Of a stretch of 64,000 nucleotides of DNA, positions 1 through 64,000 are shown piece by piece. A model generated the notes under the pieces. The model was not told the origin of the DNA. It was given only the letters and a program-made list of their open reading frames with translations, and searched no databases. Origin of the DNA: Pseudarthrobacter sp. L1SW (GTDB taxonomy: Bacteria > Actinomycetota > Actinomycetes > Actinomycetales > Micrococcaceae). The number at the start of each line of letters is the position of its first letter. Within the stretch, counting starts at the first letter, position 1. A program made the translations under genes and the position numbers. The DNA is taken from assembly GCF_020809045.1 (NCBI RefSeq), contig NZ_CP078079.1, positions 434,001 through 498,000 of the forward strand, written 5' to 3'.

Positions 1-816
1 GTCCTGCACAACGCCGACTACCTGTCCCGGAAGGCGGAACTGCAGGAGCAACGCAGCATCACCATTCTGGGCAGCGGCCAGAGCGCGGCCGAGATCTACT
101 ACCAACTGCTTCAGGAATCGGACATCCACGGCTACCAGCTGAACTGGGTTACCCGTTCCGGGCGGTTCTTCCCGCTGGAGTACACCAAGCTGACCCTGGA
201 GATGACCTCGCCCGAGTACGTTGACTACTTCCACGCACTCCCTCAGCACCAGCGCGACCATCTCACCAAAACCCAGAAGAACCTCTACAAGGGCATCAAC
301 TCGGACCTGATCGATGCCATCTACGACCTCCTCTACACCAAGAGCATCTCCGGCACGGTGGACACGCAACTGCTGACCCACTCCACGCTCACTGCGGCTG
401 AATGGGACGCTGATGCCGGAACACACATCCTGCATCTGAAGCACGGTGAGCAGGGCACTGCCTACACGCTGGAGAGCGAGGCAGTGGTGCTCGCCACCGG
501 CTACGGCTACCAGGAGCCGGGCTTCCTTGCGGGCATCCAGGACCGGATCGCCCGGGACAGTGCAGGAAGGTTCGCCGTGGACCGGAACTACAGCGCCGGC
601 GTGGAACCCGGAGAGATCTTCGTCCAGAACGCCGAACTGCACACGCACGGATTCGTCACCCCTGACCTGGGGATGGGTGCCTACCGCAACTCCTGCATCC
701 TGCGCGCCATCATGGGCCGCGAGGTGTACCCGGTGGAGCGCAGCATTGCCTTCCAGCATTTCGGGGCCCCAGCGAAGGTGGGTTCCCCGCTGGAGATTGG
801 GCCGGTGCCGGCATGA
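1..816 (+). CDS. Lysine/cadaverine N-hydroxylase, IucD/DesB type (5' truncated by window edge)
   Basis: The reading frame is open from base 1 to the TGA at 814-816, so the N-terminus and FAD-binding Rossmann motif lie outside the window. The visible part has the NADPH-binding signature GSGQSAAE (about bases 73-96) and the late ATGYG element (about residues 165-169 of the visible part) typical of flavin-dependent lysine/ornithine/cadaverine N-monooxygenases. These enzymes hydroxylate the terminal amine to give the hydroxamate precursor. The stop overlaps the next start as ATGA, so translation is coupled to the acyltransferase and synthetase that follow. By analogy with DesB-DesC-DesD the substrate would be cadaverine, but lysine or ornithine cannot be excluded from sequence alone. 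Confidence 0.88.
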   Translation, partial: VLHNADYLSRKAELQEQRSITILGSGQSAAEIYYQLLQESDIHGYQLNWVTRSGRFFPLEYTKLTLEMTSPEYVDYFHALPQHQRDHLTKTQKNLYKGINSDLIDAIYDLLYTKSISGTVDTQLLTHSTLTAAEWDADAGTHILHLKHGEQGTAYTLESEAVVLATGYGYQEPGFLAGIQDRIARDSAGRFAVDRNYSAGVEPGEIFVQNAELHTHGFVTPDLGMGAYRNSCILRAIMGREVYPVERSIAFQHFGAPAKVGSPLEIGPVPA

Positions 817-1382
817 CATTCACCTTCCGTTGCCTCGACCCCCAAGCCGATGCACCGCTCCTGCGCAGTTGGGTGATCCAGCCCTACGCTTCCTTCTGGG
901 GCATGCTGTCCGCCAGCCTTGAGGACGTGGTCGAGGAATACACAAAGATCCAGGCCAGTGGCCACCATCATGCCCTGCTGGGGCTCGACCACGGCGTCCC
1001 CGCCTTCCTGACGGAGGAATACCTCCCCGCATCGTCACCGTTGGGCGCGGTCTACCCCGTCCTCCCCGGTGACGTGGGGATGCACTTGCTGGTGGCGCCG
1101 CCGTCGGTCGCTCCGGTGCGGGGCTACACCGCCGCGGTGATGGACGCCGTCCTGGCACGGCTCTTCAGCAGGCCCGGAGTGGACCGGGTGGTGGTGGAGC
1201 CGGATGCCGGTAACACCAGGATCCAGGCCCTCAACGCCCGGCTTGGTTTCCAGCCCGCCGGGGTGGTCAACCTTCCAGACAAGGACGCGCTGCTGAGCTT
1301 CTGCAGCCGTGACCGCTACCTGGCCGCCCGAACATCCCTTCCCCCCGTCCGCACACCCATGATCCAGGGAGCACAACTATGA
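813..1382 (+). CDS. GNAT acyltransferase for siderophore hydroxamate formation (IucB/DesC type)
   Basis: A 189-residue protein with the RimJ/RimL/IucB fold: an N-terminal acceptor half containing the aromatic motif PYASFWGM (about residues 29-36) and a C-terminal GNAT half with the V-x-E-P-D-x-x-N element (about residues 128-135). Members acylate the N-hydroxylated diamine or lysine with acetyl- or succinyl-CoA. It overlaps the hydroxylase stop by ATGA and its own TGA overlaps the start of the NIS synthetase by ATGA. This gives a tightly coupled hydroxylase-acyltransferase-synthetase order, the same as desBCD. Acyl donor specificity is not deducible. Confidence 0.87.
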   Translation: MTFTFRCLDPQADAPLLRSWVIQPYASFWGMLSASLEDVVEEYTKIQASGHHHALLGLDHGVPAFLTEEYLPASSPLGAVYPVLPGDVGMHLLVAPPSVAPVRGYTAAVMDAVLARLFSRPGVDRVVVEPDAGNTRIQALNARLGFQPAGVVNLPDKDALLSFCSRDRYLAARTSLPPVRTPMIQGAQL

Positions 1383-3244
1383 CTATCGATCTCGATTTCG
1401 CCACGACTGCCACCCCCGGGCAGCAGCCCTCGGCCGGCCCGGCACCCCATCTCACGGGGGAGAAGTGGGACAACGCCAACCGGCACCTGCTCCGCAAGGC
1501 CCTGGCCGAGTTCACCCACGAACGGATCCTCACGCCGGAACGTGTAGGGGAGGGGGCCGATGCGGGCGGGAGCGGCAGCTACCGCCTCCGCGGCGACGGC
1601 GGCACCTCCGAGTACCGGTTTAACGCCCGGATCCTGGAGATGGACCACTGGTCCATCGATCCCCGCTCCATCCGGCACTTCCGGGACGATGCGGAAGCGC
1701 CGCTGGACGTACTGGAGTTCATCACGGCGTTCCACGAAACCCTGGGCATCGACCTCCAAATGCTCCCTGTCTATCTGGAAGAAGTCAGCAGCACCCTGGC
1801 AAGCCACGCCTACAAGCAGTGGGCGGGCCAGCCGTCGGCCGTTGAACTCGCTGCCGGGATCACCGGCGGCGAGAACCCGGCTGCCGACTTCCAGGCCATT
1901 GAGCGCAGCATGACCGAGGGCCACCCCTGCTTTGTTGCCAACAACGGGCGCCTGGGCTTCGGCATCAGCGACTACCACGCCTTCGCACCCGAAACGGGTG
2001 CTCCGGTGCAGCTGGAGTGGATCGCCGTGCACCGGAGCCACGCCGTCTTCACGGCATCGGAAGGACTTGATTACCGGGCACACCTGCAGGCCGAACTCGG
2101 ACCCCTGCTGGGCACCTTCACCTCCGCACTGCAGCTGCACGGACTGAATCCGGACCAGTACTTCCTTATGCCCGTGCACCCCTGGCAGTGGGAGAACAAG
2201 CTCACGGTTACGTTCGCGGCAGAGATTGCCCGGCAACGCATCGTCTATCTGGGCACTGGGACGGACAGCTACCAGGCGCAGCAGTCCATCCGGACCTTCT
2301 TCAACACCAGCGACCCCACCCGCCACTACGTCAAGACGGCCATGTCCGTGCTGAACATGGGCTTCATGCGCGGGCTGTCGCCGGAGTACATGAAGGCCAC
2401 CCCGGCCATCAATGACTGGCTCCGGAACCTGATCGAGGCGGACGATGCGCTTCAGCGCCGCGGATTCACCATGATCGGCGAAGCCGCCGCCATCGGCTAC
2501 CGCAACGGCTACTACGAGGCAGGATCCGCCGGCGGGTCGCCCTACCGCAAGATGCTCTCCGCGCTGTGGCGGGAAAGCCCGCTCTCGCTGTTGCAGGACG
2601 GCCAGCAGCTGTCCACCATGGCCGCCCTCCTGCACGTTGACGCGGACGGCACGCCCCTGGTTTCGGCGTTCATCGAACGCTCCGGCCTGACCGCAGAGGA
2701 CTGGCTGCGGCGGTACTTCGAGGTTTACCTGGTTCCACTGGTGCATTGCCTGTTCCGGTATGAGCTGGCGTTCATGCCGCACGGCGAGAACGTGATCCTG
2801 GTACTGGAGAACGGCGTACCGGTGAGGGCCGTCATGAAGGACATCGCCGAGGAGATCGTGGTGATGGGAGACCGGCTGGACCTGCCGGAGGAAGTGTCCC
2901 GGATCCGGGCGGAAATTCCGGACCGCCAGAAGGTGCTGGCGATCTTCACTGACGTCTTCGACTGCATCTTCCGCTTCCTGGCCGCGCTCCTGGATGAGGA
3001 CGGAAAGCTTGACCAGGTCGACTTCTGGAGGATTGCCGCCACCGCCATCAAGGAATACGAAGCGGAGCATCCGGAACTTGCCGGCCAGTTCTCCCGGCAT
3101 GACCTCTTTACCGCCGACTTCGAACTGTCCTGCCTCAACCGCCTCCAGCTGCGCAACAACCAGCAGATGCTGGACCTGGCAGACCCCTCCGGCGGGCTGC
3201 AGATGGCAGGACGCCTGGCCAACCCGCTTGCGAGGTTCGCCTGA
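1379..3244 (+). CDS. IucA/IucC-family NRPS-independent siderophore synthetase (DesD-like)
   Basis: A 621-residue protein of normal family length. Clear NIS synthetase motifs are the ATP-binding stretch with SDYHAFAPE (about residue 197), the signature HPWQWENK (about residue 267), and the FerC-type C-terminal half with MPHGEN near residue 464. These enzymes adenylate a carboxylate and condense it with an amine; DesD homologues oligomerise and cyclise N-hydroxy-N-acyl-cadaverine into desferrioxamines. It is last in the coupled operon. The product is therefore probably a desferrioxamine-like hydroxamate (inference). The decarboxylase (DesA) expected upstream is outside the window. No receptor or exporter gene is adjacent. 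Confidence 0.92.
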   Translation: MTIDLDFATTATPGQQPSAGPAPHLTGEKWDNANRHLLRKALAEFTHERILTPERVGEGADAGGSGSYRLRGDGGTSEYRFNARILEMDHWSIDPRSIRHFRDDAEAPLDVLEFITAFHETLGIDLQMLPVYLEEVSSTLASHAYKQWAGQPSAVELAAGITGGENPAADFQAIERSMTEGHPCFVANNGRLGFGISDYHAFAPETGAPVQLEWIAVHRSHAVFTASEGLDYRAHLQAELGPLLGTFTSALQLHGLNPDQYFLMPVHPWQWENKLTVTFAAEIARQRIVYLGTGTDSYQAQQSIRTFFNTSDPTRHYVKTAMSVLNMGFMRGLSPEYMKATPAINDWLRNLIEADDALQRRGFTMIGEAAAIGYRNGYYEAGSAGGSPYRKMLSALWRESPLSLLQDGQQLSTMAALLHVDADGTPLVSAFIERSGLTAEDWLRRYFEVYLVPLVHCLFRYELAFMPHGENVILVLENGVPVRAVMKDIAEEIVVMGDRLDLPEEVSRIRAEIPDRQKVLAIFTDVFDCIFRFLAALLDEDGKLDQVDFWRIAATAIKEYEAEHPELAGQFSRHDLFTADFELSCLNRLQLRNNQQMLDLADPSGGLQMAGRLANPLARFA

Positions 3245-3299
3245 GGGCCAGGCGTGCATCACACGGGCAGGGTACCGGGACAGCAGATCGGGGCCTCGC

Positions 3300-3305
3300 T
3301 AGGCT
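3300..3305 (+). promoter_or_regulatory. Candidate -10 box for leaderless SDR transcript
   Basis: TAGGCT lies exactly 6 nt before the ATG at 3312 and there is no Shine-Dalgarno sequence. This is the classic actinobacterial TANNNT arrangement for a transcript that starts at the A of the ATG. Confidence 0.55.
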
Positions 3306-3311
3306 TGCAGC

Positions 3312-4118
3312 ATGACCACGCCGCACGCACAGCAGGATCTTTCCGGGACCACAGCCCTGATCACCGGGGCCAGCGCGGGCCTGGGGTCCGAGTTCGCGCG
3401 CCAGCTCGCCTCCCAGGGCTGCAACGTGGTGCTGGTGGCGCGGAACCGGAAACGCCTCGAGGAAACCGCGGCGGGCCTGGAACGGCGCTACGGAGCCATT
3501 GCTGAGGTACTTCCTGCCGATCTGACGGACGACGCCGGCGTGGCCGCCGTCGTCGAACGTCTTTCCGACGCGCGGCGGCCGGTGGGGATCCTTGTCAACA
3601 ACGCCGGGATCGGCTTGCTGCACAACTTCGAGGACAACCACATCTCCGAGGAGAAGAAGCACCTCAAACTGCACGGGGAAACCGCCATGGAGCTTACCCA
3701 TGCTGCCCTCAAGGGCATGCTGGAGAGGGGGGAGGGCCGGATCATCAACGTGGCCAGTATCGCCGCGTTCCTGCCGCGCGGCACCTACTCCGCCGCGAAG
3801 GCCTGGCTGGTGAGTTTCAGCCGCTGGGCCAACCTTGCCTATGCGAAGCAGGGCATCAAGGTCACCGCGGTGTGTCCGGGCTTTACCCACACGGAGTTCC
3901 ACGACCGGATGGGCATGGACAAGTCCGTGGCGCCGTCGTGGGCCTGGCTGCACGCGGAGCGGGTGGTGCGGGAAGGCCTGGCGGACAATGCGCGGGGCAA
4001 GGCGGTCTCGGTGCCCTCCAAGAGGTACAAGGTAGTGGCGGCCGTGGCCCGGGTGGCGCCGGCAAGGCTAGTGGCGGGGCCGCCGCGGAAACCGAAGCAG
4101 GGGCTGAAGCCCCAGTAG
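3312..4118 (+). CDS. SDR-family NAD(P)-dependent oxidoreductase
   Basis: A 268-residue short-chain dehydrogenase. The cofactor motif TGASAGLGSEFA is at about residues 18-29, NNAGIG near residue 96, the catalytic Ser in NVASIAAFL near residue 147, and the YSAAK pair near residue 158. Sequence style resembles the DltE/YqjQ-type SDRs whose substrate is unknown. The start has no Shine-Dalgarno but a TAGGCT box 6 nt upstream, so the mRNA is probably leaderless. The 3' end overlaps the convergent FUSC gene by about 50 bp, so the last codons of both genes share DNA. Confidence 0.87.
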   Translation: MTTPHAQQDLSGTTALITGASAGLGSEFARQLASQGCNVVLVARNRKRLEETAAGLERRYGAIAEVLPADLTDDAGVAAVVERLSDARRPVGILVNNAGIGLLHNFEDNHISEEKKHLKLHGETAMELTHAALKGMLERGEGRIINVASIAAFLPRGTYSAAKAWLVSFSRWANLAYAKQGIKVTAVCPGFTHTEFHDRMGMDKSVAPSWAWLHAERVVREGLADNARGKAVSVPSKRYKVVAAVARVAPARLVAGPPRKPKQGLKPQ

Positions 4119-5177
4119 AGCGGCCGGCGAGCGTGACCCTGCCCGCCGTACAACCACCACAACGCCGATTCCCACCAGCGCCCCCACGAGGGTCTCCACG
4201 CCGCGCTCCAGGATCAGGACCAGTGGATCTGCGGGGGCTGCGAGCTGGGTCATCAGCAAAATGACCGGCGTGAAGGAAACCATGGCCAGGCCGTAGTGGC
4301 GGGCCATGAACAGCTCGGTGGTGAACTGGAAGAGAATTACCAGCAGGGCGAGCACCACGGCCTCCCGACCCGGGAACAGGCCTGCCAGGGACCACGGCCC
4401 GGGAATGATCACGACGCCGGTCACGGCCAACCCCACGAATGTCCCCACGATGCGGTGTATTCCGCGCCGGACGCTGCTGGGAAGGTCGGCTCCCGCCAGC
4501 GGCACGGCGGCGGCAGCCATTGCCCAGTGCGGATGGCCGCTGCCCGTGAGGACACCTACGGTGCCCGCGGCCCCCACAGCAAGGATGTACCGGGAAGCAT
4601 GCACCAGCATCCCGCGGTGCCCGGCAGGGCTCACGGCCGGGGCAGCCCGGACGGCGCCAGGCTGCCAGGACCTGGTGCGGATCCAGCCGCCGAAGCCCAC
4701 CAGCATGGAGAACGCGGCGGACCCTGCGGCGATCAGCATGGCCACCTGCCACGGAACCACGGTGGGCACCGAAGCGCAGGCCCCCAGCGCCAGGATCCCA
4801 AAGAAAGGTCCGTTGGGCTTGAGCCGCACACGGTCCGCGAAGACCGATCCGACGCCGGCGAGAAGGGCCTCTACGCCCACCAGCCACCACGAGTGGAGAT
4901 GGTTGGCGGAGAGGAATACGCCCACTGCTACACCGCCCAGCAGGACGACGGCGGCCTGGGACTGGTGCCGGAGCCGGAGTTGGTGCGGCTCCGACCGTCC
5001 GTACATGCCGGTCAGGGCGCCGAAGACGGCGTAGATCATGAGGTCTGCGCGGCCCATTGCCAGGAGCAGGAGCGACGGAACCGCAACGCTGAGGGCAACG
5101 CGCAGCGCCGCCAGGTGGTCGTTGTTGGCCGGTTCCAACCGATGGAGCGCGCGCACCTGCAGGAGGACGCGTTCCAT
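4068..5177 (-). CDS. FUSC-family (fusaric acid resistance/aromatic acid exporter-like) membrane protein
   Basis: A 369-residue integral membrane protein. Two blocks of about four hydrophobic helices follow the N-terminal motif RVALSVAVPSLLLL and the loop FGALTGMYGR, a layout typical of FUSC/YccS-type proteins. Such proteins are proposed to export small aromatic acids or other organic anions; no substrate can be inferred here. The C-terminus overlaps the convergent SDR gene. It lies 242 bp downstream of the MHS transporter on the same strand, too far for coupled translation. That gap contains only an imperfect inverted repeat (about 5295-5344) and no gene I can support. Confidence 0.8.
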   Translation of the reverse strand: MERVLLQVRALHRLEPANNDHLAALRVALSVAVPSLLLLAMGRADLMIYAVFGALTGMYGRSEPHQLRLRHQSQAAVVLLGGVAVGVFLSANHLHSWWLVGVEALLAGVGSVFADRVRLKPNGPFFGILALGACASVPTVVPWQVAMLIAAGSAAFSMLVGFGGWIRTRSWQPGAVRAAPAVSPAGHRGMLVHASRYILAVGAAGTVGVLTGSGHPHWAMAAAAVPLAGADLPSSVRRGIHRIVGTFVGLAVTGVVIIPGPWSLAGLFPGREAVVLALLVILFQFTTELFMARHYGLAMVSFTPVILLMTQLAAPADPLVLILERGVETLVGALVGIGVVVVVRRAGSRSPAALLGLQPLLRFPRRPRH

Positions 5178-5419
5178 GGCTCATCACCCCTTGCTGTTCA
5201 TTAGTGGCCTTTTGGAAGTTATCACCGCGGGGTTGGGCCGGTCATGTCCAGTGCCCGCTGCAGGACTTGGAACGTCACTATGGCCGGCGCGCCAAAGGCC
5301 CGCCCCTTCGTGCTTCCCCCAAGGGAAACACGCGGACGGGCCTTCTGAGCGTGGGCTGCAAGACGTGCCCCGGTCCGGGAGGACCTGTTCCCCCGGGTGT
5401 GCAACCAGGCGCCGGTCAA

Positions 5420-7039
5420 CTAGGCGCCGGCAGGAACCTTTTCGGCCTCGCGTGCGTCAGTGATGTCCTGGGTCTCGAACGGGAGTTCGTCCAGGTTGAT
5501 CAGCGGGTTCTCGTCCTGCGTGGCAACCAGTTCGCGGGCTTCGGCCTGGGTATCCACGCTGGGCATGGATCCAGGCAGCGGGCGCTGGGCCGACTCCTTG
5601 AGGAAGTAGATGGCCACGGCACCCACCAGCGAGGTACCCATCAGGTAGTACGCCGGCATCATGTCGTTCCCCGTGGCGCTGATGAGGGCTGCCACGATGA
5701 ACGGCGTAGTGCCACCGAAAATGGCCACCGAGAAGTTGTACGCGATGCCCATCGCCCCGTACCGGCTGGAGGTGGGGAACTGCGCCGGGAGGGCGGAGGC
5801 CAGGTTGGCGACGTAGAACGTCACCGGGAATGCGATCAGCGCCAGGCCGGCCAGGGTGGACCAGATCTCGCCGATGCCGATCAGCAGGAAAGCCGGAGTG
5901 GCCAGGACCACTGTGCTGACTGCGCCGATCCACAGGACGGGCCGGCGGCCGATCCGGTCCGACAACTTTCCGGTTAGCGGAATGCAGAGGCTCATGACCA
6001 CCAGTACGGGGATGGTCAGGAGGGTGCCGTGCACCGGATCGTAACCCTTGGACTCTGTGAGGTAGGTGGGCATGTAGGACGTCAGCGCGTAGCCGGCGGT
6101 GTTTGCTGCGGCCACCAGGATCATGGCAATAATAATGGAGCGCCAGTAGGCCTTGACGATGCCCACCGGGCCCTTCGCCGTTGCCTGGTCGGATGACGCC
6201 GCATGCTTCGCGAGATCCTCCTGGGCGTCCAGGGTGGCCTGGAACTGGGGGGACTCCTCGATCTTGCTCCGGAAGTAGACCGCGATCAGGCCCAGGGGCC
6301 CGGCCACCAGGAACGGAATACGCCAGCCCCACTCCTCCATGGCTGCCTGCCCGAGCGTCAGCTGCAGGACCGAGACCAGGGCGGCCCCGATGGCGAAGCC
6401 CAGGTAGCTGCCCAGGTCCAGGAAGCTGGCGAAGAACCCGCGGCGCTTGTCCGGGGCGTATTCGCTGACGAACGTGGTGGCGCCGGCGTATTCACCGCCG
6501 GTGGAGAAGCCCTGGACGATCTTCAGCAGCACCAGGAGGCCTGCGGCCCACAGCCCGATCTGGGCGTAACCGGGCAGGAGGCCGATGGCGAACGTGCTCG
6601 CAGCCATCAGCATCAGCGTGGCAGCGAGGATCTTCTGCCGGCCCATCTTGTCGCCCATCCAGCCGAAGATCACGCCGCCCAGGGGACGGGCAATGAACGT
6701 GGCGGCGAAGGTGCCCAGCAGGAACAGCGTCTGGGTGGTGGGGTCGGACTCCGGCAGGAACACCGGACCCATGGTGGTGATGAGGTAGCCGAACACGCCG
6801 ACGTCGTACCATTCCATGGTGTTGCCCACGATGGTTCCGCCGAGGGCTTTTTTCAGCATGGGCTGGTTGACGACATTAACGTCCGACTCCTTGAGTCGGC
6901 GGCGCGCGAGCAGCTTCGGCTTGCGCGGGCTCTTGGAATGAGCCGACGACGGCGGCGCGCCAGGGGGTGTAGCTTGGTTGGTTCCTGAGGCGCTGGTAGC
7001 GCCTGCGGAAGAGTCGGTCGTGCTTCGGTCTGTGGGCAT
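5420..7039 (-). CDS. MHS-family MFS transporter (ProP/ShiA-like)
   Basis: A metabolite:H+ symporter-type MFS protein of about 539 residues. MHS signatures include NTMEWYDVGVFGY in helix 1, the loop motif GWMGDKMGRQK, and STGGEYAG in helix 5. The family carries osmolytes, carboxylates or shikimate-like acids. I chose the ATG at 7039 because AGGAG lies 9 nt upstream; an ATG 24 bp further upstream lacks a ribosome site. A Ser/Thr/Pro-rich cytoplasmic N-terminal extension of roughly 50 residues precedes the first helix, longer than in E. coli ProP. No long C-terminal coiled coil of the osmosensing ProP kind is seen, so an osmosensory role is not supported. Confidence 0.87.
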   Translation of the reverse strand: MPTDRSTTDSSAGATSASGTNQATPPGAPPSSAHSKSPRKPKLLARRRLKESDVNVVNQPMLKKALGGTIVGNTMEWYDVGVFGYLITTMGPVFLPESDPTTQTLFLLGTFAATFIARPLGGVIFGWMGDKMGRQKILAATLMLMAASTFAIGLLPGYAQIGLWAAGLLVLLKIVQGFSTGGEYAGATTFVSEYAPDKRRGFFASFLDLGSYLGFAIGAALVSVLQLTLGQAAMEEWGWRIPFLVAGPLGLIAVYFRSKIEESPQFQATLDAQEDLAKHAASSDQATAKGPVGIVKAYWRSIIIAMILVAAANTAGYALTSYMPTYLTESKGYDPVHGTLLTIPVLVVMSLCIPLTGKLSDRIGRRPVLWIGAVSTVVLATPAFLLIGIGEIWSTLAGLALIAFPVTFYVANLASALPAQFPTSSRYGAMGIAYNFSVAIFGGTTPFIVAALISATGNDMMPAYYLMGTSLVGAVAIYFLKESAQRPLPGSMPSVDTQAEARELVATQDENPLINLDELPFETQDITDAREAEKVPAGA

Positions 7040-7560
7040 TTGGGCAACTCCTGTGGAGGTCATTTGCTTGCGACTTGTAGCTGCCCCGCTCCGGGCAGGC
7101 CTTCAATTTTACGCGAATGCCGTAGCGCCTGCGTGGTTTATGCCGTAGGATCACCCGTTTGGCAGCCGTATTCAGCAGGTTTGCCCGAATTCTTTTCCCG
7201 GCTTTTCCCGCGCCATCACTGGCATGCGGCGGGACCAGGCCCATCGTTACCTAATCTTTTCCGTTGAACGCGCCACACCCCCGCATATTTGCCCTGAAAC
7301 AGCGCCAAAAGTGACCGCGACCACGCCGTTGCAGAAGCCGCCGGGCGTGGATCCGGCCGCCGTTTCAGGTGCACTTTGATGGCCCAGGCGGAGGGGGTTC
7401 ACAGGTGCCGTGAGCGTCCCTAAGGTTGTTCCATGGAAACACTTTCTTTCAAGTAGGGGACGCCTGCGGCCATGCCACTGCGGGCCGCTTCGAAAGTTCT
7501 TAATGGGGGCCCAGCTCTGGTCACTCTCGATAGCACTTCATCTGTGGAAAGGAAGAACAA
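7040..7560. other. Intergenic region between divergent genes
   Basis: About 520 bp without a supportable gene. It must contain the promoters of the MHS transporter (minus) and of the small hypothetical gene (plus). A short GC-rich hairpin at about 7078-7096 lies in the transporter leader. Frames open across this stretch have poor codon usage and no ribosome site. Confidence 0.4.
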
Positions 7561-7821
7561 ATGGCTGACGAAAAACGTGAATCCCACATCAGTCCAGAGG
7601 TTGCGGACCACCTTGCGGCGGCAATGGAAACTCCGGACATGCCGGGTGCGGCAGCACCGCTTTCCCCCGCGGGGGCTGGCGGCCAGCAGACCTGGCCGGA
7701 CGGCAATGGAAAGCGGCGGCATCCGAAGGAGCGCGGATCCGCCCACGGCCGGATGGGACAGGGCGCCGCAGTAACGGCGATCCACCGCACCAGCCGGCCG
7801 CAGATGCCGCACTCGTCCTAG
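7561..7821 (+). CDS. Small hypothetical protein
   Basis: An 86-residue hydrophilic protein with no motif that I recognise. It is rich in Pro, Gly, Ala and basic residues in its second half and has no membrane segment or signal peptide, so it is probably disordered. Support for a real gene comes from a purine-rich ribosome site (GGAAAGGAAG, ending about 6 nt before the ATG), acceptable codon use, and a strong terminator 48 bp after the stop. A frame on the opposite strand is also open but looks non-coding (Arg/Cys-rich). Confidence 0.5.
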   Translation: MADEKRESHISPEVADHLAAAMETPDMPGAAAPLSPAGAGGQQTWPDGNGKRRHPKERGSAHGRMGQGAAVTAIHRTSRPQMPHSS

Positions 7822-7868
7822 GAGCGGACCGCTTCCAGGACGCGCATCCGCCCTGGCGACGCGTGAAT

Positions 7869-7908
7869 GGCCTGGTGACACCCGAATACCCGTGTCGCCA
7901 GGCCTTTT
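7869..7908 (+). terminator. Rho-independent terminator
   Basis: A 13-bp stem (GGCCTGGTGACAC with GTGTCGCCAGGCC, one G-T wobble) around a 10-nt loop is followed by TTTT. It ends transcription from the small hypothetical gene before the convergent ligD. Confidence 0.8.
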
Positions 7909-7996
7909 CCGTGTCCCGGGACAATATGCGCGTCCAGGACTGCCATCCAAGTCGGTTGCCGGGAGCTGGAGGCAAACGTGCTTGCGGCCCGTCGGT

Positions 7997-10522
7997 TCAG
8001 TCTTCGCGCACTACCTCTGCCGGGTCCTTGTCCAGCCGCCAGCCCCTCCAGCGCGGGTGGCGCAGGCGTCCGGTCCCGGTCCATTCGCCGTACGTCACCT
8101 CGCCCACCAACTGCGGCGCCACCCAGTGCGCGTCCGCCGCGTCCGGCCGCGGAACGTCCAGGAACGGCGAGGTTTTCCGGGCCAGGCGGTCCACGGTCTG
8201 GCGGAGCTCGGCGAGTTCCCGGCCGCTGAATCCGCTGCCCACCCGGCCCACATACTGGAGCTTGTCGCCGTCCGGGATTCCCACCAACAGCGAGCCCACA
8301 GTGTCCTGGCGCCCGCCTTTGCCCGGACGCCAGCCGCCCACCACAACCTCCTGCGTCTGCTCCACTTTCAGTTTGATCCATGTACGGGTCCGCTGCCCGC
8401 TCACGTACCGGCTGTCCGTCCGCTTTGCCATCACCCCTTCAAGGCCAAGTTCCCGGGCGCTTTCCAGGATGTGTTCCACCTTGTCCTCGAGGACCGGGGA
8501 TAGCCCGGCGGGGCAGCCTGATGGGGTGAAGAAGTCCTCCAGCCGTTGCCGGCGCTTGGCGAGCGGCAGCCTCCGGAGGTCCGTTCCGTCGTGGTGCAGG
8601 AGATCGAAAAGCAGCAGCTGCACGGGAATGGCAGTCCGGGCCCGTGCGACGTCGGCTGGACGGGTGAGCTTCATCCTTCCCTGCAGGAGCCCGAAGTCGG
8701 GCCTGCCTGCCGGGCCGATGGCCACGATCTCGCCGTCCGCAACGAACGGCTGGGCCGGCCAGCAGGTCCGATCCACAAGTTCGGGGTAGGTGCTGGTGAC
8801 ATCATTGCCGTTGCGGCTGAAAATCCGTACCGCCTTTTCGTCTCCCACAAGGATGGCGCGAACCCCGTCCCACTTGAGTTCGAACTGCCAGTTGCTGCCC
8901 TGCAGGTCCGCTGCATCACCGGAGGTCGCCATCATGGGCCGGTACTCCTCAGGCGAGGCAGCCGTGCCCGTCGCTGCCCGTGCCGCCTGTTCTTCCGCCG
9001 TCGTTACCCTCTTTGCCGTCGCCGTATTCGTCGGTACTGCCTTCGTCGGTACGGCCTCCTTGGGCGCCTCTTCCGGGGCCTCCTTCCCGTCCGGCACTTC
9101 CTCCTGCCCTTCCCCCGGCGGTGCGTGCCGCCGTCGTCCGCTCCGGGGCTCCTTGTCCATGAGGTGGATGAGCCACTGTCCTTCGGCATCCTTGCCCTGC
9201 CCCCGCCCCGTGTGGATCAGGGCGAACTTCCTGCTGCCGCCCAGCCCGCCGCCCTCGGAGCCGTTCAGGGTAACGATGACTTCCCTGCCGTTGATCCACT
9301 TCTGCAGTTCATACGTTCCGGTGTCCCAGATGGTCATCTCGCCGGCGCCATACTCCCCCTGGGGGATGGTGCCGTGGAAGGTGAGGTAGTCCATCGGGTG
9401 GTCCTCGGTCTGGACGGCGAGGTGGTTCTTCCCGCCGCTGTTCGGGACGCCCTTGGGAAGCGCCCAGGACACCAGGACGCCCTCGTGTTCCAGCCGAAGG
9501 TCGAAGTGGAGCCGGCTCGCATGGTGCTCCTGGATGACAAAAGCGTCGCCGGTGCCGGCTGCGCCGCTGAACGGCTCCGGCGTGGCCTGGGGATCACGCA
9601 TGGAGCGGTACTTCTCCAGCTTGGGGTCATTGCCGGCGTTGACGACGGCGGCGAACGGGTCCCTGCCCTCCTGCACCCGCCGGATCACCGACTTATAGTC
9701 CAGATGCGTGAGGCCGGGGGAGCCGATCTCCTCCCAGGTCCGGGGCGCAGCCACCATGGGGGTGGGGCGGCCGCGCAGCGAGTACGGCACAATGGTGGTC
9801 TTGGCCGCGTTGTTCTGGCTCCAGTCCACCAGGACCTTGCCTTTGCGCAGGGTCTTTTTCATGTCACTGACGGCCAGGTCCGGGTGGTCGGCCTCAAGGG
9901 CGCGGGCAAGTTCCCGGGCGAAGGCGGAGATCTGGTCAGAGGTCTGGCTTCGGTCCAGGGCAGCATACAGGTGGATGCCCTTGCTGCCGCTGGTCACCGG
10001 GACAGGGTCCAGGCCCACGTCCTGGAGGATGGTTCGCGCCAGGAGGGCTACTTCCACGCACTCCTCGAGGCCGGCGCCGTCGCCCGGGTCCAGGTCCAGT
10101 ACCAGCCTGTCCGGATTCAGCTGGTTCCCGTGTGAATCCACCTGCCATTGCGGGACATGGACTTCCAGCGAATTGATCTGGCCGAACCACGCGAGCGTGG
10201 CGGGGTCGTTGACCATGGGGTAGTAGATGGTGCGGTCCTTGTGGGTGATGGCTGCACGGGGGAGCCATCCCGGGGCGGAATCCTCAAGGTTCTTCTGGAA
10301 GAACACTTCGCCCGGTTTCTCGGCGGTCCCTACTCCGTTCACCCACCGTTTCCTGGTGGCCGGCCGGTTGGCTGCAGCGGGGATCAGGACGTGGCCCACT
10401 GCGGCGTAGTAGGCCAGGACATCCGCCTTCGTGGTGCCCGTGGCCGGATAGATGACCTTGTCCAGGTTAGTGAGGGTCAGTTCCCGGCCGGCAACCCGGA
10501 CACGCTCCTTAGCGGCGGGCAC
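7997..10522 (-). CDS. ligD: Multidomain non-homologous end-joining DNA ligase LigD
   Basis: An 841-residue bacterial NHEJ ligase with domain order POL (about 1-295), 3'-phosphoesterase (about 320-460) and ATP-dependent ligase (about 540-841), the mycobacterial order. POL shows the metal-binding DLDPGDG near residue 143. The PE domain has HHASRLHFDLRLE near residue 333. The ligase nucleophile lysine is in ELKWDGVR near residue 550. A low-complexity, charged Pro/Glu/Lys/Thr linker (about 458-525) joins PE to LIG. It acts with Ku to fill, trim and seal double-strand breaks. It is divergent from ku with only 40 bp between the starts, so both share a promoter region. Confidence 0.96.
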   Translation of the reverse strand: MPAAKERVRVAGRELTLTNLDKVIYPATGTTKADVLAYYAAVGHVLIPAAANRPATRKRWVNGVGTAEKPGEVFFQKNLEDSAPGWLPRAAITHKDRTIYYPMVNDPATLAWFGQINSLEVHVPQWQVDSHGNQLNPDRLVLDLDPGDGAGLEECVEVALLARTILQDVGLDPVPVTSGSKGIHLYAALDRSQTSDQISAFARELARALEADHPDLAVSDMKKTLRKGKVLVDWSQNNAAKTTIVPYSLRGRPTPMVAAPRTWEEIGSPGLTHLDYKSVIRRVQEGRDPFAAVVNAGNDPKLEKYRSMRDPQATPEPFSGAAGTGDAFVIQEHHASRLHFDLRLEHEGVLVSWALPKGVPNSGGKNHLAVQTEDHPMDYLTFHGTIPQGEYGAGEMTIWDTGTYELQKWINGREVIVTLNGSEGGGLGGSRKFALIHTGRGQGKDAEGQWLIHLMDKEPRSGRRRHAPPGEGQEEVPDGKEAPEEAPKEAVPTKAVPTNTATAKRVTTAEEQAARAATGTAASPEEYRPMMATSGDAADLQGSNWQFELKWDGVRAILVGDEKAVRIFSRNGNDVTSTYPELVDRTCWPAQPFVADGEIVAIGPAGRPDFGLLQGRMKLTRPADVARARTAIPVQLLLFDLLHHDGTDLRRLPLAKRRQRLEDFFTPSGCPAGLSPVLEDKVEHILESARELGLEGVMAKRTDSRYVSGQRTRTWIKLKVEQTQEVVVGGWRPGKGGRQDTVGSLLVGIPDGDKLQYVGRVGSGFSGRELAELRQTVDRLARKTSPFLDVPRPDAADAHWVAPQLVGEVTYGEWTGTGRLRHPRWRGWRLDKDPAEVVRED

Positions 10523-10562
10523 GGGGCTTCACCTCCGGCGCTGCGTGATGTTCACTTGAGGG

Positions 10563-11741
10563 ATGAGAGCCATCTGGAAAGGTGCCATCGCGTTCGGCCT
10601 GGTCAACGTGCCCGTGAAGGTCTACAGCGCCACTGAGGATCATGACATCAGTCTGCACCAGGTCCACAATGCCGACGGCGGCCGGATCCGCTACCAGCGC
10701 CGGTGCGAGGTCTGCAGCCAGGTCATCGATTATTCGGACATCGAGAAGGCCTACGAGGAAGACGGCCGGACGGTGGTCCTGTCCAAGGACGAGCTCAAAG
10801 CCATTCCGGCGGAGAACAGCCACGAGATTGAAGTGGTGCAGTTCGTCCCGTCCGAGCAGCTTGAACCCATGATGTTCGAGAAGAGCTACTACCTTGAGCC
10901 GGACTCCAAGTCTCCCAAGGCCTACGTTCTGCTGCGGAGCGCCCTGGAGGACACGGACAGGGTGGCCATTGTCCAGTTCGCCCTCCGTGAGAAGACCCGC
11001 CTGGGCGCCTTGCGGATCAAGGACGATGTCCTGGTGCTCCAGTCCCTCCTGTGGCCGGACGAGGTGCGCGAGGCGAAATTCCCTTCCCTGGATGCCTCGG
11101 TCAAGATCTCCTCGCAGGAGCGCGATATGTCCGCGGCACTGGTGGAGTCCATGGCGGCTGATTTCGATCCCGCCTCCTTCACGGACGATTACCAGGTCCA
11201 GCTCCGCCAGCTCATTGAGGCCAAGCTGGAGCAGGGTGAATCGCTGGACACCGAGGAAACGTTCGGTGTGGAAGCCGGAGAGGGCGGCAAGGGCGAAGTC
11301 ATCGACCTGATGGAGGCGCTGAAGCGGAGCCTGGACCGGAAACGCGGCGGCGGGTCCGATGCCTCTGCCGGCGCTTCCGGTGATGAGGCTGGCGCTGAAG
11401 CCGGCGGGGAATCCGGCGCGGAAGCCGGCGGCAGGCAGGCGGAGGGCGAAAAGCCGGCGGGCAAGCGGTCCACGGCGGCCGCCAAGACGGGTACCGAAAA
11501 GACCAGTACCGCCAAGACCAGTGCCGCCAAGACGGCTACTGCCAAGACCGGCACTGCCAAGACCGGCGCCACGGCGAGGTCCACTGCCGCGAAGTCCACG
11601 GCAGCGAAATCCGCCGCTACAAAGTCCACGGCAGCAAAATCCACTGCTGCCAAGCCGACGGCGGACAAGGCCGCCGCCAAACCTGCTGCCAAGGCTTCCA
11701 CCAGTAAGGCGGCGGGCACGCGGGCGCGCAAGCCCGCGTGA
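10563..11741 (+). CDS. ku: DNA end-binding protein Ku with long Lys/Ala-rich tail
   Basis: The core (about residues 1-258) is a standard bacterial Ku beginning MRAIWKGAIAFGLVNVPVK. It forms a homodimeric ring on DNA ends and recruits LigD. Residues about 259-392 are an unusual extension: an acidic Gly/Ala/Glu stretch, then many short repeats of the form K-(T/S)-(T/A)-A-A or A-K-T-x-T, reminiscent of histone H1 and HupB tails. Basic tails on actinobacterial Ku proteins are known to add DNA binding and bridging; here the tail is about one third of the protein. It is divergent to ligD, 40 bp apart. Confidence 0.96.
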   Translation: MRAIWKGAIAFGLVNVPVKVYSATEDHDISLHQVHNADGGRIRYQRRCEVCSQVIDYSDIEKAYEEDGRTVVLSKDELKAIPAENSHEIEVVQFVPSEQLEPMMFEKSYYLEPDSKSPKAYVLLRSALEDTDRVAIVQFALREKTRLGALRIKDDVLVLQSLLWPDEVREAKFPSLDASVKISSQERDMSAALVESMAADFDPASFTDDYQVQLRQLIEAKLEQGESLDTEETFGVEAGEGGKGEVIDLMEALKRSLDRKRGGGSDASAGASGDEAGAEAGGESGAEAGGRQAEGEKPAGKRSTAAAKTGTEKTSTAKTSAAKTATAKTGTAKTGATARSTAAKSTAAKSAATKSTAAKSTAAKPTADKAAAKPAAKASTSKAAGTRARKPA

Positions 11742-11821
11742 AGGGCTGCGTGATGGTCCCCATGGTTGTCCTCGGGCCGTGGTGCCTGCCCGCGCTGTGA
11801 ATGCCATGTACATGAAACTAC

Positions 11822-11833
11822 TAAGCTTGCTTG
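11822..11833 (+). promoter_or_regulatory. Weak copy of the TAAGC palindrome
   Basis: TAAGCTTGCTTG lies 126 bp upstream of the methyltransferase start. It matches the TAAGCNNGCTTA element seen before stress genes elsewhere in the window at 11 of 12 fixed or free positions, with the final A replaced. Confidence 0.3.
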
Positions 11834-11959
11834 CTTTCCGGTAGCGGGTGCGTCTTTACAGCCGACACCCGGGCGTCCACAATGAGTCATCACAGCCTCC
11901 GCTGTGCCCAGCAGCGTGCTGTCACTCACGCTGACATGCCACCGGAGAGGGGCGCGGAA

Positions 11960-12814
11960 ATGAACGATCGGGCGCAAACAGCCGAGGCGGACCTCGCGCT
12001 CAAGCAGAAACACCGGGCCATGTGGGCGTCGGGGGACTATCCCGCACTGGCCAGCGAACTCCTCCTTGAGCTGGGGGCCATCCTGGTGGAAGCCTGCGGC
12101 ATCACTTCCCGCCACCGCGTTCTGGACATCGGCGCCGGAGCGGGCAACGCCGCCATCCCCGCCGCCATGATGGGCGCGAAGGTGGTGGCGAGCGATCTCA
12201 CCCCCGAACTGTTCGACGCCGGCCGCCACCAGGCGGCCGACCGGGGCGTGGTGCTTGAATGGAAGGAAGGGGACGCCGAGGCCCTGCCTTTCGGCGACCA
12301 TGAGTTCGACACCGTGATGTCCTGCCTCGGCGTCATGTTCGCTCCCCACCACCAGGCCGCCGCTGATGAGCTGCTGCGGGTCTGCAAACCGGGCGGCACC
12401 ATCGGACTTCTCAGCTGGACCCCGGACGGGTTTATCGGCAAGATGTTCGCGGCCATGAAGCCCTTCGCCCCGCCGCCTCCGCCGGGCGCCCAGCCGGCGC
12501 CGCTGTGGGGGAGCGAGGACCACGTCCGTGAATTGCTGGGAAACAGGGTCACGGACGTGCACACCCGCAAGCAGGCGCTCGTCGTCCGGAGCTTCCACCA
12601 GCCGGAAGACTTCGTCCGCTACTTCAAGTCCCACTACGGCCCCACCATCTCGGTCTACAAGTCCATTGCCGAGGACGTGGACAAGGTCAAAGCCCTGGAC
12701 AAGGCGCTGACAGAGCTGGCGGACTCCTTCGGCGATGCCCACGGCGACACCCCGTTCCAGATGGAATGGGAATACCTGCTGTTCACTGCGAAGAAGGCCA
12801 AGGAAAATGGCTGA
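11960..12814 (+). CDS. Class I SAM-dependent methyltransferase
   Basis: A 284-residue UbiE/COQ5-like methyltransferase. Motif I is VLDIGAGAGNAAIP (about residue 53), motif II lies near ASDLTPELFDAG, and the post-motif EGDAEALPFGDHEFDTV is near residue 98. The substrate is unknown. I prefer the ATG at 11960, preceded by GGAGAGG 10 nt upstream; in-frame ATGs at 11936 and further up lack a good ribosome site and add residues unlike the family. The stop overlaps the start of the SRPBCC gene, so the two form an operon. Close homologues often accompany SRPBCC proteins, but a shared pathway is not established. Confidence 0.85.
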   Translation: MNDRAQTAEADLALKQKHRAMWASGDYPALASELLLELGAILVEACGITSRHRVLDIGAGAGNAAIPAAMMGAKVVASDLTPELFDAGRHQAADRGVVLEWKEGDAEALPFGDHEFDTVMSCLGVMFAPHHQAAADELLRVCKPGGTIGLLSWTPDGFIGKMFAAMKPFAPPPPPGAQPAPLWGSEDHVRELLGNRVTDVHTRKQALVVRSFHQPEDFVRYFKSHYGPTISVYKSIAEDVDKVKALDKALTELADSFGDAHGDTPFQMEWEYLLFTAKKAKENG

Positions 12815-13235
12815 TCATGTGGCCACATCCTCGGTCGCTGTGGATGCCCCTCCGGCGCGCGTATGGGACGTCATCACGGATCCGGCGGCCACGAAGGAGT
12901 TCATGTTTGGTGCTGAACTCGCCACGGGCTGGAGCGTGGGCGGACCCATCACGTGGACCGGCACCTGGGAGGGCAAGGATTACCGGGACAAGGGGGTAAT
13001 CCTCGAGGTCGAGCCGGCCAAGAAGCTGGTCTATACGCATTTCAGCCCCCTCGCCGGCCAGGAAGACAAGCCGGAAAACTACCACACGCTCACCTGGACA
13101 CTCCAGGACCAGGGCGGCCGGACGCTTTTGACGCTGACCCAGGAGAATAACCCCACCGCCGAGGCGGCCGACCACTCAAAAGGTATGTGGGACAAGCTCG
13201 TGGCGGACGTCAAGAGGATTTCCGAGCGCACCTAA
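12807..13235 (+). CDS. SRPBCC (AHSA1/START-like) family protein
   Basis: A 142-residue hydrophobic-pocket protein of the AHSA1/polyketide-cyclase superfamily. It opens with SVAVDAPPARVWDVITDPA and has the mid-region W-x-G-x-x-x-G-K-D-Y and the C-terminal long helix (HSKGMWDKLVADVKRI). Members bind lipids or small hydrophobic ligands or act as co-chaperones; no catalytic residue is evident. The ATG at 12807 overlaps the methyltransferase stop by 8 bp, which fixes the start and shows coupling. A longer in-frame opening upstream is translated differently as the methyltransferase C-terminus and is rejected. Confidence 0.83.
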   Translation: MADHVATSSVAVDAPPARVWDVITDPAATKEFMFGAELATGWSVGGPITWTGTWEGKDYRDKGVILEVEPAKKLVYTHFSPLAGQEDKPENYHTLTWTLQDQGGRTLLTLTQENNPTAEAADHSKGMWDKLVADVKRISERT

Positions 13236-13251
13236 CCCCTGCGTTCCCCCG

Positions 13252-13317
13252 CCCAAGTAGGTAGCGCTAAGTGTCGTTTTGGAGGCTCAAAACGACACTT
13301 AGCGCTACCTAGTTGGG
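13252..13317. repeat. Long near-perfect palindrome between convergent genes (family with GTCGTTT core)
   Basis: Arms 13258-13281 and 13288-13311 are perfect 24-bp reverse complements around a 6-nt loop, extended by one mismatch and five more pairs. The innermost core GTCGTTTT...AAAACGAC recurs in elements at 52123-52146 and 62289-62348. It could act as a bidirectional terminator, but the stem is far longer than needed. Confidence 0.75.
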
Positions 13318-13338
13318 GAGGGGCGCACTTAACGCGAG

Positions 13339-13386
13339 CGGCCGCCGTCGGGCGTTTCCCACGGAGGGAAGGCCCGACGGCGGCCG
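13339..13386 (-). terminator. GC-rich hairpin downstream of ptsH
   Basis: A perfect 15-bp stem (CGGCCGCCGTCGGGC and its complement) around an 18-nt loop begins 22 bp after the ptsH stop. There is no U-tract on either side, so it is a likely but not classical terminator for the fructose operon. Confidence 0.6.
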
Positions 13387-13407
13387 TGCGGCTTTGGTGC
13401 CGGACTG

Positions 13408-13686
13408 CTACTCGGCGTCGTGATCCGTTTCCAGGATCTGGACCAGGTGGTCCAGCGCGGTGTCCGCACCGTCACCTTCTGCGCGGAGGACCACCACGTC
13501 GCCGTGCGAGGCGCCCAGGCTCATGAGGGACAGGATGCTCGCAGCGTCCATCGCCTCATCCGCCGGCTCGCCTTCGCGGGCGATGGTGATGTCCAGGTCG
13601 TACTCTCCTGCTGCCTCGGCAAAGATGGCTGCGGGGCGTGCGTGCAGGCCCACGCGGCTGGCGACGGTTGCTGTGCGTTCTGGCAT
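13408..13686 (-). CDS. ptsH: Phosphocarrier protein HPr
   Basis: A 92-residue HPr. His15 in RVGLHARPA is the phosphorylation site. The stretch AASILSLMSLGAS places a serine (Ser50) where Ser46 is regulatory in Firmicutes; actinobacteria generally lack HPr kinase, so that serine is probably not used (family knowledge). It passes phosphate from enzyme I to the fructose EIIA domain encoded just upstream. It lies 65 bp downstream of fruA on the same strand with its own ribosome site (AAAGGAG before the ATG), which fits a fruRKA-ptsH operon. The enzyme I gene is not in the window. Confidence 0.95.
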   Translation of the reverse strand: MPERTATVASRVGLHARPAAIFAEAAGEYDLDITIAREGEPADEAMDAASILSLMSLGASHGDVVVLRAEGDGADTALDHLVQILETDHDAE

Positions 13687-13751
13687 TTTTGCTCCTTTGT
13701 CTTCCGGCGGCTGGTTGAAATGCCGGGTAGAGGTAGTGGGTGAGGCAGGGG

Positions 13752-15839
13752 TCAGACGGTTGCTGGGACGGGTTCCACCGTAGCAGCGGTCTTGCGGGCT
13801 GCCCAGCGCTTCAGGGCCACGACGGCCAGTGCGGTGACGATGGTGCCGGCGATGATCGAGAGGACGAACATCAGCACGTTGTTGATGGCGAAGAACACGA
13901 AGATACCGCCGTGGGGTGCCTGCGATGTGACACCGAACGCCATGGTCATCGCCCCGGTAACGGCACCGCCCAGCATGCTGGCAGGAATGACGCGCAGCGG
14001 GTCTGCCGCGGCGAACGGGATGGCGCCTTCGGAGATGAAGGAAGCACCCAGCAGCCAGGCTGCCTTGCCGTTTTCACGCTCGTTCAAAGTGAAGAGCTTC
14101 TTGTCCAGGACCGTAGCCAAGGCCATGGCCAGCGGGGGAACCATGCCGGCAGCCATGACGGTTGCCATGATCTGCCACGGTGCCTGGTTTGTGGCGCTGC
14201 CGGCGCCGAGCCCGGCGACGGCGAAGGCGTAGGCCACCTTGTTCACAGGACCGCCGAGGTCGAAGCACATCATGAGGCCCAGGATGATGCCCAGGACCAC
14301 TGCTGACGCGCCGGTCATGCCGGACAGCCAGCCGTTAAGTGCCGCGGTGAGGCCGGCGATGGGGCCGCCAAGGACCAGGAACATCAGGCCGGAAGCGAAG
14401 ATCGAAGCCAGCAGCGGGATGATGACGACGGGCATCAGGCCGCGAAGCCAGCGGGGGACAGACCACGTGCCGATGAGGTGGGCCATGTAGCCCGCCAGGA
14501 GGCCGCCGACGATGCCGCCGAGGAAGCCCGCGCCCATGAACCCGGAGACAGCACCGGCAACGAAACCGGGGGCAATGCCGGGCCGGTCAGCGATGGCGTA
14601 GGCGATGTAGCCGGCCAGTGCGGGGACCAGGAAGCCCATGGACAGGGCGCCGATCTTGAACAGGACTGCGCCCAGGTATGTGGCGAGTCCGCCCTCGGGA
14701 AGGTTGCCGAAGTTGTTCTGCACAACCACTTTGTCCGCGACTTCGGTGATGTCGTAGCCGCCCAGCAGGAAGCCCAGGGCGATCAGGAGGCCGCCGCCGG
14801 CAACGAACGGGATCATGTAGCTCACGCCGGTGAGCAGCGCCCTCTTCAGCTTCTGGCCGATGTGCTCGCCCTTTTCGGCTGCTGCCTGCTCGGCCTGCTC
14901 CTCGGCACCGAAGTGTGGGACGCGCCGCGCGTTCGGGTCCGAGGCTGCTGCGAGCGCTTCCTGGACCATCTTGGCAGGTTCGTCGATGCCGCGCTTGACG
15001 GGTGCGTTGATGACGGGCTTGCCGGCGAAGCGCTCTTTGCCGCGTACGTCCACGTCCACCGCGAAAATCACGGCGTCGGCGGCTGCGATGACAGCGGGAT
15101 CCAGCGGCTTGGCGCCGGAGGAACCCTGGGTCTCCACCTGCAGGTCGACGCCGGCCTCCTGGGCAGCTGCCACCAGGGAATCAGCTGCCATATAGGTGTG
15201 CGCGATGCCGGTGGGGCAGGCAGTCACGGCCACGAGGCGCTTGGGGCCGGACCCGGCAGAGCCTGCCGAAGCCGTGCCCGCCGCAGCGGCGGGGGCAGTG
15301 CCTGCCGCAGCCGTGCCGGCGGAAGCCCCGGAGGCACCCGAGGAAGCAACAGCGTCAGCAGGTACCGCCGCTGCGTGGGCTGCCGGCTTTTCGGCAAGTG
15401 CGCCGTCCACCAGTTCCACGATCTCCTCGCGGGAGGAGGCATTGCGCAGGGCTGCGGTGAAGTCCTTTTTAATGAGGGACCGGGCCAGTTTGGAGAGCAG
15501 CTTCAGGTGCGCCTGATCGGCTCCGTCCGGGGCCGCGATGAAGAAAATCAGGTCCGCCGGGCCGTCCTTGGCGCCGAAGTCCACCTTGGGGTTAAGGCGG
15601 GCCATGGCCAGGGTGGGTTCCGTGACGGCGGCCGAGCGGCAGTGCGGGATGGCGATGCCGCCGGGGATACCCGTGGCGGTCTTCTGCTCGCGGGCGAAGG
15701 CGTCGGCAAAGAGGCCTTCAACTTCTGTTGCGCGTCCGGCGGCAGCTACTTTGCTTGCCAAGTGCCGGATCACCGCCTCGGGCGCGTTGCCCAGGTTCTG
15801 GTCGAGCTCGACCAGGTCCGTGGTGATGAGCTGGGTCAC
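13752..15839 (-). CDS. fruA: Fructose-specific PTS enzyme IIABC
   Basis: A 695-residue fused permease. The N-terminal EIIA domain carries the active-site His in GIAIPHCRS (about residue 66). An Ala/Gly/Ser-rich linker follows, then EIIB with its cysteine in VTACPTGIAHTYMA (about residue 210), then the membrane EIIC domain with about eight to nine helices. It takes up fructose as fructose-1-phosphate. I chose the GTG at 15839: AAAGGA lies 7 nt upstream, and this leaves 2 bp after the fruK stop. A longer open frame upstream runs through fruK and has no domain content. Confidence 0.95.
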   Translation of the reverse strand: MTQLITTDLVELDQNLGNAPEAVIRHLASKVAAAGRATEVEGLFADAFAREQKTATGIPGGIAIPHCRSAAVTEPTLAMARLNPKVDFGAKDGPADLIFFIAAPDGADQAHLKLLSKLARSLIKKDFTAALRNASSREEIVELVDGALAEKPAAHAAAVPADAVASSGASGASAGTAAAGTAPAAAAGTASAGSAGSGPKRLVAVTACPTGIAHTYMAADSLVAAAQEAGVDLQVETQGSSGAKPLDPAVIAAADAVIFAVDVDVRGKERFAGKPVINAPVKRGIDEPAKMVQEALAAASDPNARRVPHFGAEEQAEQAAAEKGEHIGQKLKRALLTGVSYMIPFVAGGGLLIALGFLLGGYDITEVADKVVVQNNFGNLPEGGLATYLGAVLFKIGALSMGFLVPALAGYIAYAIADRPGIAPGFVAGAVSGFMGAGFLGGIVGGLLAGYMAHLIGTWSVPRWLRGLMPVVIIPLLASIFASGLMFLVLGGPIAGLTAALNGWLSGMTGASAVVLGIILGLMMCFDLGGPVNKVAYAFAVAGLGAGSATNQAPWQIMATVMAAGMVPPLAMALATVLDKKLFTLNERENGKAAWLLGASFISEGAIPFAAADPLRVIPASMLGGAVTGAMTMAFGVTSQAPHGGIFVFFAINNVLMFVLSIIAGTIVTALAVVALKRWAARKTAATVEPVPATV

Positions 15840-15841
15840 TG

Positions 15842-16849
15842 TCAATCCTTTCGAAGGGCCGTGATGGTTACGGCATCCGGGGTGGTTTGGTGTACTGCCG
15901 GAACCGTTGAACCGGGCAGGGAGGCGGCTGCGGCACCGTGGGCCACAGCCTGGCGAAGGCAGTCGGCCGGGGCGGCGCCCTGGCCGTGGGCGAGCAGGTA
16001 GCCGGCCAACGCGGAATCGCCCGCGCCCACCGTGCTGACCGCGGCGACCGGCGGATGCGTGGCCAGCCACGCGCCGTCGGCCGTTACCAGGACAGCTCCC
16101 TTGGATCCGAGAGTCGCCAGGACAGCACCCACGCCTGAACGTACGACGGCGGCGGCGGCTGCCGCGGCAGCCTCCGGATCCGCTTCAAGTTCGTCAGCGG
16201 TGGCCGCGGCGAAGCCGGCTGCAGCAGCCAGTTCCGCCAGTTCTTCGGCGTTGGGTTTGAGGAGGTCCGGTTTCCCGGAACCGTTGCCGGCCAAATCGGC
16301 ACCGGCATCGCCTCCGGACATTGCCGCGGCGAGCGGCGCACCGGAGGAATCCACGGCGATGAGCGGTGCACTGCCGTTGCCGGCTGCGCGGATCCGGCGG
16401 GCCGCCGTCGCGTAGAAATCAGAAGGAAAGCCTGGCGGGAGCGAACCTGCGAGGACCACCCAGCTGGCGCCGCGTGAGCTCTCCAGCAGCAGTTTGATCA
16501 GTGCTTCCTGCTGGTCCGCATCCATGACCGGGCCGGGCTCATTGATCTTGGTGGTCACGCCGCCGGGTTCCGTGAGGGCCACATTGGTCCGGAGTGGTTC
16601 GTTGATGGGCAGCGAGACAAACGGCACCGCGTTTTCCCGCAGCCCGGCCAGGACGGGGTCGCTGTCCGCGCCGGGGAGCACGGCAACAGATTCCAGGCCG
16701 GAGGCGACCAGTGCGCGGGAAACATTGACGCCCTTGCCGCCTGGCTCTTGGCTGACGGAAACGGCGCGCTGCACTTCGCCCCGCGCCAACGGGCCGGGCA
16801 GTGCAACCGTGCGGTCAAGGCTGGGGTTGGCGGTGAACGTGACGATCAT
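15842..16849 (-). CDS. fruK: 1-phosphofructokinase
   Basis: A 335-residue PfkB-family sugar kinase. It opens MIVTFTANPSLDRTV, has the motif EPGGKGVNVSRAL (about residue 36), and ends with the catalytic STVGAGDSALAGYL (about residue 275, Asp as base). An Ala-rich insertion (about residues 205-240) is longer than usual. It converts fructose-1-phosphate made by FruA to fructose-1,6-bisphosphate. It overlaps the fruR stop by 4 bp (ATGA) and is separated from fruA by 2 bp, the normal fructose-operon order. Confidence 0.95.
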   Translation of the reverse strand: MIVTFTANPSLDRTVALPGPLARGEVQRAVSVSQEPGGKGVNVSRALVASGLESVAVLPGADSDPVLAGLRENAVPFVSLPINEPLRTNVALTEPGGVTTKINEPGPVMDADQQEALIKLLLESSRGASWVVLAGSLPPGFPSDFYATAARRIRAAGNGSAPLIAVDSSGAPLAAAMSGGDAGADLAGNGSGKPDLLKPNAEELAELAAAAGFAAATADELEADPEAAAAAAAAVVRSGVGAVLATLGSKGAVLVTADGAWLATHPPVAAVSTVGAGDSALAGYLLAHGQGAAPADCLRQAVAHGAAAASLPGSTVPAVHQTTPDAVTITALRKD

Positions 16850-17652
16850 GCGATCACCACGTCAACGCCGGCTTCTGCCAGGGCTGCTGCCAGCTCCGGG
16901 CCGGGTTCGCTGTCTGTAATCAAGGTGTCCAGATCTTTCAGGGAGGCGAACTGGACCAGGGTTTCCGTGTCCAGCTTGGAGGAGTCGGCCAGCACCACAA
17001 TGCGGCGGGCCGAGTGGACGAAAGCTGCCTTGACGGCGGCTTCCTCGGGATCGGGCGTGCTCAGCCCAAAGCTTGCATGGATTCCGTTGGTGCCGATGAA
17101 GGCAATGTCCGGCCGCAGTTTGCCGGCGGCCTCCACGGTTGCCTGGCCCACGGCAACCTGGGTGATCCCGCGCACCCGGCCGCCCAGGACCTCGAGGGCG
17201 ATCCCTGGAGCGCTGGAGAGTTTGCCGGCGATGGGAACGGCGTGGGTGATGGCCACCAGTTCGGCCCGTGGTTCCGCTGGGTCGGACGGTTCGACGGCGG
17301 CGCGGCGCGACAGCATGTCCGCCAGGACTTCCGTGGTGGTGCCGCCGTCGATCAGGACGCTGCCGGCGGAGTTGCGCGGAATGAGTGCCAGGGCCGCCTC
17401 TGCGATCCGGATCTTCTCGTCAGGCCGCTGGATGGCGCGCTCAGTGACGCTTTCCTCAGTGGTGCTGAAGCGGTCTGCTGCAACAGCCCCGCCGTGGACG
17501 CGGCGGACGGTGCCGGCGTTCTCGAGGGTAGCGAGGTCCCGGCGGACGGTTTCGGTGGTGATCCGGAAGCGCTCGGCCAGGAGGGTCACGCTGACCCGGC
17601 CGCTGCCGGCAACAAGCTCGGCAATCTTTTGCTGGCGCTCCTCGGCGAACAC
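16846..17652 (-). CDS. fruR: DeoR-family transcriptional regulator of the fructose operon
   Basis: A 268-residue DeoR/GlpR-type repressor. The N-terminal winged helix-turn-helix includes VSVTLLAERFRITTETVRRD and RVHGGAV. The C-terminal phosphosugar-sensor domain includes LIDGGTTTEVLADML and FIGTNGI. It probably responds to fructose-1-phosphate or fructose-1,6-bisphosphate. The GTG at 17652 gives the usual FAEERQ start and has GGAGGG 3-5 nt upstream, a rather short spacing. The open frame continues upstream into the promoter without homology and is not used. It is first in the operon, so it likely autoregulates. Confidence 0.9.
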   Translation of the reverse strand: MFAEERQQKIAELVAGSGRVSVTLLAERFRITTETVRRDLATLENAGTVRRVHGGAVAADRFSTTEESVTERAIQRPDEKIRIAEAALALIPRNSAGSVLIDGGTTTEVLADMLSRRAAVEPSDPAEPRAELVAITHAVPIAGKLSSAPGIALEVLGGRVRGITQVAVGQATVEAAGKLRPDIAFIGTNGIHASFGLSTPDPEEAAVKAAFVHSARRIVVLADSSKLDTETLVQFASLKDLDTLITDSEPGPELAAALAEAGVDVVIA

Positions 17653-17744
17653 GTACCCTCCGTTGCGTAGGTCTGCTGGTGCTGTGGATCGTTCGGTGGA
17701 CGCCGTTGCTGAGTGACTGGCATCACATGATGTTGAGTTACTTG

Positions 17745-17774
17745 ACTTTATCTTTGCTTGTGTTGGTTTGTCAA
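17745..17774 (-). promoter_or_regulatory. Candidate promoter of the fruRKA-ptsH operon
   Basis: On the minus strand TTGACA (17769-17774) and TAAAGT (17745-17750) are separated by 18 bp, about 95 bp before the fruR start. The spacer and flank are AT-rich with repeated CAA/AAG triplets, and an imperfect palindrome around 17731-17742 (CATCACATGATG) lies just downstream. These are possible FruR contacts. Confidence 0.55.
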
Positions 17775-17826
17775 TGGAAACCCACATGAAACAAAATCCC
17801 ACGGGGCGGGCGTCCCGTGACCGTTC

Positions 17827-17891
17827 GGAGTTTTTGGCCAGATAAGCCGACTTTTCGGCGCGGGGAGCCCTGCATATCTGCCCAAAACTCC
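17827..17891. repeat. Imperfect palindrome related to the one at 55433-55487
   Basis: The left arm 17827-17844 and right arm 17867-17891 are imperfect reverse complements. Both resemble the arm sequence AGTTTTTGTCCAGATATG of the perfect palindrome at 55433-55487. It lies between the fru promoter and a terminator, with no gene. Confidence 0.6.
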
Positions 17892-17906
17892 CGGCTGGGG
17901 AAAGCG

Positions 17907-17943
17907 AAAAGCCGGGCCAGACCACGAATGGTCTGGCCCGGCT
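17907..17943 (-). terminator. Rho-independent terminator
   Basis: A perfect 15-bp stem (AGCCGGGCCAGACCA and its complement) with a 4-nt loop is followed on the minus strand by TTTT. It lies 50 bp after the DUF6458 gene stop. Confidence 0.85.
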
Positions 17944-17993
17944 CCTCGGGTCAATGCCTTGTCCTGCACTGCAGCAGGGTGGACTTTGTAGTG

Positions 17994-18251
17994 CTACAGC
18001 CCGCCGTCGCGGCTTTCGTTCCGGGTGATGCGTTCCCCGGTGTTGGGATCAACCACGGACCGCGTCTCGCTGACCCGCCTGCTGCGGCCGGGGGAGGCGA
18101 GGATGAGGGAGGCGATAAGTCCAATGACGCCGACTGCCATGAGGATGTAGCCGATGAGCACCTGGTCAACGAAGGGGATGAGGCCCGGAGCGACCGCCCA
18201 GGCGAGGATGGCGCCGAGTGCGATGAGGAAAATGGAGGATCCGATTCTCAT
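17994..18251 (-). CDS. DUF6458-like small two-helix membrane protein
   Basis: An 85-residue protein starting MRIGSSIFLIALGAIL. It has two hydrophobic helices (about residues 5-25 and 31-52) followed by a short, charged cytoplasmic tail containing VVDPNTGERI. This matches the actinobacterial DUF6458 family; function is unknown. The ATG at 18251 has AAGGAG 6 nt upstream; an in-frame ATG 21 bp earlier is worse placed. The motif ACAGCATGCTTA lies 55 bp before the start and resembles the palindrome upstream of Dps and the sigma factor, hinting at stress control. Confidence 0.75.
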   Translation of the reverse strand: MRIGSSIFLIALGAILAWAVAPGLIPFVDQVLIGYILMAVGVIGLIASLILASPGRSRRVSETRSVVDPNTGERITRNESRDGGL

Positions 18252-18305
18252 GAGTTGCTCCTTGTTAATCACGGATGGGCGTCTTCTTAGCCCGCGGACG
18301 ATTGG

Positions 18306-18317
18306 TAAGCATGCTGT
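18306..18317 (-). promoter_or_regulatory. TAAGC palindrome upstream of DUF6458 gene
   Basis: TAAGCATGCTGT on the plus strand, two end mismatches from TAAGCATGCTTA. It is centred about 60 bp before the start at 18251, the same distance as in the other copies. Confidence 0.5.
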
Positions 18318-18482
18318 CCGTTAAGCGTCACGCTACAGCCCGAAGTAGCGGTATTCAATGGTGGGCGCCGGCACGTAACCCATTCGTTGTGGTGTGGCGC
18401 CTGTGAAGAAAGGGGCTTGTGAGCCCGGGGTGGTGTGGTTGGCGGACCGGCACGGCTGGGGCGGCGGGCTGCGCAGGATGGC

Positions 18483-18488
18483 TAGGCT
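18483..18488 (+). promoter_or_regulatory. Candidate -10 box for leaderless esterase transcript
   Basis: TAGGCT sits exactly 6 nt before the ATG at 18495, and no Shine-Dalgarno is present. Confidence 0.55.
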
Positions 18489-18494
18489 GATCCG

Positions 18495-19139
18495 ATGGAA
18501 ACAGTTGTGTGGTCTAAACCTGAAGGTGAGCGGGCGGGCACCCCGCTGCTTGTGATGATGCACGGCTACGGCACCGATGAGTCCCGCATGGTCCGCCTTT
18601 TTGAATACCTGCCGTCCGAGTTCACGTGCGCGGCAGTGCGCGCGCCGGTGGCCATTGGTGACCACTGGGGATGGTTCCTGCTGGACTACTTCCTGGCCAA
18701 CGACTTCGCGGACGTCATTAAGGCCTCGAGCGCCGTCCAGGCCTGGATCAACAGCGTTAAGGGCCAGCACAGCAGCGTGAGCCTGCTCGGCTACTCGCAG
18801 GGCATGGCAATGGCGAGCACCCTGCTGCGCCTGCATCCCAAGGACTATGTGGCGGTTGTGGGCCTTTCCGGTTTTGTGCTCCAGAATGAGCTGCTGTCCC
18901 TCACGGAATCCTTCGACACCAAGCCGCCCTTTTTTTGGGGAAGGGACAAGGCGGACCTGGTCATCAACGAGGACGCGATCGCCTACACGGAGGAATGGCT
19001 CCAGCAGAACACGCTCCTCACCGCCAGGACCTACCCCGGCATGGGCCATGCAATGTCAAAGACGGAAATGGTGGACGTCAGCGTCTTCCTGCGCCACTAT
19101 GTGCTCCGTCCGGACGGGACCACAAAAATCCAAGCCTGA
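18495..19139 (+). CDS. Alpha/beta hydrolase (carboxylesterase/phospholipase type)
   Basis: A 214-residue serine hydrolase of the acyl-protein thioesterase/carboxylesterase family. The oxyanion-loop motif MMHGYGTDE is at about residues 21-29, the nucleophile elbow LGYSQGMAM is near residue 97, and the terminal catalytic His is in PGMGHAMS near residue 182. The acid is probably the Asp in the stretch GRDKADLVI (about residues 150-158). It acts on short acyl esters, with the substrate unknown. No signal peptide is seen, so it is cytoplasmic. A TAGGCT box 6 nt before the ATG suggests a leaderless mRNA. It is a single gene. Confidence 0.83.
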   Translation: METVVWSKPEGERAGTPLLVMMHGYGTDESRMVRLFEYLPSEFTCAAVRAPVAIGDHWGWFLLDYFLANDFADVIKASSAVQAWINSVKGQHSSVSLLGYSQGMAMASTLLRLHPKDYVAVVGLSGFVLQNELLSLTESFDTKPPFFWGRDKADLVINEDAIAYTEEWLQQNTLLTARTYPGMGHAMSKTEMVDVSVFLRHYVLRPDGTTKIQA

Positions 19140-19536
19140 CGGTCCCGGATGCTGAGACGTGCCTCACGTCAGGTTCCGCTAGAAAAAACAGTTGCCAGCT
19201 AAATTTGTAAGCGCTTACACTCTTCTTCGGCCGCTATCGCGGCCCTGAGCTGGGCGGACAAGGAGATCAGCGCGGTGCCGAGGGTTTACTGCAGCCGGAT
19301 ACTGTCCCACGTCCTGCATCCGGCCTGCGCCTTTGGAGGTGCCGCCGGCTTGTCCGACGCCGGGCTCCGTGTCCATGATGGTAGGGATACAACGATCAGC
19401 GAGGCCAGGGCCGCCGCGCTCCCTTCGCGGACCGCCGCCTCCCCTGGCCGCCGATCATCCGGGCATCGATGCCTCCCCACTCCAAGCATCCAGCCTTCAA
19501 GGCTGCCCGCCGTCCTGGAAGGACAACGCACCGCTG
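19140..19536. other. Promoter and long leader of the pgmB-like/GH65 module
   Basis: This gap of about 397 bp holds a perfect LacI-type operator (19206-19219) and then about 317 bp of leader before the ATG at 19537. A frame is open from 19333 into the gene but its Pro/Arg-rich translation lacks homology and a ribosome site. No riboswitch class is recognised. Confidence 0.45.
19206..19219. promoter_or_regulatory. LacI/GalR-family operator
   Basis: TGTAAGCGCTTACA is a perfect 14-bp palindrome with the central CG typical of LacI-family operators. It lies upstream of the disaccharide phosphorylase module, so a maltose- or glucobiose-responsive LacI regulator encoded elsewhere is expected. Confidence 0.75.
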
Positions 19537-20289
19537 ATGAATGAAAATACCGCAGCAGACCACGCAACGGCCGAGGTGTCCGCCTGGGCCGATGCCTCTG
19601 CCATCCTCTTCGACCTGGACGGCGTGCTGACACCCACGGCAACCGTCCATGAGCAGGCATGGCAGGAACTGTTCGAGGACTACCTGGCGGCTCAGCCGCA
19701 GGTGCCCGGATACAGCGAGAGCGACTACTTCGACCACATCGACGGCAAGCCGCGCTTCGACGGCGTCCGGGATTTCCTGGCCTCGCGGGGGATTAAGCTC
19801 CCCGAGGGCCCCACTGATGACGACCCCGCCAACACCACCGTGCAGGGCCTGGGCAACCGGAAGAACCGGATTTTCAACGACATCGTGAGCGCCGGAGTGG
19901 AGCCCTTCACCGGCTCGGTGCGTTTCCTCGAAGCCGCGCTTGAACGCGGGCTGAAGGTCGCCGTCGTCTCTTCCTCCCGGAACGCCCCGGCCGTCCTTGC
20001 GGCGGCCGGGCTCAGCGAGCGCTTCCCGGTGGTGGTGGACGGTGTGGTCGCGGCAAGCGAAGGCCTGCCGGGCAAGCCCAGCCCCGCCACCTATGAGTAT
20101 GCCGCCCGCCTGCTGGGCCTTCCCAGCGGGGAATGCGTGGTGGTGGAGGACGCGGTGTCCGGTGTCCAGGCCGGCGACGCCGGATCGTTCTATTCGGTCA
20201 TCGGCGTGGACCGCGGCGCCGGGCGGCAGGCGCTGCTCGACGCCGGAGCCACCCTGGTGGTCAATGACCTCGAGGAACTTCTTCCCTAA
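19537..20289 (+). CDS. HAD-superfamily hydrolase, beta-phosphoglucomutase-like
   Basis: A 250-residue HAD phosphatase/mutase. Motif I is LFDLDGVLTPTATVHE (Asp nucleophile and acid), the helical cap has residues 40-110, motif II is VVSSSRNAP, Lys is in GKPSPATYEYA, and motif IV is VVEDAVSGVQAG. Next to a GH65 phosphorylase the expected role is conversion of beta-glucose-1-phosphate to glucose-6-phosphate. The cap region has extra residues compared with Lactococcus PgmB. The start at 19537 gives a normal N-terminus; GGAAGGA lies about 13 nt upstream, somewhat far. It is the first gene of a two-gene unit, with 134 bp before GH65. Confidence 0.85.
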   Translation: MNENTAADHATAEVSAWADASAILFDLDGVLTPTATVHEQAWQELFEDYLAAQPQVPGYSESDYFDHIDGKPRFDGVRDFLASRGIKLPEGPTDDDPANTTVQGLGNRKNRIFNDIVSAGVEPFTGSVRFLEAALERGLKVAVVSSSRNAPAVLAAAGLSERFPVVVDGVVAASEGLPGKPSPATYEYAARLLGLPSGECVVVEDAVSGVQAGDAGSFYSVIGVDRGAGRQALLDAGATLVVNDLEELLP

Positions 20290-20423
20290 AGAAGGCAGCC
20301 TTCCCCGAGGCCGCCCGCTGCTACCCCCGGCAGCTCCCATCAGTACCAGTTACCCCCCCCGAAAAGTATCCCCAGGCCGGCAGCAAACCGGTTGCCCGGC
20401 CAAACGCCAAAGGACCCAACACC

Positions 20424-22778
20424 ATGGCCCTGATCTCAGCGGACCGCGAAAGATTCCCCAACTCCCCCTGGCAGCTCGTGGAAACCCGCCACGAACAGGG
20501 CAATGAAGGGACGCTGGAAACCCTCTTTGCCCTGGGCAACGGACATTTGGGGATCCGTGGCGCCCACTGGGCCTCCGCCGACTCCGATCTGCCGGGCAGC
20601 TTCATCAACGGGCTGCACGAAATCTGGGACATCAAGCACGCGGAAAACGCCTTCGGGTTTGCCCGGACCGGCCAGCGAATCCTCTACATTCCTGATGCCA
20701 ACAACTTCACGGTGGTCATCGACGGCGAGTCCCTCAGCCTCGCCGAGTCCGAGGTGCTGGATTACCGGCGCTCCGTGGACTTCTCCACCGGGGTGTACGA
20801 ATGCCGCGTCACCTGGCAGTGCCGCTCCGGTGCCGTCGTCACCACCACTGAACGCCGGGCTGTAGGTTTCGCCTCCCGCGGAGCCCTCGGCATCTCCCTG
20901 GACGTGGTGACGGACCGCGAGGTTTCCGTGGACGTCACCTCCTCGGTGATCAACCGCCAGGACCAGCCCGTAGAGGACCACTCCGCCCACGATCCCCGCC
21001 GGGCCGGCCGCCACGCCGGACGCGTGCTGCTGCCCCTGCGCCTTGACGGCGGCGACGGATCGCTCCGCCTGGCCTGGGAGGCCGCTGAATCCAAGCAGCG
21101 GGTGGGCGTTGCGGTGGATCACTGGACCTCCGCAGGGCACCAGCCGTTCGACACGCTGGTTGACCAGGATGACAGCAGCGTCCGTTACGTCCTGGCTGTC
21201 AGCCCGGGCGAGCCGTTCCGCCTCGAAAAGAGCGTCAGCTATGCGGCTGGCCGGGCCATCCAGGACCCCTCGGTGGACCCCGCCGCGGCCGCAGAGGAAG
21301 GCCTCCGCCCGGTGGGTGACATCTTTGCCGAGAGCGAAGCGCACTACCGCGACTACTGGGCCACCTCGGACATCGTGGTCGACAGCCAGTCCGTGCTGCA
21401 GCAGGCCATCCGCTGGAACCTGTTCCAGCTTGCCCAGGCCACGGCCCGGGCGGACGTGGCCGGTATCCCCGCCAAGGGCGTGACGGGTTCCGGCTATGAA
21501 GGCCACTATTTCTGGGACCAGGAGGTCTACCTCCTGCCATACCTGACGTACACCAACCCCGACGGCGCCCGGCAGGTCCTCGAATTCCGCCACGGCATGC
21601 TCCCCGAAGCCAAGATCCGGGCCAAGGAACTGAGCGTTGACGGCGCCCTGTTCCCGTGGCGCACCATCAACGGGCTCGAGGCGAGCGCATACTATGCCGC
21701 AGGCACGGCGCAGTTCCACATCGCCGCTGCCATCGCCTTTGCCGCCAACCGGTACGTCTGGGCCACCGGGGACACCGCCTTCCGCGACGGGATGGGCGCC
21801 GAGCTGCTCATTGAAACGGCGCGGATGTGGATCTCGCTGGGCTTCTTCGGCAAGGACGGGCTCTTCCACATCCACGGCGTCACCGGCCCGGACGAGTACA
21901 CCGCCGTGGTCAACGACAACCTCTACACCAACGTGATGGCCCGCTTTAACCTGCGTGCCGCCGCGGCCCTGGAGCATGCGGGCATCACCCACGAAGAGCG
22001 GCAGCTGTGGGAGGCGGCCGCGAACCGGATGCAGCTTCCGTTCGACGAGCGGATGCAGGTGCACTCGCAGGACAACGACTTCATGCACCTCGAACCCTGG
22101 GACTGGACCACGCCCCGGTCCAAGTACCCCCTGCTCCTGCATTTCCACCCGCTGGTGATCTACCGCCACCAGGTCCTGAAGCAGGCAGACACCGTCCTGG
22201 CGATGTTCCTGCAGTGGCAGGACTTCACGCCGGAGGAGAAACAGCGCGCCTTCGACTTCTACGACCCCCTGACAACCGGCGACTCAACGCTGTCGGCCTG
22301 CGTCCAGGGCATCATGGCGGCCGAGGTGGGGTACTCCCGGGAAGCGCTGGACCATTTCACGAACGCCGTGTTCATCGACCTGGATGACACGCACGGCAAC
22401 ACCATCGACGGCGTGCACATCGCCTCCACGGGCGGGGTGTGGAGCTCCCTGGTCTGCGGTTTTGCCGGGTTGCGGGACCAGGGGCCGATCCCGTACTTCG
22501 ACCCGCGGCTGCCGTCGGAATGGGACGGGCTCACCTTCCACCTGAAGATCCAGGGCCGCCTGCTGCTGGTGGAACTCAGGGCCGGGACCATCACGCTGAC
22601 GGTCCGTGACGGCGATGCCTTGGCCGTGGACGTCCGGGGCCAGCTGATCACGGTGGGTGCCGAGCCCGTCCAGGTGGCGCTTGAGCCAGTGCCGGAACCG
22701 GAGCCCACGGTGTTCCCCAGCGGACATCCGACGGCGAGTATCCCGGTGGTGCGTGTCCAGGAGCGCGTGCAGGAGTAG
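20424..22778 (+). CDS. Glycoside hydrolase family 65 disaccharide phosphorylase
   Basis: A 784-residue GH65 enzyme of typical length: N-terminal beta-sandwich (about 1-280), (alpha/alpha)6 barrel (about 330-690) with ALGNGHLGIRG near residue 32 and the catalytic acid Glu491 in HGVTGPDEYTAVV, and a C-terminal beta cap. It phosphorolyses an alpha-linked glucobiose (maltose, trehalose, kojibiose or nigerose) to beta-glucose-1-phosphate plus glucose. The specificity loop cannot be assigned by eye. The neighbouring HAD protein would process the glucose-1-phosphate. The LacI-type operator upstream of the pair suggests sugar induction. A short Pro/Glu-rich tail ends the protein. Confidence 0.92.
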   Translation: MALISADRERFPNSPWQLVETRHEQGNEGTLETLFALGNGHLGIRGAHWASADSDLPGSFINGLHEIWDIKHAENAFGFARTGQRILYIPDANNFTVVIDGESLSLAESEVLDYRRSVDFSTGVYECRVTWQCRSGAVVTTTERRAVGFASRGALGISLDVVTDREVSVDVTSSVINRQDQPVEDHSAHDPRRAGRHAGRVLLPLRLDGGDGSLRLAWEAAESKQRVGVAVDHWTSAGHQPFDTLVDQDDSSVRYVLAVSPGEPFRLEKSVSYAAGRAIQDPSVDPAAAAEEGLRPVGDIFAESEAHYRDYWATSDIVVDSQSVLQQAIRWNLFQLAQATARADVAGIPAKGVTGSGYEGHYFWDQEVYLLPYLTYTNPDGARQVLEFRHGMLPEAKIRAKELSVDGALFPWRTINGLEASAYYAAGTAQFHIAAAIAFAANRYVWATGDTAFRDGMGAELLIETARMWISLGFFGKDGLFHIHGVTGPDEYTAVVNDNLYTNVMARFNLRAAAALEHAGITHEERQLWEAAANRMQLPFDERMQVHSQDNDFMHLEPWDWTTPRSKYPLLLHFHPLVIYRHQVLKQADTVLAMFLQWQDFTPEEKQRAFDFYDPLTTGDSTLSACVQGIMAAEVGYSREALDHFTNAVFIDLDDTHGNTIDGVHIASTGGVWSSLVCGFAGLRDQGPIPYFDPRLPSEWDGLTFHLKIQGRLLLVELRAGTITLTVRDGDALAVDVRGQLITVGAEPVQVALEPVPEPEPTVFPSGHPTASIPVVRVQERVQE

Positions 22779-22792
22779 GTGCCGGCGGCCGC

Positions 22793-24118
22793 CTAGTCTC
22801 CTGCCGCCGTCGTACGTTCCGCCTCAGGTGACCTGTCCAGGGGGTGGGCCAGTTCGTCGTCGGGCATGCCGGCGGCGGCCATGGCAATCACTGCCATGAC
22901 GGGGCATACCCCGCCGGCCACCAGGAAGATCAGCCAGAGGGGCAGGACTTCGGCGGCCGGGCCGGCAAGCGCCATGGACACCGGCATCAGCGCGAGCGAA
23001 ACGAAGAAGTCCAGGCTGGACACCCGGCCCAGCAGGTGCGCCGGGACGCGCCGCTGGAGCAGGGTGCCCCAGATGACCATTCCCACGCTGCCGGTGGCGC
23101 CGAAGACAAACAGCGCGGCGGCGATGGCCCAGAAGTTGTCCATGATGCCGACGGCGGCCAGCGGCAGGCTGCCGGCACCCCAGGACACCATCATCACCGT
23201 GAGGTAGCGGCGCGGCAGCCGGAAGGACGCCGTGAACAGCGAGCCGAGCGCGGCGCCAACCCCCATGATGGCCAGGAGGAAGCCGAACATGCGGGAGTCG
23301 CCGGCCAGTTGGTCGCGCACCACGAAGGGCAACAGCACCTCGATGGGCCCGATCAGGAACAGCACGGAGATGCACGCCCAGATGAGGGTCCACAGCAGCC
23401 AAGGCGTCTGGAGCGTGTAGCGGATGCCCTCGCGCAGGTCGTCGATGAAGGATGTCCTGCCGCCCCCGCCTTCAGTGCCCGCCGGCGCGCGGCCGTCCGT
23501 CTCCGCCCCGTTGACGGGCGCCGCCAGGGCGTGCTGGCCCAGGAAGTTCAGGACGATGAATGCCAGCAGGTGGCACACGGCCACCGCCGTAACAGCGTGC
23601 GACGGCGAGAGGGCAGCCACCACCATGCCCGCCACCGCGGGGCCCGCAGCCTGCTGGAGCACGGGCCGCATGGACCCCTCCATCCCGTTCGCGGCCAGCA
23701 GGTCCTGGGCAGGGAGGATGCGGGGCAGGATGGCCGAGTAGGCAGGGAAGAAGAAGGCGGCGCCGACGCCGAGGACAAAGGAGCCTGCCGCGACATGCCA
23801 CAGCTGAAGCAGGCCGGCCATGGCCAGTCCGCTGACCGTGGCTATGACCGCCAGGTTGGCTCCCTCCACCGCAATGATCAGGCGGCGCTGGGGGATCCGG
23901 TCCGCTGCGATGCCGCCGGCCAGGACGAAGGCCACCAGGCCCACGCTGCCCGCGGCCGCCACAAGGGAGAGCTCCAGCGGCCCGCCGCCCAGCTGGATCA
24001 CCTGGTACACCATCGCCACGGCCCACATGCCGGAACCAAAAATCGAGATGGCCAATGCTGCGATGAGCACCCGGTACTCGCGGTGCGCAAAGGGCCGCAG
24101 GGCTTTGGGGGTGGGCAT
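22793..24118 (-). CDS. MFS transporter (EntS/MFS_3-like exporter)
   Basis: A 441-residue protein with about 12 hydrophobic segments. It opens with LRPFAHREYRVLIAALAISIFGSGMW, contains LAGGIAADRIPQRRLI after helix 2, and has a cytoplasmic Gly/Glu-rich loop between the halves. This is the pattern of the MFS_3 exporters that include EntS and many drug or siderophore exporters. Substrate unknown; a link with the siderophore operon 20 kb away is only a guess. The start is fixed by TAGACT 6 nt upstream (leaderless). It converges with GH65, 14 bp apart. Confidence 0.82.
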   Translation of the reverse strand: MPTPKALRPFAHREYRVLIAALAISIFGSGMWAVAMVYQVIQLGGGPLELSLVAAAGSVGLVAFVLAGGIAADRIPQRRLIIAVEGANLAVIATVSGLAMAGLLQLWHVAAGSFVLGVGAAFFFPAYSAILPRILPAQDLLAANGMEGSMRPVLQQAAGPAVAGMVVAALSPSHAVTAVAVCHLLAFIVLNFLGQHALAAPVNGAETDGRAPAGTEGGGGRTSFIDDLREGIRYTLQTPWLLWTLIWACISVLFLIGPIEVLLPFVVRDQLAGDSRMFGFLLAIMGVGAALGSLFTASFRLPRRYLTVMMVSWGAGSLPLAAVGIMDNFWAIAAALFVFGATGSVGMVIWGTLLQRRVPAHLLGRVSSLDFFVSLALMPVSMALAGPAAEVLPLWLIFLVAGGVCPVMAVIAMAAAGMPDDELAHPLDRSPEAERTTAAGD

Positions 24119-24124
24119 AGGGTA

Positions 24125-24130
24125 AGTCTA
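24125..24130 (-). promoter_or_regulatory. Candidate -10 box for leaderless MFS transcript
   Basis: On the minus strand TAGACT ends exactly 6 nt before the ATG at 24118, with no Shine-Dalgarno. Confidence 0.55.
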
Positions 24131-24224
24131 GGCTTTGGACGTATGCCGGGGAGCCGGCCCACTACCCGACAAGGCACCGCAGGTCGCGGCAGGGTGGGGG
24201 TAAGCACCGGCAGTGGCCTAATGT

Positions 24225-24236
24225 TAAGCAACCTTA
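24225..24236 (+). promoter_or_regulatory. TAAGC palindrome upstream of the glycine-rich hypothetical gene
   Basis: TAAGCAACCTTA lies 50 bp before the ATG at 24287 and is followed directly by GTATTA, a possible -10. It belongs to the same motif class as the elements before dps and the sigma factor gene. Confidence 0.5.
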
Positions 24237-24286
24237 GTATTAGGAATTCCGGCATCAGCCCGCCGGCGAGACAAACAGAGGTGACC

Positions 24287-25099
24287 ATGGCCAAGCGCAG
24301 CAACCCCGCAGTACGAATCGCCCAGGAAACCGCCCACAACGCGGTATTCGATGCCGACGGCAAGCCCAAGCCCGGTGTCCACAACATGCTCCTGAAGGCG
24401 GTGGAGATCCAGCGCCCCCTGGTGGTGGCGTACATCCGCCGGCTCCAGAAGAAGCACCCCCGGGCAACCGCAGCGCAGCTGGCTGACATCCTGGAGCGCG
24501 ACTACCTCCGCGCCGTCACCGGCGGAGGCGCGCTGGTGGGCGCAACCGCCGTGGTGCCCGGAGTCGGGACGGTGGCGTCCCTGGGACTGTCCGCCGCCGC
24601 AACCGTGGGGTTCCTTGAAGCGACAGCCCTCTACTCCACTTCCCTTGCGGAGCTGCACGGCATCCGGCTTACCAATCCGGAGAAGGCCAGCACCATGGTG
24701 ATGGCCATCATGCTGGGCGAGGAAGGGACCGCCCTTCTGGGCACACTGAGCGGCCAGGCGGCGGGCAGGGAAGTGAACGCCACCAAGGCGTGGGGCAACG
24801 TCCTTTCCAGGTCCATGCCCGTACCGGGCTTCGGCAGCATCCGAAGCAGGATCCAGAAAGCCTTCCTCAAGAACCTGCTCAAGCGCCAGGGCACTGCGCT
24901 GTTTGGCCGCGCCCTGCCGTTCGGCATAGGTGCCGTGGTGGGCGGAGCCGGTAACCTCATCATGGGGCGCGCCGTGGTGGCCAATGCCAAAGAGGCGTTT
25001 GGCCCCATGCCGGACACCATCCCCGGAGAGCTCACTCCTGCGGCCGCGGCACAGAACAACCAAACGCTGGAAGGCAACACTCTTGGATCTCAACGCTGA
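24287..25099 (+). CDS. Hypothetical protein with glycine-zipper hydrophobic segments
   Basis: A 270-residue protein with no family that I recognise. Residues about 1-75 are charged and helical. About 80-130 is a Gly/Ala/Val-rich hydrophobic block (GGALVGATAVVPGVGTVASL and on) with a G-x-x-x-G spacing, and a second such block lies at about 212-245. This suggests membrane insertion or association. The ATG at 24287 is preceded by AGAGG; a GTG 6 bp upstream is an alternative. The 3' end overlaps the pxpA start by 17 bp. The TAAGC palindrome in its promoter links it to the putative stress set. Confidence 0.7.
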   Translation: MAKRSNPAVRIAQETAHNAVFDADGKPKPGVHNMLLKAVEIQRPLVVAYIRRLQKKHPRATAAQLADILERDYLRAVTGGGALVGATAVVPGVGTVASLGLSAAATVGFLEATALYSTSLAELHGIRLTNPEKASTMVMAIMLGEEGTALLGTLSGQAAGREVNATKAWGNVLSRSMPVPGFGSIRSRIQKAFLKNLLKRQGTALFGRALPFGIGAVVGGAGNLIMGRAVVANAKEAFGPMPDTIPGELTPAAAAQNNQTLEGNTLGSQR

Positions 25100-25832
25100 C
25101 CTTGGCGAATCGTTCGGTTCCTGGAAGATGGGGGACGACGCCTCCATGTTCCAGCTGGTCACCAGCGCCAACGTGGCCTGCGGCTTCCACGCCGGGGACC
25201 CTGTCACCATGCTGGACAGCTGCCGGGCTGCCTACGAACTGGACGTCACCGTCGGTGCCCACGTGGGGTACCGGGACCTTGCAGGCTTCGGCCGCCGCTC
25301 GCTGGACATGAGCTTCGACGAGCTGTTCGGCGACGTGCTGTACCAGCTGGGGGCGCTCGACGGCGTTGCCCACGCCGTGGGTGCCTCCGTGGACTATGTG
25401 AAGCCGCACGGAGCGCTGTACAACCGCCTGGTGCAGGACGCCGAACAGGCCTCCGCAGTGGTGGCCGCCGTCAACTCGTACGATCCCGGCCTGCCCATCC
25501 TGGGCCTGCCCGGGTCCGAGCTGCTGAAGCAGGCGAAGGAGGCCGGCCACCCCGTCTTCGTCGAGGCCTTTGTGGACCGCGCCTACCTTGCCGACGGAAC
25601 GCTGGTGCCGCGCTCGCAGGAAGGTGCCGTGCTGCACGACGTCGACGCGATCGTCGCGCGGGCCGTGCGCCTTGCGACCAAGGGGGAAGTAGTGGCCGTG
25701 GACGGCACAGTGGTGCAGGTCCGGCCGGATTCCCTGTGCATCCACGGCGACACTCCGGGTGCCGTGGAGATGGCCTCGGCAGTCCGGGCTGGGCTGGAAG
25801 CAGCCGGCGTGGAGCTGGAGGCGTTCGCCTAA
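25083..25832 (+). CDS. pxpA: 5-oxoprolinase subunit A (LamB/YcsF family)
   Basis: A 249-residue LamB/YcsF protein: DLNADLGESFG at the N-terminus, TSANVACGFHAGDP near residue 31, GAHVGYRDLAGFGRR near 57, and VKPHGALYN near 105, all typical metal and substrate-binding positions. With PxpBC it hydrolyses 5-oxoproline to glutamate using ATP. The best start is TTG at 25083 with GGAAGG 8 nt upstream, which places it inside the end of the preceding gene and implies coupling. The PxpB and PxpC partners are not next to it, unlike the common operon. Confidence 0.87.
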   Translation: MDLNADLGESFGSWKMGDDASMFQLVTSANVACGFHAGDPVTMLDSCRAAYELDVTVGAHVGYRDLAGFGRRSLDMSFDELFGDVLYQLGALDGVAHAVGASVDYVKPHGALYNRLVQDAEQASAVVAAVNSYDPGLPILGLPGSELLKQAKEAGHPVFVEAFVDRAYLADGTLVPRSQEGAVLHDVDAIVARAVRLATKGEVVAVDGTVVQVRPDSLCIHGDTPGAVEMASAVRAGLEAAGVELEAFA

Positions 25833-25863
25833 GAACGTGCGCTTGGTTGAAAGGGGCGCCTGC

Positions 25864-27222
25864 TTACCCAAAAACCAGGTGCGCAGCCGTAAAGATCGCC
25901 AACCCGGCCAGTGAGCCCACCACCGTGCCGTTGATCCGGATGAACTGCAGGTCCTTGCCCACCTGGAGTTCGATCTTCTGCGAAGTTTCCTCCGCATCCC
26001 AGCGCGCCACGGTGTCCGTGATGACGCCGGCGATATCGGAGCGGTAGGTCCGCACCAGATAGCCGGCGGCGTCGCCGATCCAGGCGTTCACCTTGCCGGC
26101 GAGCTCGGGATCGCTGACCAGCCGGGAGCCGAAGTCGCGGACTGCAGCCTTGAACTTGATGGTCAGCTCGCTGTCCGGATCGTCCACCGCGCCCAGCAGC
26201 GCATTCTTCACCGTGCCCCAGGTGCGGGAGGCGAGTTCGCGCACTTCGGGATCGCCCAGGACCTGGGCCTTGATGTCCTCAGCACGGGCAATCATCGCCG
26301 GATCGTGCTGCAGGTCCTGCGCAAGGTCGTTCAGGTACTTGTCGATGGACTGCCGTACCTGGTGGTTGGGGTCGGCCTGCACCGCGCGCACGAACTTGAG
26401 GATCTCCACATAGACCTTGTCGCCCACCAGCCCGTCAACGAACTGCGGCACCCAGGTGGGGGAGCGGTCGGACACCAGGTGGGTGACCGTATCGTGGTTG
26501 TCGTCCACCCAGTCGGCCGCGCGGTCCACCAGCAGGTCCACCAGCTTGTGGTGGTGCCCGTCACGGAAAATCCGCGCCGCCAGCTTGCCCACGGGAGGCC
26601 CCCACGGCGGAGCCAGCAGGTGCTTGCGGACCATTCCCTCGATGACCGCCTGGACGTCGTCGTCGTTCAAGACCTTGAAAGCACCCCGGATCAAGGCGGC
26701 GCCTTCCTTCGCAACCCTGTCTGCGCCGCCCGGTGTTGCCAGCCATTCGCCGGCCCGGCGGGCTATGTTGACGCTGGCCAGCTTCTCCTGGACAACCTGC
26801 TCCGAAAGGAAATTGGTCTCCACGAATTCACCCAGCGAGGCGCCGATCTGGTCCTTGCGGCGCGGGATGATGGCGGTATGCGGGATCTTGATGCCCATGG
26901 GGTACTTGAACAGCGCGGTGACGGCGAACCAGTCCGCCAGCGCGCCCACCATGCCGCCCTCCGCCGCTGCGCGGACGTACTGCAGCCACGGATACTCCTT
27001 CTGCAGCGCGAAGGCGAAGACAAAAATCACCGCCATCACTACCAGCAGACCGAGCGCCACCAGCTTCATCTTCCGCAGCGCTGCCGCCTTTTCGGCGTCG
27101 CCCGGGCTGAGGTGATGGACGACGGCGGCGCGCGCCTTGGGGCGGCCCTTCACCTGGGGCGCGTCAGAAGGCGCGGGCCCGGTGGGAGCTTCCTGGGTAG
27201 TTGGTTCAGAGTTCACCTGCAT
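25864..27222 (-). CDS. DUF445 domain-containing membrane protein
   Basis: A 452-residue DUF445 (YjiN-like) protein. A hydrophilic Pro/Ala-rich N-terminus (about 1-45) precedes a membrane helix (about 53-72). Then come the family motif GGMVGALADWFAVTALFKYP (about 89-108) and HTAIIPRRKDQIG, a long amphipathic helical region, and a C-terminal hydrophobic helix (VVGSLAGLAIFTAAHLVFG). Function of the family is unknown. It is divergent to the glycerophosphodiesterase with 49 bp between starts; both starts have a TANNNT box 6 nt upstream, giving back-to-back leaderless promoters. Confidence 0.85.
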   Translation of the reverse strand: MQVNSEPTTQEAPTGPAPSDAPQVKGRPKARAAVVHHLSPGDAEKAAALRKMKLVALGLLVVMAVIFVFAFALQKEYPWLQYVRAAAEGGMVGALADWFAVTALFKYPMGIKIPHTAIIPRRKDQIGASLGEFVETNFLSEQVVQEKLASVNIARRAGEWLATPGGADRVAKEGAALIRGAFKVLNDDDVQAVIEGMVRKHLLAPPWGPPVGKLAARIFRDGHHHKLVDLLVDRAADWVDDNHDTVTHLVSDRSPTWVPQFVDGLVGDKVYVEILKFVRAVQADPNHQVRQSIDKYLNDLAQDLQHDPAMIARAEDIKAQVLGDPEVRELASRTWGTVKNALLGAVDDPDSELTIKFKAAVRDFGSRLVSDPELAGKVNAWIGDAAGYLVRTYRSDIAGVITDTVARWDAEETSQKIELQVGKDLQFIRINGTVVGSLAGLAIFTAAHLVFG

Positions 27223-27228
27223 GTGCCA

Positions 27229-27234
27229 AGCCTA
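27229..27234 (-). promoter_or_regulatory. Candidate -10 box for leaderless DUF445 transcript
   Basis: TAGGCT on the minus strand, 6 nt before the ATG at 27222; no Shine-Dalgarno. Confidence 0.55.
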
Positions 27235-27259
27235 GCCCCGCGGTCCGGGGCGGGTCGGC

Positions 27260-27265
27260 TACCGT
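27260..27265 (+). promoter_or_regulatory. Candidate -10 box for leaderless glycerophosphodiesterase transcript
   Basis: TACCGT, 6 nt before the ATG at 27272; no Shine-Dalgarno. It is only 25 bp from the opposite-facing box of the DUF445 gene. Confidence 0.5.
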
Positions 27266-27271
27266 GTCTCC

Positions 27272-28171
27272 ATGACCAGTGACGAGTTGGGGCAGCAGCG
27301 GCCCCTGGTCTTTGCCCACCGCGGTTCCAGCGCCGCGTTCGCCGAACACACCCGCGCCGCCTATCTGCAGGCGCTGGCGGACGGCGCCGATGGCGTGGAG
27401 TGCGATGTCCACCTCACGCGTGACCAGCACGTTGTCCTCCTGCACGACGCCAACCTGGACCGCACTTCGGACGGAACCGGACCCGTGGCCGAACGCACGC
27501 TCCGGGAGCTGAGGCACCTGGATTTCTCGTCATGGAAGGGCGTGCGCATTCCCGAGGTGTACGGGGCGCGGTCCGAGCAGCTCCTGACCCTCCCCGAACT
27601 GCTGGAGATCCTCCGGGGCGCCGGCCGGCCGGTGAAGCTGGCCATCGAACTCAAGCACCCCAGCCCGTACCAGCTCAAGCTGGAGGACCGGGTGCTGGAG
27701 GTGCTGCGGAGCGAAGGCTGGGATCCCCGGACCTCTTCGCTGGGCAATGTGTCCGTGACGTTCATGAGTTTCAGCCCGGACTCCGTGCGGCAGCTGCTCG
27801 GTTCGGTTCCGCCGGAATACGTCTGCCAGTTGGTGGACGATGTGGACATCCGTGTGGTCCGCGCGGGGCTGGGCTTCGGGGTGATCACCGGCGGTGCGAT
27901 TGCCAACCTGATGAAGGCCGCCCAGCTCGAAGGCGAGCGGATCCTGGACACCGGCGAGGTGGGCATGGCAGGGCCCGGCATCGAGTACGTGCGCCGGCAT
28001 CCGGCCTCCATCCAGCGCTGGCTGGCTGCAGGCCGGCGCTTCCGCGTCTGGACGGTGGACTCGGAACAGGATGTGGCCCTTTGCGCGGGGCTCGGCATCC
28101 AGGAAATCACCACCAACGTGCCGGCACGCGTCCTTAGCCAGCTGCAGCTGGCCTCGCCGCAGGGAAGGTAA
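27272..28171 (+). CDS. Glycerophosphodiester phosphodiesterase
   Basis: A 299-residue GDPD TIM-barrel enzyme. The catalytic HRGSSAAFAEHT (about residues 15-26) supplies the first His and the Glu. VECDVHLTRDQHVVLLHD (about 48-65) supplies the metal-binding Glu/Asp and second His. Later LAIELKHP gives another metal ligand. It cleaves glycerophosphodiesters to glycerol-3-phosphate plus an alcohol. No signal peptide, so cytoplasmic. In the position before EHT the usual Asn-Glu of HRG...PENT is replaced by Ala-Glu. The gene stands alone, divergent from DUF445. Confidence 0.9.
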   Translation: MTSDELGQQRPLVFAHRGSSAAFAEHTRAAYLQALADGADGVECDVHLTRDQHVVLLHDANLDRTSDGTGPVAERTLRELRHLDFSSWKGVRIPEVYGARSEQLLTLPELLEILRGAGRPVKLAIELKHPSPYQLKLEDRVLEVLRSEGWDPRTSSLGNVSVTFMSFSPDSVRQLLGSVPPEYVCQLVDDVDIRVVRAGLGFGVITGGAIANLMKAAQLEGERILDTGEVGMAGPGIEYVRRHPASIQRWLAAGRRFRVWTVDSEQDVALCAGLGIQEITTNVPARVLSQLQLASPQGR

Positions 28172-28228
28172 TTCCCGGCCAGCGGCACCGTTTCGGTGCA
28201 TCCGACGGGGCTGTGATTGAGTTGAGCC

Positions 28229-28705
28229 ATGCCTTTTCCCCGCGCCGGCCGGGCCGTCCAACGCCTCTCCGCGGCAGCCATGGGCGCGCTGCTCCTGGCC
28301 AGCGCCATGAAGCACTTCCGCGACCCCGGCTTCTACCGCCAGGTGGTGCCGGATTACCTGTGCCGTGAAGACGGCGCTGCCGACGGCGGCACCTGCCACG
28401 GCGCCGCGCCCTCGCGGCCCTTCGCCCTCCTGTCACGGGACGAGTGGATTGCGGTGAGCGGCCTGCTGGAACTTGCTGCCGCCGTCGGAATCCTGGTCCC
28501 GGGAACCAGAAAGGCAACCGCCACGGCCACCACCATCATGTTCGCGGCGTTCCTCGCTGGGCACGTCGACGCCCTCCGGCGGGCTTACGGGCCGCAGGGA
28601 ACCCCGGTGCAGCGGAAGGTGCACAGTGTGCGGCTTCCGCTCCAGGCGCCGCTCATTGTGTGGGCCTGGAGCCTGCGGAAGCCAGCCGCGGGGGCTGGCC
28701 TGTGA
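28229..28705 (+). CDS. DoxX-like small membrane protein
   Basis: A 158-residue protein with about four hydrophobic segments. Early motifs are MGALLLASAMKHFRDPGFYR and VPDYL, and the middle has SGLLELAAAVGILVP, which together match DoxX-type quinone/membrane oxidoreductase-like proteins of actinobacteria. A hydrophilic insertion with two cysteines (about residues 45-60, YLCREDGAADGGTC) is unusual and could form a disulfide. The stop overlaps the AzlC start as GTGA, so it is co-translated with azlCD. Confidence 0.7.
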   Translation: MPFPRAGRAVQRLSAAAMGALLLASAMKHFRDPGFYRQVVPDYLCREDGAADGGTCHGAAPSRPFALLSRDEWIAVSGLLELAAAVGILVPGTRKATATATTIMFAAFLAGHVDALRRAYGPQGTPVQRKVHSVRLPLQAPLIVWAWSLRKPAAGAGL

Positions 28706-29502
28706 CGCTGCTGGCATCGCCGGCAGTGCGGATGGGCATCTCCATCAGCATTGCCACCGGCCTCTACGGCGTCTCCTTCGGCGCTCTCTCTGTCACGTCA
28801 GGACTGAACTTCTGGCAGACCATGGCGCTGAGCCTGCTCCTGTTCAGCGGCGGCTCGCAGTTCGCCTTCATCGGCGTGGTGGCCGGTGGCGGTTCCGGCA
28901 TTGCCGCCATGAGCGCTGCCACCCTCCTGGGAATGCGCAACGGAATCTACGGCATGCAGCTCAACGCCCTCCTGCACCCCACGGGCTGGCGCAAATATGT
29001 TGCCGCCCAGCTGACCATCGACGAATCCACGGCCACCAGCTCCGGCCAGACGGACCCCGCAGAACAACGGCGCGGGTTCTGGGCTGCGGGCATCGGCATC
29101 TACGTGCTCTGGAACCTGTTCACCGCTGTCGGCGCCCTCGCCGGGAGCGGCCTGGGCGACCCGAAGCAGTGGGGACTGGACGGCGCAGCGGTGGCTGCCT
29201 TCCTTGGCCTGCTCTGGCCGCGGCTGAAAGGACGCGAGCCGGTTGCCATCGCCGTCGTATGCGCCGTGGCCACCGTGATAGCCGTTCCCTTTGTCCCAGC
29301 CGGCGTGCCGATCCTCGTGGCGGCCGTGGTGGCTGCCCTGATTGGCTGGTTCAGCCATGGCCGCAGCGACGAAGGCCTCGAGCCGGACGTCGACCCCTTC
29401 CGTGAACGCCACCGCCACGGCGGGACCGGCAGCAGCCCCTTCGCGGGCAGCCATGAGGACCGGGGCCATGCGGAGGATACGGGACCGGGGGCGGCCGAAT
29501 GA
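28702..29502 (+). CDS. azlC: AzlC-type branched-chain amino acid permease subunit
   Basis: A 266-residue AzlC protein. RMGISISIATGLYGVSFGAL at the N-terminus and the signature LLLFSGGSQFAFIGV (about residue 47) are followed by NGIYGMQLN, with five to six further helices. The large subunit of the AzlCD exporter (BrnFE-like, exporting Leu/Ile/Val and Met in relatives). The GTG at 28702 overlaps the DoxX stop. The C-terminal 50 residues are a charged, Gly/His/Glu-rich tail not typical of BrnF. Coupled by ATGA to azlD. Confidence 0.87.
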   Translation: MTLLASPAVRMGISISIATGLYGVSFGALSVTSGLNFWQTMALSLLLFSGGSQFAFIGVVAGGGSGIAAMSAATLLGMRNGIYGMQLNALLHPTGWRKYVAAQLTIDESTATSSGQTDPAEQRRGFWAAGIGIYVLWNLFTAVGALAGSGLGDPKQWGLDGAAVAAFLGLLWPRLKGREPVAIAVVCAVATVIAVPFVPAGVPILVAAVVAALIGWFSHGRSDEGLEPDVDPFRERHRHGGTGSSPFAGSHEDRGHAEDTGPGAAE

Positions 29503-29810
29503 GTCTCTGGATCTGGCTCCTGGTTGCCTGCGCCCTGGCCTACGCGTGGAAGCTGGTGGGCTACTTCGTCCCTGCCAGGCTCCTCGAGGATCCGAGGATG
29601 TCCCGCGTAGCCGGCACCATGACCATCGGCTTGCTCGCGTCCCTGACGGTGGTGAACACCTTCGCAACGGGCCAGTCGCTGGTTGTTGATGCCAGGCTGG
29701 GAGCCCTCGCGGCTGCCGCCATAGCCCTTGCGCTGCGGGCGCCCTTCCTGGTGGTGGTCCTGGCCGGCGCGGGCACGGCTGCGCTCTTGAGGATCCTCGG
29801 CTGGAGCTGA
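29499..29810 (+). CDS. azlD: AzlD-type small permease subunit
   Basis: A 103-residue AzlD/BrnE-like protein with three to four hydrophobic helices, including LLVACALAYAWKLVGYFVP and the terminal VVVLAGAGTAALLRILGW. It pairs with AzlC for branched-chain amino acid efflux. The ATG overlaps the azlC stop by 4 bp. It is the last gene of the DoxX-azlC-azlD unit. No Lrp-type regulator (as in brnFE of Corynebacterium) is adjacent. Confidence 0.87.
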   Translation: MSLWIWLLVACALAYAWKLVGYFVPARLLEDPRMSRVAGTMTIGLLASLTVVNTFATGQSLVVDARLGALAAAAIALALRAPFLVVVLAGAGTAALLRILGWS

Positions 29811-29940
29811 GCTGCTGGACTTGGGCGGGCGCTCCCAGCGGGAAGCCAATGTTTCGATGTGGTGACGATCACTCGCCGTGTCCTTTCCCGGTTGTACTAT
29901 AAAAGCGGCTATGCAGTTGGCCATGGAAATTTTCGTATGA

Positions 29941-30204
29941 ATGGCGGCCATGGAAAATCAGCTGCACGCGGCCGGGGAAAGATCCGGGCATCCCCACCAC
30001 AAGAACGTTCGACGGCGGGCGGGACTGCCTGCCAAGCGCTTCTTCACGCGCTATGCCCGCTTGGCGGACGTTCCGGCCGAGGACCTGGAGTCCCTCTCCG
30101 ACAGCCTCTGGAAGTCATTCGACCTGGATCCCGCATCCCAGATTCCGGCCCTGCAGGCGCTGGTGCGCCAGGAGCTTCGGGGCAGGGGAGATCCCGGCGC
30201 CTAG
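29941..30204 (+). CDS. Small hypothetical protein
   Basis: An 87-residue (or 84, from the ATG at 29950) soluble protein of unknown function. The N-terminal third is basic with several His; the rest is predicted helical (VPAEDLESLSDSLWKSFDL). Codon choice is strongly G/C-ending over the second half, supporting coding. No clear ribosome site precedes either ATG. A TACTAT box at about 29895 could be its -10. Confidence 0.5.
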   Translation: MAAMENQLHAAGERSGHPHHKNVRRRAGLPAKRFFTRYARLADVPAEDLESLSDSLWKSFDLDPASQIPALQALVRQELRGRGDPGA

Positions 30205-30284
30205 CAGGCCGTAATCCCCTGGCCCGTCTATGGTGGACTGGACCAGGCCGCATCCACTGCGGCGGCCACGAAGGAGGAACCGAC

Positions 30285-30623
30285 ATGAATGACGCCATGA
30301 ATGATCAGTCACGTCCGGAGCAGCCGGAAGATGGCCAAAGCACCGAAGCCGGCTCAACCCGGGCCGATGATTCCCAAGCTGCAGGTTCCCGGGACACTGT
30401 TGTCCAGGAGACTGCGAAGAAGACCACCACAACACAAGACGTGCACGCGCCGGAGCTGCACGGGAAGCCGCGGCAGGCCTACCTTGACCCGAGCGGCTCC
30501 GAAGCTACCCGGGAGATGCGGGATACGGCCCGCCGCCGCCGGGATGCGGAGGAAAAGCTGCAGCAGCACCTGATCCAAGCCAAGGACCACATTCCCAACG
30601 AACACCACCACGGGCACCACTGA
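30285..30623 (+). CDS. Small hydrophilic hypothetical protein, probably disordered
   Basis: A 112-residue protein with a near-perfect ribosome site (AAGGAGGA) 6 nt before the ATG. It is rich in Gln, Glu, Thr, Asp and Ser, with no hydrophobic core. A charged helix (DTARRRRDAEEKLQQHLIQ) and a His-rich C-terminus (NEHHHGHH) follow. The His cluster could bind metal. I do not recognise a family; composition is like small stress or hydrophilin-type proteins. Confidence 0.65.
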   Translation: MNDAMNDQSRPEQPEDGQSTEAGSTRADDSQAAGSRDTVVQETAKKTTTTQDVHAPELHGKPRQAYLDPSGSEATREMRDTARRRRDAEEKLQQHLIQAKDHIPNEHHHGHH

Positions 30624-30758
30624 CGGCACTGCACCAATGGGCACCGCTGAGGGGCGGCGAGGGTGGAAATGGTTTCACCCCGGTTAGGGGCAACTCAAGG
30701 TGATTATTCCCCCGCGCCGGGTGGCTGACGTCCGGCGGTGGCGGGGTTATGCGCGGGG

Positions 30759-30983
30759 CTAGGCCACCCCGTGGGCTTCGCCGTCCGGCGAACCAGCCCG
30801 GCGGCTGCATTCTTCGACGGCCATCTCATACCAGGTCTCCGCGCCGAATTCGGGTTCAGGCGTGTCGAGGTTCTGGTAGAGGGCGTCCAGCAGGTGTGCG
30901 AGTTCTTCCGCGGTCATTGTGGGAAGGACTTCCTCAGGCCCGCGGGGATCGTTGAGGTATTGGATCAGCTTCGAGCTGTTCAT
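30759..30983 (-). CDS. Small hypothetical protein
   Basis: A 74-residue acidic soluble protein (MNSSKLIQYLNDPRGPEEVL...). It reads as two helices with a conserved-looking LLDALYQNLD segment. Function is unknown. I chose the ATG at 30983; a GTG at 31022 would add 13 residues including a Cys but has no better ribosome site. It lies alone between a plus-strand hypothetical gene and the TetR gene. Confidence 0.6.
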   Translation of the reverse strand: MNSSKLIQYLNDPRGPEEVLPTMTAEELAHLLDALYQNLDTPEPEFGAETWYEMAVEECSRRAGSPDGEAHGVA

Positions 30984-31115
30984 CGTATTGCGGCCATTGG
31001 GCACTGGACATGCATGGGTCACTCCGTCTCAAAAAGAGAGGGCTGGCTGCGTAACCCTTTCTGAAGTCTATGGCACCCGCAGGACGCCCACAATGGGCCC
31101 CCGTTCGCGGCGCGC

Positions 31116-31751
31116 TCAGCCCAGCTGGGGCTCCGCCAGGGGAGAAGGCGGCACTGGCACATGTGCCGGAAGCGGGCGGGCCGGCCGCGATGTGCGGATG
31201 GCGTCCTCAATCAGCGCAAGCGGACGGCGCCAGGCATCGGATCCGGGCTCCATGGTGTCCACCACGCCAATGAGCATCGCGAGCAGCCGGAACATGTCCG
31301 TCATGGAGATGTCCGCACGGAGGCTTCCCTGGCCCTGCCCGCGCACCAGCAGCACGCTGATTGATTCCATGAGCGATCCGGTAATGCCGGTCAGGAGCTC
31401 CCGCCGGCCCGCGACGGCGCCCAGCAGGTTGGCATCATCGCTCGCCGCGGCCATCAGGGCCTCGAGGACACGCAGGAGCCCCGCCGCTGCGTCTATGTCG
31501 GCCAGGGCGCCGTCGATCACGGGGTCCACTGTCAGGCGGAGCTGCCGGTTAAGTGCGGCGAGGACCAGCTCTTCCTTGTCGGCGAAGTTCCGGAAGAGGG
31601 TGGCCGGGCCCACTCCGGCCGTTGCCGCGATGGTCTGCAGCGGTACTTCCGGGCCGAACTCGCGGAAGCACTGCCGCGCCGCTGTGATGATCTTGTCCAC
31701 GTTCCGCGCTGCGTCGGCGCGGAGCGGCTTGCGGACGACTGCGAGGCTCAT
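31116..31751 (-). CDS. TetR-family transcriptional regulator
   Basis: A 211-residue TetR repressor. The N-terminal helix-turn-helix region reads IITAARQCFREFGPEVPLQTIA...VGPATLFRNFADKEEL (about residues 20-62). The C-terminal ligand domain is divergent, so the inducer is unknown. A Pro-rich tail ends the protein. TAACCT lies 6 nt before the ATG and there is no Shine-Dalgarno, so it is probably leaderless. It is divergent from the thiamine-binding protein gene (120 bp between starts), a possible target. Confidence 0.88.
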   Translation of the reverse strand: MSLAVVRKPLRADAARNVDKIITAARQCFREFGPEVPLQTIAATAGVGPATLFRNFADKEELVLAALNRQLRLTVDPVIDGALADIDAAAGLLRVLEALMAAASDDANLLGAVAGRRELLTGITGSLMESISVLLVRGQGQGSLRADISMTDMFRLLAMLIGVVDTMEPGSDAWRRPLALIEDAIRTSRPARPLPAHVPVPPSPLAEPQLG

Positions 31752-31757
31752 GCGAAA

Positions 31758-31763
31758 AGGTTA
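31758..31763 (-). promoter_or_regulatory. Candidate -10 box for leaderless tetR transcript
   Basis: TAACCT on the minus strand, 6 nt before the ATG at 31751. Confidence 0.5.
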
Positions 31764-31871
31764 GCAACGGAACTTTCGGCGTTCACTGTTACCGGAGGGT
31801 AGCGGGTTATGTGACGCTCCACGCTGCCATTCCGGCCTGCAGCCGTGCCGGCAGCATGGCACACTGGCACC

Positions 31872-32195
31872 ATGTTGCTTGCGTTTTCTGTTGCCCCCTC
31901 CGGCACGCCCAGCGAAGGTCCCCGTCCCACTGATGCTTCAGTGCACGACGCCGTTGCCGCGGCGGTCAGGATCGTCCGGGAGTCAGGGCTGCCCAATACA
32001 ACGGATTCGATGTTCACCACCATCGAAGGCGAATGGGACGAAGTCTTTGACGTGGTTAAGCGGGCCACCGAGGCCGTGGGGCGGTATGGAAGCAGGGTCT
32101 CCCTGGTGATCAAGGCGGATATCCGCCCCGGTTACACCGGCGAGCTGAAGGCAAAAGTGGACCGCCTGGAAGAAGCCCTCGCAGACGGGTCCTGA
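31872..32195 (+). CDS. Thiamine-binding protein, MTH1187/YkoF family
   Basis: A 107-residue ferredoxin-like-fold protein. LLAFSVAPSGTP at the N-terminus, NTTDSMFTTIEGEWDEVFDVV in the middle and RVSLVIKADIRPG near the end match the MTH1187/YkoF-type thiamine-binding family. Members bind thiamine or its pyrimidine in the cytoplasm. I start at ATG 31872 because the family begins here and CACACT, 6 nt before it, fits a leaderless promoter. A frame open 27 bp further upstream adds unrelated residues. Confidence 0.8.
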   Translation: MLLAFSVAPSGTPSEGPRPTDASVHDAVAAAVRIVRESGLPNTTDSMFTTIEGEWDEVFDVVKRATEAVGRYGSRVSLVIKADIRPGYTGELKAKVDRLEEALADGS

Positions 32196-32266
32196 CCCGC
32201 GGCGGCCGTATCCGCCGTCGGCCGCTTTCTCTGGACCCCAACGCCGGCCCGTGCCAAACTGTGGCA

Positions 32267-32944
32267 ATGTTCGAGCACAAGCCCCGGCCGGAGTGGACTG
32301 CGGCCGAAGAGTTCCTGTCACGCACAGTGGTCCACCCGGACCAGGCGCTGCAAGAGGCCATCCGCTCCGCTGCCGAGGCCGGCATGCCTGCCATCGAAGT
32401 GGCCCCGAACGCCGGAAAACTCCTTAAGCTGCTGGTCCAGATTTCCGGGGCGCGCCGCGTGCTCGAAATAGGCACGCTGGCCGGCTTCAGCACGATTTGG
32501 ATGGGCCGCGGACTTCCCGACGACGGGAGCCTGGTCACCTGCGAATTCCTGCCCAAGCATGCAGAGGTCGCGTGGGCCAATATCGACGCCGCCGGCCTGG
32601 GGGAGAAGGTGGAAATCCGGCTGGGACCGGCGCTGGACACCCTGGCCGCGCTTGAGGAAGAGGCCAGGGCGCCATTTGATTTCATCTTCATCGATGCGGA
32701 CAAGGAGAACAACAGCCGCTACCTGGACTGGGCGGTCCGGCTTGGCAGGCCAGGGACCACGGTAGTCCTGGACAACACTGTCTGGGAGGGCGCCATCCTG
32801 GATCCTGGGATGGACCCCGTCAATGCCCCGGGAATCATCGATGCGCTGGAACTCCTTGGCGAGCATCCCCGGCTCGATGCCACCGTCATCCAGACCGTGG
32901 GCTCGAAAGGCTGGGACGGCTTCGCCCTGGCACGCGTCAGGTAG
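32267..32944 (+). CDS. O-methyltransferase (class I, caffeoyl-CoA OMT-like)
   Basis: A 225-residue methyltransferase_3 protein. Motif I is RVLEIGTLAGFSTIWMGR (about residues 64-81), the acidic residue after strand 2 is in VTCEFLPKHAEVA, and the metal/catalytic element is DFIFIDADKENNSRYLDW (about residues 142-159). It transfers methyl groups to catechol-like or other hydroxylated small molecules. The ATG at 32267 has CAAACT 6 nt upstream and no Shine-Dalgarno. The gene is monocistronic. Confidence 0.88.
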   Translation: MFEHKPRPEWTAAEEFLSRTVVHPDQALQEAIRSAAEAGMPAIEVAPNAGKLLKLLVQISGARRVLEIGTLAGFSTIWMGRGLPDDGSLVTCEFLPKHAEVAWANIDAAGLGEKVEIRLGPALDTLAALEEEARAPFDFIFIDADKENNSRYLDWAVRLGRPGTTVVLDNTVWEGAILDPGMDPVNAPGIIDALELLGEHPRLDATVIQTVGSKGWDGFALARVR

Positions 32945-32995
32945 CGCTGCGTTCCTGCGTTCCAGGGGCGTTCGCCACGCACGCCCCTGCAACTG

Positions 32996-33009
32996 CTAAG
33001 TATGCTTAG
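32996..33009 (+). promoter_or_regulatory. TAAGC-type palindrome upstream of dps
   Basis: CTAAGTATGCTTAG is palindromic over its outer ten bases and lies 54 bp before the dps ATG. AATAAAAT directly follows and may contain the -10. Confidence 0.55.
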
Positions 33010-33063
33010 AATAAAATCCCGGCCGGAGTTCGGCCCGACACAGAGCAGCAGCGGAGGAACCTG

Positions 33064-33543
33064 ATGAAAGCCTCACCCACCCTGGCCGGCAACCTGCAGA
33101 CGGTGCTTACCGATCTCATCGAGCTGCACCTGCAGGGAAAGCAAGCCCACTGGAACGTTGTCGGCACGAACTTCCGCGACCTGCACCTGCAGCTTGACGA
33201 GATTATTGCTGCTGCCCGGCTCTTCGCGGACCAGGCGGCGGAGCGGATACGCGCCCTGCACGCCCTCCCTGACGGGCGAAGCAGCACGGTCTCTGCGGAC
33301 ACCCGCCTGGAGGCGTTCCCGGAGGGGCTGACGTCCACGAAAGACACCGTCAAGCTGATCACCGCACGGCTGGAACGGACGGTCCAGACCATGCGCGACG
33401 TCCACGACGAGGTTGACGAGGAAGACCCCACCAGCGCGGACCTGCTCCACGCGGCCATTGAGCGCTTTGAGCAGCTTGCCTGGATGGTGAACGCTGAAAC
33501 AATGGCCTCCAGCGCCTCGGTCACGGAGCCGTCCAAGGGGTAG
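33064..33543 (+). CDS. dps: Dps-family DNA-binding ferritin-like protein
   Basis: A 159-residue Dps-type four-helix protein. The inter-subunit ferroxidase ligands are in KQAHWNVVGTNFRDLH (about residues 26-41) and DEIIAAARLFADQAAERI (about 48-65). It should form a dodecamer that oxidises and stores iron and protects DNA in stress. It lacks the long Lys-rich N-terminal tail of E. coli Dps. GGAGGAACCTG places the ATG at 33064. The palindrome CTAAGTATGCTTAG in the promoter is shared with other stress-like genes in this window. A bidirectional terminator follows. Confidence 0.9.
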   Translation: MKASPTLAGNLQTVLTDLIELHLQGKQAHWNVVGTNFRDLHLQLDEIIAAARLFADQAAERIRALHALPDGRSSTVSADTRLEAFPEGLTSTKDTVKLITARLERTVQTMRDVHDEVDEEDPTSADLLHAAIERFEQLAWMVNAETMASSASVTEPSKG

Positions 33544-33588
33544 CTCACAAGCTTCCGGTTCGTTTAGGTATGTTGGCTGGAACGCGCG

Positions 33589-33626
33589 AAAAGGGGCTGC
33601 CGCGGATTCGCAGCAGCCCCTTTTTT
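33589..33626. terminator. Bidirectional rho-independent terminator
   Basis: The arms AAAAGGGGCTGC and GCAGCCCCTTTTTT form a stem with U-tracts on both strands. It sits between the convergent dps and csbD-like genes. Confidence 0.88.
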
Positions 33627-33633
33627 AGGAGGA

Positions 33634-33810
33634 CTAGTCCTTCTTGAAAGCGTCCTTGACCTTTTCGCCGGCCTGCTTTAGGTCGGCCTTGCTCTGATCC
33701 ATCTTGCCTTCCGCCTCAAGTCCGGGATCATCCGATGCCCTCCCTGAGGCTTCCTTGGCCTTGCCTGCAAGCTTTTCAGCGGCGTTGTCGATCTTGTCAT
33801 CCAAACCCAT
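33634..33810 (-). CDS. CsbD-family general stress protein
   Basis: A 58-residue CsbD-like protein starting MGLDDKIDNAAEKLAGKAKE. It is highly charged, without aromatic residues or Cys, and helical; CsbD members are sigma-B-controlled in Bacillus, function unknown. I chose the ATG at 33810 with AAGGGA 8 nt upstream; an in-frame GTG/ATG further up would add a Gly/Ser-rich N-terminus not found in the family. Confidence 0.87.
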   Translation of the reverse strand: MGLDDKIDNAAEKLAGKAKEASGRASDDPGLEAEGKMDQSKADLKQAGEKVKDAFKKD

Positions 33811-33965
33811 GGCGTAATCCCTTCGGCTGGTGCCGGAGGCGCCCACGCCCCCGGTCATGCCTTCATATTAACCAGCGGCAGGACGCTTCAACAGTGCCTT
33901 TTCTGCAATCGCCGGCGCGGCCACGGGGGTCGGAGGCCTGGGTCTGGTGGGCCCAGGTCCTGAGG

Positions 33966-34223
33966 TTAGACCAGGTCCGGCGCGCTCGCCACGATGTAAT
34001 CCGCTGCGGCGGGTCCGGTCATGGAAAGGTTGTTGCTGTCCGGGTTGATGCCCTGGTCCAGCAATGCCGCCCACAGAGCTTCGGGAGGCTGGAGCTGGGC
34101 TTTGTGGAGGAGGCACCAGCTGGTGTAGAGCCCGTAGAGCTCGTCGCGTCCGAGGCCAAGCCCCGGCTCCCTGTCCGGGACAACTGCTTCGGCAAGGAAC
34201 TGTTCAAAATGGGTAGCAGGCAT
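33966..34223 (-). CDS. Small hypothetical protein
   Basis: An 85-residue soluble protein of unknown function. It looks like three helices followed by a hydrophobic end (PAAADYIVASAPDLV); the centre holds DELYGLYTSWCLLHKAQLQPP. Codon use is normal for the genome. No partner gene is coupled to it. Its N-terminal segment resembles primase/helicase winged-helix insertions only vaguely, so I assign no function. Confidence 0.65.
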   Translation of the reverse strand: MPATHFEQFLAEAVVPDREPGLGLGRDELYGLYTSWCLLHKAQLQPPEALWAALLDQGINPDSNNLSMTGPAAADYIVASAPDLV

Positions 34224-34586
34224 GTCCGCTCATTCAGGGTCGACTGTGATGCCGCCGTATCTTCTTCAGCGGTCCAGCCGGCCCCCGAAAGAACCGGCTG
34301 AGTAATCTTGAAAGTATTGCAGTGCGGCCCGCTTTGTCCAGTTGCGCCCAGATTGCCGGTCCGCCACACGCACATAAGCCAGATCGAGGGGGCCGACGGC
34401 GACTGGGGGGACTGGCCTCGGTCTCAGAAGAGGCCATCTCGCCGCCGGCCCCGCCTGCTCCCGGGCCACCTTGCTAAACCCGGGAAGCCTCTACAGGACC
34501 TCCATAACCAATTTTCCCCCATCTTGGAGGTCCTGCCTAGCCCCCGGAGAAGTGCGCCGGGAGCGGTCCGGCCAAGCCCCCGCGCG
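34224..34586. other. Intergenic region
   Basis: About 363 bp with no supportable gene. Short frames on both strands are Arg/Pro-rich and lack ribosome sites. It contains the promoter of the upstream small gene and, at 34494-34535, a perfect 10-bp inverted repeat near the end of the YihY gene. Confidence 0.4.
34494..34535 (-). terminator. Possible terminator hairpin of the YihY gene
   Basis: CAGGACCTCC (34494-34503) and its exact complement (34526-34535) are separated by 22 nt, 52 bp after the stop at 34587. There is no U-tract, so it is a weak call. Confidence 0.4.
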
Positions 34587-35798
34587 CTACTGGTTCCCCT
34601 GCGTCGTTTCTCCGCCCTTGGCACGGTCACGGACCTTGTCCCGCACCCGCTCGCGGTGCGGTTCCGTTGGGGCACCCGTCGTGCCGCCGTCGTGGCCTTG
34701 GCCTTCATTCCCGTCGGAAGCATCGTCCTGGCCGTTTTCGGCGCTGTACTTCTCGCGCAGCTCGCGGCCGTGCTTGATGTCTTCCTCTTCCTGCTTCTGC
34801 AGCTTCTCGCTCTTCTTGGTGTCCCGCGGGGGCAGCTGGATGGTTTCCTCCGCCTTGATGCCGGCCTGCAGCTGGCGCCCCCGCTCCATCTCGGCGTCGA
34901 ACTCGGCGCCGAACAGCAGCGACATGTTCAGGATCCAGAGCCACAGCAGCATGACGATGACGCCACCCAGGGCGCCGTAGGTCTTGTTGTAGTTGCCGAA
35001 GTTGCCCACGTAGAACCCGAAGCCAAGGGAGGCCAGCAGGAAGACGAACAGTGCGATGCCCGAGCCCATGCTCATCCACTTGAACTTGGGCTGCTTGACG
35101 TTGGGGGTTGCGTAGTAGAGGACCGCAATGATCACGATGATGAGCGCGATCATGACCGGCCACTTGGCGATATTCCAGATGGTGAGGAAAACGCCACTGA
35201 GCCCGATCAGGCCACCAACTGCCTCCGCCACGGGGCCGCTGAGGACCAGCATGCCGGCCAGGATGGCAACAATAACCACAGCCAGGAGCGTGACCACCAG
35301 CATGGTCCCGCGGAGCTTGACGAACGCCCGGCCTTCATCCACCTCGTAGACCCGGTTCATGGCCCGCCCAAAAGCGCCCACGTACCCGGATGCGGACCAC
35401 AGCGCAGTGGCGAGGCCGATGACCAGGGTGAATCCTGCCGCCGGGGCGTTCGCCAGGTCCTGCACCACCCCGCCTACCGTGCTGACGGTCTCGGCCGGGA
35501 CAAACCCACTGACAATCTGCAGGAGCGCGTCGGTGGTCTTCTGCGGGTCGCCGAAGAGCCCGATGAGGGACACAAGTGCCAGGATGGCCGGGAACAGCGA
35601 CAGGACCGCGTAATAGGTCAGTGCTGCGGCCAGGTCAGGGCACTGGTCCTTGCTGAACTCGCGCAGCGTCTTCCTGGCGATGTATTTCCAGTTTGGCTTG
35701 TCCAATTCCTTGGGGCTGTCCGGCTTCCTGGAGTCGTTTGGATCCGGTGCCTGACCCGCCTTGGCGGTGCTGGTTTCGGAAGAGTCGTGAGTGGCCAT
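34587..35798 (-). CDS. YihY/virulence factor BrkB family membrane protein
   Basis: A 403-residue integral membrane protein. After a polar N-terminus come LAAALTYYAVLSLFPAILALV (YihY signature, about residues 55-75), SASGYVGAFGRAMNRVY, and four more helices ending with GGVIVMLLWLWILNMSLLFGAEFDAE. The C-terminal 90 residues are very charged (Lys/Glu/Asp/Arg) and likely cytoplasmic and disordered. Function of the family is unknown; an RNase BN role was disproved. The ATG at 35798 has GAGGA upstream; the longer open frame adds low-quality sequence. It heads the stress-like island. Confidence 0.88.
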   Translation of the reverse strand: MATHDSSETSTAKAGQAPDPNDSRKPDSPKELDKPNWKYIARKTLREFSKDQCPDLAAALTYYAVLSLFPAILALVSLIGLFGDPQKTTDALLQIVSGFVPAETVSTVGGVVQDLANAPAAGFTLVIGLATALWSASGYVGAFGRAMNRVYEVDEGRAFVKLRGTMLVVTLLAVVIVAILAGMLVLSGPVAEAVGGLIGLSGVFLTIWNIAKWPVMIALIIVIIAVLYYATPNVKQPKFKWMSMGSGIALFVFLLASLGFGFYVGNFGNYNKTYGALGGVIVMLLWLWILNMSLLFGAEFDAEMERGRQLQAGIKAEETIQLPPRDTKKSEKLQKQEEEDIKHGRELREKYSAENGQDDASDGNEGQGHDGGTTGAPTEPHRERVRDKVRDRAKGGETTQGNQ

Positions 35799-35932
35799 GG
35801 GGTGTCCTCTCGATTGGGCCTGAACCTGACAGGCCGGCTCCGCGATGGGCGGGGCCGGCCTGTCAGTGATGCTTATGTGCCTTGCGGTGCGCCTATTGCC
35901 CTGCGGGTGCAAAGGGCCAGTCAGGTAGTGGC

Positions 35933-36607
35933 CTAGGTGTTCTGGCCTGTGGTTTTGACGTGGCCTGCAGCGTCTGCGGCGCGGTCTTTGACGTCGGTGG
36001 CGGCGTGCTGGCCTTCGGTTTTGACGTTTTGGGCGGCGTCGGTGGCGGTGGCCTTGACGTTTTCCATGGCTTCCTGGGCCGGTTCCTTGAGGTCCTGGAC
36101 CATGTCCTTGGCGGCGTCGGTGACCTGGGTGGCGAGGGGTTCGGCGGCAGTTTTGAGCTGCTGGGCCGCTTCGCGTTCCTTTTGGCTGGCCGGGATCAGG
36201 GAGGAGATGAGCATTCCGGCGCCGAAGGCGATCAGGCCGGCGGCGAGGGGGTTGCCCTGGGTTTTGGCTTTGACCTGGTCCGGGGTGTTGGAGATCGCGG
36301 TGCCGGCGTCGCTGAGTTTGGCCGCGGCGGTGTCTTTGGCCCCGTGCAGGGTGTCTCCGGTGGAGTGCAGGGCGTCGGTGGTGTGCCCGGCGCCGGTGTG
36401 CATCGTGTCCGCGGCCCGGGTGGTGGTGTGGTCTGCTGCTCCCATGATTTTCTCCTTCACGCCGGTGACCGCGTCTTTTACTTTGTCGGTTTGGCGGTGG
36501 ACGATGTTGGACGGGGTGACTTTGTCCGCCACGGCGTCAACGTTGGTGCCCAGGCGTGCGCGGGTGGCTTCTATGTCTGATCGGATTGCGTCCGGGTTAT
36601 CGCTCAT
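35933..36607 (-). CDS. DUF3618 domain protein with alanine-rich helical body
   Basis: A 224-residue protein. The first 35 residues (IRSDIEATRARLGTNVDAVADKVTP) are the DUF3618 motif. A long Ala/Thr/Asp/Lys-rich helical region follows, then a hydrophobic helix with a glycine zipper (NPLAAGLIAFGAGMLISSLIP, about 119-139), then more amphipathic repeats (KDMVQDLKEPAQEAMENVK and similar). This is membrane-anchored with LEA-like character. The start overlaps the holin-X stop by 4 bp, so it is the third gene of a coupled operon. Function is unknown. Confidence 0.83.
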   Translation of the reverse strand: MSDNPDAIRSDIEATRARLGTNVDAVADKVTPSNIVHRQTDKVKDAVTGVKEKIMGAADHTTTRAADTMHTGAGHTTDALHSTGDTLHGAKDTAAAKLSDAGTAISNTPDQVKAKTQGNPLAAGLIAFGAGMLISSLIPASQKEREAAQQLKTAAEPLATQVTDAAKDMVQDLKEPAQEAMENVKATATDAAQNVKTEGQHAATDVKDRAADAAGHVKTTGQNT

Positions 36608-37035
36608 CGGTTTACCTCACCTGGTTTTAGGGTTGGGGGAATTTCAGAGAGTGTCTCGCCTGTCTGGGGCAGGCCCTTGATCTGTTTGAGTTCCTTGCGC
36701 CCCATCGAGGCCAGGACTGCGGCGATGATGCCCCAGATCACGGCGACGATCACGGCGGCCCAGCCCAGGGGCATCAGGGCGCCGAGGGCGAACATCAGGG
36801 CCAGGGACAGGAAGACGAGCACGAAGTGCCCGGCCACCCCTGCCCCGCCGAGCATGCCCGAGCCCTTCCCGGCCTTGGTGGCGGATTGTTTCAGTTCGGC
36901 CTTGGCGAGCTCCACTTCCTGGCGCATCAGCGTGGACAGGTCGCGGGTCACGTCCCCGAGCAGCTCACCCAGCGAGGCGTTATCAGCCTTCTGGTGCGCC
37001 GCACTCGGCGGCATCTCCGGAATAGAACTACTCAT
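36604..37035 (-). CDS. Phage holin family (actinobacterial holin-X, DUF1469) protein
   Basis: A 143-residue protein. The cytoplasmic N-terminal helix DLSTLMRQEVELAKAELK is the DUF1469/holin-X hallmark. Two hydrophobic helices follow (about residues 62-105), then a basic tail. Despite the name these are chromosomal, not phage, proteins. The start shares one base with the upstream stop (TGATG) and its stop overlaps the DUF3618 gene, so all three genes are translated together. It likely sits in the membrane with the two LEA-like partners. Confidence 0.85.
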   Translation of the reverse strand: MSSSIPEMPPSAAHQKADNASLGELLGDVTRDLSTLMRQEVELAKAELKQSATKAGKGSGMLGGAGVAGHFVLVFLSLALMFALGALMPLGWAAVIVAVIWGIIAAVLASMGRKELKQIKGLPQTGETLSEIPPTLKPGEVNR

Positions 37036-38015
37036 CACAGCCCGCCAGACTGGCCGTCCCTGGAGCGGTCCCGGGTAAGGGGGTCGCTTGCCATGGGATC
37101 GTCGGCAAGATCGCGGTTGCCCAGCGGATCGTCCGCAACGCGGTTTCCGGACCACGGTTCTTCAACCAGCTGCGGGCTGTCCAGGGCGCTCGCCGGACGC
37201 GTTGGCTCCCCGTAGCTGCTGCCGGGAGTGCCGCCGTCGTACCCTGCCGTGGTGGTGGCCGGTCCCGGAAGCTGGACCGGGGGAGGCGGCACTGTTCCGC
37301 CCGCCGGGGCGTAGGACTCGGTGTACTGGTCCCCGTAAGGGGTGGCGGAGTACCCGGTGCCGGAGTACTGGCCCGCAAGGCCGGCAGTGCTGGTGCCGGT
37401 GGGGGAATCGGTGGTGCCGGCGGTGAGGCCGCGGGTGAGGCGTCCTGCCAGGACACCGGCGCCGGCGGCGATCAGCAGGAACGTGCCGGGGCGGTTGCGG
37501 GCGAACTTCTGGACTTCGCCGAGCAGGTCGCCGGGCTCCCTGTTCTCAAGCCAGGAGGCTACGGTTTCGGTGCTGCTGGCTGCCTGCCGGATCAGGTCGC
37601 TTGCCACGCCCTGCTGGTCCGGTGCGTCCGCCATGCTGTGCAGCTGGCTGGAGATGGTCCGGATGCCCTCCGCGGCCTTCTGCTGCTGGGTCCCGGCCTG
37701 GCTGGTCAGGCCCGACTTCGCCTGGTGCAACAGATCCTGTGCACTGGACTTCGCCTCGGAGGCCACGTGGGCGGCTTCCTCCTTGGCCGTCTGGGCAACG
37801 TTCTGGGCGGAACCCTTCGCTGTGCGGGCTACGTCTGCTGCTTCTTCCTTGGCCGCATCCTTGGTGGATGTCCCCGAGGCGGAAGCGGCCTGGCCTTCGC
37901 CGTACTGGGGAGTGGCGGCGGATGGGAAGGTGGCGGCGGTGCGCTCACCCGGAATTCCTGTAGAGGCCGGCGGAGCCGTGTAGGCGGGATCCTGGGGCCA
38001 TTGGTTCTCTGTCAT
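37035..38015 (-). CDS. LEA-like helical protein with one membrane helix (YtxH-like)
   Basis: A 326-residue protein, first in a coupled three-gene operon. Residues about 50-110 are Ala/Lys/Glu-rich 11-mer-like repeats (DVARTAKGSAQNVAQTAKEE and on), as in late-embryogenesis-abundant proteins. A hydrophobic helix (about 175-195, RPGTFLLIAAGAGVLAGRL) follows. The C-terminal third is Gly/Tyr/Pro/Asp-rich with repeats of the form DDPLGNRDLADDP. This suggests a membrane-tethered desiccation or stress protectant (inference). The ATG at 38015 is preceded by a purine-rich ribosome site. The upstream region carries TAAGCATGATTA. Confidence 0.78.
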   Translation of the reverse strand: MTENQWPQDPAYTAPPASTGIPGERTAATFPSAATPQYGEGQAASASGTSTKDAAKEEAADVARTAKGSAQNVAQTAKEEAAHVASEAKSSAQDLLHQAKSGLTSQAGTQQQKAAEGIRTISSQLHSMADAPDQQGVASDLIRQAASSTETVASWLENREPGDLLGEVQKFARNRPGTFLLIAAGAGVLAGRLTRGLTAGTTDSPTGTSTAGLAGQYSGTGYSATPYGDQYTESYAPAGGTVPPPPVQLPGPATTTAGYDGGTPGSSYGEPTRPASALDSPQLVEEPWSGNRVADDPLGNRDLADDPMASDPLTRDRSRDGQSGGL

Positions 38016-38081
38016 CTTCGCTCTCTCTTTCCAAGAAGGCCGGTTGTTGATCAAGAACCAGCAATACTGGCCGTAAAATAA

Positions 38082-38093
38082 TAAGCATGATTA
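38082..38093. promoter_or_regulatory. TAAGC palindrome in the divergent LEA-like/coiled-coil promoter
   Basis: TAAGCATGATTA lies 67 bp before the LEA-like start (minus) and 67 bp before the coiled-coil gene (plus) in an AT-rich stretch. On the minus strand it is followed by TTATTATTTT, a possible -10. A weaker half repeat (TAAGTACCCTTG) is at 38105-38116. Confidence 0.55.
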
Positions 38094-38159
38094 CTAATAA
38101 AAGGTAAGTACCCTTGCTAAGCGAGTTGCAAAAGGTTCCGAAAGAGTCAGCCGGAAGGC

Positions 38160-38861
38160 GTGGGCCTGCCGGGCACATCGAAGTGGAAAGTGGTGGGTAG
38201 TTTGGAAACAGCTCCATGGGTTTGGGTGTTGGTTGCCATCGTTGTGGTGGTCCTGATTGTGCTGCTGGTGCTGGCCAGCGGGCGGCGCCGGAAGGCGATG
38301 CAGCAAAAGCGGGACGACGCACACCGGGAAAAAGCCGCTGAGATCCGCCGCGAGGCCGAAGTCCGGGAGCTCGACGCCCGTGAACGGGAAGCGAAGGCAA
38401 CACGGGCCAGGGCGGATGCGGAGCAGGCCCAGGTGGATGCGGCGCGGTTGCGCCAGCAGGCAGACCAGCAGGTGGCGGAGGCCAAGTCGCTCCGTGACGA
38501 CGTGAATGAGCGGACCCGCAAGGCGGACGAGCTTGACCCGGACGTCGCACCGGCCGCAGATGGCACGGGCGGCCGCCGGGACCGTACCAACCGCGACGGC
38601 GCCGGCCAGGCCAACGCCGGCACGGCCAGCCACGCCGACCGTGACGACGCCGGCCGTGCGGACCTTGACGACGGGCGCCACGCCCACCGGGAGGGCGCCG
38701 GCGGTGAGGGCGCCATGGCCGGTGGGACTGGCACTGCAGGAGGCCCGGCTGCCGGTGACGGAGCCCGTGGCGACGTCGACCGGGATGAGCGGCGTAATGA
38801 GGGCACCAATCCTGCCGGCGGCGGCCACGGGGACAGGGAGAATCCCCGCCCCGGCATCTAG
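38160..38861 (+). CDS. Membrane-anchored coiled-coil hypothetical protein
   Basis: Up to 233 residues. One N-terminal hydrophobic helix (about residues 19-39, WVWVLVAIVVVVLIVLLVL) is followed by a basic stop-transfer stretch and about 85 residues of strong heptad coiled coil rich in Arg/Glu/Ala (REAEVRELDAREREAKATRA). The last 100 residues are Gly/Asp/Arg/Ala-rich and disordered. No family is recognised. The start is uncertain: GTG at 38160 has GGAAGG too close, while TTG at 38202 or GTG at 38190 have better-placed purine runs. It is divergent from the LEA-like operon and shares its promoter region. Confidence 0.65.
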   Translation: MGLPGTSKWKVVGSLETAPWVWVLVAIVVVVLIVLLVLASGRRRKAMQQKRDDAHREKAAEIRREAEVRELDAREREAKATRARADAEQAQVDAARLRQQADQQVAEAKSLRDDVNERTRKADELDPDVAPAADGTGGRRDRTNRDGAGQANAGTASHADRDDAGRADLDDGRHAHREGAGGEGAMAGGTGTAGGPAAGDGARGDVDRDERRNEGTNPAGGGHGDRENPRPGI

Positions 38862-38878
38862 TCCGCGCGCGGCAGGAT

Positions 38879-39913
38879 CTACCTTGGTTTCAGGACGGGG
38901 GAGGGAGTGATTCCTTCCCCCGTTCCCATGCCCGCCAGCACCTCGGCGACGGCCTCGGTGGATGAGAACTTTGGCTCCCAGCCAAGAATCCGCCGTGCCC
39001 GGCTGGTATCCATGATGGGGGCACCGGCTGCCATCTCAATCCATCCCGAATCCGTGGGCTGGAGCCGCAGCCTCCATGCCGCGCCAACGATCTTGTGGAG
39101 CAGTCCCATGGGGATAGGCAGGATCCGTCGGGCGCCCAGGATGCGGGCGAGTTCCTGCGGTGTCAGGACGGGTTCTGCTGCGACATTGAAGGCTCCGGAG
39201 GCTCGCCGGTCAATAACGCGCCAATAGGCATCAGCCACATCGTCCGCATGGACCGCCTGGAAGATCAGGTCCTCGGGGGCCGGCAGGAGTGGTATCCGCA
39301 GCCTCCCCGGCAGGAGCCTTGGTATGAGTGGCCCCAGGAAATACCTTCCGATCTCGCTTCCGGCGTCGCGCTGGAAGATCAGGGCCGGGCGGAGCCTGGC
39401 CACCGGGACGCCCGGATGCGCTGCCATGAATGCGTCCAGGGCTTCTTCCTGCTCCGCCTTGTGCCGGCTGTAGTGTGAGCCCGGCATGCCGCGGGCGGGC
39501 CACGATTCGTCGGTCCGCCGGTCCTTGGGAGCCTTGCTGTAGGCGCCCACGGATGACGCGCAGACCACCTGTTTCACGCCCGCCCTCCCGGCCGCCGACA
39601 GGACGTTCCTGGTGCCGGTGACGTTGGTCCGGTACAGCTGCTCGAGGTCCCGGTTGGGCTGGATCTGCCACGCCAGGTGGACCACGGCGTCCACTCCTGC
39701 CAGCGCCGCGTCCAGCAGGGGCCGGTCGCTTTCCAGGCCCACGTCCAGCGTGTGCCACTCAACGCCTGAATAGGGCGCCCGGCTGGTGTCCGGGCGGCGC
39801 CTGCTGATCCCCGTCAACGTCAGGCTTCCCGGCTTTTCGGACAGGCGGGCCTGCAGCCTGCGCAACAGTGCCGTTCCCGCGTTACCGCTGGCTCCGGTGA
39901 TGGCGATGTGCAT
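38879..39913 (-). CDS. NAD-dependent epimerase/dehydratase (extended SDR)
   Basis: A 344-residue extended SDR. The Rossmann motif ITGASGNAGTALLRRL is at the N-terminus, VDAVVHLAWQ near residue 75, NVTGTRNVLSAA near 95, and the catalytic tyrosine in HYSRHKAEQEEAL near 147. The substrate domain follows. Similar to uncharacterised nucleotide-sugar or terpenoid epimerases; activity is not assigned. AAGGAG precedes the ATG at 39913. It is divergent to the sigma factor and the shared 145-bp spacer contains ATAAGCAGGCTTAT. Confidence 0.85.
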   Translation of the reverse strand: MHIAITGASGNAGTALLRRLQARLSEKPGSLTLTGISRRRPDTSRAPYSGVEWHTLDVGLESDRPLLDAALAGVDAVVHLAWQIQPNRDLEQLYRTNVTGTRNVLSAAGRAGVKQVVCASSVGAYSKAPKDRRTDESWPARGMPGSHYSRHKAEQEEALDAFMAAHPGVPVARLRPALIFQRDAGSEIGRYFLGPLIPRLLPGRLRIPLLPAPEDLIFQAVHADDVADAYWRVIDRRASGAFNVAAEPVLTPQELARILGARRILPIPMGLLHKIVGAAWRLRLQPTDSGWIEMAAGAPIMDTSRARRILGWEPKFSSTEAVAEVLAGMGTGEGITPSPVLKPR

Positions 39914-39983
39914 GGCAGGGCTCCTTGGCGTGGCCGGTCAGTACCGCTTACACACCGAGCCTATAACCGGGAAGGATTGTTTT

Positions 39984-39997
39984 ATAAGCAGGCTTAT
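39984..39997. promoter_or_regulatory. TAAGC palindrome upstream of the sigma factor and epimerase
   Basis: ATAAGCAGGCTTAT has perfect 6-bp arms ATAAGC and GCTTAT around AG. It lies 61 bp before the sigma factor ATG (40059) and 70 bp before the epimerase ATG (39913). This is the best-conserved copy in the window. Confidence 0.6.
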
Positions 39998-40058
39998 GAT
40001 TTCCTACTTCTAAGTCTTGCCGCAGGCTTTCGGACCCCGACCGAGGGAACCAACGACA

Positions 40059-41009
40059 ATGCCAGAATACTTTTCCGCACTTGCCGTGGATGCTACTCCT
40101 GTCCACCAGCAGCAGCCAGAACTCCCAAGGGACAGCCCTGCCAGCGCCCGGGCCGGGCGGCTGCGCCAGACCTTTGAAAACGACCTGGTCCTCGGCTACC
40201 TGGACCTCGCCGAGGCCCTGGCCGCCAGGTTCGAGGCCCGCGGGCGCGAACGCGCCGACCTGAACCAGGTGGCCTACCTTGGCCTGGTCAAGGCGGCCCG
40301 CGGCTTTGACCAGACCAAGGGCGAGAGTTTCCCCGCCTACGCGGCTCCCACCATTACCGGGGAGCTGAAGCGGTACCTTCGCGACCGTACCTGGGTGGTC
40401 AGGCCGCCCAGGCACATCCAGGACTTGCGCACCCGGATGTTCCGGGCCGAGCCGGAGCTGACCCAATCGCTGGGACGGAACCCCAGCGTGGCCGAACTGG
40501 CAGGGGTGCTCGATGAGGATCCCGCCGCAGTGCAGGAGGCCATCTCGGCGTCCAGCAGCATGCACCCCGACTCGCTCGACGCCGTCAACCCGCATTCGGA
40601 CGCGCCGTCCATCGGCGAGGTGCTGGCATGTCCAGAGACGCCGCTGGAACGGCTGGAGGAGCTGGCCTGCCTGCGTGACGCCATCCAGGACCTGGATACC
40701 GCGGACCGGGAACTCCTGTACCGCCGCTACTTCTGTGAAGAGACCCAGGTGCAGCTGGGGAAGCGGCTTGGCATGTCCCAGATGCAGGTTTCACGGCGCC
40801 TTGCGAAAGTCCTGGTGGAGCTCCAGCGCCGGCTTGAAGGCAGCTCGCTTGCGGGCTCATCGGATGAAGCACCGGCAAATGCCGGGCGGCAAGCAGGGGT
40901 GGCAACAGGATCCGGCAGGACCCTGCAGGCAGTGTGCGGGCAGGGGAACCAGGCCCCGGCCGGCAAGAATGCCACGCGCAGGGGCAGCGCCAGGGCCGGG
41001 AACAGGTGA
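40059..41009 (+). CDS. RNA polymerase sigma factor, SigB/SigF/SigG type (group 3)
   Basis: A 316-residue sigma-70 family factor without region 1.1. Region 2 includes RADLNQVAYLGLVKAARGFD and FPAYAAPTITGELKRYLRD (about residues 65-110). Region 3 includes LTQSLGRNPSVAELAGVL, and region 4 the helix-turn-helix ETQVQLGKRLGMSQMQVSRRLAK (about 228-250). It matches stress/sporulation-type sigma factors. No RsbW-type anti-sigma gene is adjacent, which is unusual. About 60 C-terminal residues beyond region 4 are Ala/Gly/Arg-rich. The ATG at 40059 has GAGGGA about 10 nt upstream. The TAAGC palindrome is upstream. Confidence 0.9.
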   Translation: MPEYFSALAVDATPVHQQQPELPRDSPASARAGRLRQTFENDLVLGYLDLAEALAARFEARGRERADLNQVAYLGLVKAARGFDQTKGESFPAYAAPTITGELKRYLRDRTWVVRPPRHIQDLRTRMFRAEPELTQSLGRNPSVAELAGVLDEDPAAVQEAISASSSMHPDSLDAVNPHSDAPSIGEVLACPETPLERLEELACLRDAIQDLDTADRELLYRRYFCEETQVQLGKRLGMSQMQVSRRLAKVLVELQRRLEGSSLAGSSDEAPANAGRQAGVATGSGRTLQAVCGQGNQAPAGKNATRRGSARAGNR

Positions 41010-41187
41010 CCTTCCAGCCCACTCCCGAGAACTGCCGCACACGGCCGCAAGCCAGTGCCGGAACGGGCATCAGTAGGCGCTGCCGCGCTATCTTGCCTGT
41101 TCAGGCGGATTGCGTGGGCGCGGTCCGGAAGGTGAGAAAACCGAACGGCCCTGTTTAGGAGCAGCAGCAGGGGGGAACAGGGAGGGT

Positions 41188-41724
41188 ATGGGAAGCTCCG
41201 TAACCTCCAAGCTCAGGGCTGTCCTGTTCGACCGGGACGGGACCCTGGTGGTCGATGTCCCCTACAACGGGAACCCCGACCTTGTCCGGCCAATGCCAGG
41301 CGCCAAAGCCGTGCTGGACGCCCTGCGGTCCGAAGGCATTGCCACCGGCGTGGTCAGCAACCAGTCAGGCATCGCCCGCGGCATGATCACTGCCGCCGAC
41401 GTGGCCAGTGTGAATGCCAGGGTGGACGAACTGCTGGGCCCCTTTGACGTGTGGGAAGTCTGTCCCCATGCCGAGCAGGACGGCTGCCTCTGCCGGAAGC
41501 CGGCGCCCGGCATGGTCCACAGTGCATGCCGGAGGCTCGGCATCGGGGAATCCGAGGCTGCACTGATCGGTGACATCGGCGCTGACGTCCGGGCCGCCGA
41601 AGCGGCGGGCGCCACCGGGGTGCTGGTCCCTACGCCGGTGACCCTTGCCGAAGAAGTGGCTGAAGCCCGCCTGGTGGCCCAGGACCTGGCAGGGGCCGTG
41701 CTCCTGCTGCAGGAGGGGCGGTAA
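41188..41724 (+). CDS. HAD-IIIA phosphatase, GmhB-like (heptose bisphosphate 7-phosphatase)
   Basis: A 178-residue HAD-IIIA protein. Motif I is VLFDRDGTLVVDVPYNG (catalytic Asp pair), motif II VVSNQSGIARG, the zinc loop CPHAEQDGCLCRKPAPGM contains the Cys/His ligands characteristic of GmhB and histidinol-phosphatase, and motif IV is LIGDIGADVRAA. Expected reaction: D-glycero-beta-D-manno-heptose 1,7-bisphosphate to the 1-phosphate. It opens the heptose cluster; GGGAGGG precedes the ATG at 41188. The next gene starts within its stop (TAATG). Confidence 0.87.
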   Translation: MGSSVTSKLRAVLFDRDGTLVVDVPYNGNPDLVRPMPGAKAVLDALRSEGIATGVVSNQSGIARGMITAADVASVNARVDELLGPFDVWEVCPHAEQDGCLCRKPAPGMVHSACRRLGIGESEAALIGDIGADVRAAEAAGATGVLVPTPVTLAEEVAEARLVAQDLAGAVLLLQEGR

Positions 41725-42812
41725 TGGGCCGCGTCCTGGTGGCGCGCCTGGACAGCATGGGAGACGTCCTGCTGGCCGGTCCTGCAGTCAGGGCCGTTGC
41801 CAACGGCAGGATCCCGGACGGCAGCAAGCCCAACCACGTGGTCCTGCTGTGCGGCAGGCAGGGGGAGGCTGCGGCAGGCGTGCTGCCGGGAGCCGCGGAG
41901 GTCTACAGCTGGGACAGCCCGTGGATCATGAACCCGGCCCCCAAAATGACCGGGCCGCACGCCGACAGGCTGATCGAATATGTCCGGAACTCCAGGATCA
42001 CTGAAGCCGTGATCCTCACGTCCTTCCACCAGTCCCCCCTGCCGCTGGCGCTGCTGCTGCGGCTGGCCGGCGTTGAGCGCATCACCGGCGCGTCCACCGA
42101 CTATGCGGGCTCCCTCCTGGACGTCCGGCTCAAGCCGGGGGAGGACTTCCCCGAGGACCAGCCCGAGGCGGAACGCGCGCTTGGCATCGCCGAGGCCGCA
42201 GGCTTCAGGCTCCCGGCCAGCGACGACGGCAAGCTCCACGTGGCGTCCGTGCCGGATGTCCGGGACCTGGTGGGCCAGGAGCCGTATGTGGTGGTCCACC
42301 CCGGCGCGGCCGTTCCCGCACGGGCCTGGCCGCCGCTCCACCACGCGGCCGCCGTCGAACTCCTCCAAGGTGCGGGGCACCGCGTGGTGGTGACGGGCGG
42401 TCCCGGGGAAACATCGCTGACCGCAACGGTGGCAGGGCCCTCGGCGCTGGACCTCGGGGGCCGGACGGACCTGCACACCCTGGCCGGCGTCATGGCCGGG
42501 GCCGAGGCGGTGGTCACCGGCAACACCGGTCCCGCACACCTCGCGGCGGCCGTGGGCACGCCCGTTGCCTGCCTCTTTTCGCCGGTGGTGCCCGCCATCC
42601 GCTGGGCACCGTACGGGGTCCCGCTGGAACTCCTCGGGGACCAGAACGCAGCCTGCCGGATGACCCGCGCCCGCGTCTGCCCGGTTCCGGGCCACCCCTG
42701 CCTGGACTCCGTGTCCCCCGAGGACGTGGTGGCGGCGGTGGAGCGCCTGATGGGCGGAGTGAGCTCCTTCAGTACCCACGTCAGCACCCGTAGAAAGGCC
42801 CGTAACAGATGA
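41724..42812 (+). CDS. Glycosyltransferase family 9 (heptosyltransferase homologue)
   Basis: A 362-residue GT9 protein with the WaaF/WaaC layout. The N-terminal RVLVARLDSMGDVLLAGPAVRA replaces the usual R-x-x-x-x-G-D-x-x-x-x-x-P. The C-terminal NDP-sugar half has VVVHPGAAVPARAWP, the mid HRVVVTGGPGE and VTGNTGPAHLAAAVGTPVACLF. GT9 enzymes use ADP-heptose, which agrees with the GmhA/GmhB/HldE genes in the same cluster. Its acceptor cannot be a classical LPS core in this Gram-positive. It is coupled to both neighbours (TAATG and ATGA overlaps). Confidence 0.88.
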   Translation: MGRVLVARLDSMGDVLLAGPAVRAVANGRIPDGSKPNHVVLLCGRQGEAAAGVLPGAAEVYSWDSPWIMNPAPKMTGPHADRLIEYVRNSRITEAVILTSFHQSPLPLALLLRLAGVERITGASTDYAGSLLDVRLKPGEDFPEDQPEAERALGIAEAAGFRLPASDDGKLHVASVPDVRDLVGQEPYVVVHPGAAVPARAWPPLHHAAAVELLQGAGHRVVVTGGPGETSLTATVAGPSALDLGGRTDLHTLAGVMAGAEAVVTGNTGPAHLAAAVGTPVACLFSPVVPAIRWAPYGVPLELLGDQNAACRMTRARVCPVPGHPCLDSVSPEDVVAAVERLMGGVSSFSTHVSTRRKARNR

Positions 42813-43843
42813 AAATCCTGCTCTGGCATGTCCACGGTTCCTGGACGGACGCCTTTGTGCGCGGCCGTCACGAGTACCTCCTTCCTGTCCTGCCAGGGGG
42901 CGGACCCTGGGGGCTTGGCCGTGCAGGCAGGGACTGGCCTGCGTCTGTGCGGGAGGTGGACCTCGCCTCGCTGGACGCGGCGGAGGTTGACGCCGTCGTC
43001 CTCCAACGCCCGCAAGAACTCGACGAAGTTGCCCGGCTGCTGGGCCGGCGGCCAGGCGCGGACCTTCCTGCCGTGTATGTGGAGCACAACACCCCCAAGG
43101 GAAATTTCCCCAATACCAGCCACCCGCTCGCGGACCAGACCAGCATCCCCCTGGTCCACGTGACGCACTTCAACAGGCTGGCCTGGGACAACGGCTCGGC
43201 ACCCAGCCTGGTGGTGGAGCACGGAATCCCGGACCCCGGACAGCTCTACACGGGGGAACTGCCCGAATTGGGGGTGGTGGTGAATGAACCCATCCGCCGC
43301 GGCCGCGTCACCGGAACGGACCTGTTCCCCGCCTTCGCTTCAGTGGCGCCGCTGCAGGTCTTCGGCATGCAGACCGAGGGCCTGGCCGCCGCCACCGGGA
43401 TCGCGGAGTCACGCCTGACCCCGCGGGGCGACCTGAAGACCCTGGAACTGCACCGTGAACTGGCCAAGTGCCGCGTGTACATCCACCCCATGCGCTGGAC
43501 CTCCCTGGGACTGTCCCTCCTGGAGGCCATGCACCTGGGCATGCCGGTGGTTGCCCTGGCCACCACCGAAGCGCCCCGCGCGGTGCCGCCGGAAGCCGGC
43601 GCCGTCTCCGCCGACATCGACGAACTGCTCCGCTGCGCGCGGCGGCTGGTGGCCAATCCGGAGGAAGCACGACGGCGGGGAGCCGCCGCCCGCGAGGCGG
43701 CACTGGAACGCTACGGCCTGGGTAAGTTCCACCACCGCTGGGACGAGATCCTGGCGGACCTCGGCAGCAAGTCCGGCCACCGCCACAACGAACCCCTGGA
43801 CGAGCGGATCCTCGTTCCGGCGCGGGAGAGGAAGACCCCATGA
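42809..43843 (+). CDS. GT-B glycosyltransferase (GT4-like)
   Basis: A 344-residue GT-B glycosyltransferase, somewhat short. The N-terminal [24 protein letters not shown] is a typical acceptor-binding start. The C-terminal nucleotide-sugar half has [31 protein letters not shown] (E-x7-E region, about residues 224-254). NDP-sugar unknown; an NDP-heptose donor is possible from context. It overlaps the genes on both sides by ATGA. No signal peptide or membrane helix is seen, so it acts on the cytoplasmic side. Confidence 0.82.
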
Positions 43844-45093
43844 GAATCTCGATGATTTCCGAGCACGCCAGCCCATTGGCGGCACTTGGCGGAGTGGACG
43901 CTGGCGGGCAGAACGTGCACGTCGCGGCGCTGTCCGAAGCCCTTGCCAAGCGGGGCCACCAGGTCACCGTGTACACCCGCAGGGATTCAACGGAGCTTCC
44001 CGCCAGGGTCCAGGTGGGCCGCCGCCTTGAGGTGGTCCATGTGGATGCAGGACCGGCACGCCACGTTCCCAAGGACGAACTGCTGCCCTTCATGGGCGAG
44101 CTGGCGGACGGCGTGGCCAAAGACTGGATCCAGCGGCCGCCGGACGTGGTGCACGGCCACTTCTGGATGTCCGGCGTGGCCGCCCTCGATGCAGCCAGGC
44201 GGCCCGATGCCGGGTACCGCGTCCCCGTCATCCAGACCTTCCACGCCCTTGGCACGGTCAAACGGCGGCACCAGGGCGCGGAGGACACCAGCCCGCAGGA
44301 ACGCCGCTGGCTTGAACCGGGTGTGGGACGCTCCGCGGACCGGATCATTGCCACCTGCTCGGACGAGGTGTTCGAGCTCAAGGCCATGGGTATCAGCACC
44401 GCCAAGATCTCCATCGCCCCCTGCGGCGTGGACCTGGGCTTCTTCTCCGCCGAGGGTCCCGTGGATGCGCGGGCGCGCCGGCACCGCATCCTCTCGGTAG
44501 GCCGCCTGGTGCCGCGCAAGGGCGTGGATTTGGTGATCAGGGCGCTGCCGTACCTCCGCGAGGCAGGATTCGACGACGTCGAGCTCCTGATCGTGGGCGG
44601 CGGCGGGGACTCCGGGGCGCTCGAGGCCGATCCCGAGGTGCGCCGCCTGATGGACCTTGCCGCCGAATTGGGCGTCTCGGACCAGGTGAGGCTGCAGGGC
44701 CAGGTGCCGCGGGAGGCGATGCCGGGGATTTTCCGCAGTGCCGATGCCGTGGTGTGCGCCCCCTGGTACGAGCCCTTCGGCATCGTTCCGCTGGAAGCCA
44801 TGGCCTGCGGCGTCCCCGTGGTGGCTGCGGCCGTGGGCGGCCTCCGTGACACCGTGGTGGACCACGGGACCGGGCTGCACGTGCCGCCGCGCGACCCCGA
44901 GGCCATCGCGTCCGCCCTGGCCACGCTGCTGGATAACCCCACACTGCGGGCAGAGCTCGGAAACGCGGGCAGGCTGCGGGCCCGGACCAGGTACTCGTGG
45001 GACCGGGTGGCTGCCGAAACCGAAAAGGCCTACCAGCAGGCTGTGGCGGGGGCCCCTGCCGGCGTTGTCCCGATGGAAGGAGCGGCACTGTGA
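43840..45093 (+). CDS. Glycosyltransferase family 4
   Basis: A 417-residue GT4 enzyme. [28 protein letters not shown] at the N-terminus resembles sucrose-synthase/MshA-type GT4 proteins. The donor site has [20 protein letters not shown] and the E-x7-E motif in [21 protein letters not shown] (about residues 307-327). It would transfer a nucleotide-activated sugar with retention. It is coupled by ATGA to the upstream GT and by GTGA to the GmhA-like gene. Its similarity to MshA (glycosyl-inositol) is noted, but the heptose context favours a glycan role. Confidence 0.87.
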
Positions 45094-45800
45094 CTGCCGA
45101 ATGGTCCCTTCGTGAAACCGACCTGCGCACTTTGGCCGCCACGCCGGCCCTCCCCGCGGTCCTGCCGGGTTCCGGCTTTGTGGACCCGGCCAGCTCGGAC
45201 ATCGTGCTGACGCACCTGGACAATGTGCTGCCGGCGCTGGATTCGCTGCGCAGCCAGTCCAGCCGCCTTGCGGCCTGGGGAGTGGAGCTTGCCCAGCGCC
45301 TGCTGCGCGGGCAGCGGCTGCTCGCAGCCGGGAACGGCGGCTCGGCGGCGGAGGCGCAGCACCTGACTGCCGAGCTGGTGGGCAGGTTCGACGGCGAACG
45401 CGTCCCGTTCTCCGCGATCTCGCTGCACGCTGAGTCGTCCGCCGTCACGGCCATCGCCAACGATTACGGCTTCGATGACGTCTTCGCGCGGCAGGTGCGC
45501 GCGCACGGCCGGTCCGGCGACGTGCTGATGCTGCTGTCAACGAGCGGCAAGAGCCCCAACCTGCTGCGGGCGGCGGAGGTTGCCGCAAAGCTGAACATCA
45601 CCACCTGGGCGCTGACCGGCGTCGGGCCCAACCCCCTGGCCGACGCCTGCGATGAAGCCGTGATGATCGACGCCCTCAACGCCAACGCCCAGGAAGGACA
45701 CCTCATCGCCCTGCACGCGATGTGCCGTGCGTTCGACCTGGAAGTGGGACGGCGCAGCGCCCCCGACGCAGGCCTGTCATTGCGGGGAGGCCGGCCATGA
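45090..45800 (+). CDS. SIS-domain phosphoheptose isomerase (GmhA-like)
   Basis: A 236-residue SIS protein. The phosphosugar-binding [22 protein letters not shown] (about residues 78-99) is the GmhA hallmark, with His in QHL and Glu in [17 protein letters not shown] (about 149) and the C-terminal [10 protein letters not shown] helix (His in the active site of GmhA) follow. About 45 extra N-terminal residues are not in E. coli GmhA. Reaction: sedoheptulose-7-phosphate to D-glycero-D-manno-heptose-7-phosphate. GTG start at 45090 with GGAAGGAG upstream; ATGA overlap with HldE-like 1. Confidence 0.88.
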
Positions 45801-47341
45801 GGATCGTGGTGGTGGGTGACGTGATGCTGGATGTGGACCTGTCCGGTGACGCCACCCGGCTCAGCCCCGATGCGCCCGTGCCCGTGGTGGATGTTTCCGG
45901 GGTGAAGCGGCGTGCCGGCGGTGCGGGCCTGGTAGCCCGGATGCTCGCCCAGGACGGCTGGCCCGTGACGCTGGTGACGGTCCTGGGCGATGACGACGCC
46001 GGGCGGCAGCTGGAACAGCACCTCGCCGGAGTGCGGCTGGTCTCAGGTCCCAGCGGCCACGCCTCGCCCGTCAAGACCCGGGTCAGGGCCGGATCCCACC
46101 CGGTGGTCCGTTTCGACCAGGGCTGCGGGAAGGCCCCCATTCCGGACGTCACGCCGGCCATGCTCCGCGCCGTCGAGAAGGCCGGAGTGATCATCGTGGC
46201 CGATTACGGCAGGGGCCTGGCGGCGAATCCGCAGCTGCGGGACCTCCTGGCCCGGCTGGCCGGGACCATCCCCATCATCTGGGACCCGCATCCCGCCGGC
46301 GCGGCCCCCGTACCGGGCGTTGCCGTAGTGACCCCCAACCTCGCCGAAGCGAGCAAGGCGGCGCAGGCGCTCGCCGGGGAACGCGGCGGCGGGCAGGCCG
46401 CGGCGTCCGCCGGCGCTGGCCGGGACGTTCACGGCGTGGCCGGGGATCCGCCGGCGCAGGAGCCGCAGGATGAGGCCGTCCAGGCCGGCCGGATCCTGCT
46501 GGAGCACTGGCAAAGCCGTGCCGTGCTGGTGACCAAGGGTGAACAGGGCGCGGTGCTGCTGCGGGAGGGCCGGACTTCCCCGGATGCCGTCCCGGCGCCC
46601 CGGGTGGAAGCGGGCGATCCCTGCGGTGCGGGTGACCGGCTCGCTGCCAGCCTGGCCGTCCACCTCCTTGCCGGCAGGGAGCTCGGGGAGGCCGCCAGGC
46701 TCGCAGTCCATGATGCCGCCGACTTCCTGGCCAACGGGGGAGTATCTGCCTTTCCCGACTCCGAAGCGGACCCCGAAACAGGCCCCGGGACAGGCCGCGA
46801 GGCAGAGGCTGCTTCCGGCGCGGGCGCCGGTGCCGCCACTGCCGGTCCGCTGAGGCCCCCCACCCCGGTTGGCGGCAAGCGCCGCATCAGCGAACCGCTG
46901 CTGCTGGCCCGCGTGGTGCGGGACAACGGCGGCAAGGTGGTGGCCACCGGCGGTTGCTTCGACCTCCTGCATGCCGGCCATGTCCGGTCCCTTGCGGCCG
47001 CCCGCGAGCTGGGGGACTGCCTGATCGTCTGCCTCAACTCCGATGATTCGGTACGCCGGCTCAAGGGGCCGGAGCGTCCCATCATCGGCCAGCAGGACAG
47101 GGCCGAACTGCTGCTGGCCATGGAATGCGTGGACGCCGTGATGATCTTCGATGAAGACACCCCGGAAGCGGCCCTGGAACGGCTTCGCCCGGACATCTGG
47201 GTCAAGGGCGGTGACTACAAGGGCGCCCGCCTCCCGGAGGCCGACCTCGTGGAGAAGTGGGGCGGTCGGTGCCTCACCGTCCCCTACCACCCCGCCCGTT
47301 CCACCACCGGACTGGCCGATGCCCTCGCCAAGGTGAGCTGA
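45797..47341 (+). CDS. Bifunctional heptose-7-phosphate kinase/heptose-1-phosphate nucleotidyltransferase, HldE-like copy 1
   Basis: 514 residues. The N-terminal PfkB kinase domain starts [18 protein letters not shown], includes SPDAPVPVVDV, and ends with the catalytic GDPCGAGDRLAASLAV (about residue 275). The C-terminal RfaE2 nucleotidyltransferase starts ATGGCFDLLHAGHVRSLAAA (about residue 384) and has the SDDSVRRLKGPERPI and VKGGDYKG motifs. Compared with copy 2 it has an Ala/Gly-rich insertion (about 195-230) and a Glu/Gly/Pro-rich linker (about 318-360). Together these produce NDP-heptose. It ends the tightly coupled first block of six genes. Confidence 0.9.
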   Translation: MRIVVVGDVMLDVDLSGDATRLSPDAPVPVVDVSGVKRRAGGAGLVARMLAQDGWPVTLVTVLGDDDAGRQLEQHLAGVRLVSGPSGHASPVKTRVRAGSHPVVRFDQGCGKAPIPDVTPAMLRAVEKAGVIIVADYGRGLAANPQLRDLLARLAGTIPIIWDPHPAGAAPVPGVAVVTPNLAEASKAAQALAGERGGGQAAASAGAGRDVHGVAGDPPAQEPQDEAVQAGRILLEHWQSRAVLVTKGEQGAVLLREGRTSPDAVPAPRVEAGDPCGAGDRLAASLAVHLLAGRELGEAARLAVHDAADFLANGGVSAFPDSEADPETGPGTGREAEAASGAGAGAATAGPLRPPTPVGGKRRISEPLLLARVVRDNGGKVVATGGCFDLLHAGHVRSLAAARELGDCLIVCLNSDDSVRRLKGPERPIIGQQDRAELLLAMECVDAVMIFDEDTPEAALERLRPDIWVKGGDYKGARLPEADLVEKWGGRCLTVPYHPARSTTGLADALAKVS

Positions 47342-47404
47342 CTCGCCAGGTGAGCCAGCCGCCCACCCGCCCCAAAGTTTGTATTTCCCATTGAAAGGAA
47401 CACC

Positions 47405-48121
47405 ATGACTGCAGAAGTAAATGTGCCTGCCTCGCAGACCCCCGGCCGCGTGCTCGTAACGGGAGGTGCCTCCGGACTGGGGGCCGCCGTCGTCGACGCC
47501 GTCCTCAAGGCGGGCGGCACCCCGGTGGTGCTGGACCGGGACATCAGCAGCGTCTCCAACGTCAAGGCCTTCGAAGTGGACGTGGCGGACCGCGCCGCCG
47601 TGGAGGCCGCAGTAAAGGAAGCCGCCGAATCGCTTGGCGGGCTGGAAGCCGTGGTCACCGCAGCCGGCATCGACCGCTGCGGCAAGCTCGCCGACGTCGA
47701 AGCCACCGAGTGGGAAAAGGTCATCGGCGTGAACCTGATGGGCACGGTGTCCGTGGTGCGGGCGGCCCTGCCCTACCTCAAGGCCAGCCACGGCCGGGTG
47801 GTGACCGTTGCTTCCACCCTGGGCAAGCGCGCCGTTGCCGATGCGACGGCCTACTGCGCCTCGAAGTTCGGCGTGGTGGGCTTCAGCCACGCGCTCGCCG
47901 CCGAGACGGGGGGAGAGATCGGCGTGACCACCATGATCCCCGGCGGCATGAAAACGCGGTTCTTCGATGACCGCACGGAGCAGTACAAGCCGCAGGACGA
48001 TTCGCGCCTCAACGACCCCGCCAACACCGCGCAGGCCATCCTGTTCGCGTTGAACCAGCCCACCGGCTGCGAGGTCCGCGAAATGCTGATCTGCCACGAG
48101 GAAGAGGGCTCCTGGCCCTAA
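47405..48121 (+). CDS. Classical SDR oxidoreductase
   Basis: A 238-residue classical short-chain dehydrogenase. VTGGASGLGAAVVDAVLKAG is the cofactor motif, VVTAAGID near residue 83, the catalytic Ser in TVASTLGKRA near 138, and YCASKFGVVGF near 151. It is too short to be the extended-SDR epimerase HldD, so it probably oxidises or reduces a sugar hydroxyl or a related alcohol. It is 63 bp after HldE copy 1, with AAAGGA before the ATG, and 41 bp before the aldehyde dehydrogenase. Confidence 0.86.
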   Translation: MTAEVNVPASQTPGRVLVTGGASGLGAAVVDAVLKAGGTPVVLDRDISSVSNVKAFEVDVADRAAVEAAVKEAAESLGGLEAVVTAAGIDRCGKLADVEATEWEKVIGVNLMGTVSVVRAALPYLKASHGRVVTVASTLGKRAVADATAYCASKFGVVGFSHALAAETGGEIGVTTMIPGGMKTRFFDDRTEQYKPQDDSRLNDPANTAQAILFALNQPTGCEVREMLICHEEEGSWP

Positions 48122-48162
48122 AGGCAACAGTCCACCAGACCGGAAACGACGGGAGGAACACC

Positions 48163-49599
48163 ATGCCCACCACTGCCATCGAAACAACAACGGACCAGGA
48201 ATTGGCTGAGCGCGGCGGCATCACCATCCGCAACCCGCGCACCGGGGAGGTCCTCTGGACCGTGCCGGAGGCCGGGCCGGATGCCGTGGCCCGTGCCGTG
48301 GAGGTAGCCCGCAGCGCGTCCCCGGACTGGGCTTCCACTGCCGCAGCCCAGCGGGGTGCCGCACTCAAGGCGGCCGCGCGCGCGCTCGATGCGGCCGCCC
48401 AGGAACTGGCCGGGCTGAATGCCAGCGAAACGGGCCGGCCGGTGGACGAATCGCTGGCGGGGATTGCCGCCGGAGTGTCCACCCTGGAGCAGTATGCCGA
48501 GCTCGGCCCCATCCACCGCGGCCTCAGCCTGCGGGGAAATGCGCTGGCCTCGGACTACACGGTGGCGGAGCCGCGGGGAGTGGCCGCGCTCCTCACCCCG
48601 TGGAATGATCCCGTGGCCGTGGCCTGCGGGTTGATCGGCGCCGCGCTGGTCACCGGCAATACCGTGATCCACAAACCCAGCGAGCGCTGCCCGCGCCTCG
48701 GCGAAGCCCTCGGGGAGGTCCTGGCGCCGGCCTTCCCGCCGGGTGTCTTCCAGACGCTGTCAGGCGGCGCGGGCGTCGGCGCGCTCCTTGCCGAGTCCGA
48801 GGTGGACGTTATCGCGCACGTGGGCTCAAGCGCTTCCGGTGCCCGCATTGCCAGGGCCGGAGCGCTCACCGGTGCCCACGTCATCCGGGAAAACGGCGGA
48901 AACGATCCGCTGCTGGTGGACCGGGACGTGGATCCCGTGTGGGCAGCCGAGCAGGCCGCGATCGGCGCCTTCAGCAACAGCGGGCAGATCTGCGTGGCGG
49001 TTGAACGGATCTACGTCCACGAGGCCATCGCAGCCGAATTCTGCGCCGCCCTGGAGGCAGAGGCCGCGCTCCGCAACGGCCACGGCACGGTTGCCCCGCT
49101 GGTGGACGGGCGGATGCGCGAGGCCGTCCACGCACACGTGGCCGACGCACTGCAGCAGGGCGCCCGCGCCGTGGAGGGCGGCGCCCTTCCCGACGGTCCG
49201 GGCTCCTTCTATCCCGCCACGGTGCTGACCGGATGCACCGACACAATGGAGGTGATGACCGAGGAAACCTTCGGGCCCGTCGCGCCGGTGCAGGTGGTGA
49301 AAACGTTCGACGACGGCCTGCGGCTCGCGTGCAGCGGCAGGTATGGCCTCGCTGCCACAGTCCTGTCCGGCAATATTGCCCACATCCAGCAGGCGGTGGC
49401 CGCCCTTCCCGTGGGCACGGTGAAGATCAACGAGGTGTTTGGCGGTGCCCCCGGCGGCGCCGCCCAACCGCGGGGTGCGAGCGGTGCCGGTTTCGGCTAC
49501 GGCCCGGAACTCCTGGATGAGTTCAGCCGGGTGAAAGTGGTGCACATCGCGGCACCGCCAGCCCAGGCAACACAGCAAGAGGGGGAGGACCGGCCATGA
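48163..49599 (+). CDS. Aldehyde dehydrogenase family protein
   Basis: A 478-residue NAD(P)-dependent ALDH. The general base Glu is in the ENGGNDPLLV region (about residue 246), the catalytic Cys in SNSGQICVAVERIYVHEA (about residue 279), and TEETFGPVAPV near 365. It oxidises an aldehyde to a carboxylate. In this cluster it could make a uronic-type or modified heptose, or detoxify an intermediate. The ribosome site GGGAGGAA precedes the ATG, and its stop overlaps HldE copy 2 by ATGA. Confidence 0.87.
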   Translation: MPTTAIETTTDQELAERGGITIRNPRTGEVLWTVPEAGPDAVARAVEVARSASPDWASTAAAQRGAALKAAARALDAAAQELAGLNASETGRPVDESLAGIAAGVSTLEQYAELGPIHRGLSLRGNALASDYTVAEPRGVAALLTPWNDPVAVACGLIGAALVTGNTVIHKPSERCPRLGEALGEVLAPAFPPGVFQTLSGGAGVGALLAESEVDVIAHVGSSASGARIARAGALTGAHVIRENGGNDPLLVDRDVDPVWAAEQAAIGAFSNSGQICVAVERIYVHEAIAAEFCAALEAEAALRNGHGTVAPLVDGRMREAVHAHVADALQQGARAVEGGALPDGPGSFYPATVLTGCTDTMEVMTEETFGPVAPVQVVKTFDDGLRLACSGRYGLAATVLSGNIAHIQQAVAALPVGTVKINEVFGGAPGGAAQPRGASGAGFGYGPELLDEFSRVKVVHIAAPPAQATQQEGEDRP

Positions 49600-51134
49600 G
49601 CATCACGCCCGAGGCAGGGGACCTGTCGCAGCAGCGGGCGCTCGCCGAATGGCTGCCCGGGCGGCTGGCGGCGGAGCAGCCGGCCATCCTGGTGCTCGGC
49701 GACGTCATGCTGGACGGGTGGTGGAGCGGCAGCATCGAGCGGCTCTGCCGTGAGGCCCCGGCTCCGGTGGTGGACATCCAGTCCCGCGCGTCCGTACCCG
49801 GCGGGGCCGCCAACACCGCCATGAACCTGGCCGCCCTGGGGGCGCGGGTGTCCGTTGCCGGCATCATCGGAACGGACGACGCCGGGGTGGACCTCCGGAG
49901 CCAGCTGGTGGCGGCGGGGATCGACGTCACCTACCTGCTGGACCACCCGGACATGGTCACCACCACCAAGATCCGGATCAGCAGCGGCGGCCAGGTGATG
50001 CTCCGCATCGATGACGCGGCCAAGTCCGTGCCCGCCGAAGCGCTGGCGGAGCTGGCCGCCTCGGTGCGCGCCGCCGTCGAGCACCAGGACTCCGTGATGG
50101 TGTGCGATTACGGCACCGGCGTCCTGGCGGACCCCGTCCGCCGCGGCCTGGAGGACGCCCTGGCGGGCAAGGACCGCGGGGACGCCGGCGGGCGGCCCCT
50201 GCTGGTGGTCGATTCGCACGACCCCCGGCCCTGGGCCGCGCTGCATCCCGACCTGGTGACCCCCAACGCGCAGGAAACGGCGCGGATGCTGGATGTGCGG
50301 CTTCCCGAGGGGCAGGACAGGGTGGCCGAGGTGGGCAGGCACGCGGATGCGCTGCTGGCGGCCACGGGAGCAGGAGCCGTGGTGGTCACGCTGGACCGCG
50401 ACGGCACCGTCCTGCTGAGGCCGGACGGCGTCACGCACCGGACGTGGGCGCGCCCGGCCGCCGAAAAGCAGGCGTCGGGAGCAGGCGACACTTTTGTGGC
50501 CGCCCTGACCCTGGCGCGTTCGGCCGGCCTGCCGCTGACGGCGAGCCTGGACCTGGCGCAGTCCGCTGCGGACGTGGTGGTGCACCAGCCCGGCACGTCG
50601 GTCTGCAGCACGGCACAGCTCAGCCGGTACCTGAAGGCCTTCGCGGACACCGCCCTGGGTGCGGACGAACTGGAACGGCAGCTGGAAGTGCACCGGGCGG
50701 AGGGGCAGCGCATCGTCCTGACCAACGGCTGCTTCGATGTGCTGCACAGCGGGCACACCCGGTACCTAAACCAGGCCAAACAGCTGGGCGACATCCTGGT
50801 GGTGGCCCTGAACAGTGACGGCTCCGTCCGGCGGCTCAAGGGCGCGGGACGGCCCATCAACGGGGTCGCGGACCGGGCCGCCGTGGTGGCGGCACTGAGC
50901 TGCGTGGACTACGTGACCGTCTTCGATACCCCCACCGCGGCCCCGCTGATCCGGCAGCTCCGGCCCGAGGTGTACGCCAAGGGCGGGGACTACACCCCGG
51001 AGATGCTGGCCGAAACCCCGGCCGTGGAGGAGTACGGCGGCCGGGTGGCCATCCTGGATTACGTGGCGGAGCGTTCCACCACTGCCGTGGTGAACCGGAT
51101 CCGCGAAGGTGAAGGGGCGGTGCAGACCAACTAG
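49596..51134 (+). CDS. hldE: Bifunctional heptose-7-phosphate kinase/heptose-1-phosphate nucleotidyltransferase, HldE-like copy 2
   Basis: 512 residues and closer to canonical HldE than copy 1. The kinase half has LVLGDVMLDGWWSGSIERL, EAPAPVVDIQSRASVPGGAANTAMNLAALG and the catalytic KQASGAGDTFVAALTLAR (about residue 290). The nucleotidyltransferase half has LTNGCFDVLHSGHTRYLNQA (about residue 375), NSDGSVRRLKGAGRPIN and AKGGDYTPEMLAET. Both active sites look intact. With GmhA and GmhB it completes an NDP-D-glycero-beta-D-manno-heptose pathway. A second intact copy in one cluster is unusual. ATGA-coupled to the ALDH. Confidence 0.92.
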   Translation: MSITPEAGDLSQQRALAEWLPGRLAAEQPAILVLGDVMLDGWWSGSIERLCREAPAPVVDIQSRASVPGGAANTAMNLAALGARVSVAGIIGTDDAGVDLRSQLVAAGIDVTYLLDHPDMVTTTKIRISSGGQVMLRIDDAAKSVPAEALAELAASVRAAVEHQDSVMVCDYGTGVLADPVRRGLEDALAGKDRGDAGGRPLLVVDSHDPRPWAALHPDLVTPNAQETARMLDVRLPEGQDRVAEVGRHADALLAATGAGAVVVTLDRDGTVLLRPDGVTHRTWARPAAEKQASGAGDTFVAALTLARSAGLPLTASLDLAQSAADVVVHQPGTSVCSTAQLSRYLKAFADTALGADELERQLEVHRAEGQRIVLTNGCFDVLHSGHTRYLNQAKQLGDILVVALNSDGSVRRLKGAGRPINGVADRAAVVAALSCVDYVTVFDTPTAAPLIRQLRPEVYAKGGDYTPEMLAETPAVEEYGGRVAILDYVAERSTTAVVNRIREGEGAVQTN

Positions 51135-51181
51135 GGTTGGATACTCGAACTGGTTGGACGGACTGAAGCGGGGCACGGGTC

Positions 51182-52120
51182 ATGGCGAAGCGCGGAAAAC
51201 CCGGGGGCCGCGGCAGCCGTCCGGCGGCGGGCGTGGTGGAAGTGCCCAAAGGAACCCGGCCGAACGGTCCGGTTGAGGGTGTGTACTACATCGACACCGG
51301 TGACTGCGAGCTGATCGCGGACCAGGACAACTCCACCGGCTGGCTCCTGAAGATCAACGGCGTCATGAGCTCGCACATCGACCTCGCGGACCCGCTGTTC
51401 CTGGACTTCGAGTACATGCGATGGATGGCCGCGCTCATCGAGTCCCGCTGGCCGCCGTCGGGCGTTTCCTCCGGTGCCGCGCAGAAGCCTGAAGCCCCAA
51501 AGCTGCGCGGCCTGCACCTGGGCGGCGGCGCCTGCTCCCTGGCCCGCTACTTCCACGCCGTCTACCCGGACGCCCGGCAGGTGGTGGTGGAACTGGACGG
51601 CAAGCTGGCGGAGTACGTGCGCGGCTGGTTCGACCTCCCCAAGGCGCCGCTGCTGCGCCTTCGCGTGGGGGAGGCCCGGCACGTGACCGAAACCCTGACG
51701 GCGGAGACCCGAGACTTCATCATCCGGGACGTTTTTGCCGGCGCGGTGACCCCGCGTCCGCTGACCACCGCCGAGTTCAACCAGCACGTCCGCCGCGTCC
51801 TTGCTCCCGGCGGGATGTACGTGGTGAACTCCGGCGACGCGCCGGACCTGAAGAACGCCCGGGAGGATGCCGCCACCATCGCGGCCTCCTTCAGGCACAC
51901 CGTCATCATCGCAGACCCGGCCATGCTCAAGGGCCGGCGCTACGGCAACATGGTGATGGCCGGCAGCGACACACCCTTCGGCGATGACCCGAAGCTCGCC
52001 CGGCGCCTCCTGGGCGGCGCCGTCCCGGCGCACCTGTGGGACGACGCGCAGGTCCGGGCGTTTGCGGCCGGAGCCCCGGTCCGCCACGACCCGCCGGTAA
52101 CCCCGTCGACTGCTCCATAG
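51182..52120 (+). CDS. Spermidine synthase-like methyltransferase-fold protein
   Basis: A 312-residue protein with the spermidine-synthase fold: LRGLHLGGGACSLARYFHAVYP is the cofactor-binding loop, followed by VVVELDGKL, RDFIIRDVFAGAV in the gate region and LAPGGMYVVNSGD. The polyamine-specific Asp/Tyr set is not evident, so the activity may be a methyl transfer or unknown. A basic Gly/Arg-rich N-terminus (first 18 residues) is present. It is 47 bp after HldE copy 2 on the same strand, so it may be co-transcribed. A palindrome lies directly after the stop. Confidence 0.8.
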   Translation: MAKRGKPGGRGSRPAAGVVEVPKGTRPNGPVEGVYYIDTGDCELIADQDNSTGWLLKINGVMSSHIDLADPLFLDFEYMRWMAALIESRWPPSGVSSGAAQKPEAPKLRGLHLGGGACSLARYFHAVYPDARQVVVELDGKLAEYVRGWFDLPKAPLLRLRVGEARHVTETLTAETRDFIIRDVFAGAVTPRPLTTAEFNQHVRRVLAPGGMYVVNSGDAPDLKNAREDAATIAASFRHTVIIADPAMLKGRRYGNMVMAGSDTPFGDDPKLARRLLGGAVPAHLWDDAQVRAFAAGAPVRHDPPVTPSTAP

Positions 52121-52122
52121 GG

Positions 52123-52146
52123 GTCGTTTTCGCCCTCCTAAACGAC
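52123..52146. repeat. Short palindrome between convergent genes (GTCGTTT core)
   Basis: GTCGTTT (52123-52129) and AAACGAC (52140-52146) are separated by 10 nt. The element fits exactly between the two convergent stops at 52120 and 52149 and shares its core with the palindromes at 13252-13317 and 62289-62348. It is a plausible bidirectional terminator. Confidence 0.6.
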
Positions 52147-52148
52147 AG

Positions 52149-53066
52149 CTACGAAACAGTGGATGAGGTCTTTCCCCTCCCCAGGAGCTTTTCCCGGTGC
52201 GCGGCCACCTGTTCCCGGAGCGCATGGACAACTGCCGCCACGGCAGGCCGGCGCAGCGAGTCCGGCCTCAGCACCATCCAGTAGGGCAGCAGTTCGGCGA
52301 TTTCGGTGGGCAGGAGGCGGACCAGGTCCTCATGGAGGTCGCCCATGAAGCAGGGCAGGAAACCAATCCCCGCTCCGGCGCGCGTTGCTTCCACGTGGAC
52401 AAAGACGTTGGTGGAGGTCAGCCCGTCCCGCATCCCCGGCACCAGCCTGCGCGGCGCGTCGAGGTCGTCCACCTGCAGCATCGAGTCCACGAAATAGACC
52501 AGCGGGTGCCCGTTGAGTTCAGCCACGCTGGCGGGGGTCCCGTGCTCCGCGAGGTACGCCCGCGAGGCGTACATCCCCAGCATGTAGTCGCCCAGCCTCA
52601 CCGCTTCGGCCCGGTGCACCTGCGGTTCACCCACCACCACTTCAATGTCCAGGCCCGAGCGCTGTTGCAGCGCCCGCCGGGTCATGGTCACCACTTCCAC
52701 GCTCAGCCCCGGGTGGTTCCGCCGCAGCCTCGCCACGGCGGGAGCGGCAATGTAGGCGCTGAACCCGTCCGTCGCGGTCATGCGGACGACGCCGGTAATG
52801 GGGTCCGGTGCCTTGCCGGCAGGTCCCAGCGTGCCCACCGCCGCCTCCACCTGTTCGGCCACGCGCACCGCCTGGGCGCCGAGGTCGGTCAGCTCCCAGC
52901 CTCCCGCTGCCCGGGCCAGCACCCGGCCGCCCAGCGACTTCTCCAGGGCGGCTATCCGGCGCGAAACGGTGGTGTGGTTCAGTCCCAAGGACTGCGCCGC
53001 CGTCGTGAATTTTGCTGACCGCGAGACGGCCAGCAGGACCAGCAGGTCATCCGGGTTCGTATCCAT
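52149..53066 (-). CDS. LysR-family transcriptional regulator
   Basis: A 305-residue LysR protein. The DNA-binding region is DDLLVLLAVSRSAKFTTAAQSLGLNHTTVSRRIAALEKSLGG (about residues 6-47), with a substrate-binding domain from about residue 90. The ATG at 53066 is used because the family starts here; an earlier in-frame start lies inside the promoter. It is divergent from the MHS transporter (132 bp) and the spacer holds a CGCAGA-N3-TCTGCG palindrome. It probably activates the transporter and the 3-hydroxybutyrate-dehydrogenase-like gene behind it. Confidence 0.88.
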   Translation of the reverse strand: MDTNPDDLLVLLAVSRSAKFTTAAQSLGLNHTTVSRRIAALEKSLGGRVLARAAGGWELTDLGAQAVRVAEQVEAAVGTLGPAGKAPDPITGVVRMTATDGFSAYIAAPAVARLRRNHPGLSVEVVTMTRRALQQRSGLDIEVVVGEPQVHRAEAVRLGDYMLGMYASRAYLAEHGTPASVAELNGHPLVYFVDSMLQVDDLDAPRRLVPGMRDGLTSTNVFVHVEATRAGAGIGFLPCFMGDLHEDLVRLLPTEIAELLPYWMVLRPDSLRRPAVAAVVHALREQVAAHREKLLGRGKTSSTVS

Positions 53067-53103
53067 ATCTGCAATTCTGCACACAGAGGGTGCTGGTTTG
53101 GCC

Positions 53104-53130
53104 ATTGAATCGCAGACTTTCTGCGGCAAT
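53104..53130. promoter_or_regulatory. Candidate LysR binding site
   Basis: ATTG, then the perfect palindrome CGCAGA-CTT-TCTGCG (53111-53125), then CAAT. This nested inverted repeat lies between the divergent LysR and MHS transporter genes. Confidence 0.6.
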
Positions 53131-53198
53131 ACTCATCTGAGCCCATACAGTGCTGTGCATCACAGCGCGTGTCGACGTAGACACCAAGGAGAACATTT

Positions 53199-54581
53199 AT
53201 GAGCGTAGAACAACGCTCTGCACCATCGGCCGAGCCTGCCCCAAAGGGCGCCGGCCTCAAGAAAATCGTCGCAGCCTCCATGGTTGGCACCGTAGTGGAA
53301 TGGTACGAGTTCTTCCTCTACGCCACTGCAGCAACCCTGGTGTTCGGCAAGTACTTCTTCCCTGCCACCGGCAACGAGCTGGACGGCATCATCCAGGCGT
53401 TCATCACCTACGCCGTGGGCTTCGTCGCACGGCCGCTCGGCGGCATCGTCTTCGGCCAGATCGGGGACAAGCTGGGCCGCAAGCCCACCCTGCAGCTCAC
53501 CATCGTGATCATCGGCGTGTCCACCTTCCTGATGGGCTGCCTCCCGGGCTTCGCCGAGATCGGGTACCTCGCACCGGCACTGCTGGTGTTCCTGCGCTTT
53601 ATCCAGGGCTTTGCACTGGGCGGCGAATGGGGTGGCGCCGTGCTTCTTGTCGCCGAACACAGCCCCAACAAGTCCCGCGGATTCTGGTCCAGCTGGCCCC
53701 AGTCCGCCGTTCCGGTGGGCAACCTGCTGGCCACGCTGGTGCTGTTCGTCATGTCCTCCACGCTCAGCCCGGAAGCGTTCCTCGGCTGGGGCTGGCGGGT
53801 GGCCTTCTGGCTGTCCGCGGTGATCGTCTTCGTGGGCTACTACATCCGCACCCACGTTACTGAAGCGCCCATCTTCCTGAAGGCCAAGGAGCTGGTGGAG
53901 CAGGAACAGGCCGTGAGCTACGGCGTGCGCGAGGTCATCCGCAAGTACCCCAAGGGCATCCTGCAGGCCATGGGCCTCCGGTTCGCGGAAAACATCATGT
54001 ACTACCTCGTGGTCAGCTTCGCGATTGTGTACCTCAAGAGCGTCCATAAGTACGACACGTCCTCGCTCCTCCTCGCCCTGCTGATTGCCCACGTCGTCCA
54101 CTTCCTGGTCATTCCGCAGGTGGGACGCCTCGTGGACAGCTGGGGCCGCAAGCCTGTGTACCTGGTGGGCGCCATCACCGGTGCCACCTGGCCCTTCTTC
54201 GCGTTCCCCATGTTCGACACGAAGAACGCGGTGGTGATCGTCCTGGCCGTGACCATCGGACTCTGCCTGCACGCCTTTATGTATGCCGGGCAGCCGGCCA
54301 TCATGTCGGAGCTCTTCCCCACCCGGATGCGCTACGCCGGGGTGTCGCTGGGCTCGCAAGTCACCTCGATCGTCGCCGGCTCGCTGGCGCCGCTCCTGGC
54401 CACCCAGTGGCTGAAGGACACGGGCTCGTGGGTTCCCACCGCCATCTACCTGGTGGTGGCGTGCGCCGTCACCACCGTGGCGGTGCTGAGCCTCAAGGAA
54501 ACCAAGGGCATAGCCCTTGAGGACGTGGACAGGGCCGACGCCGAACGCGAAGGCCTGGCGGTAGCGGCAGCCACGCGCTGA
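53199..54581 (+). CDS. MHS-family MFS transporter
   Basis: A 460-residue 12-helix transporter. MHS signatures are VGTVVEWYEFFLYATAATLVF in helix 1, GQIGDKLGRKPTLQLTI, and ALGGEWGGAVLLVAEH in helix 5, which match alpha-ketoglutarate/shikimate/hydroxy-acid symporters. Context with a divergent LysR and a downstream 3-hydroxybutyrate-dehydrogenase-like gene suggests uptake of a hydroxy acid such as 3-hydroxybutyrate (inference). AAGGAGA precedes the ATG at 53199. Confidence 0.9.
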   Translation: MSVEQRSAPSAEPAPKGAGLKKIVAASMVGTVVEWYEFFLYATAATLVFGKYFFPATGNELDGIIQAFITYAVGFVARPLGGIVFGQIGDKLGRKPTLQLTIVIIGVSTFLMGCLPGFAEIGYLAPALLVFLRFIQGFALGGEWGGAVLLVAEHSPNKSRGFWSSWPQSAVPVGNLLATLVLFVMSSTLSPEAFLGWGWRVAFWLSAVIVFVGYYIRTHVTEAPIFLKAKELVEQEQAVSYGVREVIRKYPKGILQAMGLRFAENIMYYLVVSFAIVYLKSVHKYDTSSLLLALLIAHVVHFLVIPQVGRLVDSWGRKPVYLVGAITGATWPFFAFPMFDTKNAVVIVLAVTIGLCLHAFMYAGQPAIMSELFPTRMRYAGVSLGSQVTSIVAGSLAPLLATQWLKDTGSWVPTAIYLVVACAVTTVAVLSLKETKGIALEDVDRADAEREGLAVAAATR

Positions 54582-54659
54582 GCTGCTTGGGTGTGGCTGG
54601 CTCCAGCGCTGCTGGAGCCGGCCGGTTCGTAGAAAATCTTTGAACTGGAAGGCTGGGAA

Positions 54660-55409
54660 ATGGAAAACACGCTGAACGGCCGCAAGGCACTGGTGACCGG
54701 CGGAGCCGGCGGGATCGGCGCTGCCAGTGTGCGCGCCCTCGCCGCACGGGGCGCCAAGGTGGTGATCGCGGACGTTGACGAGGCGGCTGCGGAAGCGCTT
54801 GCCGACGAGGTGGGCGGCACCTCCTGGGCGGTGGACCTGCTGGACGTGGATGCCCTTTCGGCACTCAGCCTGGACTGCGACATCCTTGTCAACAACGCAG
54901 GAATCCAGCGCATCAGCCCCATCGAGGAGTTTGAACCGGCCGATTTCCGCCGGCTCATCACCCTCATGCTAGAGGCACCGTTCCTGCTGATCCGGGCCGC
55001 GCTGCCGCACATGTATGCCAACAACTTCGGCCGGATCATCAACCTTTCTTCGGTCCACGGCATCCGTGCGTCCCCGTTCAAGAGCGCGTACGTTTCCGCC
55101 AAGCACGGCCTGGAAGGGCTCAGCAAGGTGACGGCGCTGGAGGGCGGGGCGTACGGTGTTACCTCCAACTGCATCAACCCAGGCTACGTCCGCACGCCGC
55201 TGGTGGAATCGCAGATAGCGGACCAGGCCAAGGTCCACGGCATCCCCGAAGCCGAGGTGTTGGCGAAGATCATGCTGACCGAGTCCGCCATCAAGCGGCT
55301 CGTGGAGCCGGAGGAAGTGGCTTCCCTGGTGGCCTGGCTGGCGTCCGACCACGCCGGCATGGTGACCGGCGCCAGTTACACCATGGACGGCGGCTGGTCG
55401 GCCCGCTAG
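54660..55409 (+). CDS. SDR, 3-hydroxybutyrate dehydrogenase-like
   Basis: A 249-residue SDR close to D-3-hydroxybutyrate dehydrogenases. VTGGAGGIGAASVRALAARG is the cofactor site, NNAGIQRISPIEEF (about residue 79) and LSSVHGIRASPFKSAYVSAKHG (catalytic Ser and YxxxK, about 125-146) are characteristic. CINPGYVRTPLVESQI and the C-terminal TGASYTMDGGWSAR also match the family. It would oxidise (R)-3-hydroxybutyrate to acetoacetate with NAD. GGAAGG precedes the ATG, 78 bp after the transporter. A perfect palindrome follows the stop. Confidence 0.86.
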   Translation: MENTLNGRKALVTGGAGGIGAASVRALAARGAKVVIADVDEAAAEALADEVGGTSWAVDLLDVDALSALSLDCDILVNNAGIQRISPIEEFEPADFRRLITLMLEAPFLLIRAALPHMYANNFGRIINLSSVHGIRASPFKSAYVSAKHGLEGLSKVTALEGGAYGVTSNCINPGYVRTPLVESQIADQAKVHGIPEAEVLAKIMLTESAIKRLVEPEEVASLVAWLASDHAGMVTGASYTMDGGWSAR

Positions 55410-55432
55410 CTCTATCAGCCGTACCGTTCCGC

Positions 55433-55487
55433 AGTTTTTGTCCAGATATGCAGGGCCTCCACAGCCCTGCATATCTGGACAAAAACT
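55433..55487. repeat. Perfect 24-bp palindrome between convergent genes
   Basis: Arms 55433-55456 and 55464-55487 are exact reverse complements around a 7-nt loop. The last base of the right arm is the first base of the opposite gene's stop. The arm sequence, beginning AGTTTTTGTCCAGATATG, resembles the imperfect palindrome at 17827-17891. Its position allows bidirectional termination. Confidence 0.8.
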
Positions 55488-55750
55488 CAATCCAGCTGTT
55501 TGAGTTGCCGGTGGTCATAGAAGAACACGCCGTGGACGGTGTCCACACCCACGGATGTGCCCTGCAGGAACACCACCAATCCCTCGCGGCGCCCTTTGAA
55601 AGGGTCATCCGCCACTACGGCATCACCGATTTTGTAGGGTGACCGCGGGCCGAAGGACCTTGTGACGCGGTTCCATGCCTGCACCACTACCTGGCTCAGG
55701 CTGATTGGCTGGCCCATACTGGACGGGTCCCGGACGACGGCTCTGACCAT
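55487..55750 (-). CDS. Small hypothetical protein
   Basis: An 87-residue soluble protein with a central all-beta look: YKIGDAVVADDPFKGRREGLVVFLQGT resembles a short KOW/SH3-type segment, but I assign no family. AGGAG lies 9 nt before the ATG at 55750. A TAAGCACCTTA element about 92 bp upstream resembles the stress palindrome. Codon use is normal. Confidence 0.6.
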   Translation of the reverse strand: MVRAVVRDPSSMGQPISLSQVVVQAWNRVTRSFGPRSPYKIGDAVVADDPFKGRREGLVVFLQGTSVGVDTVHGVFFYDHRQLKQLD

Positions 55751-55841
55751 GCATACCACTCCTCGAAAGCGGCGCACGGCCGCTCACCGCGGTGCAGGTG
55801 GCCGGAACGCTCCCAGCAGAGGGCGGCCCTCCCATTCCGGC

Positions 55842-55852
55842 TAAGCACCTTA
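55842..55852 (-). promoter_or_regulatory. Possible TAAGC palindrome, short-spaced copy
   Basis: TAAGCACCTTA has the TAAG/CTTA arms with a 3-nt rather than 4-nt spacer, 92 bp before the start at 55750. A second TAAGC follows at 55857. Weaker than the other copies. Confidence 0.3.
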
Positions 55853-55941
55853 CGCCTAAGCTAGGCGCTATTCACATGCGTCACACCAGTAACAAGTACT
55901 CATTTTTTCTGGCGCCGCTACTTGCCAGCGGAAGCTCCTGT

Positions 55942-56331
55942 TCAGCGCTGGCCTTTCACGATGTCGTCTGCGTTCTCGAATGCCCAGGCCACCAGCGGGA
56001 CCAGCAGGGTACTGAGCTCATAGCCGCGATCGGTGAGGCTGTAGTCCACCCGCGGCGGAATGACGGGCTGCGCGTCCCGGCGCACCAGGCCGTCCCGCTC
56101 CAGCGTCTTGAGGGTCTGGGCCAGCATCTTCTCGCTGATGCCCTCCGCGCGGCGCCGCAGATCGCTCCACCGCTGCTCACCCTCGGACAGGGCGAGCAGG
56201 ATCAGGACGCCCCACTTGCTGGTGATGTGGTCCAGCACTGTCCTGCTGGGGCACCCCGCCGGGAAAACGCCGTCGGCAAGGGCCACCGGAAGGGGAGCGC
56301 TCTGCCCGGCACTGCCGGTACTTACTTTCAT
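55942..56331 (-). CDS. HxlR-family (DUF24) redox-type regulator, QorR-like
   Basis: A 129-residue winged-helix HxlR protein: AGCPSRTVLDHITSKWGVLILLALSEGEQRWSDLRRRAEGISEKMLAQTLKTLERDGLV is the domain, only part of which (about residues 26-80) is quoted here by position. The N-terminal Cys (about residue 27) is the conserved redox-sensing cysteine of QorR/HypR/YodB-type members. It is divergent from the QorB-like gene, the same arrangement as qorR-qor2 in Corynebacterium glutamicum. A GGTACT-N12-AGTACC repeat spans its start codon and may be its operator. Confidence 0.85.
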   Translation of the reverse strand: MKVSTGSAGQSAPLPVALADGVFPAGCPSRTVLDHITSKWGVLILLALSEGEQRWSDLRRRAEGISEKMLAQTLKTLERDGLVRRDAQPVIPPRVDYSLTDRGYELSTLLVPLVAWAFENADDIVKGQR

Positions 56332-56340
56332 GACAGTACC
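56317..56340. promoter_or_regulatory. Candidate operator of the HxlR/QorB pair
   Basis: GGTACT (56317-56322) and AGTACC (56335-56340) form an inverted repeat with 12-nt spacing over the HxlR start codon. A further GTACT lies at 56355. This spacing is reasonable for a dimeric winged-helix regulator. Confidence 0.45.
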
Positions 56341-56429
56341 TTACCTCAAAGTGCGTACTCTCTTTAGGGAAGTATTCCGGTGGGGGCGTGGTTGTCCACC
56401 ATGACAGACAACCAACGGAAGGAACCTTC

Positions 56430-57293
56430 ATGAGCATCGTCATCACCGGAGCAACAGGCAAGCTGGGCCGCCACGCCATCGAAGCGCTGCTGGAGCGCAA
56501 CGTTCCCGCGGAGGACATCGTGGCCGCGGGGCGTTCCGTGGAAAAGCTGGCCGACTTCGCCGAACGGGGCGTGCGGGTCAAAGCGATGGACTACTCGGAT
56601 GCCCAGTCAGTGGCGGCCGCCCTGAAAGGAGCCGGGAAGGTGCTCCTCATTTCCGGCAGCGAGGTGGGGCAGAGGGTGGAGCAGCACCGCACAGTAATCG
56701 AGGCGGCAAAGGCAGAAGGCGTTGAGCTGCTGGCCTACACGAGCATTGCCAATGCCGACACCACGGGCATGCTGCTGGCGGCTGAGCACCAGGCAACGGA
56801 GGCCATCCTGCGGGAATCCGGTGTTCCCTTTGTCCTCCTGCGCAACGGCTGGTACCTGGAGAACTACACGGACCAGTTGCCCGGCACGCTGGCCCAGGGC
56901 GGACTGGCCGGCAGCGCCGGGGAAGGCAAGGTGAGCGCGGCGTCCCGCGCCGACTACGCCCATGCCGCTGCCGCTGTGCTCGTGGCTGAAGGCCAGGCGG
57001 GCAGGGTCTACGAACTGGGCGGCGACAATGCCTTCAGCATGGCGGACCTGGCAGCCGAAATCACCGCTGCCACCGGCAAGGCCATCACCTACCAGGACCT
57101 CCCCGCACCGGAATATGCCGGACTGCTGGCCGGATTTGGAGTTCCGGAAGCATTCGCGGAAATCCTCGCCGATTCAGACCTCGGCATTGCCCGCGGCGAC
57201 CTCCTGGTGAGCACCGGGGACCTCCGCCGGCTGATCGGCCGCCCGGCTACGTCGCTGTCCGAGGCGGTGCGCGCTGCCGCTGCGGCTGCCTGA
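56430..57293 (+). CDS. NAD(P)H:quinone oxidoreductase, QorB/NmrA-like SDR
   Basis: A 287-residue atypical SDR of the QorB (YtfG) type. ITGATGKLGRHAIEALLERN is the NADPH site, AYTSIANADTTGMLLAAEHQATE near residue 108 and LLRNGWYLENYTDQLP near 141 are QorB landmarks. It reduces quinones, protecting against electrophile or quinone stress. GGAAGGAACC gives the ATG at 56430. Divergent to the HxlR gene, its probable repressor. The C-terminus ends in an Ala tract. Confidence 0.87.
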   Translation: MSIVITGATGKLGRHAIEALLERNVPAEDIVAAGRSVEKLADFAERGVRVKAMDYSDAQSVAAALKGAGKVLLISGSEVGQRVEQHRTVIEAAKAEGVELLAYTSIANADTTGMLLAAEHQATEAILRESGVPFVLLRNGWYLENYTDQLPGTLAQGGLAGSAGEGKVSAASRADYAHAAAAVLVAEGQAGRVYELGGDNAFSMADLAAEITAATGKAITYQDLPAPEYAGLLAGFGVPEAFAEILADSDLGIARGDLLVSTGDLRRLIGRPATSLSEAVRAAAAAA

Positions 57294-57337
57294 CCTGGCG
57301 CCGCCCCTCCCAACCCCCGCACTCCCCCCGCCCCAGG

Positions 57338-57442
57338 CGACGCTCTCTCACTTAATGCGCTGTTTCGGCCAGCGCCCTCTCACTTTCTCCAAGCGAGTGA
57401 GCGAAGGTCCGGCCAAAAGCACCATCAAGTGAGAGAGGGTCG
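57338..57442. repeat. Large nested imperfect palindrome between convergent genes
   Basis: The outer arms 57338-57370 and 57411-57442 are imperfect reverse complements, both containing CTCTCTCACTT or its complement. The inner part (about 57374-57404) repeats CTCTCACTT and its complement GAGTGAG as a smaller hairpin. It lies between the stops of qorB-like (57293) and the permease (57471). Confidence 0.65.
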
Positions 57443-57470
57443 GGTGGGCGTTGGGCCTGAAGGTGTTTGC

Positions 57471-58952
57471 TTACGGGGCGGGGGTGACCACCGGTAACGG
57501 TGAGGTTTCGTCCACAAGCTGCGCCCGCCGTCGTCCGTCACCCCTGACCCACAGCCGGTACGCCAGGACCAGCAGCGCCAGCCAGGTCCCGCCCACATAG
57601 AGCGCGATGCGCGTGTCCTCGAACGCGCCCAGGACGGCGATCGCCAGCGCCATGAAGGCGATGGTGAGAAGGGAGGCGCCGGGCCACCACGGCGAAGGGA
57701 ATTCCGACGCCGGCAGGCCAGTCCGTGCGATCTCCCGCTTCATGGCGACATGCGAGGCGAGGATCATCACCCACACCCACACGGTGGCGAACGTGGCGAT
57801 GGAGGCGATGAGGACAAACACGTCTTCCGGGATGACGGCGTTGAGGACCACGCCCACCAGGAGGATCGCGGCCATCATCAACACCGTCATCCAAGGGACG
57901 CCGTGCCTGGACACTTTGCCGAAGGCAGCGGGGGCGTGGCCTTGGCGGGACAGGCCGAAGAGGATGCGTCCGGCGCCGAAGATGTCGCTGTTGATGGCGG
58001 AGAGCGCGGCGGTGATCACCACAGCGTTGAGGATGTGCGGTGCCGCCGGGATGCCCAGCCCGCTGAAGATCTGGACGAAGGGGCTGCCGTTGCTGCCGAT
58101 CCCGTCCCATGGGAAGAGGCTCATGAGCACCCCCAGCGTCAGGACGTAGAACAGCAGGACGCGCACCGGAACAGTATTGACGGCCTTGGGGATGACCTGC
58201 TTGGGGTTGGCGGCCTCTCCGGCCGTGATGCCGAGCGTCTCGATCCCGCCAAACGCAAACATCACGACGGCGAAGGATGCGAGCAGCCCCTCAAAGCCGA
58301 ACGGGAAGAATCCCCCGTGTTCAACAAGGTTGCCGATGCCCGGTGCAACAGTGGAGCCGCCGGCCTGGAAGCCGAAAACGATGATCGCTGCACCGCCGGC
58401 GATCATGGCGATGATGGCCGCCACCTTGACCAGCGAGAACCAGAATTCCAGCTCGCCGAAGACCTTGACGCTGAGCAGGTTGAGCGCGGCCAGGAAAAGG
58501 ATGATGGCCAGGATCCAGATCCAGCGTTCAACCTGCGGGAACCAGAAGCCCATGTAGATGCTGAATGCGGTGACGTCGGCGATGGCCACGATCGCCATTT
58601 CGAAGACGTAGGTCCAGCCTGTCACAAAGCCGGCCAGCGGGCCGAGGTAGCGGCTCGCGTACTGGCCGAACGAGCCGGAGACGGGATGCCGCACGGCCAT
58701 CTCGCCGAGGGCCCGCATCACCATGAACACCGCGGCGCCGCCGATGATGTAGGCCAGCAGGACGGCAGGGCCGGCTTTTTGGATGGCCGAGGCTGAACCG
58801 TAGAAAAGGCCCGTACCGATCGCCGAGCCCAGCGCCATGAAACGGATGTGGCGCACGTTCAGGCCCCGGTTGAGGACGCTTCCGACGGCGGATGTTGCGG
58901 TTTGCTGTGCGGCCGGACTTGCGCTCCGGGTTGGGCTTGGTGCTGGTTGCAT
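57471..58952 (-). CDS. APC-superfamily amino acid permease (AAT family), probable histidine permease
   Basis: A 493-residue, 12-helix amino acid permease. The AAT signature begins [27 protein letters not shown], then [27 protein letters not shown] and [24 protein letters not shown] follow. Relatives include ProY, GabP and HutT. The nearby hutU/hutH genes suggest histidine uptake, but the gene faces away from them, so this is an inference. AGAAGG lies 8 nt before the ATG at 58952. Confidence 0.88.
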
Positions 58953-59045
58953 GCGAATAACCTTCTCGTCATTGGGAGGGGAACCGCTAACCAGCAGACC
59001 ACTTTGCCGGGCGACGTGATGTGCCTCACGGGGGCTTGGTGTCTT

Positions 59046-59401
59046 TCATTCCAGATTGGACAGGTCGCTGCTTTCCGGTTCAGGTGGCGCGGGAAGGTGC
59101 CGCGATATCCACATAGGCAGGGATGCCGGAGGATTGGGTATCCAGGGACCACGGTCCTTGCTCCTCCTCTTTCGCCGGGGACGGCGCCGCTTCAGGGCTG
59201 GAAGGTGAGCGCGCTCCAAAGCGGCCGCTTCGAGGAACCGAACGGCCTTCGGCCCGATGCCGTGCATCGCCAGCAGTTTCCTGCGGCCAAGTGAAGCTGC
59301 CTCGGCCAGGGAAGTGATTCCCGCCTCAAGCAGGGCGTTGTCGGCGGGCCGGCCAACAGGGGGCAGGTCCCCGATCTGTGCAGGAACCTTCCGGTGCTCA
59401 T
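59046..59401 (-). CDS. Small helix-hairpin-helix protein, possibly frameshifted near its start
   Basis: The frame ending at 59046 encodes a conserved-looking HhH module: LPPVGRPADNALLEAGITSLAEAA then LLAMHGIGPKAVRFLEAA, followed by a basic Arg/Lys tail. Such small proteins bind DNA or resemble the alpha-CTD. That frame lacks ATG or GTG near the expected N-terminus. The ATG at 59401 (MSTG...) is in the -1 frame; one extra base near 59390-59394 would fuse it smoothly into KVPAQIGDL. Alternatives are a TTG start at 59471 or a recent frameshift. It lies 93 bp upstream of the permease on the same strand. Confidence 0.55.
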
Positions 59402-59467
59402 GCCTGGCCTGTCCGGCATACCAGACACCTTGCGCGCGTTCCGGAGCGTTACGAAGCCGCAGGAGGC

Positions 59468-59476
59468 GCAAGCTTA
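59468..59476 (-). promoter_or_regulatory. Partial TAAGC palindrome before the HhH gene
   Basis: On the minus strand TAAGCTTGC (preceded by TACT) lies about 67 bp before the ATG at 59401, the same distance as the other stress-gene copies. The second arm is degenerate. Confidence 0.3.
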
Positions 59477-59529
59477 AGTACGGGATCCCGGACAGCTCTG
59501 GGGGTACCGCCGATAACCAAGGAGGACAG

Positions 59530-60375
59530 GTGTTGACTACGGAGGCAGGGCCGCAGGCCGGCAGCGGCATGAAGGCGGCGCCGAAAGCGGCCTCAAAGGT
59601 GACGTCCAAGGTCCCCGCCGCAGAGAACACGCTGCGCATCCTCAAACTGCTGGCATCGCGTCGGGGTCCCATGGCGGCGTCGCAAATTGCTTCCTCCCTG
59701 GGCCTGCCCCGCTCCAGCGTCTATCACCTGCTGGGCGTGATGGAGGCCAACGGCTTTGTGCTCCACCTGCACGCGGAGCAGCGGTACGGGTTGGGCATCA
59801 GCGCGTTCGAGCTCAGTTCCGCCTACTCCAGGCAGGAGCCCCTGTCGCGGCTGGGCCGCCCATTGCTTGCCTCCCTGGTGGATGCGCTCGGCGAGAGTTC
59901 CCACCTGGCGGTGCTCCACGGGCGGGACGTGCTGTACATCGTGGAGGAACGGGCCAAAAACCGCCCCTCCCTGGTGACCGACGTCGGCGTCCGGCTTCCC
60001 AGCCACCTCACCGCGAGCGGCCGTGCCATCCTTGCAGCGCTGCCCAAGTCCCAGGTGCGTGCGCTGTACCCGAATGCCGCGGCCTTTACTGCCCGGCATG
60101 AGGTGGAAGGCGCCATCATGAAGTACTCGGCACTGTCCTCCCACCTGGACCAGGTCAGGCAGCGCGGCTACGCCACCGAACACGGCGAGGTCACGCCCGG
60201 CTTCGGCTCCATCGCCGCCGCAGTCACGGACCACTTGGGATGGCCGACGGCGGCAGTCGCCGTGACGTTCCTCGAGGACAAAGTGCCGGCCGAGCAGTGG
60301 CCCGTCCTGGCTGGGCGCGTCCAGAAGGTCGCCGACGAACTCTCGGTGCGGCTCCACGGCCGCCCCGCAAAGTAG
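59530..60375 (+). CDS. IclR-family transcriptional regulator
   Basis: A 281-residue IclR protein. The winged helix-turn-helix is ENTLRILKLLASRRGPMAASQIASSLGLPRSSVYHLLG (about residues 36-73), and the effector domain contains GRDVLYIVEERAKNR, LPSHLTASGRAILAAL and YATEHGEVTPGFGSIAAAV. It is preceded by AAGGAGGA; I start at GTG 59530, with TTG 59533 equally placed. The N-terminal 30 residues are Ala/Lys-rich. It lies 204 bp upstream of hutU on the same strand, so it likely regulates histidine utilisation, here in place of HutC. Confidence 0.88.
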   Translation: MLTTEAGPQAGSGMKAAPKAASKVTSKVPAAENTLRILKLLASRRGPMAASQIASSLGLPRSSVYHLLGVMEANGFVLHLHAEQRYGLGISAFELSSAYSRQEPLSRLGRPLLASLVDALGESSHLAVLHGRDVLYIVEERAKNRPSLVTDVGVRLPSHLTASGRAILAALPKSQVRALYPNAAAFTARHEVEGAIMKYSALSSHLDQVRQRGYATEHGEVTPGFGSIAAAVTDHLGWPTAAVAVTFLEDKVPAEQWPVLAGRVQKVADELSVRLHGRPAK

Positions 60376-60501
60376 CCCAAACCCCAATTTTCCCTGTCAC
60401 TCCTGGTCCCCGTTCGGGCCCTTCGACGACGACAAGTGATGGCGCAAGCGGGGGAGGGGGAGCCGTCTGGAATCCCGGACAGGGCCCCTCCAAAACCCCT
60501 A

Positions 60502-60526
60502 TAAAGCCCTTCCGCAACGGGCTTTA
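60502..60526 (+). promoter_or_regulatory. Inverted repeat in the hutU leader
   Basis: TAAAGCCC (60502-60509) and GGGCTTTA (60519-60526) are perfect arms around a 9-nt loop, 53 bp before the hutU start. It could be an IclR operator or an RNA hairpin; no U-tract follows. Confidence 0.5.
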
Positions 60527-60578
60527 GTTGATACAGAACTTCTTCCACACCACAGACACGAGACGAAAAGGAGCCACC

Positions 60579-62285
60579 ATGGCACCCGCCGATTTCACCA
60601 CCGGTGCCCGCCCGGTCAAAGCAGCCCGCGGCACTGAGCTCACCGCCAAGTCCTGGCAGACCGAGGCGCCGTTGCGGATGCTGATGAACAACCTGGACCC
60701 GGAAGTGGCAGAACGCCCCGATGACCTGGTGGTCTACGGTGGCACCGGCCGCGCCGTCCGTAGTTGGGCTGCGTTCGATGCGATCACCCGCACGCTGAAA
60801 ACCATGGAGAAGGACGAGACCCTCCTGGTCCAGTCCGGCAAGCCGGTCGGTGTGTTCCGCACCAACGAATGGGCACCGCGCGTGCTGCTGGCGAACTCCA
60901 ACCTCGTCGGCGACTGGGCCACCTGGCCCGAGTTCCGCCGGCTCGAGGCCGAAGGCCTGATGATGTACGGCCAGATGACCGCCGGGTCCTGGATTTACAT
61001 CGGCACCCAGGGCATCCTGCAGGGCACGTTCGAAACCTTCGCCGCAATCGCCCGCAAGCTGACCGGAGACGAGAACGGCACCCTCGCCGGCACGCTGACC
61101 CTGACGGGAGGCTGCGGCGGCATGGGCGGCGCCCAGCCGCTGGCCGTGACCCTGAACGAGGGCGCCTGCCTGATTGTCGACGTCGACGAGACCCGCCTGC
61201 GCCGCCGCGCCGGCAAGCGCTACCTCGACGAAGTGGAAACAGACCTCGACGCCGCCATCGCCAAGGTGCTCAAGGCCAAGGAGGAGCGCCGCGGCTGGTC
61301 CGTGGGCTACGTGGGCAACGCTGCCGAGGTCTTCCCCGAGATCCTCCGCCGCCACCGGGCAGGCGAGCTCACCGTGGACATCGTCACCGACCAGACCTCC
61401 GCGCACGATCCGCTGTCCTACCTGCCTGAGGGAATCTCCGTGGCCGAGTGGCACCGGGAAGCCGCAGCCGACCCCGAAGGATTCACCAAGAAGGCCCAGG
61501 CATCGATGGCCAAGCACGTCCAGGCCATGGTGGAATTCCAGGACGCCGGCGCCGAGGTCTTTGACTACGGCAACTCCATCCGCGACGAAGCCCGCAAGGG
61601 CGGTTATGCCCGTGCGTTCGAGTTCCCCGGCTTCGTCCCGGCCTACATCCGGCCCCTGTTCTGCGAGGGCCTGGGCCCGTTCCGCTGGGTGGCCCTGTCC
61701 GGGGACCCGGAGGACATCCGCGTCACCGACGAAGCGATCAAGGAACTGTTCCCGGAGAACAAGCACCTGCACCGCTGGATCGACGCCGCTCAGGAACGCG
61801 TGGAGTTTGAAGGCCTCCCGGCGCGGATCTGCTGGCTCGGCTACGGCGAACGTGCCAAGGCCGGGCTGCTGTTCAACCAGCTCGTGAAGGAAGGCAAGGT
61901 CAAGGCCCCCATCGTCATCGGCCGCGACCACCTGGACTCCGGCTCCGTCGCCTCCCCGTACCGCGAAACAGAAGCCATGGCCGACGGCTCGGACGCCATC
62001 GCCGACTGGCCCCTGCTGAACGCCCTGCTCAACACCGCCTCCGGCGCCACCTGGGTGTCCCTGCACCACGGCGGCGGCGTGGGCATCGGCCGCTCCATCC
62101 ACGCCGGCCAGGTCTCCGTCGCGGACGGCACCGACCTCGCCGCGCAGAAGCTCGAGCGCCTCCTCACCAACGACCCCGGCATGGGCGTTATCCGCCACGC
62201 CGACGCCGGCTACGAGCGCGCGCTCGACGTCGCCAAGGAACGCGGCGTCCGCATCCCGATGCAAGAGTCTTCCGAGACCAACTAG
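60579..62285 (+). CDS. hutU: Urocanate hydratase
   Basis: A 568-residue urocanase of normal length. Key elements are the NAD-binding [17 protein letters not shown] (about residues 182-198) and the C-terminal [18 protein letters not shown] (about residues 491-508). The catalytic/conserved Cys is in [21 protein letters not shown] (about residue 363). It converts urocanate to 4-imidazolone-5-propionate, the second step of histidine degradation. The ATG at 60579 has AAAAGGAG 6 nt upstream. A palindrome separates it from hutH. Confidence 0.96.
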
Positions 62286-62288
62286 TCC

Positions 62289-62348
62289 ATCGATTGCTCC
62301 GTACCCGTCGTTTCGAGCCCTGAAAACGGCAGGTAGGGAGCAATCGAT
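62289..62348. repeat. Imperfect 60-bp palindrome between hutU and hutH
   Basis: Outer arms ATCGATTGCTCC (62289-62300) and GGAGCAATCGAT (62337-62348) are perfect, the inner parts imperfect. The core has GTCGTTT and GAAAACG as in the palindrome at 13252-13317. Being inside an operon, it is more likely an mRNA processing or stability element, or an attenuator, than a full terminator. Confidence 0.7.
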
Positions 62349-62374
62349 CCCCACACACCACAAAAGTAGGAATC

Positions 62375-63967
62375 ATGACCATAACAACCCACGAACCGCT
62401 GACCGTCACCCTCGGCTCCAGCGGCGTCACGCCCGAGGATGTGCTCGCCGTCGCGCGCCACAACGCGAAGGTGGCCATCTCCGCGGAAGCGCTGGAAACA
62501 GTTGCGAAGGTGCGCGCGCACATCGACGACCTCGCCGCCAGTGACGTCCCGGCCTACGGCATCTCCACCGGCTTCGGCGCCTTGGCCAACCGGCACATCC
62601 CGAACGAGCTGCGCACCCAGCTCCAGAAAAGCCTGATCCGCAGCCACGCCGCCGGAATGGGTCCGGCAGTGGAACGCGAAGTGGTGCGCGGGATCATGTT
62701 CCTGCGCGCCAAGACCCTGGCGTCCGGCCGCACCGGCGTCCGCCCCGTGGTCCTGCAGACCATGGTGGACGTCCTCAACGCCGGCATCACTCCCGTGGTC
62801 CGCGAGTTCGGCTCGCTCGGCTGCTCGGGCGACCTCGCGCCGCTGTCCCACTGCGCCCTGGTGCTCATGGGCGAGGGTGAGGCGGAAGGGCCCGACGGCG
62901 TGAGGTATGGCGGGCGGGGAGAGCGGCCTGTCGCCGAGCTGCTTGCCGGACACGGCATCGAGCCCGTGACCCTCGCCGAAAAGGAAGGCCTGGCCCTGGT
63001 CAACGGCACCGAAGGCATGCTGGGCATGCTCCTCATGGCCATCGCGGACCTTCGCCAGCTGCTGACGACGGCGGACATCACCGCCGCGATGAGCGTGGAG
63101 GCTTTGCTGGGCACCGACCAGGTGTTCCTGCCGGAGCTGCACGCCGCCCTTCGTCCGCACCCGGGGCAGGCCGCAAGTGCTGACAACATGCTGCGGGTCC
63201 TGTCCGATTCCCCCATCGTCGCGTCCCACAAGGTGGGAGATTCCCGGGTCCAGGACGCCTACTCGCTCCGCTGCGCCCCCCAGGTGGCCGGTGCGGTGAG
63301 GGACACCGTTGACCACGCCGAATTGGTGGCCTCCCGGGAACTGGCCGCGGCCATAGACAACCCCGTTGTCCTGCCGGACGGCCGGGTCAGCTCCAACGGC
63401 AACTTCCACGGCGCCCCGGTGGCCTACGTCCTGGACTTCCTGGCCATCGCCGTCGCGGACCTGAGCTCCATCGCGGAGCGCCGGACGGACAGGATGTTGG
63501 ATCCGGCCCGCTCGCACGGGCTTCCGGCCTTCCTTGCGGCAGATCCCGGCGTGGACTCCGGCCTGATGATCGCCCAGTACACCCAGGCCGGCCTGGTCTC
63601 GGACAACAAGCGGCTTGCTGTTCCGGCGTCCGTGGATTCCATCCCGAGCTCCGCCATGCAGGAAGACCACGTTTCGATGGGCTGGCATGCCGCCCGCAAG
63701 CTGCGGAAGGCGGTGGAGAACCTGCGCAGGGTCCTGGCCATCGAGCTGGTGACGTCGGCACGCGCCCTCGACATTCGAAGCGGGCTCTCCGGCGGGGTCT
63801 TGACGCCGGGGCCTGCGGGCGCCGCCGTCATCTCTGCCCTCCGTGGCGTGGTGGACGGACCAGGGACGGACCGCTTCCTGTCACCGGAACTGGAGGCGGC
63901 GGACCGGCTGCTGGCCTCGGGCGAGGTACGCCGGGCGGCCGAATCCGCCGTCGGAATCCTTGCCTGA
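62375..63967 (+). CDS. hutH: Histidine ammonia-lyase
   Basis: A 530-residue HAL, normal length. YGISTGFGALANRHIP (about residues 54-69) holds the catalytic Tyr. The MIO-forming motif is GSLGCSGDLAPLSHCAL with Cys150-Ser151-Gly152 instead of the usual Ala-Ser-Gly. LVNGTEGMLGMLL (about 208) and EDHVSMGWHAARKLRKAV (about 430) complete the active site. It deaminates histidine to urocanate. TAGGA lies upstream of the ATG. It is downstream of hutU with 89 bp between; hutI and hutG are expected beyond the window. Confidence 0.95.
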   Translation: MTITTHEPLTVTLGSSGVTPEDVLAVARHNAKVAISAEALETVAKVRAHIDDLAASDVPAYGISTGFGALANRHIPNELRTQLQKSLIRSHAAGMGPAVEREVVRGIMFLRAKTLASGRTGVRPVVLQTMVDVLNAGITPVVREFGSLGCSGDLAPLSHCALVLMGEGEAEGPDGVRYGGRGERPVAELLAGHGIEPVTLAEKEGLALVNGTEGMLGMLLMAIADLRQLLTTADITAAMSVEALLGTDQVFLPELHAALRPHPGQAASADNMLRVLSDSPIVASHKVGDSRVQDAYSLRCAPQVAGAVRDTVDHAELVASRELAAAIDNPVVLPDGRVSSNGNFHGAPVAYVLDFLAIAVADLSSIAERRTDRMLDPARSHGLPAFLAADPGVDSGLMIAQYTQAGLVSDNKRLAVPASVDSIPSSAMQEDHVSMGWHAARKLRKAVENLRRVLAIELVTSARALDIRSGLSGGVLTPGPAGAAVISALRGVVDGPGTDRFLSPELEAADRLLASGEVRRAAESAVGILA

Positions 63968-64000
63968 TTCCGAAGGATCTTCAGCGCCTGCGCACTCGGC

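What the first reader, a model, noticed from the sequence alone, without database searches (positions are those of the whole stretch)
41188..51134. Nine-gene heptose cluster with three glycosyltransferases in a Gram-positive actinobacterium
The sequence shows GmhB-, GmhA- and two HldE-like enzymes together with a GT9 heptosyltransferase homologue, two other glycosyltransferases, an SDR and an aldehyde dehydrogenase. Six genes are joined by ATGA, GTGA or TAATG overlaps. These families normally make ADP-heptose for LPS, which this organism should lack. No flippase, polymerase or HldD-type epimerase is in the block, so the product may be a D,D-heptose-containing glycolipid, cell-surface glycan, glycoprotein or small metabolite. 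I know no described pathway with exactly this gene set.
Basis: partly seen in the sequence, partly recalled or inferred. Interest (0 to 1): 0.75.

Follow-up and report, generated by a model that had tools for sequence, protein, structure and literature searches.

The report
Heptose cell-envelope glycan gene cluster
Nine adjacent genes in this actinobacterium, six of which match in order the vancomycin-induced cwg operon of Streptomyces, are predicted to make an activated seven-carbon sugar and, with three partner genes found elsewhere in the genome, would likely build it into a cell-surface glycan, in a kind of bacterium not expected to have the lipopolysaccharide where such sugars usually occur.

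Summary
In detail: nine co-directional genes at 41188-51134 encode GmhB, a GT9, two GT4-type transferases, GmhA, two HldE-type kinase/nucleotidyltransferases, an SDR and an ALDH; six joints overlap. No HldD passes its cut-off in the 4.1 Mb genome, so D,D-heptose is the predicted sugar. [quoted passage not shown] Nor is it complete: two more GT9 genes (one overlapping pair) lie at 2.01 Mb and a GT2 at 0.23 Mb. Relatives keep these inside the cluster, and among 37 genus genomes both GT9s occur in exactly the 25 that have HldE1. A SigB/F-type sigma factor gene lies beside gmhB in 20 of 20 same-order loci with enough upstream sequence and in 0 of 23 from other orders. Best reading: a cwg-type NDP-D,D-heptose envelope-glycan pathway with an added ALDH-HldE2 module. 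Chemistry, product and regulation are inferred; no determined cwg product appeared in the papers I searched. New variant of a known kind.

The parts
41188..41724 (+). GmhB-type HAD phosphatase
   Evidence: PRK08942 109 bits (cut-off 178), TIGR00213 66 (cut-off 149.6); DRDGT and CPH..CxCRK motifs; nearest solved: HAD hydrolase and GmhB; 55% to the cwg GmhB
41724..42812 (+). GT9 (heptosyltransferase superfamily)
   Evidence: PF01075 78 bits over cut-off; WaaC/WaaF-type models under cut-off; Asn where WaaF has Asp in its DSG motif; 60% to the cwg GT9
42809..43843 (+). GT4-type GT-B glycosyltransferase
43840..45093 (+). GT4 glycosyltransferase, MshA-like but not MshA
   Evidence: TIGR03449 257.8 bits, cut-off 462.5; a separate MshA over the cut-off lies at 2.83 Mb; 55% to the cwg protein
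45090..45800 (+). GmhA-type phosphoheptose isomerase (SIS domain)
   Evidence: TIGR00441 141.6 bits, cut-off 209.45; 15 of the 16 solved matches are phosphoheptose isomerases or DiaA; 58% to the cwg protein
45797..47341 (+). HldE1, kinase/nucleotidyltransferase
   Evidence: TIGR02199 over cut-off (184.7), 0.3 bits under it (181.2 of 181.5); Arg before STT; 61% to the cwg HldE over the NT domain
47405..48121 (+). classical SDR, substrate unknown
   Evidence: PF00106; 90-97% identical in the nearest loci; not found in the cwg operon of L162
48163..49599 (+). aldehyde dehydrogenase
   Evidence: PF00171 343 bits; directly before HldE2 in 48 of 80 loci
49596..51134 (+). HldE2, second kinase/nucleotidyltransferase
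   Evidence: TIGR02199 190.8 bits, over cut-off 181.5; clade separate from HldE1
40017..41009 (+). SigB/SigF-type sigma factor gene beside the cluster
   Evidence: TIGR02980 208.6 bits, cut-off 234.35; adjacent in 20 of 20 same-order loci with at least 1.5 kb upstream, 0 of 23 others
38879..39913 (-). NAD-dependent epimerase/dehydratase, possible accessory
   Evidence: PF01370; directly after HldE2 in 5 loci and beyond the sigma gene in 7
51182..52120 (+). spermidine-synthase-like protein next to HldE2, membership doubtful
   Evidence: NF037959 63.5 bits; in 13 of 80 loci

Best explanation
[quoted passage not shown] Predicted steps: GmhA turns sedoheptulose 7-phosphate into D,D-heptose 7-phosphate; an HldE kinase domain makes the 1,7-bisphosphate; GmhB removes the 7-phosphate; an HldE nucleotidyltransferase domain makes NDP-heptose. 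With no HldD over its cut-off the sugar should stay D,D. Three GT9 enzymes (one here, two encoded by an overlapping pair at 2.01 Mb) would add heptoses; the two GT4-type enzymes and an unlinked GT2 would make the other linkages; SDR and ALDH would oxidise a sugar or side chain; export would use an unlinked flippase. In Streptomyces the orthologous operon is induced by vancomycin, partly through SigE; here the neighbouring SigB/F-type sigma factor would tie the pathway to stress. Shown: gene content, order, conservation, co-occurrence, orthology to cwg. Inferred: every chemical step, the product, its location, the regulation.
For: Family scans. Six of nine genes collinear at 55-61% with the operon behind the exact cwg promoter printed in PMC6767563; the promoter lies 147 bases before the first gene, as in the paper's table. 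cwg is a vancomycin-induced SigE target predicted to make a cell wall glycan (PMC6767563, passages); cwgH is listed as a phosphoheptose isomerase (PMC5839063) and cwgE called a putative heptosyl transferase (PMC5882110). Core collinear in 52 of 99 loci. Genus profile: HldE1 in 25 of 37 genomes, GT9x and GT9y in exactly the same 25, although GT9x is on another contig in 4 of the 25 and over 300 kb away in 11; GT2 in 17 of the 25 and 0 of 12. GmhA alignment keeps the region of the catalytic residues (residue roles recalled).
Against: No chemistry. GmhA, GmhB and the GT9s score under the strict NCBIfam equivalog cut-offs. The GT9 has Asn where WaaF has Asp in its DSG motif, conserved in 64 of 72, so its donor may differ. 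No SigB-type or SigE-type promoter was found in front of gmhB. No carbamoyltransferase match in the own genome (no positive control), so the product must differ from that of cwg in part. The genus profile is not phylogenetically independent. The cluster is patchy: GT9 orthologue in 39 of 396 phylum genomes, HldE1 missing from 12 of 37 genus genomes.
Confidence: 0.66

Rival explanations
1. The cluster makes a soluble small molecule or secondary metabolite carrying heptose, as in septacidin biosynthesis, and not an envelope glycan.
For: NDP-heptose feeds septacidin in Streptomyces (PMC11461863). No export gene was recognised among the nine. SDR and ALDH could tailor a small molecule.
Against: The orthologous operon belongs to an envelope-stress regulon. 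No PKS or NRPS family appeared among the genes scanned (the whole flank was not scanned). The core recurs across the phylum.
Confidence: 0.14
2. It heptosylates proteins: GT9-type enzymes transfer heptose from NDP-heptose directly to secreted or cytosolic proteins.
For: Protein heptosylation from ADP-heptose is known for TibC (PMC4358343, passages). GT9x has a conserved Cys-rich segment that recalls the TibC iron-finger in spacing only (my reading).
Against: Five or six transferases fit an oligosaccharide better than single-sugar protein marking. The GT9s match LPS heptosyltransferase models; no autotransporter-heptosyltransferase model was listed.
Confidence: 0.08
3. The enzymes act on another sugar: the GmhA/HldE/GmhB relatives have been recruited for a different phosphorylated sugar.
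For: Below-cut-off scores for GmhA, GmhB and GT9; two diverged HldE clades; Asn for Asp in the GT9.
Against: All four activities of one known route are encoded together, and both HldE nucleotidyltransferase domains pass the curated cut-off.
Confidence: 0.1

Closest known systems
cwg operon (SCO6179-SCO6190) of Streptomyces coelicolor, SigE target, putative cell-wall-glycan operon
   Same: GmhB, GT9, GT, GT4, GmhA, HldE1 in the same order at 55-61% identity; a second GT9 type (GT9y, 47%) that the window's genome keeps elsewhere
   Different: The operon read in L162 also has an epimerase, a carbamoyltransferase and three GT2-like genes; no SDR, ALDH or second HldE was found in it; no SigE-type promoter in front of the window's gmhB; no carbamoyltransferase match in the own genome
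ADP-heptose pathway of LPS bacteria (GmhA, HldE, GmhB, HldD, WaaC/F)
   Same: The four activities that lead to NDP-D,D-heptose and GT9 transferases
   Different: No HldD over the cut-off; GT9s under the WaaC/WaaF/WaaQ-type cut-offs; two HldE proteins
Septacidin biosynthesis in Streptomyces
   Same: Actinobacterial use of NDP-heptose (PMC11461863)
   Different: An antibiotic pathway; its genes were not compared here

Membership tests
NDP-heptose biosynthesis (GmhA-HldE-GmhB route) | Heptose 1-phosphate nucleotidyltransferase domain over the curated cut-off | tested here: met
   TIGR02199 over cut-off for both HldE proteins; HldE1 is 0.3 bits under
NDP-heptose biosynthesis (GmhA-HldE-GmhB route) | GmhA and GmhB over equivalog cut-offs | tested here: not met
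   GmhA 141.6 of 209.45; GmhB 66.1 of 149.6 and 109 of 178; motifs are kept, so filed as works-like
NDP-heptose biosynthesis (GmhA-HldE-GmhB route) | Enzymatic activity on sedoheptulose 7-phosphate and heptose phosphates | not testable with these tools
   none
L,D-heptose (HldD) branch | ADP-heptose 6-epimerase over its cut-off in the genome | tested here: not met
   best 91.3 of 274.6 bits
cwg operon | Collinear GmhB-GT9-GT-GT4-GmhA-HldE block | tested here: met
   six genes at 55-61%; 52 of 99 loci
cwg operon | Epimerase, carbamoyltransferase and GT2 genes at the operon's ends | tested here: not met
   not in the block; no carbamoyltransferase match in the genome (no positive control); one GT2 related to that of relatives lies at 0.23 Mb
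cwg operon | SigE promoter and vancomycin induction | tested here: inconclusive
   no SigE-type pattern in front of gmhB, by a loose consensus; induction not testable here
STTR5 promiscuous heptose nucleotidyltransferases, (F/L)XXGRSTT | Arg at position 5 within the full motif | tested here: inconclusive
   Arg present in both window proteins and in 64 of 69 HldE1 rows (74 rows, 5 gapped), 35 of 83 HldE2 rows; positions 1 and 4 differ (Tyr; Ala or Glu)
LPS heptosyltransferase I/II/III | TIGR02193/02195/02201 cut-offs | tested here: not met
   48-55 bits of 135-185 for the window GT9; 48-70 bits for the own GT9x and GT9y
MshA (mycothiol) | TIGR03449 cut-off | tested here: not met
   257.8 of 462.5; the genome's MshA is at 2.83 Mb with 510 bits

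The most novel reading that the evidence does not exclude
Actinobacteria in many lineages assemble a D,D-heptose oligosaccharide in their Gram-positive envelope, a monoderm counterpart of the LPS inner core, built by three dedicated GT9 heptosyltransferases from NDP-heptoses made by two HldE enzymes of different nucleotide preference, and switched on by envelope stress through different sigma factors in different orders.
Probability: 0.38. Interest if true: 0.78.

Novelty: new variant of a known kind. Interest (0 to 1): 0.53.

Why it matters
The cwg operon is a standard target of the vancomycin-induced SigE response of Streptomyces, yet the papers I saw call its product only a putative or predicted cell wall glycan. 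The comparison here says which genes belong together (GmhA, GmhB, HldE1, three GT9 types, two GT4-type enzymes, usually an SDR, and in many genomes ALDH, HldE2 and a GT2), predicts D,D-heptose as the sugar, and points to Pseudarthrobacter-like hosts in which the product could be isolated. If true, heptose, usually read as a Gram-negative sugar and an innate-immunity signal, is also an envelope sugar of many Gram-positive bacteria, and the long-open question of what cwg makes becomes directly testable.

Tried and rejected
Promoters: no SigB-type pattern in the window between 39501 and 41250; matches in 4 of 21 relatives (L023, L055, L079, L090), in L079 and L090 just in front of gmhB. A loose SigE-type pattern had 2 matches in the whole window, one of them in 38000-53000, inside gmhA at 45459. 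The regulation stays inferred. The exact cwg promoter was absent from the 155 loci held and was found by a genus-wide search. GT4 as MshA: rejected. The neighbouring NAD epimerase as cwgA: 26% over 257 residues, left open. ALDH against solved structures: nothing at E<=1e-60, too strict a threshold to mean anything. ORF calls in relatives picked antisense frames for some families, so I went over to tblastn. One search used a wrong frame for HldE1, corrected. The GmhA C-terminal pattern was badly written (0 of 76); one search is used instead. Rows dropped: two HldE1 loci as too short; the five HldE1 loci gapped at the STT motif and two short ones. One L155 protein was entered under both labels, the only break between the two clades. 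One search used 30 of 46 loci with a usable start, plus the window. Literature searches (one library) listed no paper that I recognised as giving a cwg product or heptose in Arthrobacter envelopes. Hong et al. 2002, the founding cwg paper, was not looked up or read; I know it only as cited.
Full report
What is there. Family scans give GmhB, GT9, a weakly matched GT4-type transferase, a GT4 of MshA type, GmhA, HldE, SDR, ALDH and a second HldE. Six of the eight joints overlap. Both HldE proteins keep the kinase GAGD and nucleotidyltransferase HxGH motifs, and they are the only two TIGR02199 matches in the genome, both over the cut-off (in one search HldE1 falls 0.3 bits short). GmhA, GmhB and the GT9 score clearly but under the NCBIfam equivalog cut-offs. 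Their solved relatives are phosphoheptose isomerases, HAD phosphatases including GmhB, and heptosyltransferases. The weakly matched GT was modelled (pLDDT 87, alignment of 31 sequences) and matches GT4-type GT-B enzymes such as BshA, a methylmannose-polysaccharide mannosyltransferase and TarM. No HldD passes its cut-off in the genome.

Whom it resembles. The best HldE2 hits are 88-93% identical; those with names are Arthrobacter and Pseudarthrobacter (120 of 5198 listed). I fetched 80 named loci by HldE2 (capped at 80) and 19 unnamed stretches by GT9. The core gmhB-GT9-GT-GT4-gmhA-hldE1 is contiguous and collinear in 52 of these 99, with the SDR next in 49. The sample was chosen through cluster genes and many loci are cut short. 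A less biased figure: the GT9 has a match at E<=1e-60 in 39 of 396 genomes drawn across the phylum, 26 of 245 genera. The cluster is broad but patchy.

The known relative. S. coelicolor has a 12-gene cwg operon, SCO6179-6190, predicted to make a cell wall glycan, vancomycin-induced and partly SigE-dependent (PMC6767563, passages); its first gene is also activated by salt (PMC13011467, passages). PMC5839063 lists cwgH as a putative phosphoheptose isomerase and cwgI as a bifunctional synthase/transferase (passages); PMC5882110 calls cwgE a putative heptosyl transferase (passage). To test orthology and not just names, I searched 295 genomes of the genus of G372 for the core of the cwg promoter printed in PMC6767563: one exact match, six within two mismatches. 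In the exact-match genome the promoter ends 147 bases before the first gene, the distance in the paper's table. By sequence the operon then reads epimerase, carbamoyltransferase, GT2, GmhB, GT9, GT, GT4, GmhA, HldE, a second GT9, GT2, GT2. The GmhB-to-GT9y stretch was matched by tblastn. The two first types were scanned in the related locus L139. The GT2-like genes were named by eye. Six genes match the window in order at 55-61% identity (the last figure is the HldE nucleotidyltransferase domain), and GT9y matches at 47% a type that this genome keeps elsewhere. No SDR, ALDH or second HldE was found there.

The missing parts. Relatives carry two more GT9 genes (x, mostly between SDR and ALDH or HldE2; y, beside the sigma factor gene or after the SDR or HldE) and a GT2 after HldE2. 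The window's genome has both GT9 types as one overlapping pair at C1:2010275-2012388, 65% and 66% identical to those of locus L034, and a GT2 at C1:230265-231113, 61% identical to that of L045. Of 37 genomes in the genus sample, HldE1 is present in 25. GT9x and GT9y are present in exactly those 25, though GT9x lies on another contig in 4 of the 25 and over 300 kb away in 11. GT2 is in 17 of the 25 and in none of the other 12. Outside the genus the same cut-off found GT9x in 0 and GT9y in 2 of 22 genomes. Shared ancestry means these are not independent events.

Two modules. HldE1 and HldE2 form two separate clades (the single exception is one protein entered under both labels). Among the 80 named loci ALDH sits directly before HldE2 in 48, GT9x lies within 4.5 kb in 61 and GT2 within 4 kb in 42. 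Loci such as L063, L074, L078, L084 and L085 show ALDH, HldE2 and GT2 without the first module in the flank held. The Arg that marks nucleotide-promiscuous heptose nucleotidyltransferases (PMC11461863, part 1 of 2; PMC11573728, passages) is in 64 of 69 HldE1 rows with a letter there, while HldE2 has Arg in 35 and His in 37 of 83. The rest of that motif is only partly met (Tyr at position 1, Ala or Glu at position 4 in the window). The prediction is that HldE1 can use more than ATP and that HldE2 may differ.

Regulation. A SigB/F-family sigma factor gene lies beside gmhB in the window (40017-41009; TIGR02980 208.6 of 234.35 bits) and in 20 of 20 same-order loci with at least 1.5 kb upstream; in 0 of 23 loci of other orders (orders of named loci families and my knowledge, of unnamed ones). 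Neither a SigB-type nor a SigE-type promoter was seen in front of gmhB in the window, so this is a neighbourhood argument only. Two lineages may have tied the same pathway to different stress sigma factors; that is inference.

How it most likely works. GmhA, HldE kinase, GmhB and HldE nucleotidyltransferase are the four activities of the known NDP-heptose route. With no HldD over the cut-off the sugar should be D,D. Three GT9s, two GT4-type enzymes and the GT2 would then build an oligosaccharide. SDR and ALDH would oxidise a sugar or side chain; order and substrate are unknown. None of the nine hit a membrane transport family in the scans shown, so export should come from elsewhere. An envelope glycan is favoured over a free metabolite because the orthologous operon belongs to an envelope-stress regulon and the gene set recurs over the phylum.

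Limits. No chemistry was done. The GT9 carries Asn where WaaF has Asp in its DSG motif, a change kept in 64 of 72 rows, which could mean another donor. No carbamoyltransferase like that of cwg was found in the own genome (no positive control), so the products should differ in part. I recognised no determined cwg product in ten literature searches, and I did not read the founding paper.

Noticed in passing
38879-39913 (-): An extended-SDR epimerase gene stays near the cluster in different arrangements: beyond the sigma gene in 7 loci and the window, directly after HldE2 in 5 loci (L035, L036, L038, L040, L041), and within the fetched flank in 6 others. It may be an accessory sugar-modifying enzyme.
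   Followed up: partly
51182-52120 (+): Spermidine-synthase-like gene directly after HldE2 in 13 of 80 loci, all near the window's species group.
   Followed up: no
33064-38054: Upstream lie a ferritin-family (Dps-like by eye) gene, a BrkB-family membrane protein, a DUF3618 gene and a Holin-X-family gene, a set that looks like general-stress genes near the sigma factor.
   Followed up: no
L136:7276-8421 (own genome C1:2010275-2011420): GT9x carries a conserved Cys-rich segment (CxxC, then a third Cys followed by His) near its C-terminus that recalls, by spacing only, the iron-finger of the protein heptosyltransferase TibC.
   Followed up: no
L089, L094-L097, L099-L102 (Microbispora, Nonomuraea): HldE2 stands without gmhA, gmhB or HldE1 in the fetched flank, with GT9x nearby in all but L089; L094 and L095 add GT4- and GT9y-like genes, L096 a GT2. 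Possibly a smaller heptosylation unit.
   Followed up: no
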